From NCBI GenBank assembly GCA_023362775.1, contig JALMGJ010000025.1, positions 7,780,001 through 7,844,000 of the forward strand: a DNA stretch of 64,000 bases, read 5' to 3'. This DNA comes from Charina bottae. Its lineage: Eukaryota; Chordata; Lepidosauria; Squamata; Charinaidae. The notes under the pieces are model-generated. The model did no database searches, was not told where the DNA came from, and saw only the letters and a program-made list of their open reading frames with translations. The translations under genes were made by a program, and so were the position numbers. Positions 1 through 64,000 of this stretch are shown in pieces. The number at the start of each line of letters is the position of its first letter. The first letter of the stretch is position 1.

Positions 1-985
1 CTGAAAAACAGTAGTATGGAGAAGCATTTAGCTGAATTGCTATTTCTCCTTTGATATCAAACTCTAATTGTCTAAATCCCTCTAACTGAGAATGCCACAA
101 TTTTACTCTTAGTCACTCCTTTTGTTCATTTCTTGGCATGTTTCCCTAAAGGGCTCAGTAATTGCCCATCAAAATGATGCTGACAGAGTGCTTGTTTTGG
201 GGGCTAATGTTTGTGCAGATTTTTTTTAAATAGCTGCTATGAACTTGCATACATTTCCATCTTAATAGTTCCAGTAGAAAAGCTTGTTAATTATTACCAA
301 AGCTTCTAAAGGCTCTGAGCTGCTGTGCGTGTGAATGCTTATGATCACTTAATGAATTCTCTTTCTGTTCTTTGGCAATCTATGGGCATTTCTATTTTCT
401 TAAGTTTGAATTGACCCAGGCTGTTTTGATCCCTATAATGTATTTCAGTGGATCTACTTTTGTGGTAGCCACGCCTGTCATTTGAATGAAAAGCTTTTTG
501 GCACACTGATGCAATAATACCTCTCTTCCAAATTTCCTTTTAAAAAGCAGAGTTAATCAAAACTGAACAAAATGATTCATTCTTATAGTTAGACATCAAC
601 TCAGAAATTCATGAAAAACTGCAGTGAGGCACTGTTCCTTTGAATCTTTTTTCCTGTAGATCATCCAGAGATATTTTTTAAAAAATAGAGATTTAGTTTC
701 TAATTTGGTTTCTAAAATCAACCACTTTTGAATTCTTTCATTTAAATAGATAAAATAGAATAACAGAATAAATGAATTTAAGACTGCAGTCCTACACACA
801 CTTAGCTAGAATTAGTAAATCCTACTGAATTCAGGGGGCCTGATTCTGATAGGTAGGACTGCATTGTCCACCTCCCTCCTAGAGAGGGAAATGTGTAGAG
901 ATTTAGATACAATCTACCTTTCAATTGCTAGTATCAGCAGAGCCATTTGTTCGTACATTTGTCTGTAAGTATATTTGGGAGAAAC
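1..985. other. AT-rich non-coding DNA
   Basis: I see no gene, recognisable repeat or RNA here. The open frames are short and AT-rich and resemble no family. Confidence 0.5.
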
Positions 986-994
986 ACAGCAAGT

Positions 995-1046
995 TGCAGC
1001 ACCTTGTCAGTCTTGGCTGATTTCAGAAAAGCTAAGCAGGATCAAA
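995..1046 (+). repeat. 5S rRNA-derived SINE head fragment
   Basis: Positions 1012-1043 resemble the middle of vertebrate 5S rRNA, including the internal promoter element GCTAAGCAGG at 1031-1040. This is how 5S-derived SINEs (the SINE3 class, known in reptiles) begin. Only the head is present; a tRNA-derived SINE begins at about 1048 straight after it. It is not a functional 5S gene because the 3' two thirds are missing. Confidence 0.6.
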
Positions 1047-1047
1047 A

Positions 1048-1352
1048 GGGGCATGATGGCTCAGTGGTTAAGATGCCAGGCTTGTCGATCCGAAGGTCAG
1101 TGGTTCGAGCCCCGAGCCCTGCGTGACGGAGTGAGCTCCCGCATTGGCCCCAGCTCTTGCCAACCTAGCAATTTGAAAGCATGCAAATGCAAGTAGATAA
1201 ATAGGTACCACTTTAATGGGATGGTAACAGCGTTCCGCGCACGTCATGCCGGCCACATGACTGCAGAAACGTCTTCGGACAGCACTGGCTCTTCAGCTAA
1301 GAAATGGAGATGAGCATCGCTCCCTGGAGTCGGTCATGACTGTGCAGGGGAA
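1048..1352 (+). mobile_element. tRNA-derived SINE, diverged copy
   Basis: It begins with the family head GGGGCATGATGGCTCAG. It carries a pol III A-box-like TGGCTCAGTGG and a B-box-like GGTTCGAGCC, followed by the family body (CTCTTGCCAACCTAGCAATT and later blocks). At least seven other copies lie in this window in both orientations. This one has many substitutions and a degraded tail, so it is probably an older insertion. Confidence 0.85.
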
Positions 1353-1354
1353 AA

Positions 1355-1950
1355 CCCTGAATTGGATTAACACTGCCATGGCATATGACTTGAATGGGGG
1401 GAGGGGCCTTGATATGGCCCATAAAGTAGTGGAAACTAGGACCCCCAGGACCCTTTTTGCTCTTCCGTGCTTTACCCCTGGTTCTGCCCCAATTGAGAAT
1501 GAATGAAATCCATTTAGTAGCAGTTTGCCACCTGTCCATGTTTCCTGAATCAATATGATGTCATGGCAGGAGAGGAAGTCAGTAAAACAAGGGTCTGCTC
1601 TGGTGGATGCAAACCACCCAGCCACATTCCAGGTTAGAAGGGTGACCTTATGTTGGTCATTTGGATGTCAAGCGGTTGCACTGGGAACCAGGGGCTGGGT
1701 GAGTAATTTTTCAGGGGCAGTAGCTTCTCATTAGTTGATGGTTGAGATGGTTGTAATTGTGTCTCCCTCTGTGGGGGAGGGGGGAAGGTGGGTACCATCA
1801 AGTTCCTGCACTCCCTTCTCTGCTGTTTGTCCATCAAGTCTCTCTTCTCCTCATGAGGGGGCAGGGGAGCTTGTAGTTCTGGGAGGGAGACCGGAAGAAT
1901 CAGTGCAGCTTGGGCAACAAACTCTTTAGCAGGGGGAGCATCCTTTGGCT
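1355..1950 (-). pseudogene. LINE endonuclease-region remnant (L2/CR1-like)
   Basis: Read on the minus strand, 1293-1625 encodes an apurinic-type endonuclease start: VAGWFASTRADPC, then a block with HDIILIQETW (catalytic glutamate in QETW), then GRAKRVLGVLVS. This is the usual opening of the endonuclease of APE-type LINEs. A proline-rich linker lies upstream (about 1634-1950) in an adjacent frame. The catalytic core downstream is missing, cut off near the SINE at 1048-1352. The clade is uncertain. It is a relic, not a gene. Confidence 0.6.
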
Positions 1951-2460
1951 TGTCAGGTAGACCTGAGTGAAAAATATCAAAAATAACCACTTTCAGGGAT
2001 GATTTCTTCAACAGAGGGTATGCCACTTCCTTTAAAACAGGCAGTATTGCTGTGTATCTAACTCATCCCTCAAAGAAGTGTTCATTATGTCCTGAATCCA
2101 TCCACTCATGCTCTGCTTAGCTGCCCAAAGAAGTCAAGAGGGACATGGGTCAAGTCTGCAGGTGACAGAGTTCAAACTATAAAGAACCCTATCTACTTCC
2201 TTAGGTTCTACAAGCTCAAAAAAATCCCAGATGAAAACACAAAAGTGTGCCTCACTCACCATAGTGGACTGTGCCAAACAGGTGTTCAATGCAGAGTATA
2301 CACAAGTGACTTGAGGCAATAAGCAGCCCATAAAATAATGCCTTCATGGACTTCAGCTCATATTTTCCTAAAAGGATCCAAGTTAGTTTGGACAGGACTG
2401 CTGGGTGAGAATCTGCAGATGTAGTAAACATGGAGAAGAACTGAAGTTTTACTTCCATGT
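1951..2460 (-). pseudogene. L2-like reverse-transcriptase remnant
   Basis: Minus-strand fragments read SLNSVTCRLDPCPS and, after a frame break, AYPLLKKSSLK. Both match the pattern of L2-clade LINEs just before the reverse-transcriptase core (T-C-x-L-D-P-x-P-S-W-L and P-L-L-K-K-x-S-L). Stops and frame breaks show it is dead. It lies upstream, in minus-strand order, of an endonuclease piece, the reverse of the normal order, so two fragments or a rearrangement are involved. Confidence 0.55.
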
Positions 2461-4730
2461 AAGCTCAAACATTAGCCCTTACCAACACTCCATTTTATCC
2501 ACTTCTGGCTGTCTGCCACTGTTGCTCTAGGCATCTTTTCAGTTGTTTCGTTTTCCTCACTCCTCAGTAAATCAAGCAGCCATTTGATATCTGTGACAGG
2601 GAAGAAGCCTCACTGGAGTAATGTCATCCAGTGCTCTCTCCACCTTGGAATTCCACAGATCAACCAGGTACAAGACAGAACTGCCTGCCAAATTGTCAGG
2701 AAATCCTCTGGATCCATTAGGGACCTGGGGTGGATTGCTCTATAGGACCGCTGTCCTTGCAGGGGTCCAGAGTATCCATGACCCCCAGTTTGATGAGGTA
2801 ATATACTGGTTGCAGCAAAGGACAGATGTTAATGTCCTCCATCTTCAGATCCTATCTCATTTATTCTGAAGTAAAGATCAGATGGAGCATGTACCCTCCC
2901 ATGTGTGTTTGGGCCATGATTACTTGTGACAAGCCCAATTAAAGTAATAGATTATAATTAATAGGATTACTTGCCATGTGTTTAAGCATTAAATATGCCA
3001 CTGCATTTACAACTTTTGGAGGAGCTGAGAAAGGCAAATCCAAGGCTTTCTGAGACGACACAGAAGACATGCCCTGGCTGTAAACTAAATTGGGTACTTC
3101 TCTGGTGTAAGGTGAGCAAGACAGCTGCTTTGGGGTTGGGAGTGTAGAAAGCTCCCTTTGAACTCTGACTGGCATGGTTCTGTTGTCAAGAGCAATGCCT
3201 ACTCTACAGTCAGTGTTATCTCTCAGGAAATAGGTACCAGCATTTGCCATCCCAGTTACCATGGTTTCCAAGCAGACACGGTGCTGCTTGGAAAGGAAAT
3301 ACTGTAATTAAGCTTAATTTTATATTCACTCCTTCAAACACTTTAGACTTCACAAGCCCACCACCCCACCCTTCTCCCCTGTCCCTCCATAGGACTGCTG
3401 TTTCTGATCACATACTGAAATACTGCCTTGGTTTGATTGAGTTTTCTAGTTTTTTGGAGAACCTTCTTTTTTTCCCACCACCCCTCTGCTCCCTCTTCAA
3501 GGATCCATAACAAATTTAAAAATCAGTGTTGCTACAAAGATCCTTTTATTAAGCAGAGCCTAGTATTAGAGACCACAGCTTTTGAAAATTACCATTTTTG
3601 ACTTGAAAGCTGGCAGAATGCATATTTCATAGTAAGGACTCAACAATATCTCCTAATCAGCTGCAATTTCTTCACAGGCAATTTCAGAATTGCCTGAAAC
3701 TTCTATTAGTTCAAGGTCAACATTTCTGCAAATTCTGCCCTGGTTCCACTTCAGCTGATAACATGGCTAACTAGCATTTACACTAGCTGATATATGTCCA
3801 CAGACTATTGTTACCAATGCTGTCATACAATGTAATAGCCGCATTTAACTTTATTCCCTGGAGTTTATTGCAGCTACTTAAAATATTTCTTAAGAAATCG
3901 AATGTGTTCTAGTATAAAGCATTATTTCCCCCATCAAAAGGCCCTCATATATCCAGGACCTGCTTTCACCAGCAGCAATGAAAGTGGTTAGAAAGGATGC
4001 TCATAAATCAGATGACTTACACCTTTCAGGAACCACTTCAAAGCTGTTTCCCAATTGCCACATTCAAAACAGGCTTTTCAGAGTAGACATTACAGTAGGT
4101 ACATCTGCACTGAAATTGTGGGACACTTCTGTGTCCTCTTAGTGCACTGTGTGCCAATGTGTGGACAACACAATGAGTGTATCATCATCAGCTGTGGCAA
4201 AGTTCGCCAGGTAGCCATGAGAAACAGAACTCTGAAAGACTGATTGAACAAAACTACAGGATGCCAGTTTGTTTTGGCAAAATGATGGTGAAGCAACATT
4301 TGCTCACCACCCCTCTGGTGAGCTCTGCTGCTACCAAATGGCAAGTCAAAGTCCCCATATTGTACAGGCAAGAAATGTTTGTTTAGGTGATGTGGCTGTT
4401 CTGCTCTGCCTGGGAGCGTAATTGGCTGCAGGTTAAGGGAAGAAAAAATAAATCCATAAAAGCTTTTGAGTAATGCACTGTTAATTTCAAAACTGCACAG
4501 GTTCTTTTTTTACTTCCTGCAAAGGACTAGGATTCTGTATGGAATCCTTGAACCTTGTTATTCCACTTTTGTTCCTGAACACCATCATGTATGTTATGTG
4601 TGATGCACACACATTCATGCACTCTTTGTGTGTTTGTGCATGCTTCTGCATGTCCAAACCACATAAATATCAGCAAAACAACACACTTAAGTGAGCCTTT
4701 TTAGAACTGAGATTACTAGTGTCATGAATA
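2461..4730. other. Unresolved intergenic DNA
   Basis: No gene or dated repeat could be recognised. 2600-3250 may be more decayed LINE from the adjacent remnant, but no motif supports it. Confidence 0.4.
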
Positions 4731-5403
4731 CAGGTAGTCCTCGAGTTACGACTAGAATTGGGACTGGGATTGCCATCGCCACGTGATGTGGACGTAAAGC
4801 GCGATGTCACGTGACCACATCTCTTAGCGACGGCAATCCAGGCAGTCCCAGTTGTCGTTGGAACCCAAGACATGTGAGTTGTTAAGTGGAGGGAGTCCCA
4901 GGTAAGGAGCGTGGGGGTGCCTCAGGGGAGCGGGGGTGGCCCTGGGAGGCCCAGTGCAGGCCGTGCGTGAGTTGGGAGAGAGGGTGCTCAGTGAGGTGTG
5001 AGCTCAGAGAGGCCAGGGAATGAGGATGTGGGGTGCATGCAATCACAGGAAGGCCCGGGAAAGAGGGTGCAGGGTGTGTGAGTAAAGGGGGAAGAAGGGC
5101 ATGGTGCATGCGAGCAAAGAAAGGCCGGGGGTGGGTGAGACTTACCTGAATGACTTGCGGCTTCCCATTGACTTTGCTTTGGGAAGCTGGCAGAGAAGGT
5201 TGCAAATGGCAATCAGGTGACCATGGGATGCTGCAACTGGTTGTAAGTGCGAGCTGGTTGCCAGGCACCCAAATTTTGTTCACATAAACATGGGGGTGCT
5301 GCAACGGCCAGAACGTTGCGTACCAGTCATAAGTCCCTTCGTTCAGCACCATTGTAACCTTGAACGGTCACTGAACAAATGGTCATAACTTGAGGACTAC
5401 CTA
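4731..5403. mobile_element. Mariner-like nonautonomous DNA transposon
   Basis: The left end CAGGTAGTCCTCGAGTTACG (4731) is matched in inverse orientation by the right end, which finishes GAGGACTACCTA at 5403. TA dinucleotides flank both ends (4729-4730 and 5404-5405), as expected of Tc1/mariner insertion. The internal ORFs (for example 4882-5352, minus) show no transposase motifs, so the element is nonautonomous. Similar 'tcctcgacttacgacc' elements are common in squamates. Confidence 0.75.
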
Positions 5404-6363
5404 TATATAAAATGTTGGAAAAAATCAAACAACCAAGAATAGTTGACTCTGGGATTAAGTGTGTCCATCAGAGACACACAAAATCCAAATGAATGTGTAC
5501 TGAGAGGACATTATTGGCCCTTGAAAACGAATTAAACTTGGCATGGAATGCTGAAACAGTGAGGAAAAAAAAAACCTAAGGATAAAATGACATGGCTATG
5601 ATCCTACCCCCCCAAAATCCCACTGCGTTGCAACATTTTGTTGCAGAATCCTCCCTTGTTTGACTTTGTAACCCATTAGCTTGAATGTCAAAGGAAAGGT
5701 ATCAGATAAGTGCAATATCTACTAAAATATGGCCACAGGAATAAATGAGTTGAGGACTCACAGTCAGAGGCATCTACAGGATCCAACATTTTTGTCAAAA
5801 TGATGAAAGCAAACAACTTGGCCAGCCTCATAAGAGTTGTGGCCAATTTGCCCCCTCGGCTTTCCTGTCAGGCAGGACTTGAGAAACAGCTGCATTTTGC
5901 CCTTCACAATAGATATAGATGACCTTTTGGTCCTAGCAAAACCACTTCTCCCTGCTTTGATTTTGCTCATCAACATTTCTGGGCTATTACAGTGTTATAA
6001 TATTCACCCAGGCTGAACACCTGTTCAGATCATCAGTGTTCTCTGTTTGTGTGTGATTGTTGCTTTCCTCCCCTCTGCTTAAATTTCCCTTTCCCCAATA
6101 AATTCCTCATTTTATTCCTTTAGAAATCTGGCTTCATTGGTTTAAAAAGCAAATTTCTCCTTAAAGCCTTCCCATGTTACAGACACCAGTTATACACCTA
6201 CCCTTGCGTTTCAGGATTGGCACAGGGTTTTTAAACTTTTACATTACTGGAGAACCCTTGGAAGAACTGCTGAGAAGTTTTAAATTATTCTTTCTCATGG
6301 TTTGTAACTCATAGACTACACTACTTTCCCATGTAAATGTAAGCAAGAAATAAATGTTAGAGT
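5404..6363. other. Unresolved intergenic DNA
   Basis: I recognise nothing here. The largest open frame (5764-5976, minus, 70 codons) resembles no family. Confidence 0.4.
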
Positions 6364-6376
6364 ATAGGGGTATGTA

Positions 6377-6595
6377 GAACAGTTTGGTGTAGTGGTTAAG
6401 GCATCAGGCTAGAAACCAGGAGACTGTGAGTTCTAGTCGTGCCTTAGGCACAAAGCCAGCTGGGTGACCTTCGGCCAGTTACTTTCTCTCAGCCCCAGGA
6501 AGGAGGCAATGGCAAACCACTTCTGAAAAACCTTGTCAGGGCCTGGTCCAGGCAGTCTCTGAGAATCAGACACGATTGAATGGATTAAAAAAAAA
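6377..6595 (+). mobile_element. Sauria-type tRNA-derived SINE
   Basis: The tRNA-like head (GTGTAGTGGTTAAGG, then GAGTTCTAGTC as B box) is followed by a core (GCTGGGTGACCTTCGGCCAG). The 3' part carries AATGGCAAACCAC and ends CAGACACGATTGAATGG plus poly-A, the Bov-B-like tail typical of Sauria SINEs. An imperfect 13-bp direct repeat (11 of 13 matching) at 6364-6376 and 6596-6608 is the probable TSD. The copy is full length or nearly so. Confidence 0.8.
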
Positions 6596-6895
6596 ATAGG
6601 GTGATGTAAAGTTTCAAGAGAGCACTTTGCCTCAACAAAGCTTGGATCAAAGTAGCCATTTGAAGTCTTTCATATAAAGTTACCCCAAACCCATTTCCAG
6701 AATAAGTAGTTTGGTTATAAAATAAGCTTCATTTGTCAAGGCAAGGTGGCCCATCAAAGTAGACTAGAACTGCCTCAATGCTTTGGCAAAACGGAGAACT
6801 TTGATGCATCAAAGAGAAATGTCTCATCAAGGCAAAGCACTTGCCAAAGCAGAGCAGTGCTGCTTTACACACCCCTATATTAAACAAATACACCT

Positions 6896-7127
6896 TTATA
6901 CTTCGGACACATTATGTGAAGACCTAGCTTTCTGGAGAAGGCTCTAATGCTGGGAAAGGTGGAAGGAAAGAGAAGAAGAGGATGACCAACAGCAAGGTGG
7001 ATGGACTCAGTTCCAAGGCAATGGGTGTACTGTTGGAAGACCTAAAAGACCAGGTAAAGGACATACAGCCTTGGAGAAAATCTATCTATGGGGTTGCCAA
7101 GATTCAACAACAACTTGCTGGCACATA
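6896..7127 (+). mobile_element. RTE/Bov-B-like LINE 3' fragment
   Basis: TTCGGACACATTATGTGAAG, a GCTGGGAAAGGTGGAAGGAA block and an AGAAGAAGAGGATGACC block match the C-terminal end of RTE reverse-transcriptase ORFs (FGHxMR, LMLGKxEGKRRRGR). It ends with the CAACAACAA-type tail of Bov-B-like LINEs. It is 5' truncated and degraded. Confidence 0.7.
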
Positions 7128-7779
7128 ATCAAATCAATATAAAATATGTAATATATAAATAGGTAGAACCTTTCTGAGATTATCAAGTCTTAATGTGAAC
7201 ATTCTTGGCAACAGTTTACACTTATTCCTGAAATCTTGCTTCTTCCATTCAGGATCATCAGGAGATGGGGAAAGAAAATAGCACCAGCCTCATATCCTCA
7301 ATAGGCAAAATCTCAGCCATTAGTATTTGCACATCAAAGTATCATGTGGAATTTGATGGTAGATGACCAGCACGTCCTAGATTGGAGGGATTCTGTTTTT
7401 ATGCTGCCTCTTCGTCCATTCTTTTCTTGACTGTGCCCTACATTTGCATCAGTATACTTTTGGCCTGGTTTTTCAGAAAAACACCTCTCTCTACTGTTGC
7501 TATGGTGCTAAACTTTGTAAGAGTAGAAACTGCCAAAAGTTTCTTAAGAAAAGAAGCTGAGCTGTCAGTAGTTGATTAATAGACCTTTTCCGTGAGGACA
7601 CTGCAAAGGATTTGTAGTTGAGCTTTCCATTCCTAATGAAAGCAAGAGTGTAATTCCCATGGCATCTTGTCTGATTGTACCATGGCAATTCCATTTAATT
7701 CACACAGTCTTGCTAAATTAATCTAATTTGAAGATTTGTTCCAACATGCACTGCCCTTCTGTACTTTCCTTTGTCCAGG
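7128..7779. other. Unresolved intergenic DNA
   Basis: Nothing recognised between the RTE fragment and the L1-type insertion. Confidence 0.4.
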
Positions 7780-7797
7780 GTTGGCTCTGTGGTTTTC
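7780..7797. repeat. Target-site duplication, left copy
   Basis: GTTGGCTCTGTGGTTTTC here is repeated exactly at 10085-10102, bracketing the L1-type insertion. Confidence 0.9.
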
Positions 7798-8309
7798 TTT
7801 CCTTTCCTTTTTTCTTTTTTGCAATAATTTTATTAAATGTTATAATTAAAAAGATAAAAGCTAATACAAACTAAAAAAAAATAAAAGAGTAAAAAAATAG
7901 AAAGTGCAGAAAAGAAAAGAAAAATAGAAAAGAAAAAAAGAAGAATATAGTAAAGAAAAAAAGAAATATATAAAGCAGTAACTTCCTCCTTCATCACAAC
8001 AAGTATAAACAATTTTAGTAACATATCACCTTCTCCTAAAATACAACAAATGATTTATTCTTCCCATATCTCATTTTATCTATAAACAAAACTTTAAAGC
8101 CTCGTCATTCAGTCCTAGTCAGCAAAAGTCCATTAAGGGTTACCAGAGATAGCAACATATCTATTTTAACCTTGATCAAATAAACCAATTTTATATTACT
8201 TCCCTTTACTTTTAATAATCTTGGCCTTTAATCCCTTTAAATAATGTCCTAGAACTTGATTTTTTCCCATTTTTATTTGTCTCTTCTCACAAAATCCTTC
8301 AAAACTTTA

Positions 8310-9080
8310 ACAGGTCTCTTTTATGGCTGTTGTGGGTCTTCCGGGCTGTGTGGCCGTGTTCTGGAAGTTGTGGTTCCTAACGTTTCGCCAGCATCTGTGG
8401 CCAGCATCTTCAGAGGGCAGGAGCACAGATAGAAGCAAAATCTCTGTGCCCAGGTAGAGTGGCAATGTTCTATTTATAGAGCTAAATTGTAGGAGATTAG
8501 GTGGGGTTTTTTGTTGTGTTGAAATGTTAACGAGTGGCTGATGAGCGTGATTAGCATGTTCATTGTGAGAAGTATTCCCATGTCCTGGTGGTTGGACTGA
8601 GTTCGTTGACCTTTTGCAGGCTGTGTTTTTCAGGACTGGTAGCCAGGTTTTGCTAATTTTTAAACTTTCTTCTTTTTTATTGTAACTGTGCTGGTGTTTG
8701 TGAATTTCAATGGCTTCTCTGTATAATCTGGTGTAGTGGCTTTTGGTGTTGTCCAGTATTTCTGTGTTTTCAAATAGGATTTTGTGTCCCGTTTGCTTGA
8801 GAGCATGTTCAGCTACTGAAGATTTTTCCGGTTGCTGTAGTCTGCAGTGTCTTTCATGTTCTTTTATCCTGGTGTGAATGCTTCGTTTTGTGGTTCCGAT
8901 GTATACTTGTCCACAGCTGCATGGTATGCGGTATACTCCTGCAGCGGTGCGGGGGTCCCTTTTGTCTTTTGCTGATTTTAGCATTTGTTGTATTTTTCTG
9001 GTGGGTCTGAAGACTGTTTGAAAGTTGTGTTTTTCCATCAGTTTTCCCATGCGGTCAGTGACTCCTTTGATGTAGGGCAT
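8310..9080 (-). CDS. PLE GIY-YIG endonuclease domain, open frame
   Basis: This open frame of about 257 codons contains the C-terminal endonuclease of a Penelope-like retroelement. It starts in the linker after the reverse transcriptase (MPYIKGVTDRMGK), followed by GVY at about residues 48-50, CSCG, YIG at 60-62, R66, an HTRIKEH block with E74, and an AEHALKQTGHKI block near 90-101. These are the GIY-YIG nuclease motifs in order. The C-terminal third is the element's 3' region read through, not a domain. With no reverse transcriptase it cannot mobilise itself. The frame is uninterrupted, which suggests a fairly recent insertion. It is not a host gene. Confidence 0.85.
8312..8323. repeat. TSD of nested PLE, left copy
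   Basis: AGGTCTCTTTTA is repeated exactly at 9084-9095. Confidence 0.85.
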
Positions 9081-9083
9081 CTT
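8324..9083 (-). mobile_element. 5'-truncated Penelope-like element
   Basis: It is a 760-bp insertion with a perfect 12-bp TSD, nested in the L1-type element. It encodes the GIY-YIG endonuclease end of a Penelope-like element. The 3' end on the minus strand carries the family-typical block GATGCTGGCCACAGATGCTG and a 3' end near the GGCTGTTGTGGGTCTTCCGG complement. The reverse-transcriptase domain is absent because of 5' truncation. Confidence 0.9.
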
Positions 9084-10084
9084 AGGTCTCTTTTAAATCC
9101 AATATAGGAAAGTTATCCAAGTCACTTTTCTGGTTTGTTACTTGTATGTCCCTTTTAATTATTAAGACATCAGTCGGTTTCATTTGTATATCCTGTATCT
9201 CTTCTTTTTCCAGATCATTCTTATAGCCATTTTTAAATCCACGTTCAAATAACTTTCAGTCTTGTCCGGTAGAACTTGTTCCTCTTCCATAACAGCATTT
9301 ACACACAGTCTATCTATAATGGCTGATGTTCTTAAAATTAACTTCTGAGTCCATTGTTCACAAATATCCTTCAATACGTCCAATGTTAAAGTATTTTGTT
9401 CCACTCTGTGTTAGCAAGTTGAGTTTAAGTGTATTTCTCCTTTAATTATAATCTTTAGTTCTCTCTTGTTCCCTCTAGTGTCCAACCTTCAAGTCCCATC
9501 CTATCATGTTTTTTTTTCAGAATTCAAATCAACAGCCATCTTCCATGGGAAGGATTCTTATAATTAATTTCAAAATCTTATTTCAAATCCATCTGGACCC
9601 TCAGTCCATTTATAACTTTCTAAAAACAACACTCTAATCACCTTTTTGCCGTTTATTCCCAAAAAAAGAAGAATTTTTCTAAGCCCTTAAACTCATACTT
9701 AAAACTTCTTTCTCTTAGGATTGAAGGAAACTCACCCAGTGAATGCCATAAAACTTGCTGTTCCGAAGATTCTTAATATTTGAAAAGCAGTGAAAAAGTA
9801 ATTCCAAAAGTGATTAAAAAATGAGGCTCAGCCGAGCTTTATGTCCATATAGGCTACATTATGGTTGTGGGCGTAGATGGAATCCCTCGATTCCCTAGCC
9901 AACTGCAAAAACCTTGGTTCCTGCAGTCTACTCACAAGGAGCAGCTGTCCGGTGTACATGTGGGCGATCTCACAATCTCTTCTTTCCCCAAAGAGATTTC
10001 GCCAGCCAGAGTCCGCCCTCCGGCCGCTGATCTCTGCCATAATGCTGTCCCCGCTCCTTCAGGGACGTCTAGCTCCCCAGAAGT

Positions 10085-10102
10085 GTTGGCTCTGTGGTTT
10101 TC
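10085..10102. repeat. Target-site duplication, right copy
   Basis: Exact repeat of 7780-7797. Confidence 0.9.
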
Positions 10103-10264
10103 CATATCAATTTTCTGATTCATGGAAATGAATGTTGCCCCATTTCCTGTACTATAGCAAAAGGACAAATGACACACGCAATGAAGTGTTGCACTGTATC
10201 ACCTCTGTACAGGCATATTCTGGATATTATACAGAATATAATTCTGTTGTTGTTCTTTGGATGT

Positions 10265-10350
10265 GTTGGGACTGCCATTACCAGAATTCGAAGCCTTTGG
10301 CCATGCTGCCTTGGAGGTCTGGGAATTGTAGTCACAAGTCATCTGGAAGG
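10265..10350 (-). repeat. Short diverged interspersed repeat fragment
   Basis: The phrase GGGAATTGTAGTCACAAGTC followed by ATCTGGAAGGC resembles one at 36800-36850 (GGATTTGTAGTCACAACACA, then TCTGGAGGAC). This phrase recurs in squamate DNA repeats. The family and orientation are not established. Confidence 0.35.
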
Positions 10351-10519
10351 CAGCAGATTGAAAAAAGGGTACTATCAACTACAAAAGGATCAAGCAGATC
10401 AGGCAAAAGATCTCCACCACATCATGTTCCTCCTTGGTCCTTCTAGTGGAAGAGAGCTTATATTGGTGGCTTTTGTTTCAGTGGGCATGTGTGCATTGTT
10501 AAGGCAGTATTTCTGTGAA

Positions 10520-10900
10520 TCTGTCAGGCCCAGCCCAAGAACAACGAAGAGTCAGTGCATTCAAACTCCAGTTCTTTATTTGCTCTCACCGTACAGACAG
10601 AATCTTGCCAAACTAAAGCTACTCTAACTAACCTAAGGGGAAATAACCTGGGAGACTCTAGGGCGGGGCTACCCTGAACCTCTTTGTTTTGCCACCAACA
10701 CTCTCTGGACTGTGAGTCCGCTTATCTCCTTGGAATGTGCTCCCTCCTTCCCGAGAACCAGGGGCAGTACCGAAATCCACCACAGACTCCCTCTCATAAG
10801 TCAGTAGTCCAATATTAGTGCCATTTAGTTCTCTTTCCACAAACCATTTCTGTTTGTTATTAAAAGGTACAATATTTGTACTAAAAGGTACAATAAGTTA
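10520..10900 (-). repeat. Possible solo LTR, minus strand
   Basis: Read on the minus strand, the sequence has AATAAAGAACTGGAG followed by about 55 bases ending GGCTGGGCCTGACA. That layout (polyadenylation signal, R/U5-like stretch, end in CA) is typical of retroelement LTRs. I could not place the 5' end or find a TSD, and there is no internal region, so this is tentative. Confidence 0.35.
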
Positions 10901-13080
10901 CATGATAAATGCTTTCCTCTTTCATTCTGGCTTATACTGTAAATGTTTCTCAGTGCCTCATTCACAAACCTGTGCTGTTGTAGCTTCTTTATTTTAACAA
11001 ACTGCTTATTTTAATTATCTTACATGTACAAAAATATAAAGGGAAAATACAATCAATCAGTCAATCAATCAATCAATCAATCTAAAATTCAAAAAGAGGA
11101 CCCAAACACCCCAAATTACCCTTTAAAAACATTAATCTCCGTGATTCCATTGGTTCTTCATCTTTTTGGTCTTCCCTCCCTCATTAGTACCAAACTGTAT
11201 TTAATTTTATAAAATGGAAAGTCAGGCACAGATAATAGTCTCATAAGTTCTTTTTATAATTTTAAGAACATATAACAAAACAAAGGAACATGTTAACAAA
11301 GACACGTGAAATCTACCTAATGTAGTAAATACTGTAGGAATATTGGGGCATATTGAGTCTTGAAGCTGCCTTCCACTTAGGTGGGAACTCTTATGATTCA
11401 CTTAACATCTAACACAAAACAATATTTCAGGGAAGATAAAATACCGCTGCTGTTTGATCAAATGTACTGTTTGCCTGAGGTATAATTAGCATCTTAAGAG
11501 TAATTGAGGGATTGATTTCCCTGAAAACTAAAAATAAGGGAAACAGGCTTGCTTGTAAAGGACTGACAGAATATTGTTCTTTCATTTCTGAACAGTGTAG
11601 CAGATTGTTCTAAGGATACTGGAAGGTGAAGGCTGAGTATTTACCTTATGTACTGCCAGTATGAAATCATAGAGTTCCAGATTTGTGCTGTTACCAGAGC
11701 CTCTGAACTCACAAGCCAAGAAGCAAAATACAGTAAAGCCTCTATTATTCTTTGACAATAGATAAAAGGTAGATGGATCACCTGGAGCCTAGAAGGAACC
11801 AGAATTTATATCAACTGGTATTGCTATCAGCAGATCTGTTTGCAACATACTGTTTGACATCTAAAGATAGCCACCTTCGCCAAAGATAGAATACCTATAT
11901 TCTCAGACACAGAAACATACACATCTATGGTACTAATTATAGTGTCAACATTGGACCATATAGACATAGGAAACAAAGCTGGACTTTTACTACATATTAT
12001 CTTAATATTTAAAACTAGAAAAAGTTGAGTTACATAGAGCCCAAACTTGCAGGGGTTTATTTCCAATATGTTGCATGCACATCAGTATGACGTTTTCCAA
12101 GTACCTTTTACATAAACAATATTATTCACGGATTTTTGAAGCTATCAGAACAGAAGGATCACTTGCCCCATGTACTCCATGGCTTCCTTTGTTGCACTGC
12201 CATTTCTACACAGGTCTCCTTGTATTTTATCTGAGCAGGTTCCTCCACCATCTTTTTTGTGATCATTTCCTTGACTTCACGTCTCTCCAAATCCTCTCTG
12301 AGCTGAAGAATGTGAAGGGAAGGTTTCATGAAGGGATTTGGTGATATTTGGGAGATGTCTCTGTTGCTTTTGTTCATTTTTAAAAGTCTTCAAAACCTGA
12401 CATGAAATTCCTTGCATCTGCCTTCCTCAATCTAGAATCCAGGATGTGTTAGAGCTACAAGTATACAGTAAGCATATTATCCCAGCCTGGATAATAGTCA
12501 TGGTCATCCAAGCAGAGTTGATCTGTTCTCTCTATTCCCCCAAAACGGCAAGACCTATAATTCTTACTTAATGGTAGGACTCACAATACCAAATGAGATC
12601 TTTCTCCCTCTTCTGAATGGGGTGTGGGATATGTATGGAGACAATGTTTCTCTTGCTTGGATCTGAACAACCAGGGGCAGATAGCCTCCCAATGGAAATG
12701 CAGGGTTGCTACTGGCCCCTTGGCAACTGTGTTTGTCAACTCCATATATTTTTGAAGCATGAAAAAAAATGCTTACAAAATTGTTTAAGCAGAAACGATG
12801 GTAGAACACTGCCTGCATTGACACGTCATCACAGCAACCCTGCAATGTTATTGTTATTTCTATATTTCTGACAAAAAGAACAGGCTGGCCAATATTGCTT
12901 AAGAGTCATTTTCTATCTTACAGGAAATAAGTTGTTTGTTGCATTTTTTCTTTATAATCATTGTAATTTTTGAAGGAAGGCTGAAGAAGTGACTCTGAGC
13001 ACGGGTAGAGTCGTTTGCTCTTATCAATGGGCAATGAACTCAGTCAAAGAAGCACTATAAAATTACAATATTTAACTTTT
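10901..13080. other. Unresolved intergenic DNA with a small (AATC)n tract
   Basis: An imperfect (AATC)n microsatellite lies at about 11043-11082. Otherwise no gene or repeat is recognised; the short open frames resemble nothing. Confidence 0.45.
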
Positions 13081-13089
13081 TTAGCTTTT

Positions 13090-13627
13090 TATTTGTTGTG
13101 AAATGGCTCCCTCTTATTGTTTCCAAAAGGCTGGCTTAATATTTCACCTCCACCTCCAGCCTCATTCAAAGGGCATGTCAGGGTCAAGCCAACCCTGGCT
13201 CTACAGTTTCCTGATATCTCCTTTTTTGCCCCCTTTAAGATTGATGGAGCATTGGATGCAGATCACCATAGAGGAGATTAGGAGACTAGCAGACCGGATC
13301 TACCAAGATTGCCTATCCCTGAATTTTTTACATTGCCCTTGCATAGGGAGAGTGGAACAATGCTATGACCACTGCAGCTTCAACAGGGTGAAGGGATGCT
13401 GCCTAGGGAACGGTCAGATAAGAGACAGCATAGCCCCCAGGTGCATAGCAGGAAGAGCAAGAGGCTCAGAAGGGACCCTCACTAGTTTTTCAGGCTGTAA
13501 AGGTGACGGGGGGGGGGGGGAGAATTGTACTTTCAGACTTGTAAGATTCTGTTAATGTAGCTTTACAATAAAGTAGAATTAGCTTATCTGATCATGTTTC
13601 CTGTCTGGTCTACTTGGTAAGGCTGAC
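13090..13627 (+). repeat. Possible solo LTR, plus strand
   Basis: CAATAAAGTAG at 13566 is followed by about 50 bases that end GTAAGGCTGACA, like the R/U5 end of a retroelement LTR. A G-run lies at 13509-13520. The 5' border and TSD were not found. The 150-codon open frame inside (13103-13555) resembles no known protein. Confidence 0.35.
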
Positions 13628-13974
13628 ACGATCTCAACATCCCTCAAAGACACTAAATACTGTATATACAAAAAATGACAATGGAAAGAAGCTCTAAAAC
13701 CAGGACATGAAATAGCCATGTATATGCAAAGCCCATCTTCAATCACACACCCTCCTCCTGTGCTGGAAGCTAAGGAAGGATGAAACTAATCTCTGAAGTG
13801 AAGGACTTCCAAAGAGTGAAGGCAACTATGGAAAATGCCATCTCTTAAGACCTGGTTAGGTGACAGTGTTGTGGAAACGAGACTTGAAGGCATTCACTCT
13901 TCACTCATTGATCTGATTAGACAGGCCAATGAATGTAGAAGGCCATCCCATAGATAACCAGGTCCAGAGGCATA

Positions 13975-14640
13975 GAAGACCTTAAAGATGACAACCAGCA
14001 GCTTGAATCACACCCAAAAGCTGACTGACAACCAATGCAGGTCCCCACAAGCAGTGGGGGAAAAATCAGAAGTCTGCTAGTACTTTTTCTCACGAATACA
14101 TTTTATTACAAGATATAAGCTTTTGTGAGCTGCAGCTCACTTCATCAGATGCATAGAGTGCTAGACTGATGTAGGATTTAAACTGTGATGAAGCAGGGGT
14201 CTAGGAAAGAAGGGTAACATGCAGGTAACGTGTGAGATGGATTACAAGTACCTTATCAGTTAACAATTGTAATGTATTAGAACATCTGTGTGTGATGCCC
14301 TGTCACTGCTCAGGCTGCCACATTCTATACCAGCTGTAGCTTCTAAATCTTCTTCAAGAGCAGCCCCATGTAGAGTGCATTACAGTAGTCCAAGTGGGAA
14401 GTCACTAATGCATGAGTGACTGTGAACAATTCAAGGATGGTCACAATTGGTGCTCAAGATGTAACTGTGTAAAATTCTCTTTGAGCAGGAGCTGTGAGTA
14501 GATAACCACTTCTGAATGGGAAAGTGCAATCCCAGTCAAAGGTGGTATTTTCCTGGAATTGTTAGGTTCATCACCGAAAGCCACTCCATCTTGGAAGGAT
14601 TCAGGAAGACTCTATTCCTCTCCATCCAGACCCTGACAAT
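13975..14640 (-). mobile_element. L2-like LINE remnant with a possible PLE insertion
   Basis: On the minus strand, 14280-14420 reads as the C-terminal part of an L2 reverse-transcriptase ORF (ACTACTGTAATGCACTCTAC, then a stretch encoding an MGLLLKK-like series), parallel to the + strand copy at 42655-43103. The L2-like sequence is interrupted at about 14065-14310 by a block with AAGCTTTTGTGAGCTGCAGC then TCACTTCATCAGATGCAT, a phrase that recurs in squamate Penelope-like repeats. Both parts are decayed. Confidence 0.5.
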
Positions 14641-15178
14641 ATTCCATTATTATAATAAAAAGTAGGTGAGGCACCTTTCATAGATTTCAGTTAAAAACTC
14701 TTCACCAGTTTTGGCTTTATTTATATAACTGCATGATATCAATCACTAGGTTGGTGGTAAAGATCTGTTGGTACCTCCTACTATTTGAAGGAAAGCTCTT
14801 CCTATCGTGTCTGATGGCCTAGTATCATTTCGCATAATAATGTCTTACTTTAATAAAGGATAGGTGATCTAATTCCGAGAAAATGATCTGGACTGCAACT
14901 TCACTATAGTCTCACCATGGCCATATTGATTGGGCCTGATAGGACCTATCATCCAAAACTTCTGGAGGGAAACAAGTTGCCTATCTCTGTTCCTAACTTG
15001 GGAAGGGTGGCTACTTTGCCAATTATATGAAATATATTCAATTCAGGACAAAGGAAAGCTGAAATACAAATAAATTTGACCAAACAGAGCAATGTGGAAC
15101 AAGATACTATTGTAAAAATATTGAACAGAGGTGACGAGTGGGAAAGTGCATTTTCATTTATATTGCAAGACTGTATAA
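14641..15178. other. Unresolved intergenic DNA
   Basis: Nothing recognised. Confidence 0.4.
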
Positions 15179-15515
15179 GGGGTGTGGTGGCTCAGCGGGT
15201 AAGACGCCAGGCTTGTCGATCGGAAGATCACAAGTTCGGAGGTTCAAATCCCTAGCCCTGCGCGCGGAGTGAGCTCCCGCACTAGCCCCATCTCTTGCCA
15301 ACCTAGCAATTCGAAAGCATGCAAATGCAAGTAGATGAATAGGTACCACTTCAGTGGATAGGTAACAGCGTTCCGCGCACGTCATGCCAGCCACATGACT
15401 GCGGAAACGTCCTCGGACAGCGCTGGCTCTTTGGCTAAGAAACGGAGATGAGCACCGGCCCCTAGAGTCGGACACGACTGCACAAATGTGCGGGGGGAAC
15501 CTTTACCTTTACCTT
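15179..15515 (+). mobile_element. tRNA-derived SINE, full length
   Basis: The head GGGGTGTGGTGGCTCAGCGG gives an A box, and GGTTCAAATCC gives a B box. The body (AACCTAGCAATTCGAAAGC, then the TAGGTACCACTTCAGTGG block) leads to a tail of ACCTTT repeats ending at 15515. It is one of at least eight copies here. Confidence 0.9.
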
Positions 15516-16264
15516 ACCATATAATGATGTTGAGAACACTGCAACTTTGGAATTCCCTGCTGGATTTTGAGATTGTACTTCATGTAGAAATCAAGTTAAT
15601 ATTTCAATGAGATTGTCTCAATAGTATCAGCAATGATTGGCAATACAATCAATGGTAGTAGTAATATTATTCATAGACATAGCTTTCTTAGTCTGATGAG
15701 CTATTGATATTTAAGCAGTATCCAGTGTAAGTCTGTGAAAGATAGGCAGATATAAAGCAAATACAGTTAAGCAGTTAATTGATTTCAAGAGGAGAGCAAG
15801 GCATCTATTTAAATTTCTCCCAGTAGAAATAAACAAGGAGCTTGAGCACACATTTAAAAAACTTTACAAGAACTCTTTCTTCCTGGATTATTTCCTCCTA
15901 TTTGCACCCCTGTTCTGCTGGCATTAGGCTATAAACTTAAGTGCAAGGTATTGGTATCTCCATGTCAGCACTGGAAAGAAGGTTTGGGAAACATTTAGTG
16001 CTTCTTTGCTGAGTGCTGCTTTGTAATGTGAATGACCAAAGCAATCACTGAAGATTTAGAAGAGTTACATGGCACATGGTTTTCAATGGAAGTAGAGTAA
16101 CAATGCATTGTTTCATCAGTAAAGATTTTACTAAGAAAACTAAAATGATGATCTCCCCTTTCCCCAACTCAGATCCTTTCTGCACTATTCCCTAGCTATT
16201 TAGGAATATTTTTCAAAAGACAATAGTCCAGACTGGGTAGCAATTTACAGAATGTCTAGCCATA
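15516..16264. other. Unresolved intergenic DNA
   Basis: Nothing recognised. Confidence 0.4.
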
Positions 16265-16272
16265 ATCTATAG
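16265..16272. repeat. hAT 8-bp TSD, left copy
   Basis: ATCTATAG, repeated exactly at 16555-16562. Confidence 0.85.
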
Positions 16273-16554
16273 CAGGGCTTTCCAAACTTTTGCCATTGGC
16301 GACACACCAACGGCCGGCACACAAAACCCTGGAAGTGCTGCCGTTGCGGCACGCTTTCGGGTTTTTGTGCGCCATGGCGGCGTCGGCAGTGGCGGCGTCC
16401 TGGTGTGTCGTGCAACAACCTGGAAGCGCTGATGGCCTGCTGCTGTGCGTGGCGGTGGCTGCGCGCCATCAGTGCTTCCGGGTTTTCGCGCAACACACTT
16501 GGGGCCCCCAGGCGACACAGTACTCTGTCACGACACACAGTTTGGAAAGCCCTG
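16273..16554. mobile_element. Nonautonomous hAT element (GCTTTCCAAA family)
   Basis: The terminal inverted repeats are CAGGGCTTTCCAAACT (left) and its complement AGTTTGGAAAGCCCTG (right), with an exact 8-bp TSD, diagnostic of the hAT superfamily. The 282-bp interior is CpG-rich and has no transposase. Three further elements with the same ends lie at 29095-31687, 38133-38358 and 60977-61235. The ends are similar to those of Charlie-like hATs. Confidence 0.9.
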
Positions 16555-16562
16555 ATCTATAG

Positions 16563-17738
16563 TAAGTTTATTCCTAGGTTAGAATTGTTCAAGACTAGAC
16601 TAACAGTTGCTCTGGTTTCTAGTGTGGTCATGAAAGGTGACAAATGAAATTTGATATTTTCCTCTTGCTTTTTTATAATATTTGAGGGAGCAAAACTTCA
16701 ATTTTAATATTTAATCTCACACAAAATTGCAATATTACTGGGAAAACGCATAGACACAGCTCCAGATGGGACAATAAGTGGTTAAGATCTTTTTGTCATA
16801 TTTTCCCCAGTAATATAGAATGGGTTTACCGAATAGACCTGACTATATTTTGAAAGTTAATGTTTGGGAGGTTTGTTGTTCTGACTGACACTTCAGTAAA
16901 ATAATTTTAGGAGGCTGGAGCAGTGAGTAAGATGCTATATCTGTTATCAAAGGTATTATTATTTAAAAGATTAAAGCAACAAAAAAGAGAATACTCATGA
17001 GAAATTCATAGTTCTACTTGGCCAAGTTGTACTTGGCTTCTTAATGTTTCTGATCCAGGAGGTACCTATTCTTTCCTTCCAGATAAAATTCTCTAAGTAT
17101 TCCAAAGCAATTACAAAGTCATAGTTTTTGTAGTCTCAGGTTATGGATAAAAGGTTTGGAAGCTGGGAGGGGTTGAGGGGCTGAGAGGGGCTGAGTCTCT
17201 TCCTTGACTGGGCTACTTCACTCAGTGAAAACAATTCCTTGGGAAACGGGGTGGGTGGAGAAGTAGGTAAAAAAACCTAAAGAAAATACAAGTTTTCTGT
17301 ATCTGAATCCTGATTTCATGGATTCATCCATGCAATTATCTGGAAAACGATACAGAAGTGGATTTTCAATTGCTTTCTTCTAGGATTTTTTTTTACTTCC
17401 TGTTCTAGTCTATCACCCTGGTGTTTCCTGATAGTATCCCAGATTACTAATAATCAGGTCCAAGACTGATTAGGTTTTCAATGATAGTCAAGGTTGGCTA
17501 GGTGCTGCCACATACCTAGACAAGAAATTTATAAGAGAAGATAAAACTTGCAGAATGGTTTGGTAGTCACACAAAAAGAAATGCCAACTGAATGGTCAAG
17601 GAGACAGAAATCAGTCTTAGGATACTTAACACTTAATTCAAAGGAGAACAAAACAAGGTAGTTTGGAGAGGTGGCAAGTTTTCAATTCACAGTTATGTAA
17701 GTTGGCCACACATTAACACATCCACATAAAAGCTTCTG
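16563..17738. other. Unresolved DNA
   Basis: No gene or repeat recognised. Confidence 0.4.
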
Positions 17739-17747
17739 GGGAATAAA

Positions 17748-17995
17748 AAGGTAAAGGTTCCCCCCCCCCCCCGCACAGTTGTGCAGTCGTGTCCGACTCT
17801 AGGGGCCGGTGCTCATCTCCATTTGTTAGCCAAAGAGCCAGCGTTGTCCAAAGACGCTTCCACAGTCATGTGGCCGCGCTGTTACCTACCCACCGAAGTG
17901 GTACCTATTCATCTACTTGCATTTGCATGCTTTCAAATTGCTAGGTTGGCAAGAGCTGGGGCGAGTGCGGGAGCTCACTCCGTCATGCGGGGCTA
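17748..17995 (-). mobile_element. tRNA-derived SINE, 5' truncated
   Basis: This is a minus-strand copy of the ACCTTT-tailed family, from its tail (AAAGGTAAAGG at 17748) to the body block complementary to GCTCCCGCACTCGCCCC. The tRNA-like head is missing. GGGAATAAA flanks it on both sides (17739-17747 and 17996-18004), so the truncation happened at insertion. A C-run at 17761-17772 lies near the tail. Confidence 0.85.
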
Positions 17996-18149
17996 GGGAA
18001 TAAAGCAGAATTTTCTTGAACACTTCTTGTTGTCAAGTTAAATTTAATTGAAGACTGGGGTGCCAAATATGGTCCAATTAGTCTATTAAATAGACTAATT
18101 GTATGCCAGGCAATTTACCCAAAAATAATAGATTGGATTAATTATTTGA

Positions 18150-18480
18150 CCTAATGATCTGGCATGATTCAGGGTGGGGTGATTGGTGATTGACCAATGG
18201 CAGAAAAATATATTGCTAGCTAAAGAGGTAAGTTATATGCTGCTTTTATTGATTTGAACTCAGCCTTTGACACAATTCCTAGAGACAGATTCTGGGAAGA
18301 AACCTGACTTTCCTTGATAGAATCCAAGTAAACTTCAAAAAGTATATAGATGGCTTGTTGATGTGAACCTAACGGAGCAAGTAAAATCCATAAAAAATTT
18401 TTTCCTCCTGCTACAAGTTCCTGAATGACACATTCAGAAAATATAATTGCCCTTTTGTAAAAAAGAGGGGTCAATTACAT
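18150..18480 (+). pseudogene. Non-LTR reverse-transcriptase remnant
   Basis: In one frame 18230-18300 reads YAAFIDLNSAFDTIPRDRFW, the FxDxxxAFD catalytic block of LINE reverse transcriptases. The A-F-I-D-L and I-P-R-D wording suggests an R4-like or related clade. Stops follow, and the rest of the enzyme is not recognisable. Confidence 0.6.
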
Positions 18481-19284
18481 GTCTTTGGCTCTAAAGTACA
18501 GTATTTCAGGCAGAACCTGTGTGCCAATTGCTCTATGACTGTATTATTTATAAGGGGCAATAGATTACTATGAAGAATTCAGTCCAAATTTGTAAGAAAT
18601 ATATCTTCTCTGCCACAGCATGCAAAGTGCAACACTCCAACTGCAAACATGATTAGATAACAATCGAGATGAGGAGGTGTATGGGTGAATGTTTCCAACT
18701 TCTGGCTCAAATTATTGCTTTTACTGGCCTTGGCCCCTTTTGACAATTCAGGATAATTTTTTATGTACTTGTAAAACAACACTGGATGAAAAAACGTATC
18801 TGTGTGGGTTTGCCCAAAAATTCAGTGGATTTTGCAAATTCAGAGATTAAAAATCAACAAATAAAGGATGTTGACATACAGATTGGAGTAAAACATCTAA
18901 CTGATGTAACCCACTAACTATATGAATTTCAGTGCAACTGGTTATCTCACTAACCTTACTGTTGTAAACCATAGAAAATAATTTAGGTGTTTTAACTTCT
19001 TTCTACTGCCCTTTTGGATGGAAGATTTTGATGTATTCTACACTTTGATCAGATCTTCCTATGGGGGGGAGGGGGGAGAGAAGGAATCTGTTCCTCATGT
19101 AAAATAGGCAGTCTGGCATTCTACAACTTTTAGTTAAGATAGTAGGAAGAACTGAGGAATGTACATTTTCTTTTGGAGACTGGTACTGACAGAGAATGGA
19201 GGAAATGGTCACATTTGTGCTAAGTCAATCCTTAAAGTGATTGTATAATTATCATACATATCTCTATCTAAAAAGTATTCACTA
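18481..19284. other. Unresolved DNA
   Basis: Nothing recognised. Confidence 0.4.
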
Positions 19285-19497
19285 TGGAGTCCTTGGTGCT
19301 CTCTGAGCCTTGTTGTTTTCTTGCAGACGTTTCATTGCCAGACTAGGCAACATCTTCAGTGTGAAAAGGGAGTGGGACTTGCTCTCTGTTTATATACCAT
19401 GGCTTGTCCTGCTTGTGTTGGTGGGGGTGTTGTTCTCTCCTTGGTAGTTCCTTCATTGGGCTGTTTGCTGCTTGGTTGATTGACTGAGGTTTTTTTT
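19285..19497 (-). mobile_element. Penelope-like element 3' fragment (family 2)
   Basis: The block from GGAGTCCTTGGTGCTCTCTG through GACGTTTCATTGCCAG, CATCTTCAGTG and the TGCTTGGTTGATTGACTGAG block is shared with 43104-43615 and 63205-63515. The longer copy at 43.1 kb runs into a GIY-YIG-like coding end, which identifies the family as Penelope-like. Only the 3' noncoding end is present here. Confidence 0.65.
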
Positions 19498-19526
19498 GGT
19501 GGGAGGGGAGTGGAATTAGTGTCAGG

Positions 19527-19580
19527 ATTCTACTGAGAAAATAGAAATCCAGTTGACATGATTCAAGCCACAGACTGTCA
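19527..19580 (+). repeat. Single arm of the 41.9-kb palindromic repeat
   Basis: CTACTGAGAAAATAGAAATC, then a stretch ending TTCAAGCCACAGACTGT, matches the right arm of the palindrome at 41868-42097 almost exactly, but as a single arm. Confidence 0.7.
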
Positions 19581-20800
19581 GGATTAGGTGGAATAGGGCT
19601 TGTTATATGCAGCTGTATGCATACAACTGTATATGTACAATAAAAGAAACAGGTCCAATTTACCTTGCTTTGACTATATTTATTTGCATATCTTTTATGT
19701 ATGCAGTCCAATACCCAAACAGGAAGATAACAAGTTGATTATGGTAGATTTAGTGATATTTAGAATATTGCTAACTTAAACTGCATTTCAGTGGATCTCC
19801 ACCTGCCTGAATTCATCCCAATGTTTTAATCAATGTTTTGCATATGGTCAACTATGAGAAACTATATTTAAATAAACATTCATAATTTACAAAATAGATG
19901 CATATACAACAGTCTATTTCAATTTATAATTAATTTTAATTCAAAGTGTATAGTAAATACATTTTACCACCAAGAGTCACATAGTTTGAATTGGGTGGCC
20001 ATATAAATACATAAATAAAAAATACATGAACAACACAATTCATTTACAAATATAAATATAAAATACAAATATAAAACTCTAACATTTTAACTTCCAATTC
20101 ATTGGCCACATTCACATCACACTTCTTAATCTTCCACTTACCCATGGTCCAGTAGCAAATGATGAAAACCTCCGTTTTCCTGCTTGATTGGAGGCATCCA
20201 TCTTGGATCATCCATCAGCCAGCTTTTTTAGTTTGGCTGAGCCCAGCATAAGTGCCTGTTGAGCTTCTCTTTTCTCCCTTCTCTTCCACTTACTTGCCTT
20301 ACATTCATCCTATTTTGCTTCCCCCCTTTCTCCTTTCTTCCCAGTACAGCTAGCTATTCTAACATCCCATTTTTATTGTCTCCTTCTGGGAGGAGGGAGG
20401 AAGAGGGTGTTTGTAAGTGTGTATCTATGTAAGAGTGGTTTGTGTCTTTATATGCAGGTGAAAAATCAATCTTACAAATGGATCTCTAGTTTTATATGTG
20501 ATTCATTTTAAGCAGTAGCTATTAATTCAACTAATACTGATTTAACAGGCCTTGCCCTGTTTTGTAGTATGGTTTCAGATTAGTGTGTAGGTACAGACCT
20601 ATAAACAGGCACACACATACTCAAATGTGTCAAATGCAAACATTTATTGAGGGAAGAGGTCTTCAGAACTGATTTCAGTTAGATTTGGCCATTTCAAATT
20701 AGTAAGATTGGGAATCTGTGCATGTCACAGGATATTTTGTGTATTTGTGTTCTCTTATCTTCCTTTATTTGACAGGTTATCTAATATGCAGGACTGATTA
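19581..20800. other. AT-rich unresolved DNA
   Basis: No gene or repeat was recognised. Confidence 0.4.
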
Positions 20801-20804
20801 TGTG

Positions 20805-21080
20805 ACATTAAGTTGGTGTCGACTCTTAGCAACCACATATTCTCCATAACTATGTGTCCCTAACCTGGTCTAACCCACCACTGTAACTGAGTCCATCTAC
20901 TTTACTTTACTGCTGGTAATCCTCTTCCATTTCCTTTCACCTTTCCCGGCATTACAGCCTCCTCCAGAGGGCTAGGACTTCGCACAATGTGTCTAAAGTA
21001 GGATAATTTGAGCCTGGTCATTTGTGCCTCAAGTGAGAACTCTGGATCCTCTTGATTCTGTGAACTTCCTGGCTATACCT
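20805..21080 (-). mobile_element. Old RTE-like LINE 3' fragment
   Basis: GGTGTCGACTCTTAGCAACC, then blocks such as CCTCTTCCATTTCC and TAAAGTAGGATAATTTGAGC, follow the same order as the 3' end of the Bov-B element at 57.0 kb (FGHLMRRxDSLEKxLM-like coding on the minus strand), but with many differences. It is an older RTE relic. Confidence 0.5.
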
Positions 21081-21559
21081 TTGTAGCTAAGGGGTTCTCC
21101 ATCATGTAATTAGAAAATTATATCCCATTTATACCATGTGACAAGCAGCATGTCCTAAGATTTACAGATAGGAAGATCTTCCCAATTTGGGAAGATAATT
21201 TGCTTTTTAAACTGGAAATACCAGGGATTGATCTTGGGACCTTCTGCTCTACCATTAAAATTAGGCTACTTCCAGATACCTAATTTTTTGTGAACAAGTG
21301 TTCTGTCCCATTCATGGAATTCTATACACTCCCTTTGTGTTTTTCTATTTCTTTTGCCTTCTTGCCAGAAACAAAAATGTTGAGGAGGAAGTCTGACTAC
21401 TTGCACAAATTCTTTTGATTGGGAGCATTAAGAGTTCTCCCTCTGAAGGTTTTCAGGGTGGTCTCCCACATTATAATACACAATGGTGCCGAGTGTTTCT
21501 TTAAATCTTTATACTTAACAAAGTGTATTCAACTAGCTAAAAGGATGGGGAGATAGGAT

Positions 21560-21732
21560 TTGAAAGCCGGCTGGGTGACCTTGGGCCAGTCACTCTCTCT
21601 CAGCCCAACTCACTTCACAGGGTTGTTGTTGTGGGGAAAATAGGAGGAGGAAGGAGTATTAGGTATGTTCGCCGCCTTGAGTTATTTATAAAAATAATAA
21701 AGGCGGGATAAAAATTAAATAAATAAATAAAT
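21560..21732 (+). mobile_element. tRNA-SINE core and tail fragment
   Basis: GCCGGCTGGGTGACCTTGGG, then a CTCTCTCTCAGCCCAAC block, GGGTTGTTGTTGTGGGG and the end AATAAAGGCGGGATAAAAAT with an (AAAT)n tail. This is a very common squamate SINE 3' half; the tRNA head is absent. Confidence 0.75.
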
Positions 21733-21846
21733 TTGTGAGGTTATTCTGAAGTCCCAAATTATAATTCACACACAACAAATATATGCATACATACAAATCT
21801 AAGCAAACAGATGGTTTCCAGTAAGGCCTTTTTTGGATCCCAGAAA

Positions 21847-21930
21847 AATCTAATCTAATCTAATCTAATCTAATCTAATCTAATCTAATCTAATCTAATC
21901 TAATCTAATCTAATCTAATCTAATCTAATC
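21847..21930. repeat. (TAATC)n microsatellite
   Basis: About sixteen uninterrupted TAATC units. Such perfection usually means a recently expanded, polymorphic tract. Confidence 0.98.
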
Positions 21931-22550
21931 AGCTGCCCATCTCACAGAACATAACTCTGGGTGGCTTACAATATTATCTGAAATATCCATATCCAGGCAT
22001 TCACGTTATTCTTGTTGCAAAACTCTGCAGATTCAAACAGTGTGGTTTCTGGAGTCCTATGCAGTATGTTCAATGCTCAACAGCCAAATGTGCTTTGCTA
22101 CTAGTTGGACTATAGGTTCACTGTCTATGAAAAAGGTTGATATGGTGCCACTGTTTCTGGTCAGTTGCTCCTATTGCGCTTATCTTATTTTTCATCTACC
22201 ATCTAACAATGGTAATGGTAGATGCTTAACCATTTTTATTTTCTTTAAAAACCATCTCTAACAGCTATCTATAACCTACATTTTATTTTGACACACATAA
22301 TTCTATATCTCTGTCCTACTGCAGCTCTTCAATGCCCGTCCTGTTCACTCGGTAAGAAAGATAGTCACAGGAGTGGCCCAAAGACAGAGCTGGAGATCAA
22401 GTGAAAGCATCCTATCAGCTCCCCCATCACTTCTTTTCCTATCTGGACCAAAGAGCTGCTTCACACGGGAATGGTGCACTTAGGACCACAAGGCCCATTT
22501 TCAGAGTAAAAAAATCTCTCCAGCGCTTCGAAAGAAGTATCTACAAGCCC
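21931..22550. other. Unresolved DNA before the CpG island
   Basis: 21931-21970 carries a short SINE/LINE-like phrase (CTGGGTGGCTTACAATAT). Nothing else is recognised. Confidence 0.4.
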
Positions 22551-22559
22551 CCTCCCCGT

Positions 22560-23770
22560 ACACGTTCACACGGAGAAATAAGTGGAGTCTTCACACTTTA
22601 CACCTGTTACACGTGCGTGTACGCGTGGTGTTCTATTGTGACTCCCACGCCCCGTCGATCATGTAGACAAAGCTTGATTTGGGGGGGGGGGGTAATATCC
22701 CTCTCCTCCACTCCGCCCCCTTTTTCCGCTCTTCCAACTTTCGAAACAGGTAATCCATTTTGTGGGTGAACGTCGTCTACGCCAAGGAGGAGCAGGTTGC
22801 TCTTTTCGCTCGTATAGCCTCTACACCAAGCTAGCTGCAATTTTTCTCTTTCGAGAGAGCTGGAGGCGGCGGCGGCGGCGCCGACAGCTGCAACGCCCCC
22901 GCTTCCCATTCTGTTGCGCACGCACGAGCCCGGGTTGCTCACCCACATTCCGCGCGGCCGGGTGTGTGGTGGGGGGGTGGTGAGGAAGTTCGGAGTGCTG
23001 GGAGCGCAGACTGGACTGCCACAGCGGGAATTCCGCACCCCCTCCCTAAGACCCCTCCGTAGCTCGGGTAGCCCCCCTGCCTCACGCCCTCAGGAAGATG
23101 CACCCCGGGAGAGCGCTCGCATTCGCTTGCGCGCGCGGCTGGGAGCCGGGGCCCGGAGTCTCCACCCCTTTCGGCCTCGGACTCCGCCCCGAAAGCTGGC
23201 GACGGCGAGTCCAGCTAGTGAAGCGACGAGGTTGAGCGGGGAAAGGAGGCTATGGAGGGGAGACAGTTTTCTTCGCCTTCCTGCCGTTCCGCGAGGCGTT
23301 TGTTTTGATAGGCTCCGAAGGGGGAGGCTGCGGTGAAGAAGGGGCGGAAAAGGCGGGCTGCGCTGCAGCCAGGGAGACCCTTCAGCTTGCAGGCAATGGT
23401 CCACCCTCGCTGCCTTGCTCGTCCCCTCTTTCCCCCACTGGGTTTGAAGCTTTTGTTCTCTCCAGTTCGGGGCACAAGAGAGCTACCTGCCGCCGCCGCC
23501 GCTCCTGCCTCACGACGTCAGGAAAGTTCGAGGAGAAAACCGGCTCGGGGTTCGACCTCCTTTGGGCTGCAGAGCGTTCAGTTTGGTGAGGTTAAACCTC
23601 GGGCGGGGGCGGGGGTGAGGGAAAAGGAGGAGGCACGGTCGTCTAGGTAGGAGCGGCGGGACGAGCAGGCGACAAAGAAGGCTTGTGAAGAGGAGGAAGG
23701 GGTGTCCAGCAAACCTTGCCCTCGACAGTCGATTGGGGTGGGGGTTAGGGAGATGGGAGGCCACACACTT
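22560..23770. promoter_or_regulatory. CpG island, probable GPR63 promoter and first exon
   Basis: This is a dense GC-rich, CpG-rich block in otherwise AT-rich DNA. It holds a GC box GGGCGGGGGCGGGG at 23601-23614, an NRF1-like TTGCGCACGCAC at about 22914-22925, and a CGG-repeat-like GGCGGCGGCGGCGGCG run at 22867. No TATA box stands out. Plus-strand splice-donor candidates are TTTG|GTGAGG at 23586 and CTAG|GTAGGA at 23647. The open frames inside resemble no protein and vary by frame, as in untranslated GC-rich exons. It lies about 24.6 kb upstream of the GPR63 coding exon on the same strand, and human GPR63 also has distant noncoding first exons. Linking it to GPR63 is inference; it could serve another or an opposite-strand transcript. 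Confidence 0.65.
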
Positions 23771-24359
23771 CGCTACAAGCACTTCGGTCTACTTTTCTGA
23801 GGAGTTTAGGTTCAGGTCTCCTGCTGGGTTGGGGGGGGGGGTTAGTGTAGATTAGCTACTCCCTAAGACCGTAAGAGGCATAGGACACCCCCCCCCAAAA
23901 AAAAAGGAAAGCGAAGTAAAATTTTAACCCCAGCTGGTGATTTTGAGAAGGTAATGAACGAAGGGCTGGATCAGGTACGGAATGCGGGGTGTAGACGATC
24001 GTGTAATTGTGATACCTACGCTGAGTGCTTTAAAAGCGGGCAGCGCTGTTGTAGTGATCCGGACTCCTAATACCAGGACTAATTTCTAAACGAGAGGTCT
24101 TGGTCAGGCTCGAAGCTCCTCGCAACCCTCAGATTTGCTGAGGGCTACCTGTGGCTAAACATCTGTGAAGTTAAGAAATTCTGTGATTTGATATGCCCCA
24201 GGTTTAAACGCCAGCTTCCACAGCTAGGCTATGGGGGAACCTACCCCGCCTGTAATTAAGCTGTACTAAACTCCAGTGATCGCTTGGGTATCATAAGCAA
24301 TGAATGAAGTGTGTGTGCTTGTGCTTTTTCTAAAAAGTGAGCTTGCAAGTTAAAGGTAT
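23771..24359. other. Possible first-intron start
   Basis: No coding or repeat signal apart from G-runs at 23830-23840. Confidence 0.35.
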
Positions 24360-24372
24360 TTAAGTAAGTATC
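24360..24372. repeat. U2 insertion TSD, left copy
   Basis: TTAAGTAAGTATC, repeated exactly at 24407-24419. Confidence 0.85.
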
Positions 24373-24407
24373 TACACTTGATCTTAGCCAAAAGGCTGAG
24401 AAGCGAT
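24373..24407 (-). pseudogene. 3'-truncated U2 snRNA retrocopy
   Basis: Read on the minus strand, these 35 bases begin ATCGCTTCTCAGCCTTTTGG and continue through the U2 5' region to GTGTA, matching U2 snRNA from nucleotide 1 to about 35. The copy stops just inside the branch-point-recognition sequence. A perfect 13-bp direct repeat flanks it and there is no poly-A tail. That is the form of 3'-truncated U2 retropseudogenes known in mammals, made by LINE machinery. It has no snRNA promoter and cannot be functional. Confidence 0.92.
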
Positions 24408-24419
24408 TAAGTAAGTATC

Positions 24420-24895
24420 ACTAATGACTGAGTGGTAAAAGTGTTTATGCATTATTTCTGTGCCTATTCTGTGCTGGTGTTGTAAATACATAGCTGAGAG
24501 CTAGAATTCAGGAATGAAATAATATTAGTATGTTCTAGTAAAAGAATGCCATGACTATGACAGAGCTTTTTTTAAAAAAGCTTTCAAATTTCAAGGAGTT
24601 GTGCTGGCCATACAGAAACCTCCCGTCATCTCTGGAAAAAGGGCATGCTTGATCACATTTTAAAAGTTTTAAAAAATCATATCTAATGTAGTACAAGAAT
24701 CCTGTATTCCATAAGTCTTAATAAAAGTATAGGGGTGCAACCAGAGGCACCAATTTGTTTCATTAATACTTTCTTCCTTGTTGGCATCTATCTTACTGTT
24801 AAGAATTGCAGCTATATAATCTGATTAACAAAATACGCTATTTTCCTAATGGCTTTCATACAGAAAAAGAGAAATCACCCAGAATCTCAGGTCCA
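24420..24895. other. Intronic DNA, nothing recognised
   Basis: AT-rich, without gene or repeat signal. Confidence 0.4.
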
Positions 24896-24899
24896 TGTG

Positions 24900-25010
24900 T
24901 ATAGCAAACTTCCCAGCCTGATGGGTGGGGTGGAATTCCCCATGGCTGGGTGGGGAATTCTGGGAGTTGAAGTCCACACATCTTAGAGTTGCCAGAGTTG
25001 AGAAACACTG
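24900..25010. mobile_element. hAT end fragment (GTTGAGAAACACTG family)
   Basis: GGGAATTCTGGGAGTTGAAG, then TCCACACATCTTAGAG, ends in GAGTTGAGAAACACTG. The complement of this end is CAGTGTTTCTCAAC, a hAT/Charlie-like terminus very common in squamates. The same end closes the miniature element at 53137-53197. The left end is not clear. Confidence 0.55.
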
Positions 25011-25780
25011 CCTTACAGCATCCTAGGAATGCTGGGAATAGTAGTTTGATATACCTGGAGAGTGCCAGATTGGCAGAAGTTCAGAGGGCTGTCCGGTCTT
25101 GCAGGAAAGGAAGAATGCAATAACCCAAATTCAAATTTTTTACCATCTCTTGATCATTCCTTGTCACATATTTCTTCGTCTTTCATAGCTGAAATTAAAT
25201 TTTTAGCTCTTTATTCTGAACTGACATTTTGGGGGCGATAGTCTCTTTAGCAATCCATCTTTAGGCTGCTATGTGAGTACACAAATATCTCTGTGCCCAT
25301 ACCTGTTTCTGTGACAGAACATTTCTCACTAGCCTTATCAGAATGTATTTAATGTTTAAAGAATATGAGTTTGGATAGGTTTATTTAGGATGGCAAAGGG
25401 TTGCCAAATTAGCTCCTCTAGAAAAGTGAGTGAGATACTAGACAAAATTATCTAGTTTGATTGTTAGCAATAGCTGCCTTCTGGGGTTTTTTTTTCTCTT
25501 CAGTCTAGTCTACAGCCTTGAGATTTCCTTGTAGTCTCTCAGAGAAATACTGCCTCGTCCAACCCTGCATAGCTTTTCTTAGGTAGCAGATGGCAGAACC
25601 TAGCCCAACTCAGCTGTGACAAATTAGATCCTAAATGTGAGCTATTTTCAAAGCATCCATACACATTGTTTCTTATACCACATTCATCCCTGGAGAGACT
25701 GATTCTGTGATACTTTTTATTGTAGAATGGACAATACTGGCTAAGATGAAGGATCTTGATCAGAGGAACTGATGTGTGTA
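25011..25780. other. Intronic DNA, nothing certain
   Basis: No gene or clear repeat. Confidence 0.4.
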
Positions 25781-25974
25781 TGGGTAGTCCTTGTTTAGCG
25801 ACCACAATTGGCAGTCACTAAGTGAAACTGCAACTGCTTACAATCTTACCTCAGCTTTCCTTTGGTTTACAGACTGAAGGTTGTAAATGCAAGGATTGGT
25901 TGTAAAGTTACTTTTTCATCACTGTCGTAACTGCGAATGGTTGCTAAATGCAGTTGCTAAACAAGGACTATCTG
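25781..25974. mobile_element. Mariner-like MITE
   Basis: The left end TGGGTAGTCCTTGTTTAGCG pairs with the right end TGCTAAACAAGGACTATCTG, and TA flanks both sides (25779-25780 and 25975-25976). The 194-bp body has no coding. Its wording (AGTCCTTGTTTAGCGACCAC) is related to, but distinct from, the element at 4731-5403. Confidence 0.85.
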
Positions 25975-25976
25975 TA

Positions 25977-27668
25977 TATTTGTGTGCATTTATATATATG
26001 CGTGCATATGTATCTTTTTTGTCTTATCATTTGGGGGGTTATTCTCAGTATTTGTTCTGAGGGTTTTTAAAAATGAAATACGGTCTGTTTCTGATAAAAC
26101 CTTCAGATTTTTTTTCTGATGCTTCTATGAACTCACATAAATACTAAACTTTTAAATGGGGAAGTTATAACAAAGTCTTGGTGGGAAGCATACATGGCTG
26201 CTGCTCTGAGTCACATGTGCTAGCATGTAAGAACAGCTTATATTTGATTTGTACTTGTTTTTATTGTCTTCCATGCCCAACTAATAAAGAGCTGGGAAGA
26301 TATATGGCAAGCTAAATGTAGTGAGCTTTTCTCAGAGGAAGGTTGAAACAGAAATCCTTTCATTTTTTAATATACTCTATTATTTCCTATTAAGTTTCAA
26401 GGCTGCAAAGTACAAGGCAGCATATTGAGAACATGGAGCTGATGCAATGTAGACTAGGCAATTGTCTAGGTAATTATCTAATTATGGGATTACTTCCAAG
26501 GAAATACTGTAACAATTACAACCAAAATATGTATTGATTAAGACTTTGTCCAGATATCCATAATAAGCTATTGCAAATGTTATTTTGAAAAGTCAGAACT
26601 GTATATTCCTGTGTTTGCATCATGATGCTTTTCTACTCAGAATGTCCCACTGAGGGGCACTTAATTCCTCATACCTTCTAGTGGGTCCTACAATAAAACG
26701 TTGCAGTGACTCCAGTCATTTCATTCCATTTTCTTTCCTCACCCACTTTTCCACTGCTTTCCTGCATCCCTGAAAGAAATATCAATATTAGCATGATAGT
26801 GGAGCATCTGTGTTCTTTCATGGAACTGCCTGGGATTAACCCAGTAGGAAAATGGCAATCATGGTAAAATAACAGGTAAAATCTGAGGCTAAGATTCCAA
26901 ACCATAATCCTTTTGTACTCCAGTTAAACATTTGCTATCAATTTTACATTGCCAAGTTTGATGGGTTCATAGGTGGCCTCTGGATTCCTTCTTTATGGCC
27001 GCAGGAATCCCCTCCCTCTGTACTGCCCAATATCGGCAGTACGACTGCTGAAAATCATTAGTGTGGTTTCTTGCCATTTTGAGGCAGGAAACGCATGCAA
27101 ATTGAAATGAAAGCCCTAAAATAGGCATTCACTGTTTAAAAATTATAGAAAAGTAGAAAATGCAAGGCTTGCACGCTTTATCTCATCTTGTTCAGTATAA
27201 CTGGAATCTTTGTATGCCAAATGTAAGAGGAATTCTTGATCATTCAGCTCAAATGTGTCACATGTAGGCTACAAGCCTACATCTTATTATGTATCTATTG
27301 AATTCTATTGAAATAGCAAGGCTTACATATAACTGAGTACAGAGATGGGATCTTTCCTAGGGGGTCCTGTCTTTGGGGCCACAAATATCTTAAAAGGAGG
27401 GTCATAAAACTTGACCAGGCATGTGCATTGTGGGAGCACTGTCAGAATGCACTCCTTACTTTTCCTCCACAAGCCCACAGTGGGCAGTTGTAGAAACACA
27501 AAATTTGATATATAGATTAACATTATTTAATATATACTGTATATTTTACTCAATCTTAATCCTAGAGAAATTACTAGTTTTGTTCATGGTGGAATCACAC
27601 AAATTCATCTATCATTTTGGGAGTCATACTACTACGAAGTTTAAGAATTGCTGGTTGTTATTATTAGA
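25977..27668. other. Intronic DNA, nothing recognised
   Basis: No gene or repeat signal was found. Confidence 0.4.
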
Positions 27669-27676
27669 TTTATATC

Positions 27677-28556
27677 TAGGCTGGCCATACGTACCATTTT
27701 AAATGGGACAGTACCGTTTTTTTTCACATTTCCCAACCATCCCGTCCTTTTAATATAAATGTTAATTTTGTCCCATTTTTTTTTTAAAAAAAGCAAAATG
27801 TCAGGCATGGCAAAATTGATCATTTAAAAAGTGCTTGATTGAGGTGCCTGATGTTGGGTGAGACTAGAGAGGGGCAAGGAAGGCGGAAAGAGAGGGAGAC
27901 AGAGAGAGACGGGGAGAGAGAGCTTTGCCACTGCCTCTGCTCTGCCCTTAGCTGGTCGCTCCCTGCTCTCTGTTTTATTAAAATGCGTTTCGGATGTGAT
28001 CCCGCCCCCTTTTTCCAAGAGTGAAACTGATTATTTCTCCAGCTCGGCAAGGGAGAGTCTTTCGTTTGGGATTGTGGGAGAGAGAGAAAGAGGGAGAAAA
28101 AAAAGCAGGAGGAGGAGGAGGGAAGACAGAAGGAAGAGAAGCCTTGCCAGGCATGGAGTTTTTGAATCCTCCCTTCTCTGCCTCTCTTCTCTCCCCCCTT
28201 CCCCTCCTTCCTGCGATCCGTGATGTTACAAAGCCCTGTGAGCTGTGTTTTCCCCATTCACCTCCTGTCAAATACAGTCCCCCTCTACGTCTACCTAAAT
28301 TTTTGTATGAGTTCTGTCACTGAAGAATAATTGTTAGCTCAATCTGTTCATGTAATAAAACTTTTTCATTTTAATGAAAACAAAAATATTTTTATATATA
28401 CAGTAATCTGTTTAAGGACCAGCAAATGGATCTTAAAAACTCTTTAAAACTTTTTTTATCGTCTTACTTTTTCATGACTACGGAATAAGTTTAACCCCGT
28501 CCCATTTTTGCCATCCCAATGTCCCATTTTTGTCTCAAGGAAATATGGTCAGCCTA
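27677..28556. mobile_element. Nonautonomous DNA transposon, TAGGCTGGCCATA ends
   Basis: The left end TAGGCTGGCCATACG is matched inversely by the right end, which finishes ATATGGTCAGCCTA. GGGACAGTACCG near the left end and GTCCCATTTTTGCC near the right end are further subterminal inverted blocks. Flanking 8-mers TTTATATC and TTTATCAC agree at 6 of 8 positions, suggesting an 8-bp TSD as in hATs. The interior is purine-rich, with a promoter-like GC-rich patch. Superfamily not proven. Confidence 0.55.
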
Positions 28557-28559
28557 TTT

Positions 28560-28783
28560 ATCACCTTTATTTTGTACAACTCAGGGTGACATACATAATG
28601 TTCTGTCTCCTGTTTCCTGTACAACAACAATCCTGTGAGGTGGGCTGGGCTGAGAGAGAGAGAGAGTAATAACTGGCCCAAAGTCACCAAACAGGTTTTC
28701 ATGCCTAAAGGAGGACTAGAACTCAATGGTGTCTCGGTTTCTAGTTCAGTACCTTAACCACTATACTAAATTGGCTCTCATGG
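28560..28783 (-). mobile_element. tRNA-derived SINE, minus strand
   Basis: Reading the minus strand from 28783, a tRNA-like head (TATAGTGGTTAAGGTACTGA) and B box (GAGTTCTAGTCC) lead to a core with TGACTTTGGGCCAG and a body ending in a GTCACCCTGAGTTGTAC-like end. It is the Sauria/core-SINE type, moderately diverged, and abuts the transposon on its left. Confidence 0.75.
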
Positions 28784-29086
28784 CACACACACTAAAATGC
28801 CTTCTTCCTGACATGCTAGCTTGGGAGTCTCAATGCTGGAAAAAATCCACAACATAAATTCTGAAATGGCATTGAATAAACGAGGTCTGTGCTCTACGTA
28901 CACCTGGAAAATTGATCCTGCTTTGAGACCTAATTAATTTAATCTCATTGATTTAATATTTGATTCATTTCTGTTCCAGTTGAACTTGTGCAGGCTAAGT
29001 ATTTGTAGTTCTGAAGCAGTGATCCAAAGATGGAGTGACAAAGGGGGGAAGGATTATTTTTTAACTTCCATGCTTTAAGTACAAGT

Positions 29087-29094
29087 ATCTAACC
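29087..29094. repeat. Foldback hAT TSD, left copy
   Basis: ATCTAACC, repeated exactly at 31688-31695. Confidence 0.88.
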
Positions 29095-29171
29095 CAGGGC
29101 TTTCCAAACTTTTCATGTTGGTGACACGCCGTTTAGCCATGCATAATTTCGTGACACACTAATGAGGAGTC

Positions 29172-29405
29172 CCCGCCCCCGGCCCATGTGATTAGCTGCT
29201 GGCTCCAAACCCTGCCCCTGGCCCACGTGATTGGCTCCCGGCTCCAAACCCTGCCCCCCGGCCCAAGTGATTGGCTCCCGGCTCCAAACCCCGCCCCCGG
29301 CCCACGTGATTGGCTCCCGGCTCCAAACCCTGCCCCCAGCACACGTGATTGGCTCCCGGCTCCAAACCCCATCCCACGTGATTGGCTGCCGGCTCCAAAT
29401 CCCGC
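29172..29405 (+). repeat. Six-copy minisatellite with CACGTG-ATTGG units
   Basis: Six tandem units of about 33-41 bp read as variants of CACGTGATTGGCTCCCGGCT followed by CCAAACCCCGCCCCCGGCC. The core units contain an E-box CACGTG (variant CATGTG or CAAGTG in two), directly followed by ATTGG (inverted CCAAT box; ATTAG in the first), and a GC-box-like CCGCCCC in several. It lies inside the foldback hAT, between its left terminus and the GC-rich arm. Confidence 0.92.
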
Positions 29406-29452
29406 CCCACAGCCCGCCAGTCTTGTACTGTATGTATTGTATTGTATGTAAT

Positions 29453-30500
29453 TGTAGATCAGAGCTTTCCAAACTGTGTCGCGACATCGCGGCAAGGGCC
29501 CAGGTGTGTCACGGGAACCCGGAAGAGGAGGCCATGCACCACGTGGAGCCCCGCCCATCCCTTGCCACGCCGACAGATCCCTGCTCTGAACCCAGCTCTT
29601 CAGCTCTCGCTGCAGAAGCCAGGTAAGTTAGCAGCCCGGTAGGGCTGCAACTGGGGGGGAGGGTGCAATGACATCACTAGGCCGCCGCGCTGGGGTGGGT
29701 GGGGGGTGCAGGGACCGCGAAGCGTGGCGGCCGGAGACATGGCTTTTCCCTCCTGAGAAGTGCCAGTGACCTGGCAGCCGAGAAAGGGACGGTGAGGCGG
29801 CTCCGCTGCCCGCCTCGCAAGGCCCCCGCCCCGCGCCGTCTGCGGATCCGGCTCCCCCTTCCCCTTGGCGATGGCCCCAGACAGGCAGAGGCGGGACTGG
29901 GCGGGCGGACAGGCGGCGCTCTACGCCTCCGTGGCCTGGCTCGGCGCTTCCTCCCATTGCCTACAATCAGAAGATGGCGGCGGTCTGATGCGCGGCCTGC
30001 GAGAGCTGAGCTGGGGCCGAGCCGAGGGAGCCTGCCGGCGGCTCCAGCCCAACGAGAGGGCTCCCGGCGCTCCAGGGAGACCCAGCACAGGCGGCGGGGA
30101 TGGGGCAGAAGCAGGAGGAGAGGAGCTGCCGGCGGGAGCGCGGCACGAGGAGCGCCTCGCCGGCGCCTGCCCGGCTTCCACCGCGCTTCATCGGAGAAGG
30201 TAAGACGCCGCGCAGGCGGGTGGCTGAGAGGCAGGCGGGCGGGCAGGGGGTCGCCTGCAGCGGGCTCGTCCAACCATCCTTCCTGGAGCTGCTGGGGCCG
30301 GATGGAGCGGTGGGGGACTCGCTATTGCTCCTTCCAGCATGCCCTCCAAGCCCAGCTGTTCAGCCATCGATCAAGGATCGATCAGGCCCAGGGGCAGGGC
30401 TGGCTGAGGGGCTCGGGGGGAAGAGGGAAGACGGGTCCCTCTTGCCTGACACATCCTCACGCATCCTCCCCCCTCCCCCCGCAATATGGCAGCAATAACA
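29453..30500 (+). repeat. Left arm of the giant inverted repeat
   Basis: This arm pairs with 30632-31691. It contains an inverted hAT right terminus (CAGAGCTTTCCAAACTGTGT at 29457), consensus-like splice donors AGCCAG|GTAAGTTAG (29623) and GAGAAG|GTAAGACG (30199), and a YY1-like AAGATGGCGGCGG (29971-29983). Both donors and the YY1-like site are kept in the right arm on the opposite strand. By eye the arms agree at about nine in ten positions. CpG is dense, unlike flanking DNA. Confidence 0.92.
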
Positions 30501-30631
30501 ACCACAGCGACCACCACCTGCCGCGAAGGCTCTGGCAGAAATGGATCCAAGTGCGGGATGCTCTTCTGGAGAGTGGAAAGTGCAGGATCCCCGCTCATTT
30601 TTGGGGCTTTCCTTCTCTTTCGGGCCCTGCC

Positions 30632-31691
30632 TGTTATTGCTGCCATATTGTGGGGGGAGGGGGGGAGGCTGCGTGAGGATGTGTCAGGCAACAGGGACCC
30701 GTCTTCACTCTTCCCCCCAGCCCCTCGGCCAGCCCTGCCCCCGGGCCTGATCGATCCTTGATCGATGGCTGAAAAGCTGGGCTTGGAGCGCCCGCTGGAA
30801 GGAGCGATGCCGAGTCCTCCACCACTCCATCCGGCCCCAGCAGCTCCGGGAAGGACGGTCAGATGAGCCCACTGCAGGCGACCCCCTGCCCGCCCGCCTC
30901 TCAGCCGCCCGCCCACCGGCGCGGCGTCTTACCTTCTCCGACGAAGCACGGTGGAAGCCGGGCAGGCGCCGGCGAGGCGCTCCTCGTGCCGCGCTCCTGC
31001 CGGCGGCTCCTCTCCTTCTGCCCCGTCCCCGCCGCCCGCGCTGGGTCTCCCCGGAGCGCCAGGAGCCGTCTCGTCGGGCTGGAGCCGCCGGCAGGCTCCC
31101 TCGGCTCGGCCCCAGCTCACCTCTCGCGGGTTGCGGGCCGCGCATCAGACCGCCGCCATCTGCTTGTAGGCGATGGGAGGAAGCGGCAAGCCAGGCCAGG
31201 CCACGGAGGCGGAGAGCGCTGCCTGTCCGCCTGCCCAGTCCCGCCTCTGCCTGGCTGGGGCCGCCGCCAAGGGGAAGGGGCCTTGCGAAGCGGGCAGCGG
31301 AGCCGCCTCCCCGTCCCTTTCTCGACTGCCAGGCCGCTGGCACTTCTCGGGAGGGAAAAGCCATGTCTCCGGCAGCCGTGCTTCGCGGTCCCTGCACCCC
31401 CCACCCTCCCCAGCGCGGCAGCCTAGTCGCGTCCCTGCCCCCTCCCTCCCAGTTGCAGCCCTACCGGGCTGCTAACTTACCTGGCTTCTGCGGTGAGAGC
31501 TGAAGAGCTGGGTTCAGAGCAGGGACCTGTTGGCATGGCAAGGGATGGGCGGGGCTCCACGTGGTGCATGGCCTCCTCTTCCGGGTTCCCCTGCGACACA
31601 CCTGGACCCTTGCCACGACAGAGAAATGTGTCATATTGTGACACAAATGACACAAATATGTCACGACACACAGTTTGGAAAGCTCTGATCT
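30632..31691 (-). repeat. Right arm of the giant inverted repeat
   Basis: Complement of 29453-30500. The mirrored donors read CTTAC at 30931 (complement of GTAAG) and ACTTACCTGG at about 31476-31485. The arm ends at the hAT right terminus, and the pairing extends about 4-5 bases past it into the TSD (TAGAT against ATCTA). Confidence 0.92.
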
Positions 31692-31695
31692 AACC

Positions 31696-32336
31696 AATGG
31701 GTTTTGTTGGTGGAGGGCTAAGGCACAGGAGTGGATTTCAAAGGATTAGGAAATATAAGATAGTTCAAAAATTTATCTTCTTAAGAAGTTACCGTCCTTT
31801 TAAAAAATCCATCATGAAAGAAATAGCAAGTGATATGGATCTTACTAGAAACATTTGGGTTTTAGAGATAATACATCTTATAAAAGGAGATGGAATTCTT
31901 TTAAATGGAAATAAAAAGTAAAATATAAATACTTTTAGAGTATTACTTATTTAGAGGAGGATTTATTTAGAAGAATATTATTCTTACCAGTTTTCACCAA
32001 CCTGATGCCCTTCAGAAAGAGCACCAGGTTGGGTAAGGCTGCTGAATATTTTACATCTTCTAAAGGGACTTCATATTGTTGTTTATATTTTATTGCTGTG
32101 CTGCGCTTGTTGGGATGGGCTTTATCTACATGTTTGTTCTGACCTGATTCATTGAATAAGCCAGAGTAGCTTGGTTAATATAACATAAACCATGGTTTAT
32201 AAACCACAGTGGTTGGCCCATTCATTACATTATGCTGGAGAAAGCACATTATGGCTTAACATTATATGAACACAGCCTATAGCACTTGAACTTGCTCCAC
32301 TTTTTTCTTACTGGGAAGTAGGACAAAACCTGTAGC
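31696..32336. other. Intronic DNA, nothing certain
   Basis: It may be part of the L1 relic that follows, but no motif is seen. Confidence 0.35.
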
Positions 32337-32890
32337 AATATTAAATGTATGATCAGATTTATTTATCTTAAAATATCCCCAGGACCAAATGGTTTTTCTG
32401 CTATATATTAAGACCTTCCAAGAAATTATGATTAAGCCTTTAATTCAAGTAATGAATGATATACAGCAATGCCAGATACATCCTTCCATATACTCTGCAC
32501 AAGTTGGATTGTTCCCCTTTTTGTAAATCAAAGAAATAAAGGATTTGTCTGGCACTGATAAATTTCATTCATTACTTGACCTTTTAACTAAATAGGTACA
32601 TTCTAATACACAAAGGATAATATCAAATACATTTTGAATACTGTTAATATAAATCAGAAAAATAAGATGATTTTTCTGGACACAGAGAAAGCCTTTTGTG
32701 AAGGAAAGTAGACCTGGCCTTGGGAATGGGGAAGGAATGAGTGAACCATTAAGGGAGTAGTTTGAGAAGAGATTATTTAGACCTGAGAATGAAGAAAGCA
32801 GGACAAAGAAACTCCAAATACCTTTCCACCCCTTGATTGTTTGGTATAAGTTGGAGTAGAGAGAAACTGACAGGCTTTCAAGATTCCGTA
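32337..32890 (+). pseudogene. L1 ORF2 remnant, first part
   Basis: Frames on the + strand read SPGPNGFSAIYYKTFQE near 32380-32430, the L1 SPGPDGF block preceding the reverse-transcriptase palm, and later FLDTEKAF near 32675, the L1 version of the catalytic D-x-E-K-A-F motif. Stops and frame breaks abound. It continues at 33140 after an RTE insertion. Confidence 0.75.
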
Positions 32891-32894
32891 ATTC

Positions 32895-33120
32895 TTTGTT
32901 GTTGTTGTTCAGTCATTTAGTTGTGTCCGACTCTTCGTGACCTCATGGACCATAGCACGCCAGGCCTTCCTGTCCTCCACTGTCTCCCGGAGTTTACTCA
33001 AATTCATGTTCATTACATCCGTGATGCTATCTAACCATCTCATCCTCTGCCATCCCCTACTCCTTTTGCCTTCAGTCTTTCCCAGCATCAGGGTCTTTTC
33101 CCCTACAACAATAAACAGCA
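32895..33120 (-). mobile_element. Bov-B LINE 3' fragment
   Basis: The (GTT)n tract with GTTCAGTC, then the TCCGACTCTTCGTGACCTCA block and on to GTCTTTCCCAGCATCAGGGT, is nearly identical to the 3' end of the full Bov-B at 57011-57212. It is 5' truncated to about 225 bp and sits inside the L1 remnant, so it is younger than the L1 copy. Confidence 0.9.
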
Positions 33121-33139
33121 GTCCTGGAATTCCTGCTGT

Positions 33140-33860
33140 GCCAGTTTTTTAATCATGCCTATCTCAAAGGCTAATACTTTGAAAATTTGGATGGCCTTTT
33201 ATATTTACCACTCTGAAGATGAACTGCAGTTTGAATTTCTTATTTGAGTATTTATAAAGGACAAGAAACTAAAATAATGGTCAATGGACTTTTTTTTCAC
33301 AAAAATGTATTATAACAAAGGAGATGTCTCCTTCCTTATTTCTATTGGTATTACAACCTTTCACAAGAAAGTTATGACAAGAAAATAAAGTGTCAGGAAT
33401 CAAACTGGCAAATCAAGAATAAAAACTAATTATGTAACTACAGTTACTCATCCAAGGGATTCTTTAGAATTGATAATGGAACAGCACAGAATAGTTTGGT
33501 ATCAGGATACTGAATTAATAAGAACAAGACTCAATTACACAGAATTTAACTGAAGAATATAACGGGTTCAGTATTCCTGGTAAACCAATTAAGTACCTGG
33601 GAATTTACTTAATAAAAAACAATAAAGACCCATTTAAGAAGATTTATTCACAGACTTGGAAAAATATAATGGCAGATATTTTAAAATGGAGAAAGTTAAA
33701 ATTGTCCTGGTTAGGAAGAATCGCAGCAGTAAAATGAATATATTACCAAGGCTCAATTTTCTATTTCAAATGATCCCAATAAGAATTGAAGGTGAGGTAT
33801 TAAATGAGTGGCAGAGACAAATAACTAATAAAATCACAGCATCATCTGCAGTTGTGTAGG
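33140..33860 (+). pseudogene. L1 ORF2 remnant, second part
   Basis: Broken frames read GKPIKYLGIYLIKN, then a KWRKLKLSWLGRIAAVKMN stretch, then a RLNFLFQMIPIRI stretch. These match the L1 ORF2 thumb and connection region (KYLGIxL, SWxGRIxxxKM, LPxxxYxFxxxPI). It continues the remnant at 32337-32890. Confidence 0.8.
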
Positions 33861-36110
33861 TAAACTTTTGTCTGTTACTTTAGGAAGGTGAGAACTTACA
33901 GGATTCTATGGAGTTACTGTGAAGACTGAAAATGGAGGGAGTACTACATAGTCCTACTTAACCTTTTTCTAGGACTGGATACTATTTGTAAGAAACCCCA
34001 AAGGGTTGTAATTTATTTGCAGGCTTGTGTTCATACATAGCTCATAAATAACTAAGAGCAGGTGTTATCCATCCTAGAAGCCTTAAGTTTATCCCAAAAG
34101 ATGTCCCTTGAGATGGAATCAGAAGTACTTTCCAGCTTCACAGCTGCCACATACAACCTGTTCTAAAGCCTGCTTATCCCTTGGCCAGAATATCCTCTTG
34201 CTCCAGCCCATTCTCAGTTTTCCCACAGAGATGCCTTGCATATAGTTTGTTTATTATGCTCAGGAAACTTATGGGCTGTATATTAGGGAGATCAGTGGTC
34301 TAGCCTTTTTTAAGTATAGGGATGATCATTGCTAACCCCCATTCTTCTAGAATGAATAGCATTTTGTCCATGAAGCCAGAATTTGCACCCCCATTCAACT
34401 TTTCCATTTGCTTTTATGAGTTTTGTTGGGAAATAGTCACCTTCAGGAATCTTTCAACTGTGCCATCAGATTTCTGACCTCAGCAGATGATATAGCCAGC
34501 CACTCAGGAAGAGGGGCATCTGATCAATGTGTAGGTGTAGCAGGCTCATCCCAAGTGTTGTAAACTGCTTGGAAATTCTCTCTCCCCCACCCCACACCCC
34601 CATAAAAGCAGGAATATGAGAGATCTGCTGTACAAAGTTTGTAATTGAGAGCCTAGTAGCAATATGCCAAAAAGTGCTAAGTCCTTGGTTGTAACCTGTA
34701 GTATTAATTTCTGCCAGAAAGCCATTGGCGCATCTCTTTTTCTATGCTTCAGATATGTTTAAGGCCCGTTCATTTTCAGAAGTATGAGGGCAGCTGACAA
34801 TGAGCTGGTCTTGAAGGCTTTTTAGGTTGTAATGAGTGGGGTGTGTGTGTGTGTTTTCTTTTTTAAAGCTACCACTCATTCCTGATTGAACTAGCTCTTA
34901 GATTTCAGTCTGTCCCAGTACACCCCTGTGGAGTTTTTGATATTATTAATTAGGTGCTCCAGTATCCTATGGATAATCCTACTCCAATGGTCCATAACTG
35001 ACTTCTATATGGTGGAATAGTTCTTGAACTGACCAAAAACATCACTTGAACTAAGCAAGTCAGTTACACCTGCTCACATTGCTTGATCTGCACATCTCCA
35101 GTCTCAAACTCAATATGAAGCTGGAACACAGTCTCACCAAGGGCTGGGCTATGGCAGAAGCTAAGAGTTAGAGTCAGTGGAAGGTAATTACTATCCAGAA
35201 ATATACATGCCTCTAGATGGCCATCTGCTTTACTAATTTAAGGGAAACCATTATGTAATAACAGGTGAGATTTTAGAGCATTTATGAGCGCAAATGTAAT
35301 CTATTTGCCATCGGTGCCAAGTAAATCCTGCTAGGTTGTCTATCATGTCTCAGAAGAAGTGTACACATAAATAAGCCTTATCTCCAGGAGTTAGGGGAGC
35401 AGCTGTGAAATTATGAAAATAGAGTCTCATCATTAGGACCCGTTCTAGCATTCAATTTGTCCCTGATAATGGTGTGTGCTGACCAGTTATGCCTTTTCTG
35501 TGCTGCCAGTTGCACACAGCCACTTCTGATAACTCAATATATTTATTGCAGTCATAAATCTTTCAGTAAAGTAACACAAAGCAGGCTACAAACTCGATGC
35601 TTTCTGCATAGGAAACAGGCACAAGAGCTTGTTTTAGCAAAAGTGTCTGGAAAATCTTGAGTTCAGGAAGACCCAAGAACAGTCTGTTTCCAGTCCAAAG
35701 TTGCAGGTAATCCAACAACCGAGTACGGTCAGAGTCACAGTGGTCAAGATGTGAAAAGAGACACCTAGACCAGTACCACTTTTACCATGAGTTAAGACAA
35801 TTCAGCATTTTAATGTCCCATGTGTACCAGGATAGGGGAAGGTTAATTCTTTCTCCAGCCTTTTTCTTTCCTGAGAAAAGCCCTTTTAAAGGGTTAAAAA
35901 AAAGCAGAGCAGCAGGGCAGCTACTGCAGGGCAGCTCTGCTTTTTCACTGTCCTTGCACCTATACTGTTTTCCTGGAGGACTAGTGGCTGCTTCAATAAA
36001 CTGGTTTTTTGTTTCAGTTTAGATGACATGCCAGACAGGGATTAAGCTATTATATAACAAACAAACATTGGATCAGGTTGTGGTTAAGACATTTCTGCTT
36101 AACCACAATT
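33861..36110. other. Unresolved intronic DNA
   Basis: 34000-35350 has wording that suggests an old LINE, but no diagnostic motif could be fixed, so no call is made. A (GT)n tract lies at 34840-34854. Confidence 0.4.
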
Positions 36111-36122
36111 TATACTACAGTA

Positions 36123-36430
36123 AAAGGTAAAGGTTCCTCCCCGCACATTTGTGCAGTCGTGTCCATCTCTAGGGGCCGGTGCTCATCTCTGTTCGTTAGC
36201 CGAAGAGCCAGCGTTGTCCAAAGATGCTTCCGTGGTCATGTGGCGGGCATGACGCGCGCGGAACGCTGTTACCTTCCCACCGAAGTGGTACCTATTCATC
36301 TACTTGCATTTGCATGCTTTCGAATTGCTAGGTTGGCAAGAGCTGGGGCGAGTAGGGATTCGAACCTCCGAACCTGCGATCTTCCGATCGACAAGCCTGG
36401 TGTCTTACCCGCTGAGCCACCACGCCCCCC
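36123..36430 (-). mobile_element. tRNA-derived SINE, full length
   Basis: A minus-strand copy from the ACCTTT-type tail (AAAGGTAAAGG) to the head (complement of GGGGGCGTGGTGGCTCAGCG). The probable TSD TACTACAGTA lies at 36113-36122 and 36444-36453, which leaves 13 extra bases (36431-36443) between the head and the TSD. It keeps both pol III boxes. Confidence 0.9.
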
Positions 36431-36453
36431 CATATTCTATCTGTACTACAGTA

Positions 36454-38124
36454 CAGATAGGCAATATTTTTGCAACGGTCAGAATCCACAGTCATGGATT
36501 CTGATAGATCATGATAGTTGAAAACTGATGGCAAAACTCCTAGATATTTTGAGATGGGTATTATATAAAAACTCTAGTATTAGCCCTAATGTAGGCACAT
36601 CATATTAAAAAACAAAAGCACCCAGAAAATTCCGTCCAAGCCTTATCTTCCTACAACTCGGTGTACTCCAGATATGTTGCAGTGACAACTCAGAAGAATT
36701 ATGTTAAGTTGCCTTGAATGTTTATATATGCAGAAAGGTGGAGTACAAGTTTAATAATAAAAGTCAACTAATGTTTCTCAGCTGGCATGACCACTGGGTT
36801 GGATTTGTAGTCACAACACATCTGGAGGACACCAAATCAGGAAAGCCTGATATAGTCCCTTCAGTCATTCTGTGATGGTGATAGTCTTTCTTTTTTTAAA
36901 GAGATATTTAAGAAATCCTAACCTATGGCAACTTATTTAAACTGCAAAATAGCTGAAGCTATTTCCAAACTATGAATTAGCTTGCTTTCACACATTTCAT
37001 AAAATGCAAAAAAGACCTCAAACCATCACATTGTTGTTTATATGTTATAGATGAATCTAACCTAAATGTGAAGGTTCAAAGTTTTGTTTCCCAGTATTTT
37101 GTCCCTCACTAAAGCATTTATGACATTTTCTTGTTTCTCCCTCCCTCCCTCTCTCTCTGTGATTTAACATTCCATAATTTGGGGGTAGGCTGTGATTATA
37201 AACCTTTTTAAAATTCCATTCTAAAAGGAAAGTTATGCCTTCACAGAAGGAGCCCTTTCATACAATGAAATCTTTGGATACTACTCAAAATATTTACTAT
37301 TTGCTTATATTTGTTGTAGTTTGTAGTTACTTTAAAATAGGCAAACTATGTACATGATTAAGAGAATGATCCTCAGACATGGGTACAAGTGTATTATTTG
37401 CAGGATAAGTGCTTGGAAGTACTTTTAATCTCTCATTTCTGGTGAAGATACTTCTGCATTGACACCTTTTGTTTGCATAACTACAACCGCATAAGAAAAG
37501 AAATTGCCTTTTCAGAGCATGTATTCCTTGTAAAAATATCATTAAAATAGTGGAGAAGAAAGAAAGAACATGCAGAGATATAAAGACAAAGTCTAGCAGA
37601 CTCATCATCATTGGCGATCACTCGTAGCCGAGTAAGATTGTCTTCCAAAGGTACACAGCAAAAGAGATTCAAAGACACTCTCAAAGCTAATTTAAAAAAA
37701 TGTAATATCAGCATTGAGAACTTGGAAGCCCTAACTCATGAGCGTTTCTAGCAGACTATACAGTAACTGTAAAGGTAGCTTCACAGAATGAAGAATTTCC
37801 TTGTATAGCACTTTAAAAGTCAGACAGTCTATGATTCCCTCTCTAACTTTCTGACTTCCATTCAAAAGTACAGTAGATGTTTCTAACTATTAATATTTCA
37901 ATTTTTAGCCATGTTAGTAGAGGGTACAATAGCTGAGAAGGCTGTTTTGATGTATGATTATCAGATATTCTAATTTGTACAATATCATGCATGCATTACT
38001 CTAAGCTCCATCCATATGAATGTCATATATTTCAAAAGGAGAACTTACCAAACCAAATTCATCCCTGAATTCAGGAAGTAGATTACTGATATGGAAATGT
38101 GAAGAGTCAGTAGTTAACTGCAAG
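36454..38124. other. Unresolved intronic DNA
   Basis: 36780-36850 carries a short diverged repeat phrase like that at 10265-10350. 37600-37660 carries a phrase (CATCATCATTGGCGATCACT) I have the impression of as repetitive but cannot place. Confidence 0.4.
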
Positions 38125-38132
38125 TGATAGAG

Positions 38133-38358
38133 CAGTGCTTTCCAAAGTGCCGCCGTTGGCGACACACCAACGGCAGCAGCGGTGGCAGTGTGCACGGCGG
38201 CGGTGGCCTCGCTAAAACGTGGAAGTGCTGATGGAGTGCCGCTGCCGCCATGCACACTGCCGCCACCGCACACGCCCCCGTGCCGCCGGCTTCGTGACAC
38301 AGTAAACTCTGTGTTGCGACACACTAAAGTGTCGCAACACACAGTTTGGAGAGCTATG
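38133..38358. mobile_element. Nonautonomous hAT element (GCTTTCCAAA family)
   Basis: The left end CAGTGCTTTCCAAAG and right end CAGTTTGGAGAGCTATG are TIRs related to the elements at 16.3, 29.1 and 61.0 kb. Flanking 8-mers TGATAGAG and TGATAGAC match at 7 of 8. The CpG- and CAG/CCG-rich interior contains inverted blocks (GGAAGTGCTGATGG, GACACACTAAAGTGTCG). Confidence 0.8.
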
Positions 38359-38410
38359 TGATAGACACTACAAAATAACATGAGGATAAAGGTATGTTTA
38401 TATATATATA

Positions 38411-38763
38411 GGGGCATGGTGGCTCAGCGAGGGGTGTGGTGGCTCAGCGGGTAAGACGCCAGGCTTGTCGATTGGAAGATTGCAAGTTCGGAGGTTCGAA
38501 TCCCTAGTTCCGTGTGATGGAGTGAGCTCCCGCACTCGCCCCAGCTCTTGCCAACCTAGCAGTTCGAAAGCATGTGAATACAAGTAGATTAATAGGTACC
38601 ACTTCGGTGGGATGGTAACAGCGTTCCGCATGCGTCATGCGGCCACATGACCGTGGAAGCGTCTTCGGACAACACTGGCTCTTTGGCTAACAAACGGAGA
38701 TGAGCACCGGCCCCTAGTGTTGGACACGACTGCACAAATGTGCGGGGGGAATCTTTACCTTTT
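38411..38763 (+). mobile_element. tRNA-derived SINE with duplicated head
   Basis: The first 20 bases of the SINE (GGGGCATGGTGGCTCAGCGA) are immediately followed by a second copy (GGGGTGTGGTGGCTCAGCGG) and then the full element. The tail is degraded (GGGGGGAATCTTTACC). The second unit's A and B boxes are intact. Confidence 0.9.
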
Positions 38764-39910
38764 AAAGATATGTAGACAGCGGCTGTACCAAAGTATGAAA
38801 AGATGAAGGATAGCTTGGTTGTTTCCTCTCTCTGACTCTGATTTTAAGCGCCAAAGTTTCTGTTGGTAAAAAGTTTAAAATCTTAGTTGGATGGGACAAA
38901 GTTAAATAAAAAGAATAGATGAACTAGAGAAAGGAAAAGGTAGAAGTCAGCATAGAAGGCTCCAAAAACGGTTACTGAAATTGATTCAGAATCTAGATGT
39001 TAAGGTTGGATAAACAATAGTTTGGCATGCAACAGTATCTGCTTTGAACATGCAGAACAGTTTTACAGGCAGCATAAAGAAGGAATGTGACAAAGATGGT
39101 GATGCAGATAAATGGGCAATAAAAGTGGGATGAAGCTTGTAGAAGAGTTCTGTAAGCCAGGAACCAAAGAACTGTGAAATGAAATAGTAACTATTGTAAA
39201 GAGCAGCTCAGCAAATGCTTTTGAAACAGAGATTTTTCTTTAAAAAAAGCTGTGAAAAGATAGTTGTTGAAAGACAACCCTTCTCAGTGAGCCTAAATAG
39301 TTATTTGTATCCTAGCTGTAATAATTTTTCTGTGGAGTTGATTTTGAAAATGATCTTTTTATGCTTAGAAAGCTGCCAAGTCATAGGCTGCTGATACAGG
39401 AGAGGGGTTCAGAATCGCTCTGTACAGTTATATTACTCTAATCTTTTATTTCATAAAGGACAGAGGGCATTCACTTTGTTGATTACAATGTGCAGGTTGT
39501 ACTGTATGTGTTCGGCAGGGATAGATGTGCAGCATCTCAAATCATCCTAACATATTAGACTGGCTATCAGCTCTCAGAGTATGGACAACTAATCTCACTA
39601 TTTGTTTTATTAGCATGATTATTTTTAGTATATATTATTTTATAGTTGACTTCTGATATAGATAGGAGCGTGGTAGTAAAATTTAGAAGCCTGCAGCCAG
39701 ATGGATTAAAGTGTTGCTAAGGAAACGGACTTGGAAATGAAGCGTCAGGAGAATGTCCACAGAATATCATGCTGTTTGGAGCTGGTATTTTAAACCCATG
39801 TAGACAGATAAATCAGAACTGTGAAATAGCTGACTTTTGTAAGCATCTTTATTTTTATTTTTTCTACGTATCTATCACACTGTTCACTTCGGAGTAAGCA
39901 ACACTATGCA
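38764..39910. other. Unresolved intronic DNA
   Basis: No gene or repeat recognised. Confidence 0.4.
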
Positions 39911-39914
39911 AAGT

Positions 39915-40800
39915 TCAGAGTCATAAAATGTAAGGGATATGAAGGATCTTGGGGGTCATGTAGTCCAATCCACTACCCAGTGTGGAAATCCACTAGTACA
40001 GCAGCCCTAACAAATAAACATCCACCCTCTGTTTAAACAAGCCCAGCCAAGGAAGGCTCACCACCTCCAAAGGCAATCAGCTCCACTGTTGAAACATTTC
40101 TACCATTAGGAACATGTTCTTTATGTCTGACCCAAATATCCTTCCTTGTAATTTAAACCCACTTTTTTTTGTCCTGTCTTCTGGAACAACTCTAAATAGT
40201 TCTGTCCAGTCTTTTACAAGATGGCCATTCAGATACCTGAACCAGTTATGTCTCCCCACTTTCTTCTCTTCTCCCTTCCCTTCTCCAGGCTCAACATACA
40301 GTACTCAGCGCCTCCAACTGTTCATTATAAGTTTTTTCCTTCCAGACATGTTCCAGTTTACCAATGTCCTTTATAACATTCAGTGCTCAAATGTGGACAG
40401 AATATTCTAGGTGTGGTCTGATCAATGCAGAGCAGAGAGAGACAATGACTCTCTTGATCTTAATAGTATACTTCTGTTGATACAACCTAGAATTGCATTT
40501 ACTTTTTTTTTTGCAGCTGCTAACTCATGTTCAGCTTGTGATCCATCAAGACACCCAGATTCCTTTTGTACATACTGCTACCTAGTATGGTGCCTATTCC
40601 ACCCAGCATTGATTTTCTTACCCAAATGTAGAACTTTGCATTTGCTGCTGTTGAAATTCATCTTCCTCGTTTCTGCTCATTATTCCAGCTTGTAAGGATC
40701 CACCAGAATCTTGAGACTCTCCTAGGTGTCTGCTGTTCCCCCATTTTTATGCCATTTGCAAATTTGATCATATTTTCTGAGCCCTCCTTGTACTCTTACC
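39915..40800 (-). mobile_element. CR1 LINE 3' region
   Basis: On the + strand it reads as reversed CR1: GGGGGTCATGTAGTCCAATC near the CR1 3' end, then blocks such as TCTAGGTGTGGTCTGATCAA and TAGAACTTTGCATTTG, the order seen in bird and reptile CR1. About 880 bp of noncoding and C-terminal coding sequence is present, 5' truncated and decayed. Confidence 0.8.
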
Positions 40801-40998
40801 AAAATCTCATGTCAGAATTCTCATGCAATCCTCATGTTTAGTAGGTAAATTGTTCTTGTCCTTTCTAAGAAACTTAGGACTTAACAGATTTGCCAGTTTG
40901 ACAAGTTGGAAAAACAAAGTTTTAGAAAAAAACTACCAGCAGTATAATGAGAAAAAAAACTACCAACAATATAATAAAATAGAGGTGTGTCCTTTAAG

Positions 40999-41340
40999 AG
41001 GGGGTGTGGTGGCTCAGTGGGTAAGACGCCAGGCTTGTTGATCGGAAGATCGCAAGTTCAGAGGTTCGAATCCCTAGCCCCGCGTGACGGATTGAGCTCC
41101 CGCACTCGCCCCAGCTCTTGCCAACCTAGCAAATCGAAAGCATGCAAATGCAAGTAGATGAATAGGTACTACTTCGGTGGGAAGGTAACTGTTCCGCATG
41201 CGTCATGCCGGCCACATGACCGTGGAAGCGTCTTCGGACAACGCTGGCTCTTTGGCTAACAAACGGAGATGAGCACCAGCCCCTAGAGTCGGACACGACT
41301 GCACAACTGTGCGGGGGGAACCTTTACCTTTACCTTTTTA
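40999..41340 (+). mobile_element. tRNA-derived SINE, full length with TSD
   Basis: The A box TGGCTCAGTGG (41010-41020) and B box GGTTCGAATCC (41063-41073) are present, followed by the family body and an ACCTTT tail. A perfect 11-bp TSD TGTCCTTTAAG flanks it (40988-40998 and 41341-41351). This is the cleanest full-length copy of the family here. Confidence 0.95.
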
Positions 41341-41351
41341 TGTCCTTTAAG

Positions 41352-41860
41352 GCCTAGACAAGACCTCTAGATAAAAAGCCAATAATAGAGAAATCCATAA
41401 GCAAATAAGGCATTGAATCCTCCATCCTTTGATGGAAATGGTATTTCTGGGGACAGAAATATATTTAACTCTTGCACAGAAGAGTTGTATTGCAGTGTTT
41501 ATCCTTTGTGTACAGGGAATTTTAGTGGTTTGAATATAGTCTTCCTGCTACAGATGGAGGAATAAAGGATAGTAGCATATGAGCACCTTGAAATCATTGT
41601 TTTAAAATAAATGTTTCACTGGAGGTTTTTTCCTTTTTGCATTTTTTTTCCAATTTTTTCCTCCAGTTTTTTTTGGAAACCAAACCAAAAAAAAAAACAG
41701 GCTGGGCCCAAACTATCAACAACAACAAAAAGCAAAGTTTTCTGTTTTTTATCCCCAAAACTATCACATCTCTTTTTTTTACCATTGCTGCTAAATGGGC
41801 AATAAATTAGAGGAAAAGTTTCTAGTTTCTTCTTTTTCTCTTAATGACACATGGAATAAC
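41352..41860. other. Unresolved intronic DNA
   Basis: Homopolymer-rich, with no recognised feature. Confidence 0.4.
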
Positions 41861-41867
41861 AATGAGA

Positions 41868-42097
41868 CTGTGGCTTGAATCATGTCAACTGGATTTCTAT
41901 TTTCTCAGTAGAAACGTTTCGCTCCTTATCCAAGGAGCTTCTTCAGTCTGAGTAAAGTTAGGGAATCCTTAAATATGTTTAAACATATTTAAGGATTCCC
42001 TTACTAACTTTACTCAGACTGAAGAAGCTCCTTGGATAAGGAGCAAAACGTTTCTACTGAGAAAATAGAAATCCAGTTGACATGATTCAAGCCACAG
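41868..42097. repeat. 230-bp near-perfect palindrome, Penelope-like ends
   Basis: The left arm (41868-41980) and right arm (41981-42097) are complementary, with one 4-base indel. The axis lies between TTTAAATATG-like halves. Each arm holds ACGTTTCGCTCCTTATCCA and AGCTTCTTCAGTCTGA (or the complement), wording typical of Penelope-like element ends in squamates. A single arm occurs at 19527-19580. The left copy differs by an A for G in the CGTTTCG stretch. Confidence 0.85.
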
Positions 42098-42296
42098 ACT
42101 GTTCCACCTGGATGACTGAGAACCTTCATCGACATAATAACAATGAAAATTAAACAGGGTAGATATTAGATCCTGTGTATAATAACGTCTTTTTGTGATT
42201 TGAGCCACTACAGATAAATTAATATTTGTTAAGTGAATACCTCTGAATTTTAACTCTACAGTAATTTTTGAAATTACTTTATGGAATGTATTGAAT

Positions 42297-42634
42297 GGGG
42301 TGTGGTGGCTCAGCAGGTAAGACACCAGGCTTGTTGATCAGAAGATCGCAAGTTCGGAGGTTCGAATCCCTAGTCCCACGTGACGGATTGAGCTCCCGCA
42401 GTCGCCCCAGCTCTTGCCAACCTAGCAATTCGAAAGCATGCAAATGCAAGTAGATTAATAGGTACCACTTCAGTGGGTAAGTAACAGTGTTCCGCGTGCA
42501 TCATGCCGGCCACATGACCGCGGAAGCGTCTTCGGACAACGCTGGCTCTTCGGCTAACAAACGGAGATGAGCACTGGCCCCTAGAGTCGGACACGACTGC
42601 ACAAATGTGCGGGGGGAAACTTTACCTTTACCTT
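42297..42634 (+). mobile_element. tRNA-derived SINE, full length
   Basis: Family head, A box (TGGCTCAGCAGG variant), B box GGTTCGAATCC and ACCTTT tail. A perfect 12-bp direct repeat TAATTTTTGAAA lies at 42262-42273 and 42634-42645. If it is the TSD, 23 extra bases separate it from the usual SINE start. Confidence 0.9.
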
Positions 42635-42654
42635 AATTTTTGAAACTTTCCTTA

Positions 42655-43103
42655 AAAATGGCCAGGAGTGTCTTTGCGCAACTTCGTGTTGTGTGCCAGT
42701 TGTGCCCATTCCTGGATCATGAGGCTCTGTTCACAATTACTCATGCCCTGGTCATCTCCTGAATGGACTACAGTACTGTAACATGCTGTACATGGGGCTG
42801 CCCTTGAAGAGTATCCAGAAGCTTCAGCTGGTGCAAAATGCAGCAGCACGAGCAGTTATGTGTGCCGTTAGGAGGACACATTTACACCTCTGCTCCATGA
42901 GCTGCATTGGTTACCAGTTTGCTTCCAGGTGCAATTCAGTGTGCTGTTTTTGACCTTTAAACCCCTACATGGCATGGGGCCAGGCTATCTGAGAGACCGC
43001 CACTCCCCAATTACATCTACCTGTCCCATCAGATCTGGCAGGAGAGGCAAGTTGTGGGTCCCGTCTGCTAAGGAGTTCCATCTGATGGGGACCCAGGAGA
43101 TGA
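42655..43103 (+). pseudogene. L2 LINE reverse-transcriptase C-terminal remnant
   Basis: Frames read MQFSVLFLTFKPLHGMGPGY then LRDRHSP, with upstream TTCAGCTGGTGCAAAATGCA (QLVQNAAA), the C-terminal signature of L2-clade ORF2. The start (CTGGATTACTGC-like block) is broken. It ends abruptly where the Penelope-like insertion begins at about 43104. Confidence 0.8.
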
Positions 43104-43620
43104 GCAGACATTTCATTGCCAGACTAGGCGACATCTTCAGTGCGAAAAGGGAGTGGGACTTGCTCTCTGTTTATATACCATGGCTTGTCCTGCTTGTGTT
43201 GGTGGAGGTGTTGTTCTCTCCTTAGGAGTTCCTTGATTGGGCTGTTGTTTGCTGCTTGGTTGATTGACTGAGTTAATAGTTCCTTGATTAGGGTATATTT
43301 TGATTGTTCCTCTGGTGCTAATCTTGGTGTTAATCTTTGCATATCTGGGTGTTGATTACTGGCAAGGAGGTGTTCTGGTCTTTTGGTTTTTCTATTATCT
43401 CTTATGAATGGTATGTAAATGTTGTTTACCTCTATGTGTCCATTGATAGCTGCTTTGTCTTGAGTGCCAAGCTTCCAGGAATTCTCTAGCGTTTTTGGAT
43501 TTGGCTTGGTTTAAGATGCTCACAGTTTCCCAGTTGAAAGTATGGTTGAGTCTGTCCATGTGTTGTGAGATTAAGGAGTTTTCATCGTGTCTTCTGTAAC
43601 AAAATTCAATCAATTGTGGT
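43104..43620 (-). mobile_element. Penelope-like element 3' part (family 2)
   Basis: It shares its noncoding end with copies at 19.3 and 63.2 kb. On the minus strand, 43395-43613 encodes HDENSLISQHMDRLNHTFNW, a linker and AREFLEAWHS, the C-terminal part of a Penelope-like endonuclease region. The rest of the element is absent (5' truncation). It has inserted at the junction of an L2 and an L1 relic. Confidence 0.75.
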
Positions 43621-44110
43621 TTCCAGCTACAAATCCTTTGGAATAATGATTTAGGATCTGCTCGGAACTATTTATGGCATAAGATCCTTTTTAAAAATAT
43701 TGTAATAAGTAATCAAGAATTTGCTATAAAATAATTTATAAATGGGAGTATATGCCAGTAATATTATTGTATATAAATTGTAATCTTCCTAGATTACAAT
43801 TTAGATTGTGTTGGAGTGTGGAAAGCAACATGTATACATATTGCCCATCATTGGTGGAAATAGCCAGTTAGTCTGGCTTTTGGTTAGATTTGATTGAAAA
43901 ATTTGCAGAAATCAGGAAGGTTTTTGATAAAATATTAGCTGGTGCAACACAAGAAATTAATTCAATTCCTGTTGTGAGCTGCTAGACTGATTGTTACAAA
44001 ACACTGAAGAACTAAAATATGTCCTTCTATTGATCTGTGACGTTTAAAAATGTGGGAAATTGCAAATACAGCAATAAAGAATTTTGAAAAACCTTGCAAT
44101 TAAAAGTTCA
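43621..44110 (+). pseudogene. L1 ORF2 C-terminal remnant
   Basis: The frames read with stops: SVESNMYTYCPSLVEIA-like (corresponding to the Cys-His motif of L1 ORF2, CWxCxxxxGTxxHxWW) followed by FDKILAGATQEIN. The A-rich end at 44082-44110 may be the L1 3' end. Confidence 0.55.
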
Positions 44111-47100
44111 TTTTGTTCAAATCTTTTGAATAGATTTTAAGACCAGATTTTTTTTAATAGAGTCACTTTTCATTGATTAGCGTCTTGTTTTCTATGTAGA
44201 AATATTGAATGTGGATATGTATATATTAGAGGTGTATGAATTAGTTGAAATTCAAGATTTGAAAATTTGAAGTCAGTAAGGTTTCTTTCAGACTGATTTT
44301 AAATTCAATTTGATCATATCCCCTCTGAAGCGGAACCAATAACACTCATTAGCTTGCTGAAGTGAGGAAATTGATTATCCTACTACTCATGCCAGGATCA
44401 AAGAGCCCCTCACACACTCAACTGCCCCTCATCCGTCTATGGAGGAAAAGCTGCTACAGGGTTAAAATCTGCAAAGCCAGAAGAACTATTGAATATCTGA
44501 ATCACCTCTAAATCTCTGCAAAGCACAACGGTACATGATTAAATTCATAGGACTGATTCAGTCTAATATCTTTTGAATCAAATCACTCCTTCAAAGCTTT
44601 CCACATATGTTTTGTGTGCATGTATGTGTATATATAAAGTTTATGTATTCCAGGTTTGTTTTAGTTTGTTTTTATTCTTTGTTTTTCTTTTGTTATTTTC
44701 TTTCTTTTTTAATGTTTTGTTTGTTTCAATAAAAAATGGAAAAGGTAAGGGAAACCCCCCGTCTTCTTCATCAACTTTTCTGTTCCTTTACTGGTACATA
44801 TTAGCTAATAGGACAGTTTTGCTGGCAAAGTGTTGTTTTTAGCCAGCAGGAAAAAAGGATGCACGTAGCAAACAACCCTCTCAAAAGCAGAAATTCTAGT
44901 GACCATCTTGCTTCTTGGAATTCATACAGAATTGCTACAGCTAAACATCTGTGTGAGTAACGCAGCCATACAGTACAGTTGCGTTGTTTTTTTTTCTGGA
45001 ACCGATTAATGCTTTGGCCTCCTCTCTCTTGGCAGTCAGGAGAATGACACCGTGTGAGTGCCTGAACTCATGTCACTGGCATAGTCACATGTTGTCACAC
45101 ACATCTCATTGCTATACGTGAAGTCCTTGCAGCAGATCCAAGTGTCTAATTGTAACAGATGCTATTATTCATTTTCCATGAAAAGAAAGATTTCTAGATA
45201 TTTTCCTCCTGATAATATTGCATTCATGCCTATGCCATCTTGTTTAGTTGAACTGAAAGGGCAGTTCTTTAAAATTGAGCTTTATCTTAGATTGGGGCCT
45301 CCTGAAGAAGAATCAGAGCAGAGCATTCTGAGTCTCTGTTTCCTCCATTTACCTTTCTGGTTATTTTTACTAATTGACTGAGGTATCCTAGATCATATGT
45401 TAGAAAGAATTAAAGAACATGAACATATGGACTTTCCTTATTTTTTGTACTTGCCATTCTTTATCTGAATTATTTGTTCCCCTTATGTTTCCTTTTATAG
45501 CAGTCCCCTGTGGACGATTGCTATTACTATGTTCCTTTGTCACTGTTTGCTGAATTATTTCATCCTAGGCCTTTTGTGGGCCTTCTTGCCAGAAATTTCT
45601 ATGCTGAATTATTCCATGTTGTAATGAAAATAGTGGTACAATGTCTTTTCTACTGGTTGTAGATCTTGGTCTAAAGCAAACCTTGGCTGAAATACATCTA
45701 AAGTAATTTCCTTTATCTCAGTTAAATTTTAAAATGTTTCTTTCCTGTGGTCATAGCAGTTATATGTCTGTTAATTATTAACATTAGCTCATGTTGTATT
45801 AGCATTAATATTCAAATAAAAGTGAACTGAGAAAGAAAGATGTGTTGTATATATGAGGAAAGACAGAATACTCACAGCAGAGTGATTTTAACTGCAACTG
45901 AAAATGGATTTTACTAAAACTAATTTTTTAACTGTAAAAGAATATGTCATAAGAAAATATTCATTATATAATCAAATTGATAGCCTTTGATCAGAGTGAT
46001 CAATAATAGTTTTCTCTATTTCATATTTCTAACATCACTGTACTTGAATGTAATAGTTGGTTCCATATGAAAATGAAAGGTGAAAAATGTATTCGGATTG
46101 TGAATAAAATAACATTGACTATCAAGATAATTACTTAGTATTTAATTATTTGTATATACTTACTGGTCTTCTACTACCATTTATATTTCATGTAAATGCA
46201 AGTGTGCTTGATTGTAGGAAAGCACAAGCATTATTATTCCTTAAAAATCATATGGAATGAGTATCTTTTCCCCAAACTTATATATATGAATTTATCTAGT
46301 TTTTATTCGGCAATCCTATGTACTTACTGTGTGGCTTCACTGTGGTATAGGATACATACATACATACATCAGCAGAAAATATGTATGCACATAAAAATCT
46401 ATAGAAAAACAATAGCCTTTGTAATGAAAACTCACTTTTATTTTAGTATCACAATAGGCAGCCTTAAAAATACTACCAGAACTTTGTTGTACTAATTGAT
46501 TTCCTTTCTGGATAGGTATTGGATAGTTTATAACATGTGGGTCTACTTATAAAAAGCAAGAAAGAGCAAACAAATGAAGCTAAAAAGGGGAACAGTGTTG
46601 ATGATTACCTCTTAACCTGATTATCTGCAATAATCTTATTTAATATAAGATCATCTAAAAGTTCTCTCATAATCTTGATCCTCAACAACTGCTATGTTTC
46701 TCCAACATTCTAACCCCCCCCCCCCGCTTCCTGTGGTCCAAGAGATTCTTCCTCTCTCATCCAGGTGAACCTCAATCCACTACCCACCCAGCACCATCTG
46801 TAACCTGCCCTGTTGATTTGTTTGTATGCATCTGGAAAGTCAGCTGTATCATGTGGTTTCACCAAATGATGCTGTAAGAATTATGGGTACTATACTGTAT
46901 AATATAATTCCTTATTCTCCAAGTGTGTGTGCACATGCTTGTGTGTATGACCATATGCTTGTTCTCATGAAGGCAGAAGTACTTTCTTTCATTGTATCCT
47001 CCAGTTCTACAAATAAACCAATGAAATAATGTTAGTGCTATCTAGAAGCTTAGATCTGACGTCCTCCATTTTTTGTGTAATTAGTCTGATGCTTTTTTCC

Positions 47101-48175
47101 TGAAATGTGTCAGTATTCAAATATACCTATAAGTAACAAACAATAAGTATTTCTGACCATTCCCAGTCCATAGTACTCATCTAGTTATATCTTGACCTGT
47201 CTTAACCTGGTCAGGTACAAAGTTCACAAGATCAGTTTGAGTGGGCAGCTGGCCTATTTGCCTAGCTTTGTTTTCCTGCCTTAAACAGGAGTTCTCCTCC
47301 TCCTGGCTATTTAATGGGCCTTAATATGGCTTAGTCCAGCAGGTGTAATTTTGAAGAAATATTATAGGTAACATCACAGTGTCTACAATGGAGCACTAGT
47401 AAATTGGCTTCTTTGGTGGGTTCTGTAGTTTATAAACTACCTTTCCTGGAAGGGCAAATTGTAAAGCCTCGCTACCAGACAGTTTGCCTAGGAATCTGAA
47501 TACAGGTGCAGATGACATCAGAGTCTCATTTGACCCAATTTTCTGATTTGCCATTTCACAAAAAAATAACGGGGTAATTTCCCCAAATCACTCCTAAGTG
47601 AACTTACTCCACTAAATTTATTTTCCTGAACTAAAAAGTTGATTACTTTCAATTCACAGTATGCATGCTTCCTGTCTTTTTGGATCATCACCACCACACG
47701 TGCATCTTTCTCTCCGGATCACACAACAACAACACATATTTACATGCATATCCATTGACAGAAATGCAACACACAAACGCACATGCTGTTATCTTTCACA
47801 TAGATGCCCTTCTCTTCATCACCTCCTTCCTCATCCCTCTAGGCCCACTGCCCAGGTTCTGTCAACTAGTTCCATAATTGCTTCCTACAAGCTGACCAAG
47901 GCTGGTATAAAAAGGGTTTTCTTTTAACTGAAAGTTGAGTAAGAAGACCATGATTAATGAGCATCAGTTTCCTGTCCCTATAGGCATGCCTAAAGATATT
48001 TTGGGAGAAGTAAGGTGGCAAGCTGCTGCAAACCAGTTTTTCTTTAAAATTACATACACCCAGTTAAACATTTGATAATGCTGGATAACATGGGAAACGT
48101 TGAGGAGCCCAGCTTTTGTCCATAGCAATATCAGTACATTCAGTGATATGATGATTCGTTTTAACATTTTAATTT
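44111..48175. other. Presumed last part of GPR63 intron
   Basis: AT-rich. A C-run at 46711-46724 and short CA/CAT-rich patches near 47690 are the only features. No gene, long repeat or RNA was recognised. Confidence 0.45.
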
Positions 48176-48191
48176 CTATTTGATTTTTCAG
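48176..48191 (+). promoter_or_regulatory. Splice acceptor before the GPR63 coding exon
   Basis: TTTCTATTTGATTTTTCAG ends at 48191, with a pyrimidine-rich run and a branch-like TTTTAAC about 30 bases upstream. The exon would begin ACCAAAG at 48192 and carry 140 bases of 5' UTR before the ATG at 48332. The 5' UTR has an upstream ATG (48297) closed by a stop three codons later. Confidence 0.6.
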
Positions 48192-48331
48192 ACCAAAGCA
48201 CTGCCATGAAGGGTGAAAGTCTACCTTCCCATTTCTGGATATGTCACTATAATTTAGCCAAGGGCCATGAATCATGACACCATCTTATTTACTAAAATGC
48301 CTTGAAGTCTCTTTCTCTCTCTGCTGAAGTG

Positions 48332-49588
48332 ATGGTTTTTTCTGCAACGCTGGCACCCGCTCATTCTGTGTCATTAAATGCAACTTTTATTGTCTATGAA
48401 AATGCCCATGCCAATATTACCACTCCGTTGATCTTGGTCCATAAGGGCACAGCACAGCTACTGAAATACCCTTTGGGTGCCATGGTTACAACTGAGGTAA
48501 CTCCTCTGACAGTCAATAGTACACCTGCCCTCCTGTTGCAAGGCTTCACCAGCTTGAGTCTGCCACTCCAGATCATTCTTTCTGCTGCCATGATATTTAT
48601 TCTCCTAGTTTCTTTTGTTGGTAACCTTGTTGTCTGCCTTATGGTCTATCAGAAGACTGCAATGCGATCTGCAATTAACATTCTTCTAGCTAGCTTGGCT
48701 TTTGCAGACATGCTGCTAGCTGTGCTGAACATGCCTTTTGCTCTGATAACCATCATCACTACCCAGTGGGTTTTTGGGGATGTCTTCTGCCGAGTCTCTG
48801 CCATGTTCTTCTGGCTGTTTGTCATTGAAGGAGTTGCCATACTACTCATCATCAGCATTGACAGGTTCCTTATAATAGTCCAAAGGCAGGACAAGCTGAA
48901 TCCTTACCGAGCAAAAGTCCTCATCGCTGCTTCATGGGTCGCAGCCTTTGTTGTGGCTTTTCCACTCTGTGTGGGGAACCCCAGCCTACAGATACCTTCA
49001 AAAGCACCTCAGTGTGTATTTGGCTACACCACAAACCCTGGTTACCGCACCTATGTGGTGGTGGTGGCTTTGATCTCCTTTTTCATTCCATTCCTCGTGA
49101 TGTTATATTCTTTTATGGGCATCCTCAATACTGTACGGCACAATGCAGTTCGTATCCATAGTCACCCAGATAGCATATGCCTCAGCCAAGCCAGCAAACT
49201 TGGTCTCATGAGCCTCCAGAGACCCTTTCAAATGAATATTGATATGAGCTTTAAAACTCGTGCCTTCACCACCATACTGATTTTGTTTATTGTCTTCATA
49301 ATTTGCTGGGCTCCCTTCACCACCTACAGCCTTATTGCCACATTTAACAGCCACTTTTATCACAAGCACAACTTTTTTGAGATAAGCACCTGGCTCCTTT
49401 GGCTCTGCTACCTCAAGTCTGCTCTGAACCCACTCATCTACTACTGGAGAATCAAGAAATTTCATGATGCGTGCTTAGACTTAGTGCCCAAGTACTTCAA
49501 GTTTTTGCCACAGCTACCTGGTCACGCTAGAAGACGTATCCGACCTAGTGCTGTTTATGTGTGCGGGGAGCACCGGTCAGTAGTGTAA
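48332..49588 (+). CDS. GPR63: GPR63, orphan/lipid-sensing class A GPCR
   Basis: A 418-residue plasma-membrane receptor, one short of the human 419, with the coding region in one exon as in mammals. GPR63 (PSP24-beta) is the closest relative of GPR45, is expressed mainly in brain, and has been reported to respond to sphingosine 1-phosphate and related lipids, though it is often still treated as an orphan. Seven membrane segments are visible with family motifs: GN at 97-98 (TM1), LASLAFAD with D126 (TM2), C153 at the start of TM3, IDRF at 176-179 in place of the usual DRY, C228 in loop 2 (disulfide partner), CWAP at 325-328 (TM6), and NPLIY at 366-370 (TM7). N-glycosylation sites are N16, N28 and N62. 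The tail ends HRSVV, a class I PDZ-type end; human ends in TVV. The start MVFSA matches the human start; a longer frame upstream has no ATG. Confidence 0.98.
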   Translation: MVFSATLAPAHSVSLNATFIVYENAHANITTPLILVHKGTAQLLKYPLGAMVTTEVTPLTVNSTPALLLQGFTSLSLPLQIILSAAMIFILLVSFVGNLVVCLMVYQKTAMRSAINILLASLAFADMLLAVLNMPFALITIITTQWVFGDVFCRVSAMFFWLFVIEGVAILLIISIDRFLIIVQRQDKLNPYRAKVLIAASWVAAFVVAFPLCVGNPSLQIPSKAPQCVFGYTTNPGYRTYVVVVALISFFIPFLVMLYSFMGILNTVRHNAVRIHSHPDSICLSQASKLGLMSLQRPFQMNIDMSFKTRAFTTILILFIVFIICWAPFTTYSLIATFNSHFYHKHNFFEISTWLLWLCYLKSALNPLIYYWRIKKFHDACLDLVPKYFKFLPQLPGHARRRIRPSAVYVCGEHRSVV

Positions 49589-50995
49589 GCCTCGCAGCAA
49601 ATGGACATTTGCTCTTTTCTGATGTATGCCTGTTTTAGTGTTTATTTTAATGGCTTCTTTAGCTGTCAGATTTATAATTTTTGGAACGTATTTCAGTGTC
49701 ACATTCAATTTCAAGGAGATATTTGTTGAGCCTTGCTACCAGAATGCAACTATGCTGTATTCTTGACTACGTACTAAAGAAGCTCTGTATACATGGGGGA
49801 GGAATTGTTTGTACAGGGCAGAGCTTCCTATTACAATGGCTTTTGCTGCCGAAGAGACCAGTTGAAATGCCATTTTTCTCTTCTGCAGGCAGAGCTGCAG
49901 CAGTGCAAGCTTCAAAGAAACCCTGTACCATTTGCACAGTTCTTCCGTTCACATGTATGTAGCTCTTTGGGGATTGCTGCCACTGCCTCCCAGGTTCTGT
50001 GGTAGAAAGGAAGACTCATTCTGGGTGTATGTCAGGTTTGATGCTGAAGACTGCTAACAATTTCATTTCATGGTAGATGTTATTAATGCTGCTATTTTAC
50101 GGTACATTTAGGTGAATAGTTAACAGGTTTTTTTTTCCCAAAAAAATGTTGCTGCTTTATACCACCATAGATGAGCCAAAAAGTTTGCATTTAATTGATT
50201 ATTTGCAAGAGTTGCAGTAACATCAAAGGGAAAAAAACATATGCACTTTAAACAGAACTGGGTGGAGGGGAGTGAGGTGGGGTGAAGAAAAGTTTGGTCA
50301 CCTTTTGCGTTTTTGTTTGTTTCTGCAAGGTTTTTTTATTCTTCCACCAGTTTTGCAGTGTTTCAGGATGATGCTATAACATATTTTGTTTTCAGAACTA
50401 TTTCATAGTCCCTTTCGAGTTTACTTGAATGTCAGAAGTATCCAGTGCAAATTTACTTAGGTGAAGATACATAAATAACATTTATTATAATCCAGAAGAA
50501 TTAAAGTGCTTTAAGTCCTTCTAAAGCCAGAAAGAATTAAACTGAACTCCAGTTATTTAAACATACATTGTCTTTGGATGTGATTTCAGTGGGATGTACA
50601 TGTGCTGGATTATACATGTTCTGTATTGTGAATTTAGCCCCCCATAAAGAATAATTGATATTGCATTTTTAAAAAATCGTATAGTCATTAATTATATGTA
50701 AGCATACCATGGAAATGTGGACTCTGCCCTTTGAATACCAGATCCATATCCTGAACTGTTTTGAATCAATAGTTAATTAGAAGAGAGGCTTGAAATGTAG
50801 TTCTATAATGTTCAAATACATTTTTAATTTATAAATTGGAGCCATACACAGTATACAATTCCTTTGACAGAGTAGTTTTTTGGAAAATATTATTTGACTA
50901 AACTGGGAAAATAAACACAAACTTTTCCACATTTTCTCTTCCTACACCTACAAATTGATATGCTTTCTCACTTGAATTATGAAAGTTATTTATCC

Positions 50996-51098
50996 TTTCC
51001 TTTCCTTTCCTTTCCTTTCCTTTCCTTTCCTTTCCTTTCCTTTCCTTTCCTTTCCTTTCCTTTCCTTTCCTTTCCTTTCCTTTCCTTCTTTCCTTTCC
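50996..51098. repeat. (TTTCC)n microsatellite
   Basis: About 18 perfect TTTCC units, then a slightly broken end. It is a polypyrimidine tract on the GPR63 sense strand. Confidence 0.98.
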
Positions 51099-53136
51099 AA
51101 GTCAAACCATATTGTGAGGTTGCATGACCAGCTATGTCTCTCTCGAAATATCTTCTGAAATTATGTTTCCATTTAAGAAAAGCTGAAAAAAATGAGTAAA
51201 GAGTTTTCTCAGGAGTATTCATCTTAGTCTATTAAATACATTTGAGCAATGTACATATATTAAAGCTTGTGTCAGTTCTGCTTTAGGTACAGGGTGTTTT
51301 CTAAAAACAACCTGTAGTTATTTCTTTACTTAACTAAAATAACTACTTATGCTGGAAGAAAGAGTGCATTTCTTAATTTAAATCATGCTTTTAAAAAGTT
51401 GTATTATGGCAAAAAAGGTCATGGTCAGAAGTAGATTTGTTAATTCAGAACTGTCAGTTCAGGTGAACTAACTTCACAGCAAGCTAGATTTATTTCATGT
51501 CTCAAAAATGACTTAGTTCCTTACTAAGCTTAGTAAATTACCATTGCTGTCAGCAACCAGGAACATTGTTTTGTCTTCCAGAGGAATGCAGTTCTTGAAT
51601 ACCTTAAATACATGACAAGAATCCCCAGGGTGGAAGGAGTGAGAGTGAGGATACATCATGGGCCTTACTCTTCAAGATCAAATTATTCCTTCTCCTCTCA
51701 TACCCACAAGTTGACTTCTGAGCTAGAAAAGCTTATAAATATGGAACCTTGACTTCCTTCCTGGTTTGCATTTCTAGATTCATTGTGTGGACATTCGTTG
51801 GTAGGACTAGACAGTTCAGATGGCATGGCCCAATTGCCTTTACAGCTGTGGACCCTCTTCATGTAAATAATGCACACGGGAAATAGTTGCAAGATGAGAT
51901 AATGCATTGATAGACTTCATCAAGAATAACTTCAGATAAAATTATATTTAGAACTGTGGGTATTTATGCATTTCTGGAAATTAAAACTTAGGAAGGTATA
52001 AAGAAAAATAACTTTACTATTAATGTTTCAACTGTATTGGAATATGTTTTAGACAGGGTTGGAATAATCAGGGCTTTCATCTGTTTGGCTAGTGTATCAT
52101 GTCAATTGGCCATCCCTTTCCATTATAGGGATTAGAAGTACTGCTTTTAGCAGTAGATCAATAAAACTTTCATACCCAGAGATGTTTGGAACAGCTTATT
52201 CTTTAAGCTATGGAAAAATTCTTAACATTAAATGGTAGTTTATGGTATGCTCTACTATAAATGGGTACTTTTGTTACCTTACAGAAAAATCAAAGAGATT
52301 GGTTATAATAGTTAACCAAATTTTTACTTTGCATATTATTATTCATTACTAATTGATCACATTGATCCAAAGCAGCCTTGATGATAAAGAAACATTGACA
52401 TCATGAGCAAAAAAGCAAATTTCAAAGCAAATTTCACATTTGAATTTCTATATATATTCTTGTACAGAAAGCAGTTTTCTAATATCACCTATTCTTGAAA
52501 TACATAATATCTCCTCAGACTTTAAATAGCTGTGTAGACCTAAAAGGACAATGTTGACTTGAAAATAAGTCCCACTGCAGTGTGTCTCGCTCCAAGGTAA
52601 GTGTGCCAAATGGTGCAGTTCTCTGGATAGTCAACACTTTTGGCTTTGTAGGATCTGTCAGAATCGTGTTGCTCACACTTCTGGATATATGTCTAATGCA
52701 AATATGCTATTTGAGAAAAACCAGCTTTCATTTTTTAATAGCTTGGAAATGAGGGAATCTTTGCTCCAATTAACGTGTCAAAATCAGAAGAGTTGAGGCA
52801 AAAGTTCCAAATTTCTCACAATACCTCATAATCTGTGTCCTCTGCTACTTCTAATCTTTGCACTCTAGTTCGTCCCATTTTGTTGCTTTTGAAATGGCCA
52901 AATATGAAGAATTCAAGAACTACTGTGTGTCAGGAAAACACTTAACAGGGAAGGAAAAGTAATCATGCATAATGTTTACAATTTAAATCATTTCAGCTTA
53001 CACTAAATCACCATTGGCTCTTTTAGTATACTGTTGTTTTAGAACAGTGCCTTTTAATTTGATACAGATTTCTATATCCTCCTAGACTTGAAAATCCTTC
53101 ACTTCAGTTGGTAATTGGCCTCTTCAGACATGTGTC

Positions 53137-53197
53137 CAGTGCAAGTGGAAGATGGGTGGACCACCCATCTTCCACTTGCCCAGGTTGAGAAACACTG
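53137..53197. mobile_element. 61-bp miniature hAT hairpin
   Basis: It is flanked by an exact 8-bp TSD CATGTGTC (53129-53136 and 53198-53205). The ends are CAGTG and CACTG. Inside, GCAAGTGGAAGATGGGTGG is followed after one base by its exact complement, a 19-bp perfect hairpin with a one-base loop. The right end (CAGGTTGAGAAACACTG) is the terminus of the hAT family also seen at 24900-25010. Confidence 0.8.
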
Positions 53198-53361
53198 CAT
53201 GTGTCCAAATACTCTTCTACAAAGTTTACATCCATGGTTAAAGAAATATGCATAGGCAGTGCTTTCAGAAGGCAGCAGTACTTTAAATTGTGTCTCAAAT
53301 GATTTATTAAAACATCCTAGATAAAATACTATTTTCTTTTAAAAATATATTTTTGCTTAAA

Positions 53362-53484
53362 CTTGGAAATGAAGAGGGCAGGGTAATATTTATAGATATA
53401 GATATAAAGTACATGTATGTATGTATGTATGTATGTAGTTATTTTGTATATGTATATATATAACCTGCCTTCTTCATTTCCAAG
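53362..53484. repeat. Inverted repeat flanking an ATGT/TATA tract
   Basis: CTTGGAAATGAAGAGGGCAGG (53362-53382) and its complement at 53464-53484 match at 20 of 21 positions. Between them lies an (ATGT)n and TA-rich tract. Confidence 0.75.
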
Positions 53485-53561
53485 TGTGTGTGTGTGTGTG
53501 TGTACATACATACATATATACATACATACACATACACGCACACACATACATACATACATAC
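53485..53561. repeat. (GT)n and (ACAT)n microsatellites
   Basis: GT repeats at 53485-53503 followed by TACA/CATA repeats to about 53561. Complementary to the ATGT tract on the left, they could form a larger hairpin. Confidence 0.9.
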
Positions 53562-54159
53562 TTGTAGTTATTTAAACAGATTTGTCAAACTGTCACATTT
53601 GATATAAAAATCTGTTGCTAAAAGGAGTTTCACTGGAAATTCATGAGAGATGTTTTATACTCTCTGAGGGGATTTCTTATTTTATGGAAGCTTTTGTGTT
53701 TGTATACTGAATAACAATAGTTTTCCCCCTCTCCCTTTTCTTCCCATCTGTGTGGTATTTTTATAAGATTGTTTTTTAATGAGCTTTATATAAGTTGCTG
53801 TCTGTTTAGTTCTCTTTCTCTCATGCCATTATGCAACATCCTTGTAAACAAATGTATTCATTTATTTTTGCCATATAAAAACAAAGCACCACAGTGTACA
53901 GTGGTAGAAAATGAAAAAAATGATGACTTCCTTAACTCTATTTCTTTCTAGAGTTGTTACTAGCCATTAATGAAATGTTTCCTTTCTTGAAAACAGACCT
54001 CAGATGTATAATTTTAAAGTTAAACTTGACCTGTATGTAATGTATATATATTTTTCCATGGAAATAATTGAAGCAAACAATTATTATGAAGACAAACTGT
54101 TTTTCTGTAGCAGTTCAGAAATGGTTATTAACTAGCTATACCTGTTCTTTGAACTATCA

Positions 54160-54165
54160 ATTAAA
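54160..54165 (+). terminator. Candidate GPR63 polyadenylation signal
   Basis: ATTAAA with a U-rich stretch 10-40 bases downstream. It is the most 3' of three candidates. Confidence 0.35.
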
Positions 54166-54199
54166 AATGTTTTCAAAATTTAGTTTTGGTGTATTGGTT

Positions 54200-57000
54200 G
54201 AAAAAACAGAAGCACCATTTTAAAGTCTTCATATTATGAAAACGAATGCTCAGACTTGAGGGGTTTTTTTGTAGACCTTTAAAAATAGTAATGAAAAGCT
54301 TCAGATAAGATCATGTTATGTCAAATGGGTGGAAGACATGACAGAGAATGTGAGTGCATAGAGAATTTCTGATAAAGGCAGCAAGATATTTAAAATAATG
54401 ACTCATTCCAGTTTTCATTTTTAATGTGAATTTCGGTGCAAATAATTATGAAATGTCTTGTTTACACTAGGCTGACAATGTGGAGTTGTCCAGGTTGTTC
54501 AGATGGGCACTTTGTGTAAAAGGGGCATGCAACTTTTTCTTGATTGAGGCCCTATGTGGTCTTTGAATGATGTGGTATACAAGCAGAGGCTGTATTCCAA
54601 GAAGCGGTGGGAAAGGCCACAACAAAAATCAAATTTGACATCATTTGTATTTAAGTTTAATTAAAATTAGTTATAATTAATCTTACTATTCTCCTGTCCT
54701 TATTTAATCATTTTCACCTCTCATTAAAATTACAGATTGGTAACAATATCCAGAGATCTTGGGGTAATTTCAGATCCTTTAAACACATATGAAGATACAA
54801 AACTGCTTTATACCAGGCCAGATCATTTGTCAGCCTAGCTCAGTATTTGCTATTCTCAGTAACTATACAGAGGGTCTTCAGCAATTCACACCTAGCCTTT
54901 CTTAGTATCAATTTTAAATGAAAATGCTGGAGATTAAACCAGCAACTAGTTGTTTCAGAGTACATAAATTACCACCTTTTCAGAGTATAGAGCAGCCCTT
55001 TTGAAACAATAGTCTGGAAGAAATAATTTAGAAATGAGGACAACAATAACGACACATTATCCCAGCAGTGCCTTGTATATGAATGGGTTCCATAAAAGGG
55101 AGATAGATATAGTGAGAATGTATGTCCCATCCACTCGGAGAAAGCTGGTTTTTCCTTCTAACATTATTTGATAAATTATGTCCAAGACACTGTTGTAGAA
55201 CCAAATTGTTTACCCAAAGAAGATTGTTTTGCCTAAGGAAGACATGTTATTTATAGTTAAGAAATTAAAAATGATTAGCAATAAACAATACACATGCCAA
55301 AGGCTTTTATACTATGTGATTTATTTTTCACACAATACATTGACCTTTATGACTCACTCAGCTTTCTATTTATGTGAAAAATTATTTTCCAGAATATCCC
55401 AAAAGATGAGAAACATTAAATAATGAGATGTGGCTTGTCTTACAAGTTGGGAAAACGTTGAACTGGTACAATCTAAATCCGCAAAATGCAATTCATGTGT
55501 AGAAGCTCAAACATCTTAAAAATTTTAATACTGTGATATAGTAGAGAATACTTCAACAATAACAGTATCGGAGGGAGAGATTCAGGACCACGCCACATCC
55601 CGTGCTAAAGATCAACTCCACTGACTTCTGTTCTTCCTGAACTGTCTGCTACAGTTGGTCATTTTAAGATGTTCTGCCTTAAGCTGAGATATACCCAAGT
55701 TGGATTGTTTTCTGTTTCTTACCAATTTTTTCTTTTGAGTGATACGTTTGTAAGCCTATGGACAAGGGTTGCCCTCTTTTAATTGATCTTATGGGATCCT
55801 TTTCTTTTTAATTTAGGATATGTGCTTTGAATGAATAATTATCTGATACCATGAGCTACTCTGATTATTAAACCATACTTTCTATACTTAAGGCACCATT
55901 TCCCACCTTCTAACCACAAGTGTGTATCCTGCTCCCACAAACAAGTTTCTATTAGAGTTATGATAGTTTCATGCCAAGTGAGGAGGATTGGGTGAGAATA
56001 TTTTTTTAATGAAAGCCTTATTAAAGAAATGGTTTTGTCAATCAGTATTTTATATTGTTGAAATTGGGTCTATGCCTGCAGGTTTTTAAGAAGAGGATGA
56101 TCTATCCTGTACTAAAACGGTCACCTATAGGATGCCATACATGTGACACTCATGCAGCAAGATCACGCTGCCTTGGTACAGTTGATCTGGAATCCAGTAA
56201 ATCCCTTTGTTTTAAGTAGGTAGAATATGGCTTGGCTTTCTCATAATGCTGGATGTGTTCCATCATGGTTCTGACAAATGTCTATTCTTGTTCAACCTGG
56301 GATTTTTCAGATAATGTCAAACTGCAAGTCCACCATCCTCCTTAATACATTAGCAGGCTGCGGCTCAAGGGAGTTCACCAACATCTGGAGAGTCATATAC
56401 TGTTCTTTCTAAACACTTTTAAAAATTACCTTCTTAACATATGAATTATTTCATATTTCCTCCATATGAATTGGGAATACCACATCATGCATGGAAAGCA
56501 TTATATTAATTTTATTTGTAAAGAGGATCTAAAGATGTCTTGTTGGTATTGCTTCTGGAAGGTTGATTCTACACTGATCCTAATAAGCATTCTCAGAGGA
56601 ATTCATTATTTTGAAACCCATTCCTAATAAGAGATGTTTTGTGCATTTGAAGTTCATGCTAATTTCCACAAAGGCCTCCATTGCTAAGCAACAGATTCTG
56701 TTACCTCGGGGGGGGCAAAGGCTATAGTACCTATATCATAATTAAAGCTAAAGGAAATATACTATCCCTTTCCAAAGTAGTTAAATGGTTTTAGAATGTT
56801 CTCTGCTTTAAATTTAGCCGTTAACAATTTTTTGTAACAATTTTTTTCACTATGGCAAATAGAATTGCAAAGGGCAGGAGTGATTATACAATGTAAAAAC
56901 AAAGCTTGCTTTTAAATCTGCCATTCGACAATTCCTGTGAAGTTGTGCAACGGGTAGAAATATTTTAACACTTCAATTAGAAAGGCCAGCAACAAATCAT
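54200..57000. other. Unresolved intergenic DNA
   Basis: Nothing recognised apart from a G-run at 56707. Confidence 0.4.
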
Positions 57001-57010
57001 GGGAAATAAT
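57001..57010. repeat. Bov-B TSD, left copy
   Basis: GGGAAATAAT, repeated exactly at 60210-60219. Confidence 0.88.
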
Positions 57011-57387
57011 GTTGTTGTTGTTGTTCAGTCGTTTGTCCGACTCTTCGGGACCTCATGGACCATAGCACGCCAGGCCTTCCTGTCCTCCACTGTCACCCGG
57101 AGTTTACTCAAATTCATGTTCATTACATCGGTGATGCTATCTAACCATCTCATCCTCTGCCGTCCCCTTCTCCTTTTGCCTTCAGTCTTTCCCAGCATCA
57201 GGGTCTTTTCCAGTGAGTCCTCTCTTCGCATTAGGTGGCCAAAGTATTTGAGCTTCAGCTTCAGTATCTGTCCTTCCAATGAGCAGTCAGGGTTGATTTC
57301 CTTTAGGATTGACTGATTTGACCTCCTTGCAGTCCAAGAGACTCTCAAGAGTCTTCTCCAGCACCACAGTTGAAAAGCATCAATTCT

Positions 57388-58410
57388 TCAGTGCTCAGCC
57401 TTCCTTATGGTCCAACTCTCACAGCCATACATTACTACTGGGAAAACCATAGCTTTAACTATACGGACCTTTGTCGGCAAGGTGATGTCTCTGCTTTTTA
57501 ATATGCTGTCTAGGTTTGCCATAGCTTTCCTCCCAAGGAGCAAGCGTCTTTTAATTTCATGGCTGCAGTCACCATCTGCGGTGATCTTGGAGCCCAAGAA
57601 AATAAAATCTGTCACTGCTTCCATTTCTTCCCCTTCTATTTGCCAGGAAGAGATGGGACCAGATGCCATGATCTGGGTTTTTTTAATGTTGAGTTTCAAG
57701 CCAGCTTTTGCACTCTCCTCTTTCACCCTCATCAAGAGGTTCTTTAGTTCCTCTTCACTTTCTGCCATTAGGGTGGTATCGTCTGCATATCTGAGGTTGT
57801 TGATATTTCTCCCGGCAATCTTAACTCCGGCTTGTGATTCATCCAGCCCGGCATTTCTCATGATGTATTCTGCATATAAGTTAAATAAGCATGGTGATAA
57901 TATACAGCCTTGTCGTACTCCTTTCCCAATTTTGAACCAGTCGGTTGTTCCATGTCCGGTTCTAACTGTTGCTTCTTGACCCGCATACAGGTTTCTCAGG
58001 AGACAGGTAAGGTGGTCTGGTACTCCCATCTCTTTAAGAATTTGCCACAGTTTGTTGTGATCCACACAATCAAAGGCTTTAGCGTAGTCAATGAAGCAGA
58101 AGTAGATGTTTTTCTGGAACTCTCTTGCTTTTTCCATGATCCAGCGAATGTTGGCAATCTGATCTCTAGTTCCTCTGCCTCTTCGAAACCCAGCTTGCAC
58201 TTCTGGTAGTTCTCGGTTCACATACTGCTGAAGCCTAGCTTGTAGGATTTTGAGCATAACCTTGCTAGCATGTGAAATGAGCGCAATTGTACGGTAGTTT
58301 GAACATTCTTTGGCATTGCCTTTCTTTGGAATTGGAACGTAAACTGACCTTTTCCAATCCTGTGGCCACTGTTGAGTTTTCCAAATTTGTTGGCATATTG
58401 AGTGCAGCAC
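57388..58410 (-). pseudogene. Bov-B reverse transcriptase
   Basis: The open frame carries the RTE reverse-transcriptase blocks: NYRTIALISHASKV, AGFRRGRGTRDQIA, FCFIDYAKAFDCVD (first catalytic aspartate), GVRQGCILSPCLFNLY, RYADDTTLM (YADD catalytic pair) and a FLGSKITADGDCSHEIKRR block. It copies the element RNA at the nicked target. An in-frame stop near 57387 cuts it from the C-terminal segment (57025-57348), which holds ARRSNQSILKEI and a KYFGHLMRREDSLEKTLMLG block. The true frame extends upstream of 58410 to the break near 58527. Confidence 0.95.
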
Positions 58411-58517
58411 TTTAACAGCATCATCTTTTAGGATTTTAAATAGCTCAGCTGGGATACTGTCTTCTCTGCTAGCTTTGTTGTTAGTAATGCTTCCTAAGGC
58501 CCACTTGACTTCACTCT

Positions 58518-59219
58518 CTAGGATGTCCGGCTCGGCTCAAGGTCAGTGACCACACCATCGTATTTATCAGGGATATTAAGATCTTTCTTGTATAGTTCTT
58601 CTGTGTATTCTTGCCACCTCTTCTTAATCTCTTCTGCTTTTGTTAGGTCCCTGCCTTTTTTGTCCTTTATCATGCCCATCTTTGCACAAAAAGTTCCCTT
58701 GATATCTCCGATTTTCTTGAAGAGATCTCTAGTCTTCCCCATTCTATTGTTTTCCTCGATTTCTTTGCACTGTTCATTTAAGAAGGCCGCCTTATCTCTC
58801 CTTGCTATTCTCTGGAAATCTGCATTCAGTTGGTTATATCTTTCCCTTTCTCTCTTGCCTTTTGCTTCCCTTCTTTCCTTAGCTATTTGTAAAGCCTCAT
58901 CAGTCAGCCACTTTGCTTTCTTGCATTTCTTTTTCTTTGGGATGGTTTTAGTTGCTGCCTCCTGTACAATGTTACGAACCTCCATCCATAGTTCTTCAGG
59001 CACTCTGTCTACCAGATCTAATCCTTTAAATCTATTCCTCACCTCCACTGTATATTCATAAGGGATATGATTTAGGTCATACCTGAGTGGTGTAGTGGTT
59101 TTCCCTATGTTCTTCAATTTAAGCCTAAATTTTGCGATAAGAAGCTCATGATCTGAGCCACAGTCACTCCAGGTCTTGTTTTTGCTGATTGTATAGAGCT
59201 TCTCCATCTTTGGCTGCAA
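58518..59219 (-). pseudogene. Bov-B endonuclease-RT linker region
   Basis: This 233-codon segment runs from the frame shift to the next break and carries SDHELLIAKFRLKL (endonuclease C-terminus), a basic KTIPKKKKCKKAKWL stretch, and NNRMGKTRDLFKKIGDIKG, as in other Bov-B elements. It ends with a frame break near 58527 just before the reverse transcriptase. Confidence 0.92.
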
Positions 59220-60109
59220 AGTATATAATCAATCTGATTTCGGTATTGACTATCTGGTGATGTCCATGTGTAGAGTTGTCTCTTGTGTTGTTGGAAAAGA
59301 GTGTTTGCTATGACCAGCCTGTTCTCTTGACAAAACTCTATTAGCCTTTGCCCTGCTTCATTTTGTATTCCAAGGCCGAACTTGCCTGTTATTCCGGTTA
59401 TTTTTTGACTTCCTACTTTAGCATTCCAGTCCCCTATGATGAAAAGGACATCTTTTTTTGGTGTTAGTTCTAGAAGGTGTTGTAGGTCTTCATAGAACCG
59501 GTCAACTTCAGCTTCTTCGGCATCAGTGGTTGGGGCATAGACTTGGATCACTGTGATGTTGAATGGTTTGCCTTGGATTTGAACTGAAAGCATTCTGTCG
59601 TTTTTGAGGTTGTACCCCAGTACTGCCTTTCCCACTCTTTTACTGACTATGAGAGCTACTCCATTTCTTCTAAGGGATTCTTGCCCACAGTAGTATATGT
59701 AATGGTCTCCTGAATTAAATTCGCCCATTCCTGTCCATTTTAGTTCACTGATTCCCAAGATGTTGATGTTCAATCTTGTCATCTCATGTTTGACCACATC
59801 CAGCTTACCTTGATTCATAGATCTTACATTCCAGGTTCCTATGCAATATTGTTCTTTACAGCATCGGACTTTCCTTCCACTTCCAGACACATCCACAGCT
59901 GAGCGTCCTTTCGGCTTTGGCCCAGCCGCTTCACTCTTTCTGGAGCTACTTGGAATTGCCCTCCGCTCTTCCCCAGTAGCATTTTGGACACCTTCCGACC
60001 TGAGGGGCTCATCTTCCGCTGTCATATCTTTTAGCCTTTTGATACTGTCCATGGGTTTTCTTGGCAAGAATACTGGAGTGGTTTGCCATTCCCTCCTCCA
60101 GTGGACCAC
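59114..60109 (-). pseudogene. Bov-B endonuclease, nearly intact
   Basis: The APE-type endonuclease of the element reads in order: GTWNVRSMNQGKLDVV, then SELKW with the catalytic glutamate, RRNGVALIV, then VYAPTTDAEEAEVDRFYEDL, GDWNAKVG (catalytic D and N), YTWTSPD, and IDYIL. The final catalytic histidine motif (SDHELL) lies in the next frame (58518-59219 ORF), so a single indel separates them. It would nick target DNA to start reverse transcription; this copy is broken. Confidence 0.92.
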
Positions 60110-60219
60110 ATTTTGTCAGAACTCTCCATCATGACCTGTTCTTCTTGACCTGACTTCATTGAGTTACGCAAGCCCCTTCGCCACGACAAGGCAGTGATCC
60201 ATGAAGGGGGGGAAATAAT

Positions 60220-60518
60220 ATACACATATTCTTTGATGGAAGTGGGAAAAGATCTCAGAGGAAAAAGAGATGTAGGTCTGTGTGATGCTAGAAGAAAGGC
60301 AGTGAGATAAAGCAGAAATGATGGTTATATGAAAGAACATGGTGGTAAACACAAAAAACAACTGGAGAGGATCCAACAATTTTTTTCCTTATAACTAAAG
60401 CTAGCAGGTTACAGTGAGTCACTGGTCTCTTGCAACCAGATAAGCCAAGATCAAGAGCCCCAAAGTTACATAGATCTTCTATAAAATATTGATCAAACAC
60501 AGTTCAAGGATGCACACA
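60220..60518. other. Unresolved intergenic DNA
   Basis: Nothing recognised. Confidence 0.4.
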
Positions 60519-60525
60519 TTCTATA

Positions 60526-60670
60526 AAAAGGTAAAGGTTCCCCCCGCACATTTGTGCAGTTGTGTCCAACTCTAGGGGCCGGTGCTCATCTCCGCTTGTT
60601 AGCCGAAGAGCCAGCGTTGTCCGAAGACGCTTCCACGGTCATGTGGCCGCATGACGCGCGTGGGACGCTG
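60526..60670 (-). mobile_element. tRNA-derived SINE, strongly 5' truncated
   Basis: A minus-strand copy holding only the 3' half of the family (AAAGGTAAAGG to the GGAACGCTG-type block). TTCTATA flanks it (60519-60525 and 60671-60677), a probable 7-bp TSD. Confidence 0.85.
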
Positions 60671-60976
60671 TTCTATAGAGATCCCAAATATATAGGATAC
60701 AGGAAAGAACTACTTTATAACCGATAAAGATGCATGATAACAAGAAGGCAGGAATGGGTATCATTCAAAGTGTGAAAACATTGTCTGCAGTAACATCATT
60801 TGAAATGCAGCATCAATATATCAATTGCTTTGAAATATGAGAAGTGCCAAGACTCTAATTGTTACCTAACAAGCTGACCCTACACTTATCTGAGGAAAGA
60901 GTAGAAATAAGGAGGCAATCAGTACACATACAGTACTTGAATCTGCTGCATTTCTCCAAAGACATACGTTCTATAG

Positions 60977-61235
60977 CAGAGCTTTCCAAACTGTGTGTCG
61001 GGACATGTTAGTGTGTCGGCTGCAGTGTCTGGGTGTGTCGCGGCTGCTGCTGCCTCCGAGCCCTGCCAGGATTCCACACAGGTCCTAGTGCCTGCCTTGT
61101 GCCTTGCTGCCTCCAAACCTGCTGTGATTCCATGCAGGTCCTAGTGCCTGCCTTGTGCCCTGCTGTAAGAGTGTGTCGCAAAGTGATGCATGTCTAAAAA
61201 GTGTGTCACCAACATGAAAAGTTTGGAAAGCTCTG
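60977..61235. mobile_element. Nonautonomous hAT element (GCTTTCCAAA family)
   Basis: The left end CAGAGCTTTCCAAACTGTG and right end AGTTTGGAAAGCTCTG are flanked by an exact 8-bp TSD TTCTATAG (60969-60976 and 61236-61243). Its right end matches, inverted, the left outer end of the foldback element at 29095. A TGCCTGCCTTGTGCC block is tandemly repeated inside. No transposase. Confidence 0.92.
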
Positions 61236-61243
61236 TTCTATAG

Positions 61244-63000
61244 GTATCTGGAGTCCTTGGCAGTACATTGGCACAACTATATAAATAACCCTACATTTAA
61301 TAGAAAAATTAAAGAATATGTGGCACTTTGGTTACATATTATAAAGTTACCGACTAAAACAAGTATAACCAATGTTTTCTTTTTTATTCTTATTCCATCC
61401 CTCCATATTTACCTGTTTATATTTGTCCCCTAAAACTCAAACTCATATGGAGGAGGAGCTTGATAGTGCCAGGAGATTCTGCTCTTTTATCTTCTACTAC
61501 AAGTACAGACTAGCCATGATGAGCAGGAGATACTGTACTAAACTTGACACAGGATGAGCAACAAGTAAAACATACATGAGGATCAAAACTGTTAATATGG
61601 GAACAAATATAAAGAAAATAACCTTTTTCAGTAGCAGAGATCATCAAGAAAGGTCAGCTAAAAATGACTGAATCCAACTCAGAAAATCACCAATGTCTGC
61701 ATCTTTGTAAGTCGGATACAAGAGGGTGAAATATATTTTGTTGGTGAAAAATATCAGCATCGGTTTCCACCCTGCTATACCCATACTTGGCAGGTGGAGT
61801 TAACCAATTTGCAGACTCCACCCTGGGAAGCGAGGAGGTAATCGGAGGCCAGGCAATTATTGAGGTTAGTGTGACCAATGCCTTCAGCATCATGTGTAGG
61901 GTACATACAGCATCGGCAGGTGCAGAAAGCCTCTCTCTAATTCTGCTGATAACATTTGCAATAGTATTTTCCAAGGAAATAACCCTTATAAATGAATTGT
62001 ATTCCACATGTTTAAAGTGTTATTTATAAGAGGCATTGATGTCATAACACGTAGAAATATCAGGAAAAATATATCCAAGAGAAGAGCTGCCCACACATTT
62101 TCCAGGCAGTATTTTAGAGGCCCTCTTACCACACATCCAATAATACCTTGCTGTGGTCAAATAGGCATCAAACAATTGGAGATACACACTGTTATTATCA
62201 GGAGTTGTAATTTCAGCAGGGCAATCTGATATAGACCACAATTGTCAGTCCAAAATATATCCTGTAGTGTTTGAATAAGCCAGAGCCAGTACAAGTTGAC
62301 TAGTACTATGATCAGGATATATTTGTGCTGTCCTCAGATGAAGGGAGGGGAAGAATTAGTACCATTTATCACGACCTCAGTATCAAATATTGATATGATA
62401 CCCATAAAGGAGATGATTTTTGCAGTTGCAAAAAACTTTCACTGAGGAAGGAGGGGGTCACAAGCTTTTATAATTATATTTGGATCCCAGGCTCTTATTA
62501 CACACGGGAGAGGAAATCAATAGAGCTTTGGCATCCTGATAAAGAACCAACTGCATACCACCATGAAGCCATCCCTTGTACATGATGAGCAATGTGGTTT
62601 TGTTTAATACAGAGATGGCAGGGTTACTCAATGCAGAGTAAAGGGAAATTTGTTTTGGTTTAATATGCAATATAAAACAGAAGTTGATTTGTCTGAATGG
62701 CTGATCAAATAAGAAAAAATCCAACAACTAGACTGATTACTTGCAAATGAAGATACATTCAGCAAAGTTAACCATAAGTTATTCTCCCAGGGGTCCCCAA
62801 CATTCCAGAACCCCCCATAGTCTAGGTGATAGGATCCACGGTAACAGATAAGCAGCCTTTGGCAATGCTGTCATTCTCTCTGCACATTGATTAGTCCAAC
62901 TTCATGGCAGTTGGTCTTTTTTTATTGATGTTTCTGGTTACATGGTCACTACTCCATTTTCTAGCAACAACAGCTGAGGTGCAGCAGCAGTGCTGACATC
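61244..63000. other. Unresolved intergenic DNA
   Basis: A hAT-like terminus CAGGGGTCCCCAACATTCC occurs at 62777, without a visible partner. Nothing else is recognised. Confidence 0.4.
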
Positions 63001-63029
63001 TGATGGAAGCATCTTCTTTAGGGGTGACT

Positions 63030-63204
63030 AATATCACACCCTCCAGCAAAAAGATCTTGCAAGGTAGACTCCAGCAATTCATGGAACGAGAATTGCCAGA
63101 TGTACAAGCTGGGTTTAGAAAAGGCAGAGGAACTAGAGACCAAATTGCCAATATCCTCTGGATAATGGAGAAAGCCAGGGAGTTTCAGAAAAACATCTAT
63201 TTCA
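63030..63204 (+). pseudogene. RTE reverse-transcriptase fragment
   Basis: It reads LQGRLQQFMERELPDVQAGF, then RKGRGTRDQIANILWIMEKA and FQKNIYF, matching the Bov-B reverse transcriptase just before its first catalytic aspartate. The frame stops exactly where the Penelope-like insertion begins. Confidence 0.9.
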
Positions 63205-63628
63205 GTGGAGTCCTTGGTGCTCTCTGAGCCTTGTTGTTTTCTTGCAGACGTTTCATTGCCAGGCTAGGCAACATCTTCAGTGCGAAAAGGGAGTGGAACT
63301 TGCTCTCTGTTTATATACCCAGGCTTGTCCTGCCTGTGTTGGTGGGGGTGTTGTACTCTCCTTGGTAGTTCCTTGATTGGGCTGTTGTTTGCTGCTTGGT
63401 TGATTGACTGAGTTAATAGTTCCTTGATTAGGGTCTATTGTGTTGTTTGATTGCTCCTCTGGTGCTAATCTTGGTGTTAATCTTTGCCTATCTGGTTGTT
63501 GATTGCTGGCAAGGAAGCTTGGCACTCAGACAAAGCAGCCATCAACAGACACATAGAGGTAAACAACATTTACATACCATTCATAAGAGACAGTAGAAAA
63601 GCCAGAAGACCAGAACACCTCCTTGCCA
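63205..63628. mobile_element. Penelope-like insertion with inverted 5' part
   Basis: 63205-63522 is in the minus orientation (3' end first, GGAGTCCTTGGTGCTCTCTG, then the shared family 2 sequence). From about 63511 the sequence switches to the + orientation of the same family (AAGCTTGGCACTCAGACAAA, then CACATAGAGGTAAACAAC). The switch is at a shared CCTTGCCA-type word. It interrupts an RTE LINE. Confidence 0.75.
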
Positions 63629-63985
63629 ACTGTGGTGTTGGAGGAAAATTCTGAGAGTGCCTTGGACTGCAAGAAGATCAAACCAGTCCATACTCCAGGA
63701 AATAAAGCCAGACTGCTCACTTCAGGGAATGATATTAAAGGCAAAACTGAAGTACTTTGGCCACATCATGAGAAGACAGGATACCCTGGAGAAGGTGCTG
63801 ATGCTAGGGAAAGTGGAAGGCAAAAGGAAGAGGGGCCGACCAAGGGCAAGATGGATGGATGATATTCTGGAGGTGACGGGCTCGACTGTGGGGGAGCTGG
63901 GGATGGCAACAGCCAACAGGAAGTTCTGGTGTGGGCTGGTCCATGAAGTCATGAAGAGTGGAAGCGACTGAACAAATAAACAACA
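63629..63985 (+). mobile_element. RTE/Bov-B-like LINE 3' end
   Basis: The open frame reads RRSNQSILQEIKPDCSLQGM, then LKYFGHIMRRQDTLEKVLML, then KRGRPRARWMDDI, the C-terminal domain of RTE LINEs. It ends in CAACAACAAAAA-type tail sequence near the window edge. Relative to Bov-B, the segment between 63204 and here lacks most of the reverse-transcriptase palm, so a deletion accompanied or preceded the insertion. Confidence 0.88.
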
Positions 63986-64000
63986 ACAAAAAATATCACA

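Follow-up and report, generated by a model that had tools for sequence, protein, structure and literature searches.

The question raised by this locus is how a cut-and-paste transposon comes to hold two long, CpG-rich arms that mirror each other, what these arms carry and where they came from. The element lies in a 64,000-nucleotide stretch of a Charina bottae contig, which we call the window and treat at its full length. Our answer, to which we give a probability of roughly 0.6, is a non-autonomous Buster-like hAT element with opposed right ends and their cargo, which would have arisen by inverted duplication and been moved in trans.

Boundaries and layout of the insertion

The element is a single, non-autonomous hAT insertion of 2593 bp (∼2.6 kb) at positions 29095-31687, and one TSD, exact at 8/8 positions, encloses the whole unit. 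Its outer TIRs, CAGGGCTTTCCAAACT on the left and CAGAGCTTTCCAAACT on the right, have 15 of 16 positions in common, and the family TIR, given as CAGRGCTTTCCAAACT, is present at both outer ends. Both marks by which we assign it to the hAT elements are found here: the TSD is 8 bp long (8/8 in this copy; 8/8, 7/8 and 8/8 in three other copies of the family) and the short TIRs begin with CAG. A hAT unit had been proposed for this place by a sequence-only reading of the window, and its coordinates, TIRs and exact 8-bp TSD are all borne out. The parts of the insertion are as follows.

29087-29094, no strand: left TSD copy, 8 bp, ATCTAACC
29095-29160, + strand: family left end, 66 bp, TIR CAGGGCTTTCCAAACT with subterminal sequence
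29171-29408, + strand: tandem array of about six 39-bp units
29409-29459, + strand: spacer, AT-rich from about 29422, final five bases TAGAT
29460-29525, + strand: inner family right end, from TIR CAGAGCTTTCCAAACT to CCGGAAG, ∼66 bp
29526-30500, + strand: left arm cargo, CpG-rich, promoter/first-exon-like
30501-30631, no strand: centre, 131 bp, unmirrored
30632-31577, − strand: right arm cargo, mirror of the left arm cargo
31578-31687, − strand: outer family right end with longer subterminal sequence, ∼110 bp
31688-31695, no strand: right TSD copy, 8 bp, ATCTAACC

The element thus combines a single left end with two right ends that face in opposite directions, each of the latter joined to the same ∼0.95 kb of CpG-rich DNA, and a third, right-type terminus sits inside it. 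That each arm contains a right terminus had been noticed before and is confirmed, and each arm begins with it; the inner copy falls 42 bp short of the outer one in subterminal length. The 39-bp units of the left array bear a CACGTG E-box, a CCAAT box on the minus strand and a GC box, with a completeness that varies between units. Altogether the array holds four CACGTG and five CCAAT boxes, which are copies of one unit and hence not independent.

In a classical foldback element the arms extend to both outer ends. Here the inverted arms do form most of the element (2097 of 2593 bp), but the left 365 bp (29095-29459) lie outside the palindrome and the arms fall short of the left outer end; for this reason we file the element as a hAT with a foldback interior and not as a classical foldback element. 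The earlier description of the unit as a foldback holds for the interior, and the left 365 bp are a correction to it. Inspection by eye of the 94 open reading frames of at least 90 aa in the window brought no transposase to light; eight of them, three being arm frames, were searched against Pfam. An autonomous element of the family was likewise not recognised in the 64-kb window.

Family copies and target sites

A TIR scan of the window returned five pairs, and four of these are counted as copies, the large element included, so the family is dense for 64 kb. The fifth pair (12278-15559) was rejected as a chance pairing, with 5 and 3 TIR mismatches and a TSD of 6/8. The three small copies are listed below.

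16273-16554, + strand: small family copy, TSD ATCTATAG (8/8), GC-rich, hairpin-forming, fold z −7.95
38133-38358, + strand: small family copy, TSD TGATAGAG/TGATAGAC (7/8), GC-rich, hairpin-forming, fold z −5.67
60977-61235, − strand: small family copy, TSD TTCTATAG (8/8), inner 56-bp tandem repeat, fold z −2.17

As single strands, the first two fold better than 200/200 shuffles, while the third folds weakly, 4/200 shuffles being as good. This third copy is related to the large element at both ends: its identity to the left end (29095-29160) is 86.4% over 66 bp and to the outer right end 92% over 38 bp. Both arm ends and the copy at 16 kb also share a stretch beyond the TIR that ends in AACCCGGAAG; it scores 36 for the left arm and 35 for the right arm, with 30 and 33 as the respective best of 2000 single-base shuffles. 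Since this stretch is common to the arms and the small copy, the ∼66 bp of the inner end and the ∼110 bp of the outer end belong to the right end of the transposon itself, with the cargo beginning after them, bar a weak extension of ∼30 bases. It may be added that the observed score of the right arm (35) exceeds its best shuffle (33) by little.

All four copies have TA at TSD positions 4-5. They conform in this way to the consensus nnnTAnnn, which the available portions of two papers give for Buster-group hATs (PMC3517528, PMC3499496), and by its letters the element's target site is Buster-like. One TIR pattern gave a single locus in IMG/VR (L001), where the 120 bases around it look like chance within a viral contig, and the hit was set aside. 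Full-text literature searched with 11-base pieces of the TIR yielded no transposon work by title among the matches listed.

Divergence of the arms

The inverted arms, 29460-30500 (1041 bp) and 30632-31687 (1056 bp), flank the 131-bp centre, in agreement with the layout put forward earlier (two arms of ∼1.05 kb around a 131-bp centre). Self-comparison of the window, which the sequence-only reading had suggested as a check, gave by BLASTN a single minus-strand match of 1033 columns with 86.7% identity (E = 0.0), and showed no further copy of the long arms in the 64 kb (self-BLASTN, E ≤ 1e-5). In a global alignment of the arms 914 of the 999 ungapped columns are identical. The remaining 85 differences (8.5% of sites) comprise 59 transitions, 42 of the 85 being CpG-type transitions, and 26 transversions; nine indels of 1-42 bp separate the arms in addition. 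Sites that are CpG in either arm diverge at 49 of 215 positions, other sites at 36 of 784. The resulting CpG/non-CpG ratio of 4.96 was not reached in any of 500 runs of a null model with a uniform rate and an equal definitional bias, for which the mean was 1.85 and the maximum 3.68.

Two copies that age in a methylated genome are expected to decay with such a CpG excess, and copies made by sequencing are not. Palindromes that are long and GC-rich are known to mislead assemblers, and an artefactual palindrome, such as a folded-back read would give at the library or assembly stage, was an outcome that the earlier reading had named as fatal to the capture idea. The amount of substitution, the share of transitions and of CpG-type changes among them, the unequal ends, the unmirrored left 365 bp and the clean TSD around the whole all speak against such an artefact, and we consider it extremely improbable. 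The differences between the arms are old divergence and not an assembly palindrome. The same excess suggests that the arms were methylated in the germline for at least part of their history, and it argues against the view of them as an always-active, permanently unmethylated CpG island. Along the arm the divergence is not significantly uneven (dispersion p = 0.136), which gives no sign of constraint.

Outside CpG sites the arms show 17 transitions and 19 transversions, while plain vertebrate decay would be expected to give a higher share of transitions.

Content of the arms

The arms have a GC content of 0.69 and a CpG observed/expected ratio of 0.70-0.72, versus a ratio of 0.27-0.30 in the rest of the window (1-29000 and 31700-64000). 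Under the composition limits for a CpG island (GC at least 0.55, CpG observed/expected at least 0.6, more than 500 bp) each arm lies in an island-like stretch (29101-30400, GC 0.67, observed/expected 0.70; 30701-31510, GC 0.72, observed/expected 0.78), and together with 22681-23830 these are the three CpG-island-like stretches above 500 bp in the window, which has 14 of at least 200 bp. Protection from decay, the other property of a CpG island, is absent, as the divergence ratio beyond the null maximum makes plain. Since their CpGs are unprotected, we term the arms CpG-rich or island-like and do not call them an island promoter. The following sites were found in them.

29623-29628, + strand, left arm: splice-donor-like GTAAGT (CAG/GTAAGT), the maximum of the matrix
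29971-29981, + strand, left arm: YY1-like AAGATGGCGGC
30200-30205, + strand, left arm: splice-donor-like GTAAGA (AAG/GTAAGA)
30927-30932, − strand, right arm: splice-donor-like GTAAGA, mirror of 30200
31152-31162, − strand, right arm: CAGATGGCGGC, one change from the YY1-like site and its mirror
31475-31480, − strand, right arm: splice-donor-like GTAAGT, mirror of 29623

Consensus splice donors had been reported for each arm, and CAG/GTAAGT and AAG/GTAAGA indeed occur in both. The first intron base is 29623 and, on the minus strand, 31480 for the former, and 30200 and 30932 (minus) for the latter. Scored with a splice-donor matrix, the sense strand of the left arm has two donors of at least 10.5 bits versus 0.059 expected from 1000 dinucleotide shuffles, and a best score of at least 12.4 was reached in 2 of the 1000. 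On either strand of the element, donor-like sites of at least 8.5 bits read inwards from the arm end in 8/8 cases, a count to which the two arms do not contribute independently. Acceptor-like sites are also present under a loose rule (six on the plus strand, five on the minus strand), so that a first-exon pattern of donors only is unproven. Each arm has in addition one CACGTG and one CCGGAAG. The claim of a YY1-like site in each arm stands for the left arm, which has AAGATGGCGGC exactly, and not for the right arm, which has CAGATGGCGGC; we take AAGATGGCGGC to be YY1-like, and presume likewise for the other transcription-factor motif names used for this element.

A coding cargo was considered and rejected. 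Three arm frames had no Pfam match at E ≤ 0.001, and predicted-protein searches at E ≤ 0.01 retained 0 of 259 candidates for one arm frame and 0 of 7978 for an alignment of one frame per arm. The arm substitutions are spread evenly over codon positions (30, 30, 25), with no position favoured. Rfam likewise gave no match at gathering scores. The best fit to the cargo, and a plausible one, would be a promoter with two alternative first exons. The promoter or first-exon character that the sequence-only reading had seen in the arms is plausible in this light, and the excess of donors adds to it.

Whether such a cargo would have come from a host gene is a separate matter. The arm might instead be the family's own promoter and first exon or exons, and the element a derivative of an autonomous hAT, internally deleted, with its right end duplicated and without any host DNA. 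Family right-end sequence begins both arms, and the donors read inwards from the end, as expected of a first exon that belongs to the element. Two short family copies (226 and 282 bp) are also GC-rich, and the small copies have CCGGAAG-like and GATGGCG-like motifs; the high GC may be a trait of the transposon family as such. However, past CCGGAAG the arm continues into the 16-kb copy as a weak gapped extension of ∼30 bases, BLASTN of the arm versus the 16-kb and 61-kb copies (E ≤ 0.01) finds matches at the ends only, and the window shows no recognisable autonomous element. We hold this origin from the family itself to be a serious possibility, though the less likely one. For the putative cargo taken alone, a host gene would be the somewhat likelier source and an unseen autonomous transposon the less likely one.

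Origin of the palindrome

The inner right end starts exactly at the first TIR base. The five bases before it, TAGAT, are the reverse complement of TSD positions 1-5, whereby the palindrome extends five bases past the transposon edge. A five-base match of this kind is expected by chance about once in a thousand. TAGAT looks like target-site flank, and its position beside the inner end makes it likely that the inverted duplication crossed the edge of the transposon. An inverted duplication had been assumed earlier, and the aligned arms together with an inner end that has TSD-like flanking bases lend it support. It should be noted, however, that TCTA recurs in the target sites, being found in 4/4 TSDs on one strand or the other, so that the flank of an older insertion would match fairly often; ATCTA beside the inner end may thus reflect chance or target preference.

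We propose that the transposon probably captured a putative promoter whose two alternative first exons read inwards from the end, that the right end was then probably duplicated in inverted orientation along with a small number of adjacent target bases, and that transposase supplied in trans likely mobilised the product. Two routes might have led to the present arrangement. TAGAT could stem from the present TSD, whose first five bases would have been copied along with the end by a duplication in place. Alternatively, it could have flanked an older insertion, the right end of which became joined to a left end nearby, the two then moving as a composite. By either route the duplicated or joined DNA would have crossed a transposon end. 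The inner end was likely a poor substrate and the outer pair of ends the one that was used, since the inner end has the shorter subterminal region and since another hAT, Hermes, needs at least ∼220 bases at each of its two termini to move effectively in cells, according to the part of the study available to us (PMC10368747).

The second route can be put more fully: the palindrome 29460-31687, with right ends on both sides, would have stood beside a left-end copy, and the outer ends would then have moved the pair, with the ∼50 bp between them, as one macrotransposon. The exactness of the inner end to its first TIR base agrees with this, as do TTGTAGAT directly before it, with TA in mid-sequence as in the four TSDs, the AT-rich stretch at that place, which is unlike the rest of the element, and the density of the family in the window. 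On the other hand, duplication in place accounts no less well for the five bases that mirror the present TSD, and the palindrome itself is not bounded by a TSD at this locus (TTGTAGAT versus ATCTAACC). We regard this composite origin as rather unlikely and prefer an inverted duplication that was followed by movement in trans. An element of the preferred kind would have consequences at the RNA level, as its two convergent promoters would yield antisense transcripts and read-through would yield a hairpin RNA of ∼1 kb.

Comparison with known elements

Capture of host sequence by cut-and-paste elements has been described in plants. Also from plants come double Ds and the macrotransposons of maize, in which hAT ends in opposite orientation lie inside a larger mobile unit; we know of no counterpart in them to the CpG-rich arms. 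Long-armed non-autonomous hATs do have a precedent in vertebrates. The Atlantic cod hAT-derived MITE gadMor-hAT-1784 is multi-copy, has no ORF and has ∼600-bp inverted arms of 167-169-bp tandem repeats, as far as the accessible part of its description goes (PMC12368964). It shares with our element the non-autonomous state without ORFs, two long inverted arms, a short centre and internal repeats. In the arms of our element, in contrast to what that part describes, the DNA is CpG-rich with donor-like sites and there is a right terminus per arm, while the tandem array stands outside the palindrome.

The 8-bp TSD with nnnTAnnn is shared with Mar, a Buster-group hAT MITE of Drosophila (PMC3517528), and with TcBuster (PMC3499496), and the TIR beginning with CAG and the non-autonomous copies with Mar; the TIR sequence differs from both, so far as the excerpts of these papers give it. 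In the same portion of the Mar paper MITEs are derived by internal deletion, unlike the inverted duplication with cargo considered here. Plant Pack-TYPE transposons are, in the available text on them, non-autonomous DNA transposons carrying host DNA (PMC8903248); the putative host cargo of our element differs from what is given there in being mirrored and promoter/first-exon-like, not coding DNA.

Different from the cod element are the CpG-rich, donor-bearing arms, the inner third terminus and the target-like flank at that terminus. No squamate family with this layout was found in the literature library searched, judged from titles and abstract openings among the matches listed. If our reading is true, a vertebrate hAT with a mirrored promoter and first exon would give DNA transposons a direct way to spread promoters as well as antisense transcription and hairpin RNA. 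How inverted duplication proceeds in hATs can also be tested from sequence alone here, by way of the TSD-like flank at the inner end and the sister copies in the window that form hairpins.

Position relative to GPR63

The element has two neighbours that bear on a possible effect on the host.

22681-23830: CpG island, 1.15 kb, with the element 5.3 kb downstream of it
48332-49588, + strand: GPR63 coding exon, downstream of the element

The exon was identified by a best match of 94% identity to a cluster named for Erythrolamprus reginae (120 of 428 matches listed), and four other squamate clusters, again among the matches listed, have 88-89% identity. It begins 16.6 kb downstream of the element. 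The island is likely the GPR63 promoter, and if so the element would sit in intron 1. No donor of at least 9 bits was found in 22600-23950 with the splice-donor matrix, which argues against an exon-1 donor inside the presumed promoter island. As the element lies upstream of the exon, between it and the island, its plus-strand donors could splice into that exon. Splicing of the left-arm donors to GPR63 and a hairpin formed by read-through RNA are predictions, no firmer than that.

Could the element then be a selected locus that now acts as an alternative promoter for GPR63 or as a gene for hairpin RNA? Its place between the likely promoter island and the coding exon, with donors on the same strand, would suit such a role. 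A pyrimidine-rich, acceptor-like stretch, seen by eye, directly precedes the ATG at 48332, and as RNA the arms have a computed duplex of −2169 kcal/mol with ∼90% of the bases paired. The CpG decay in the arms and the even spread of divergence along them, with no sign of constraint, are at odds with selection, and we think this role very unlikely for the present-day element. Most likely it is without present function for the host.

The boldest version of our account would have a Buster-type hAT catch a host CpG-island promoter, mirror it across its own edge and now supply GPR63 with an alternative first exon; taken as a whole, this chain seems unlikely to us. If it were true, the element would be a mobile pair of convergent promoters together with a ready-made long hairpin, and the nearby GC-rich hairpin copies would mean that the family repeatedly builds palindromes.

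Small copies of the hAT family

Two small copies of the hAT family, at 16273-16554 and 38133-38358, are GC-rich and form hairpins on folding, and their interiors are unlike that of the large family member, the 2.6-kb insertion with mirrored CpG-rich arms. With two small hairpin copies besides the large element, the family may be prone to palindrome building. The family copy at 60977-61235 carries an internal 56-bp tandem repeat of two units, and a tandem array is also found in the large element, adjoining its left end.

CpG island, repeats and an open frame

Further features of the window are listed here.
8307-9092, minus: open frame, 261 aa
15158-15502, minus: CpG-rich stretch
22681-23830: CpG island, 1.15 kb, upstream of GPR63
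36027-36521, plus: CpG-rich stretch
57388-60115, minus: LINE with reverse transcriptase (PF00078) and endonuclease (PF03372), by Pfam

The CpG island is likely the GPR63 promoter; scanning 22600-23950 with a splice-donor matrix gave no donors of at least 9 bits. The LINE presumably resembles the RTE/BovB type. A Pfam search of the 261-aa frame returned no match, and we take this frame to be similar to a Penelope-like GIY-YIG endonuclease. The two CpG-rich stretches appear to represent a dispersed repeat. Their translations, compared by eye on the strands listed, have long strings in common. A perfect array of the pentanucleotide AATCT (16.8 copies) occupies 21847-21930.
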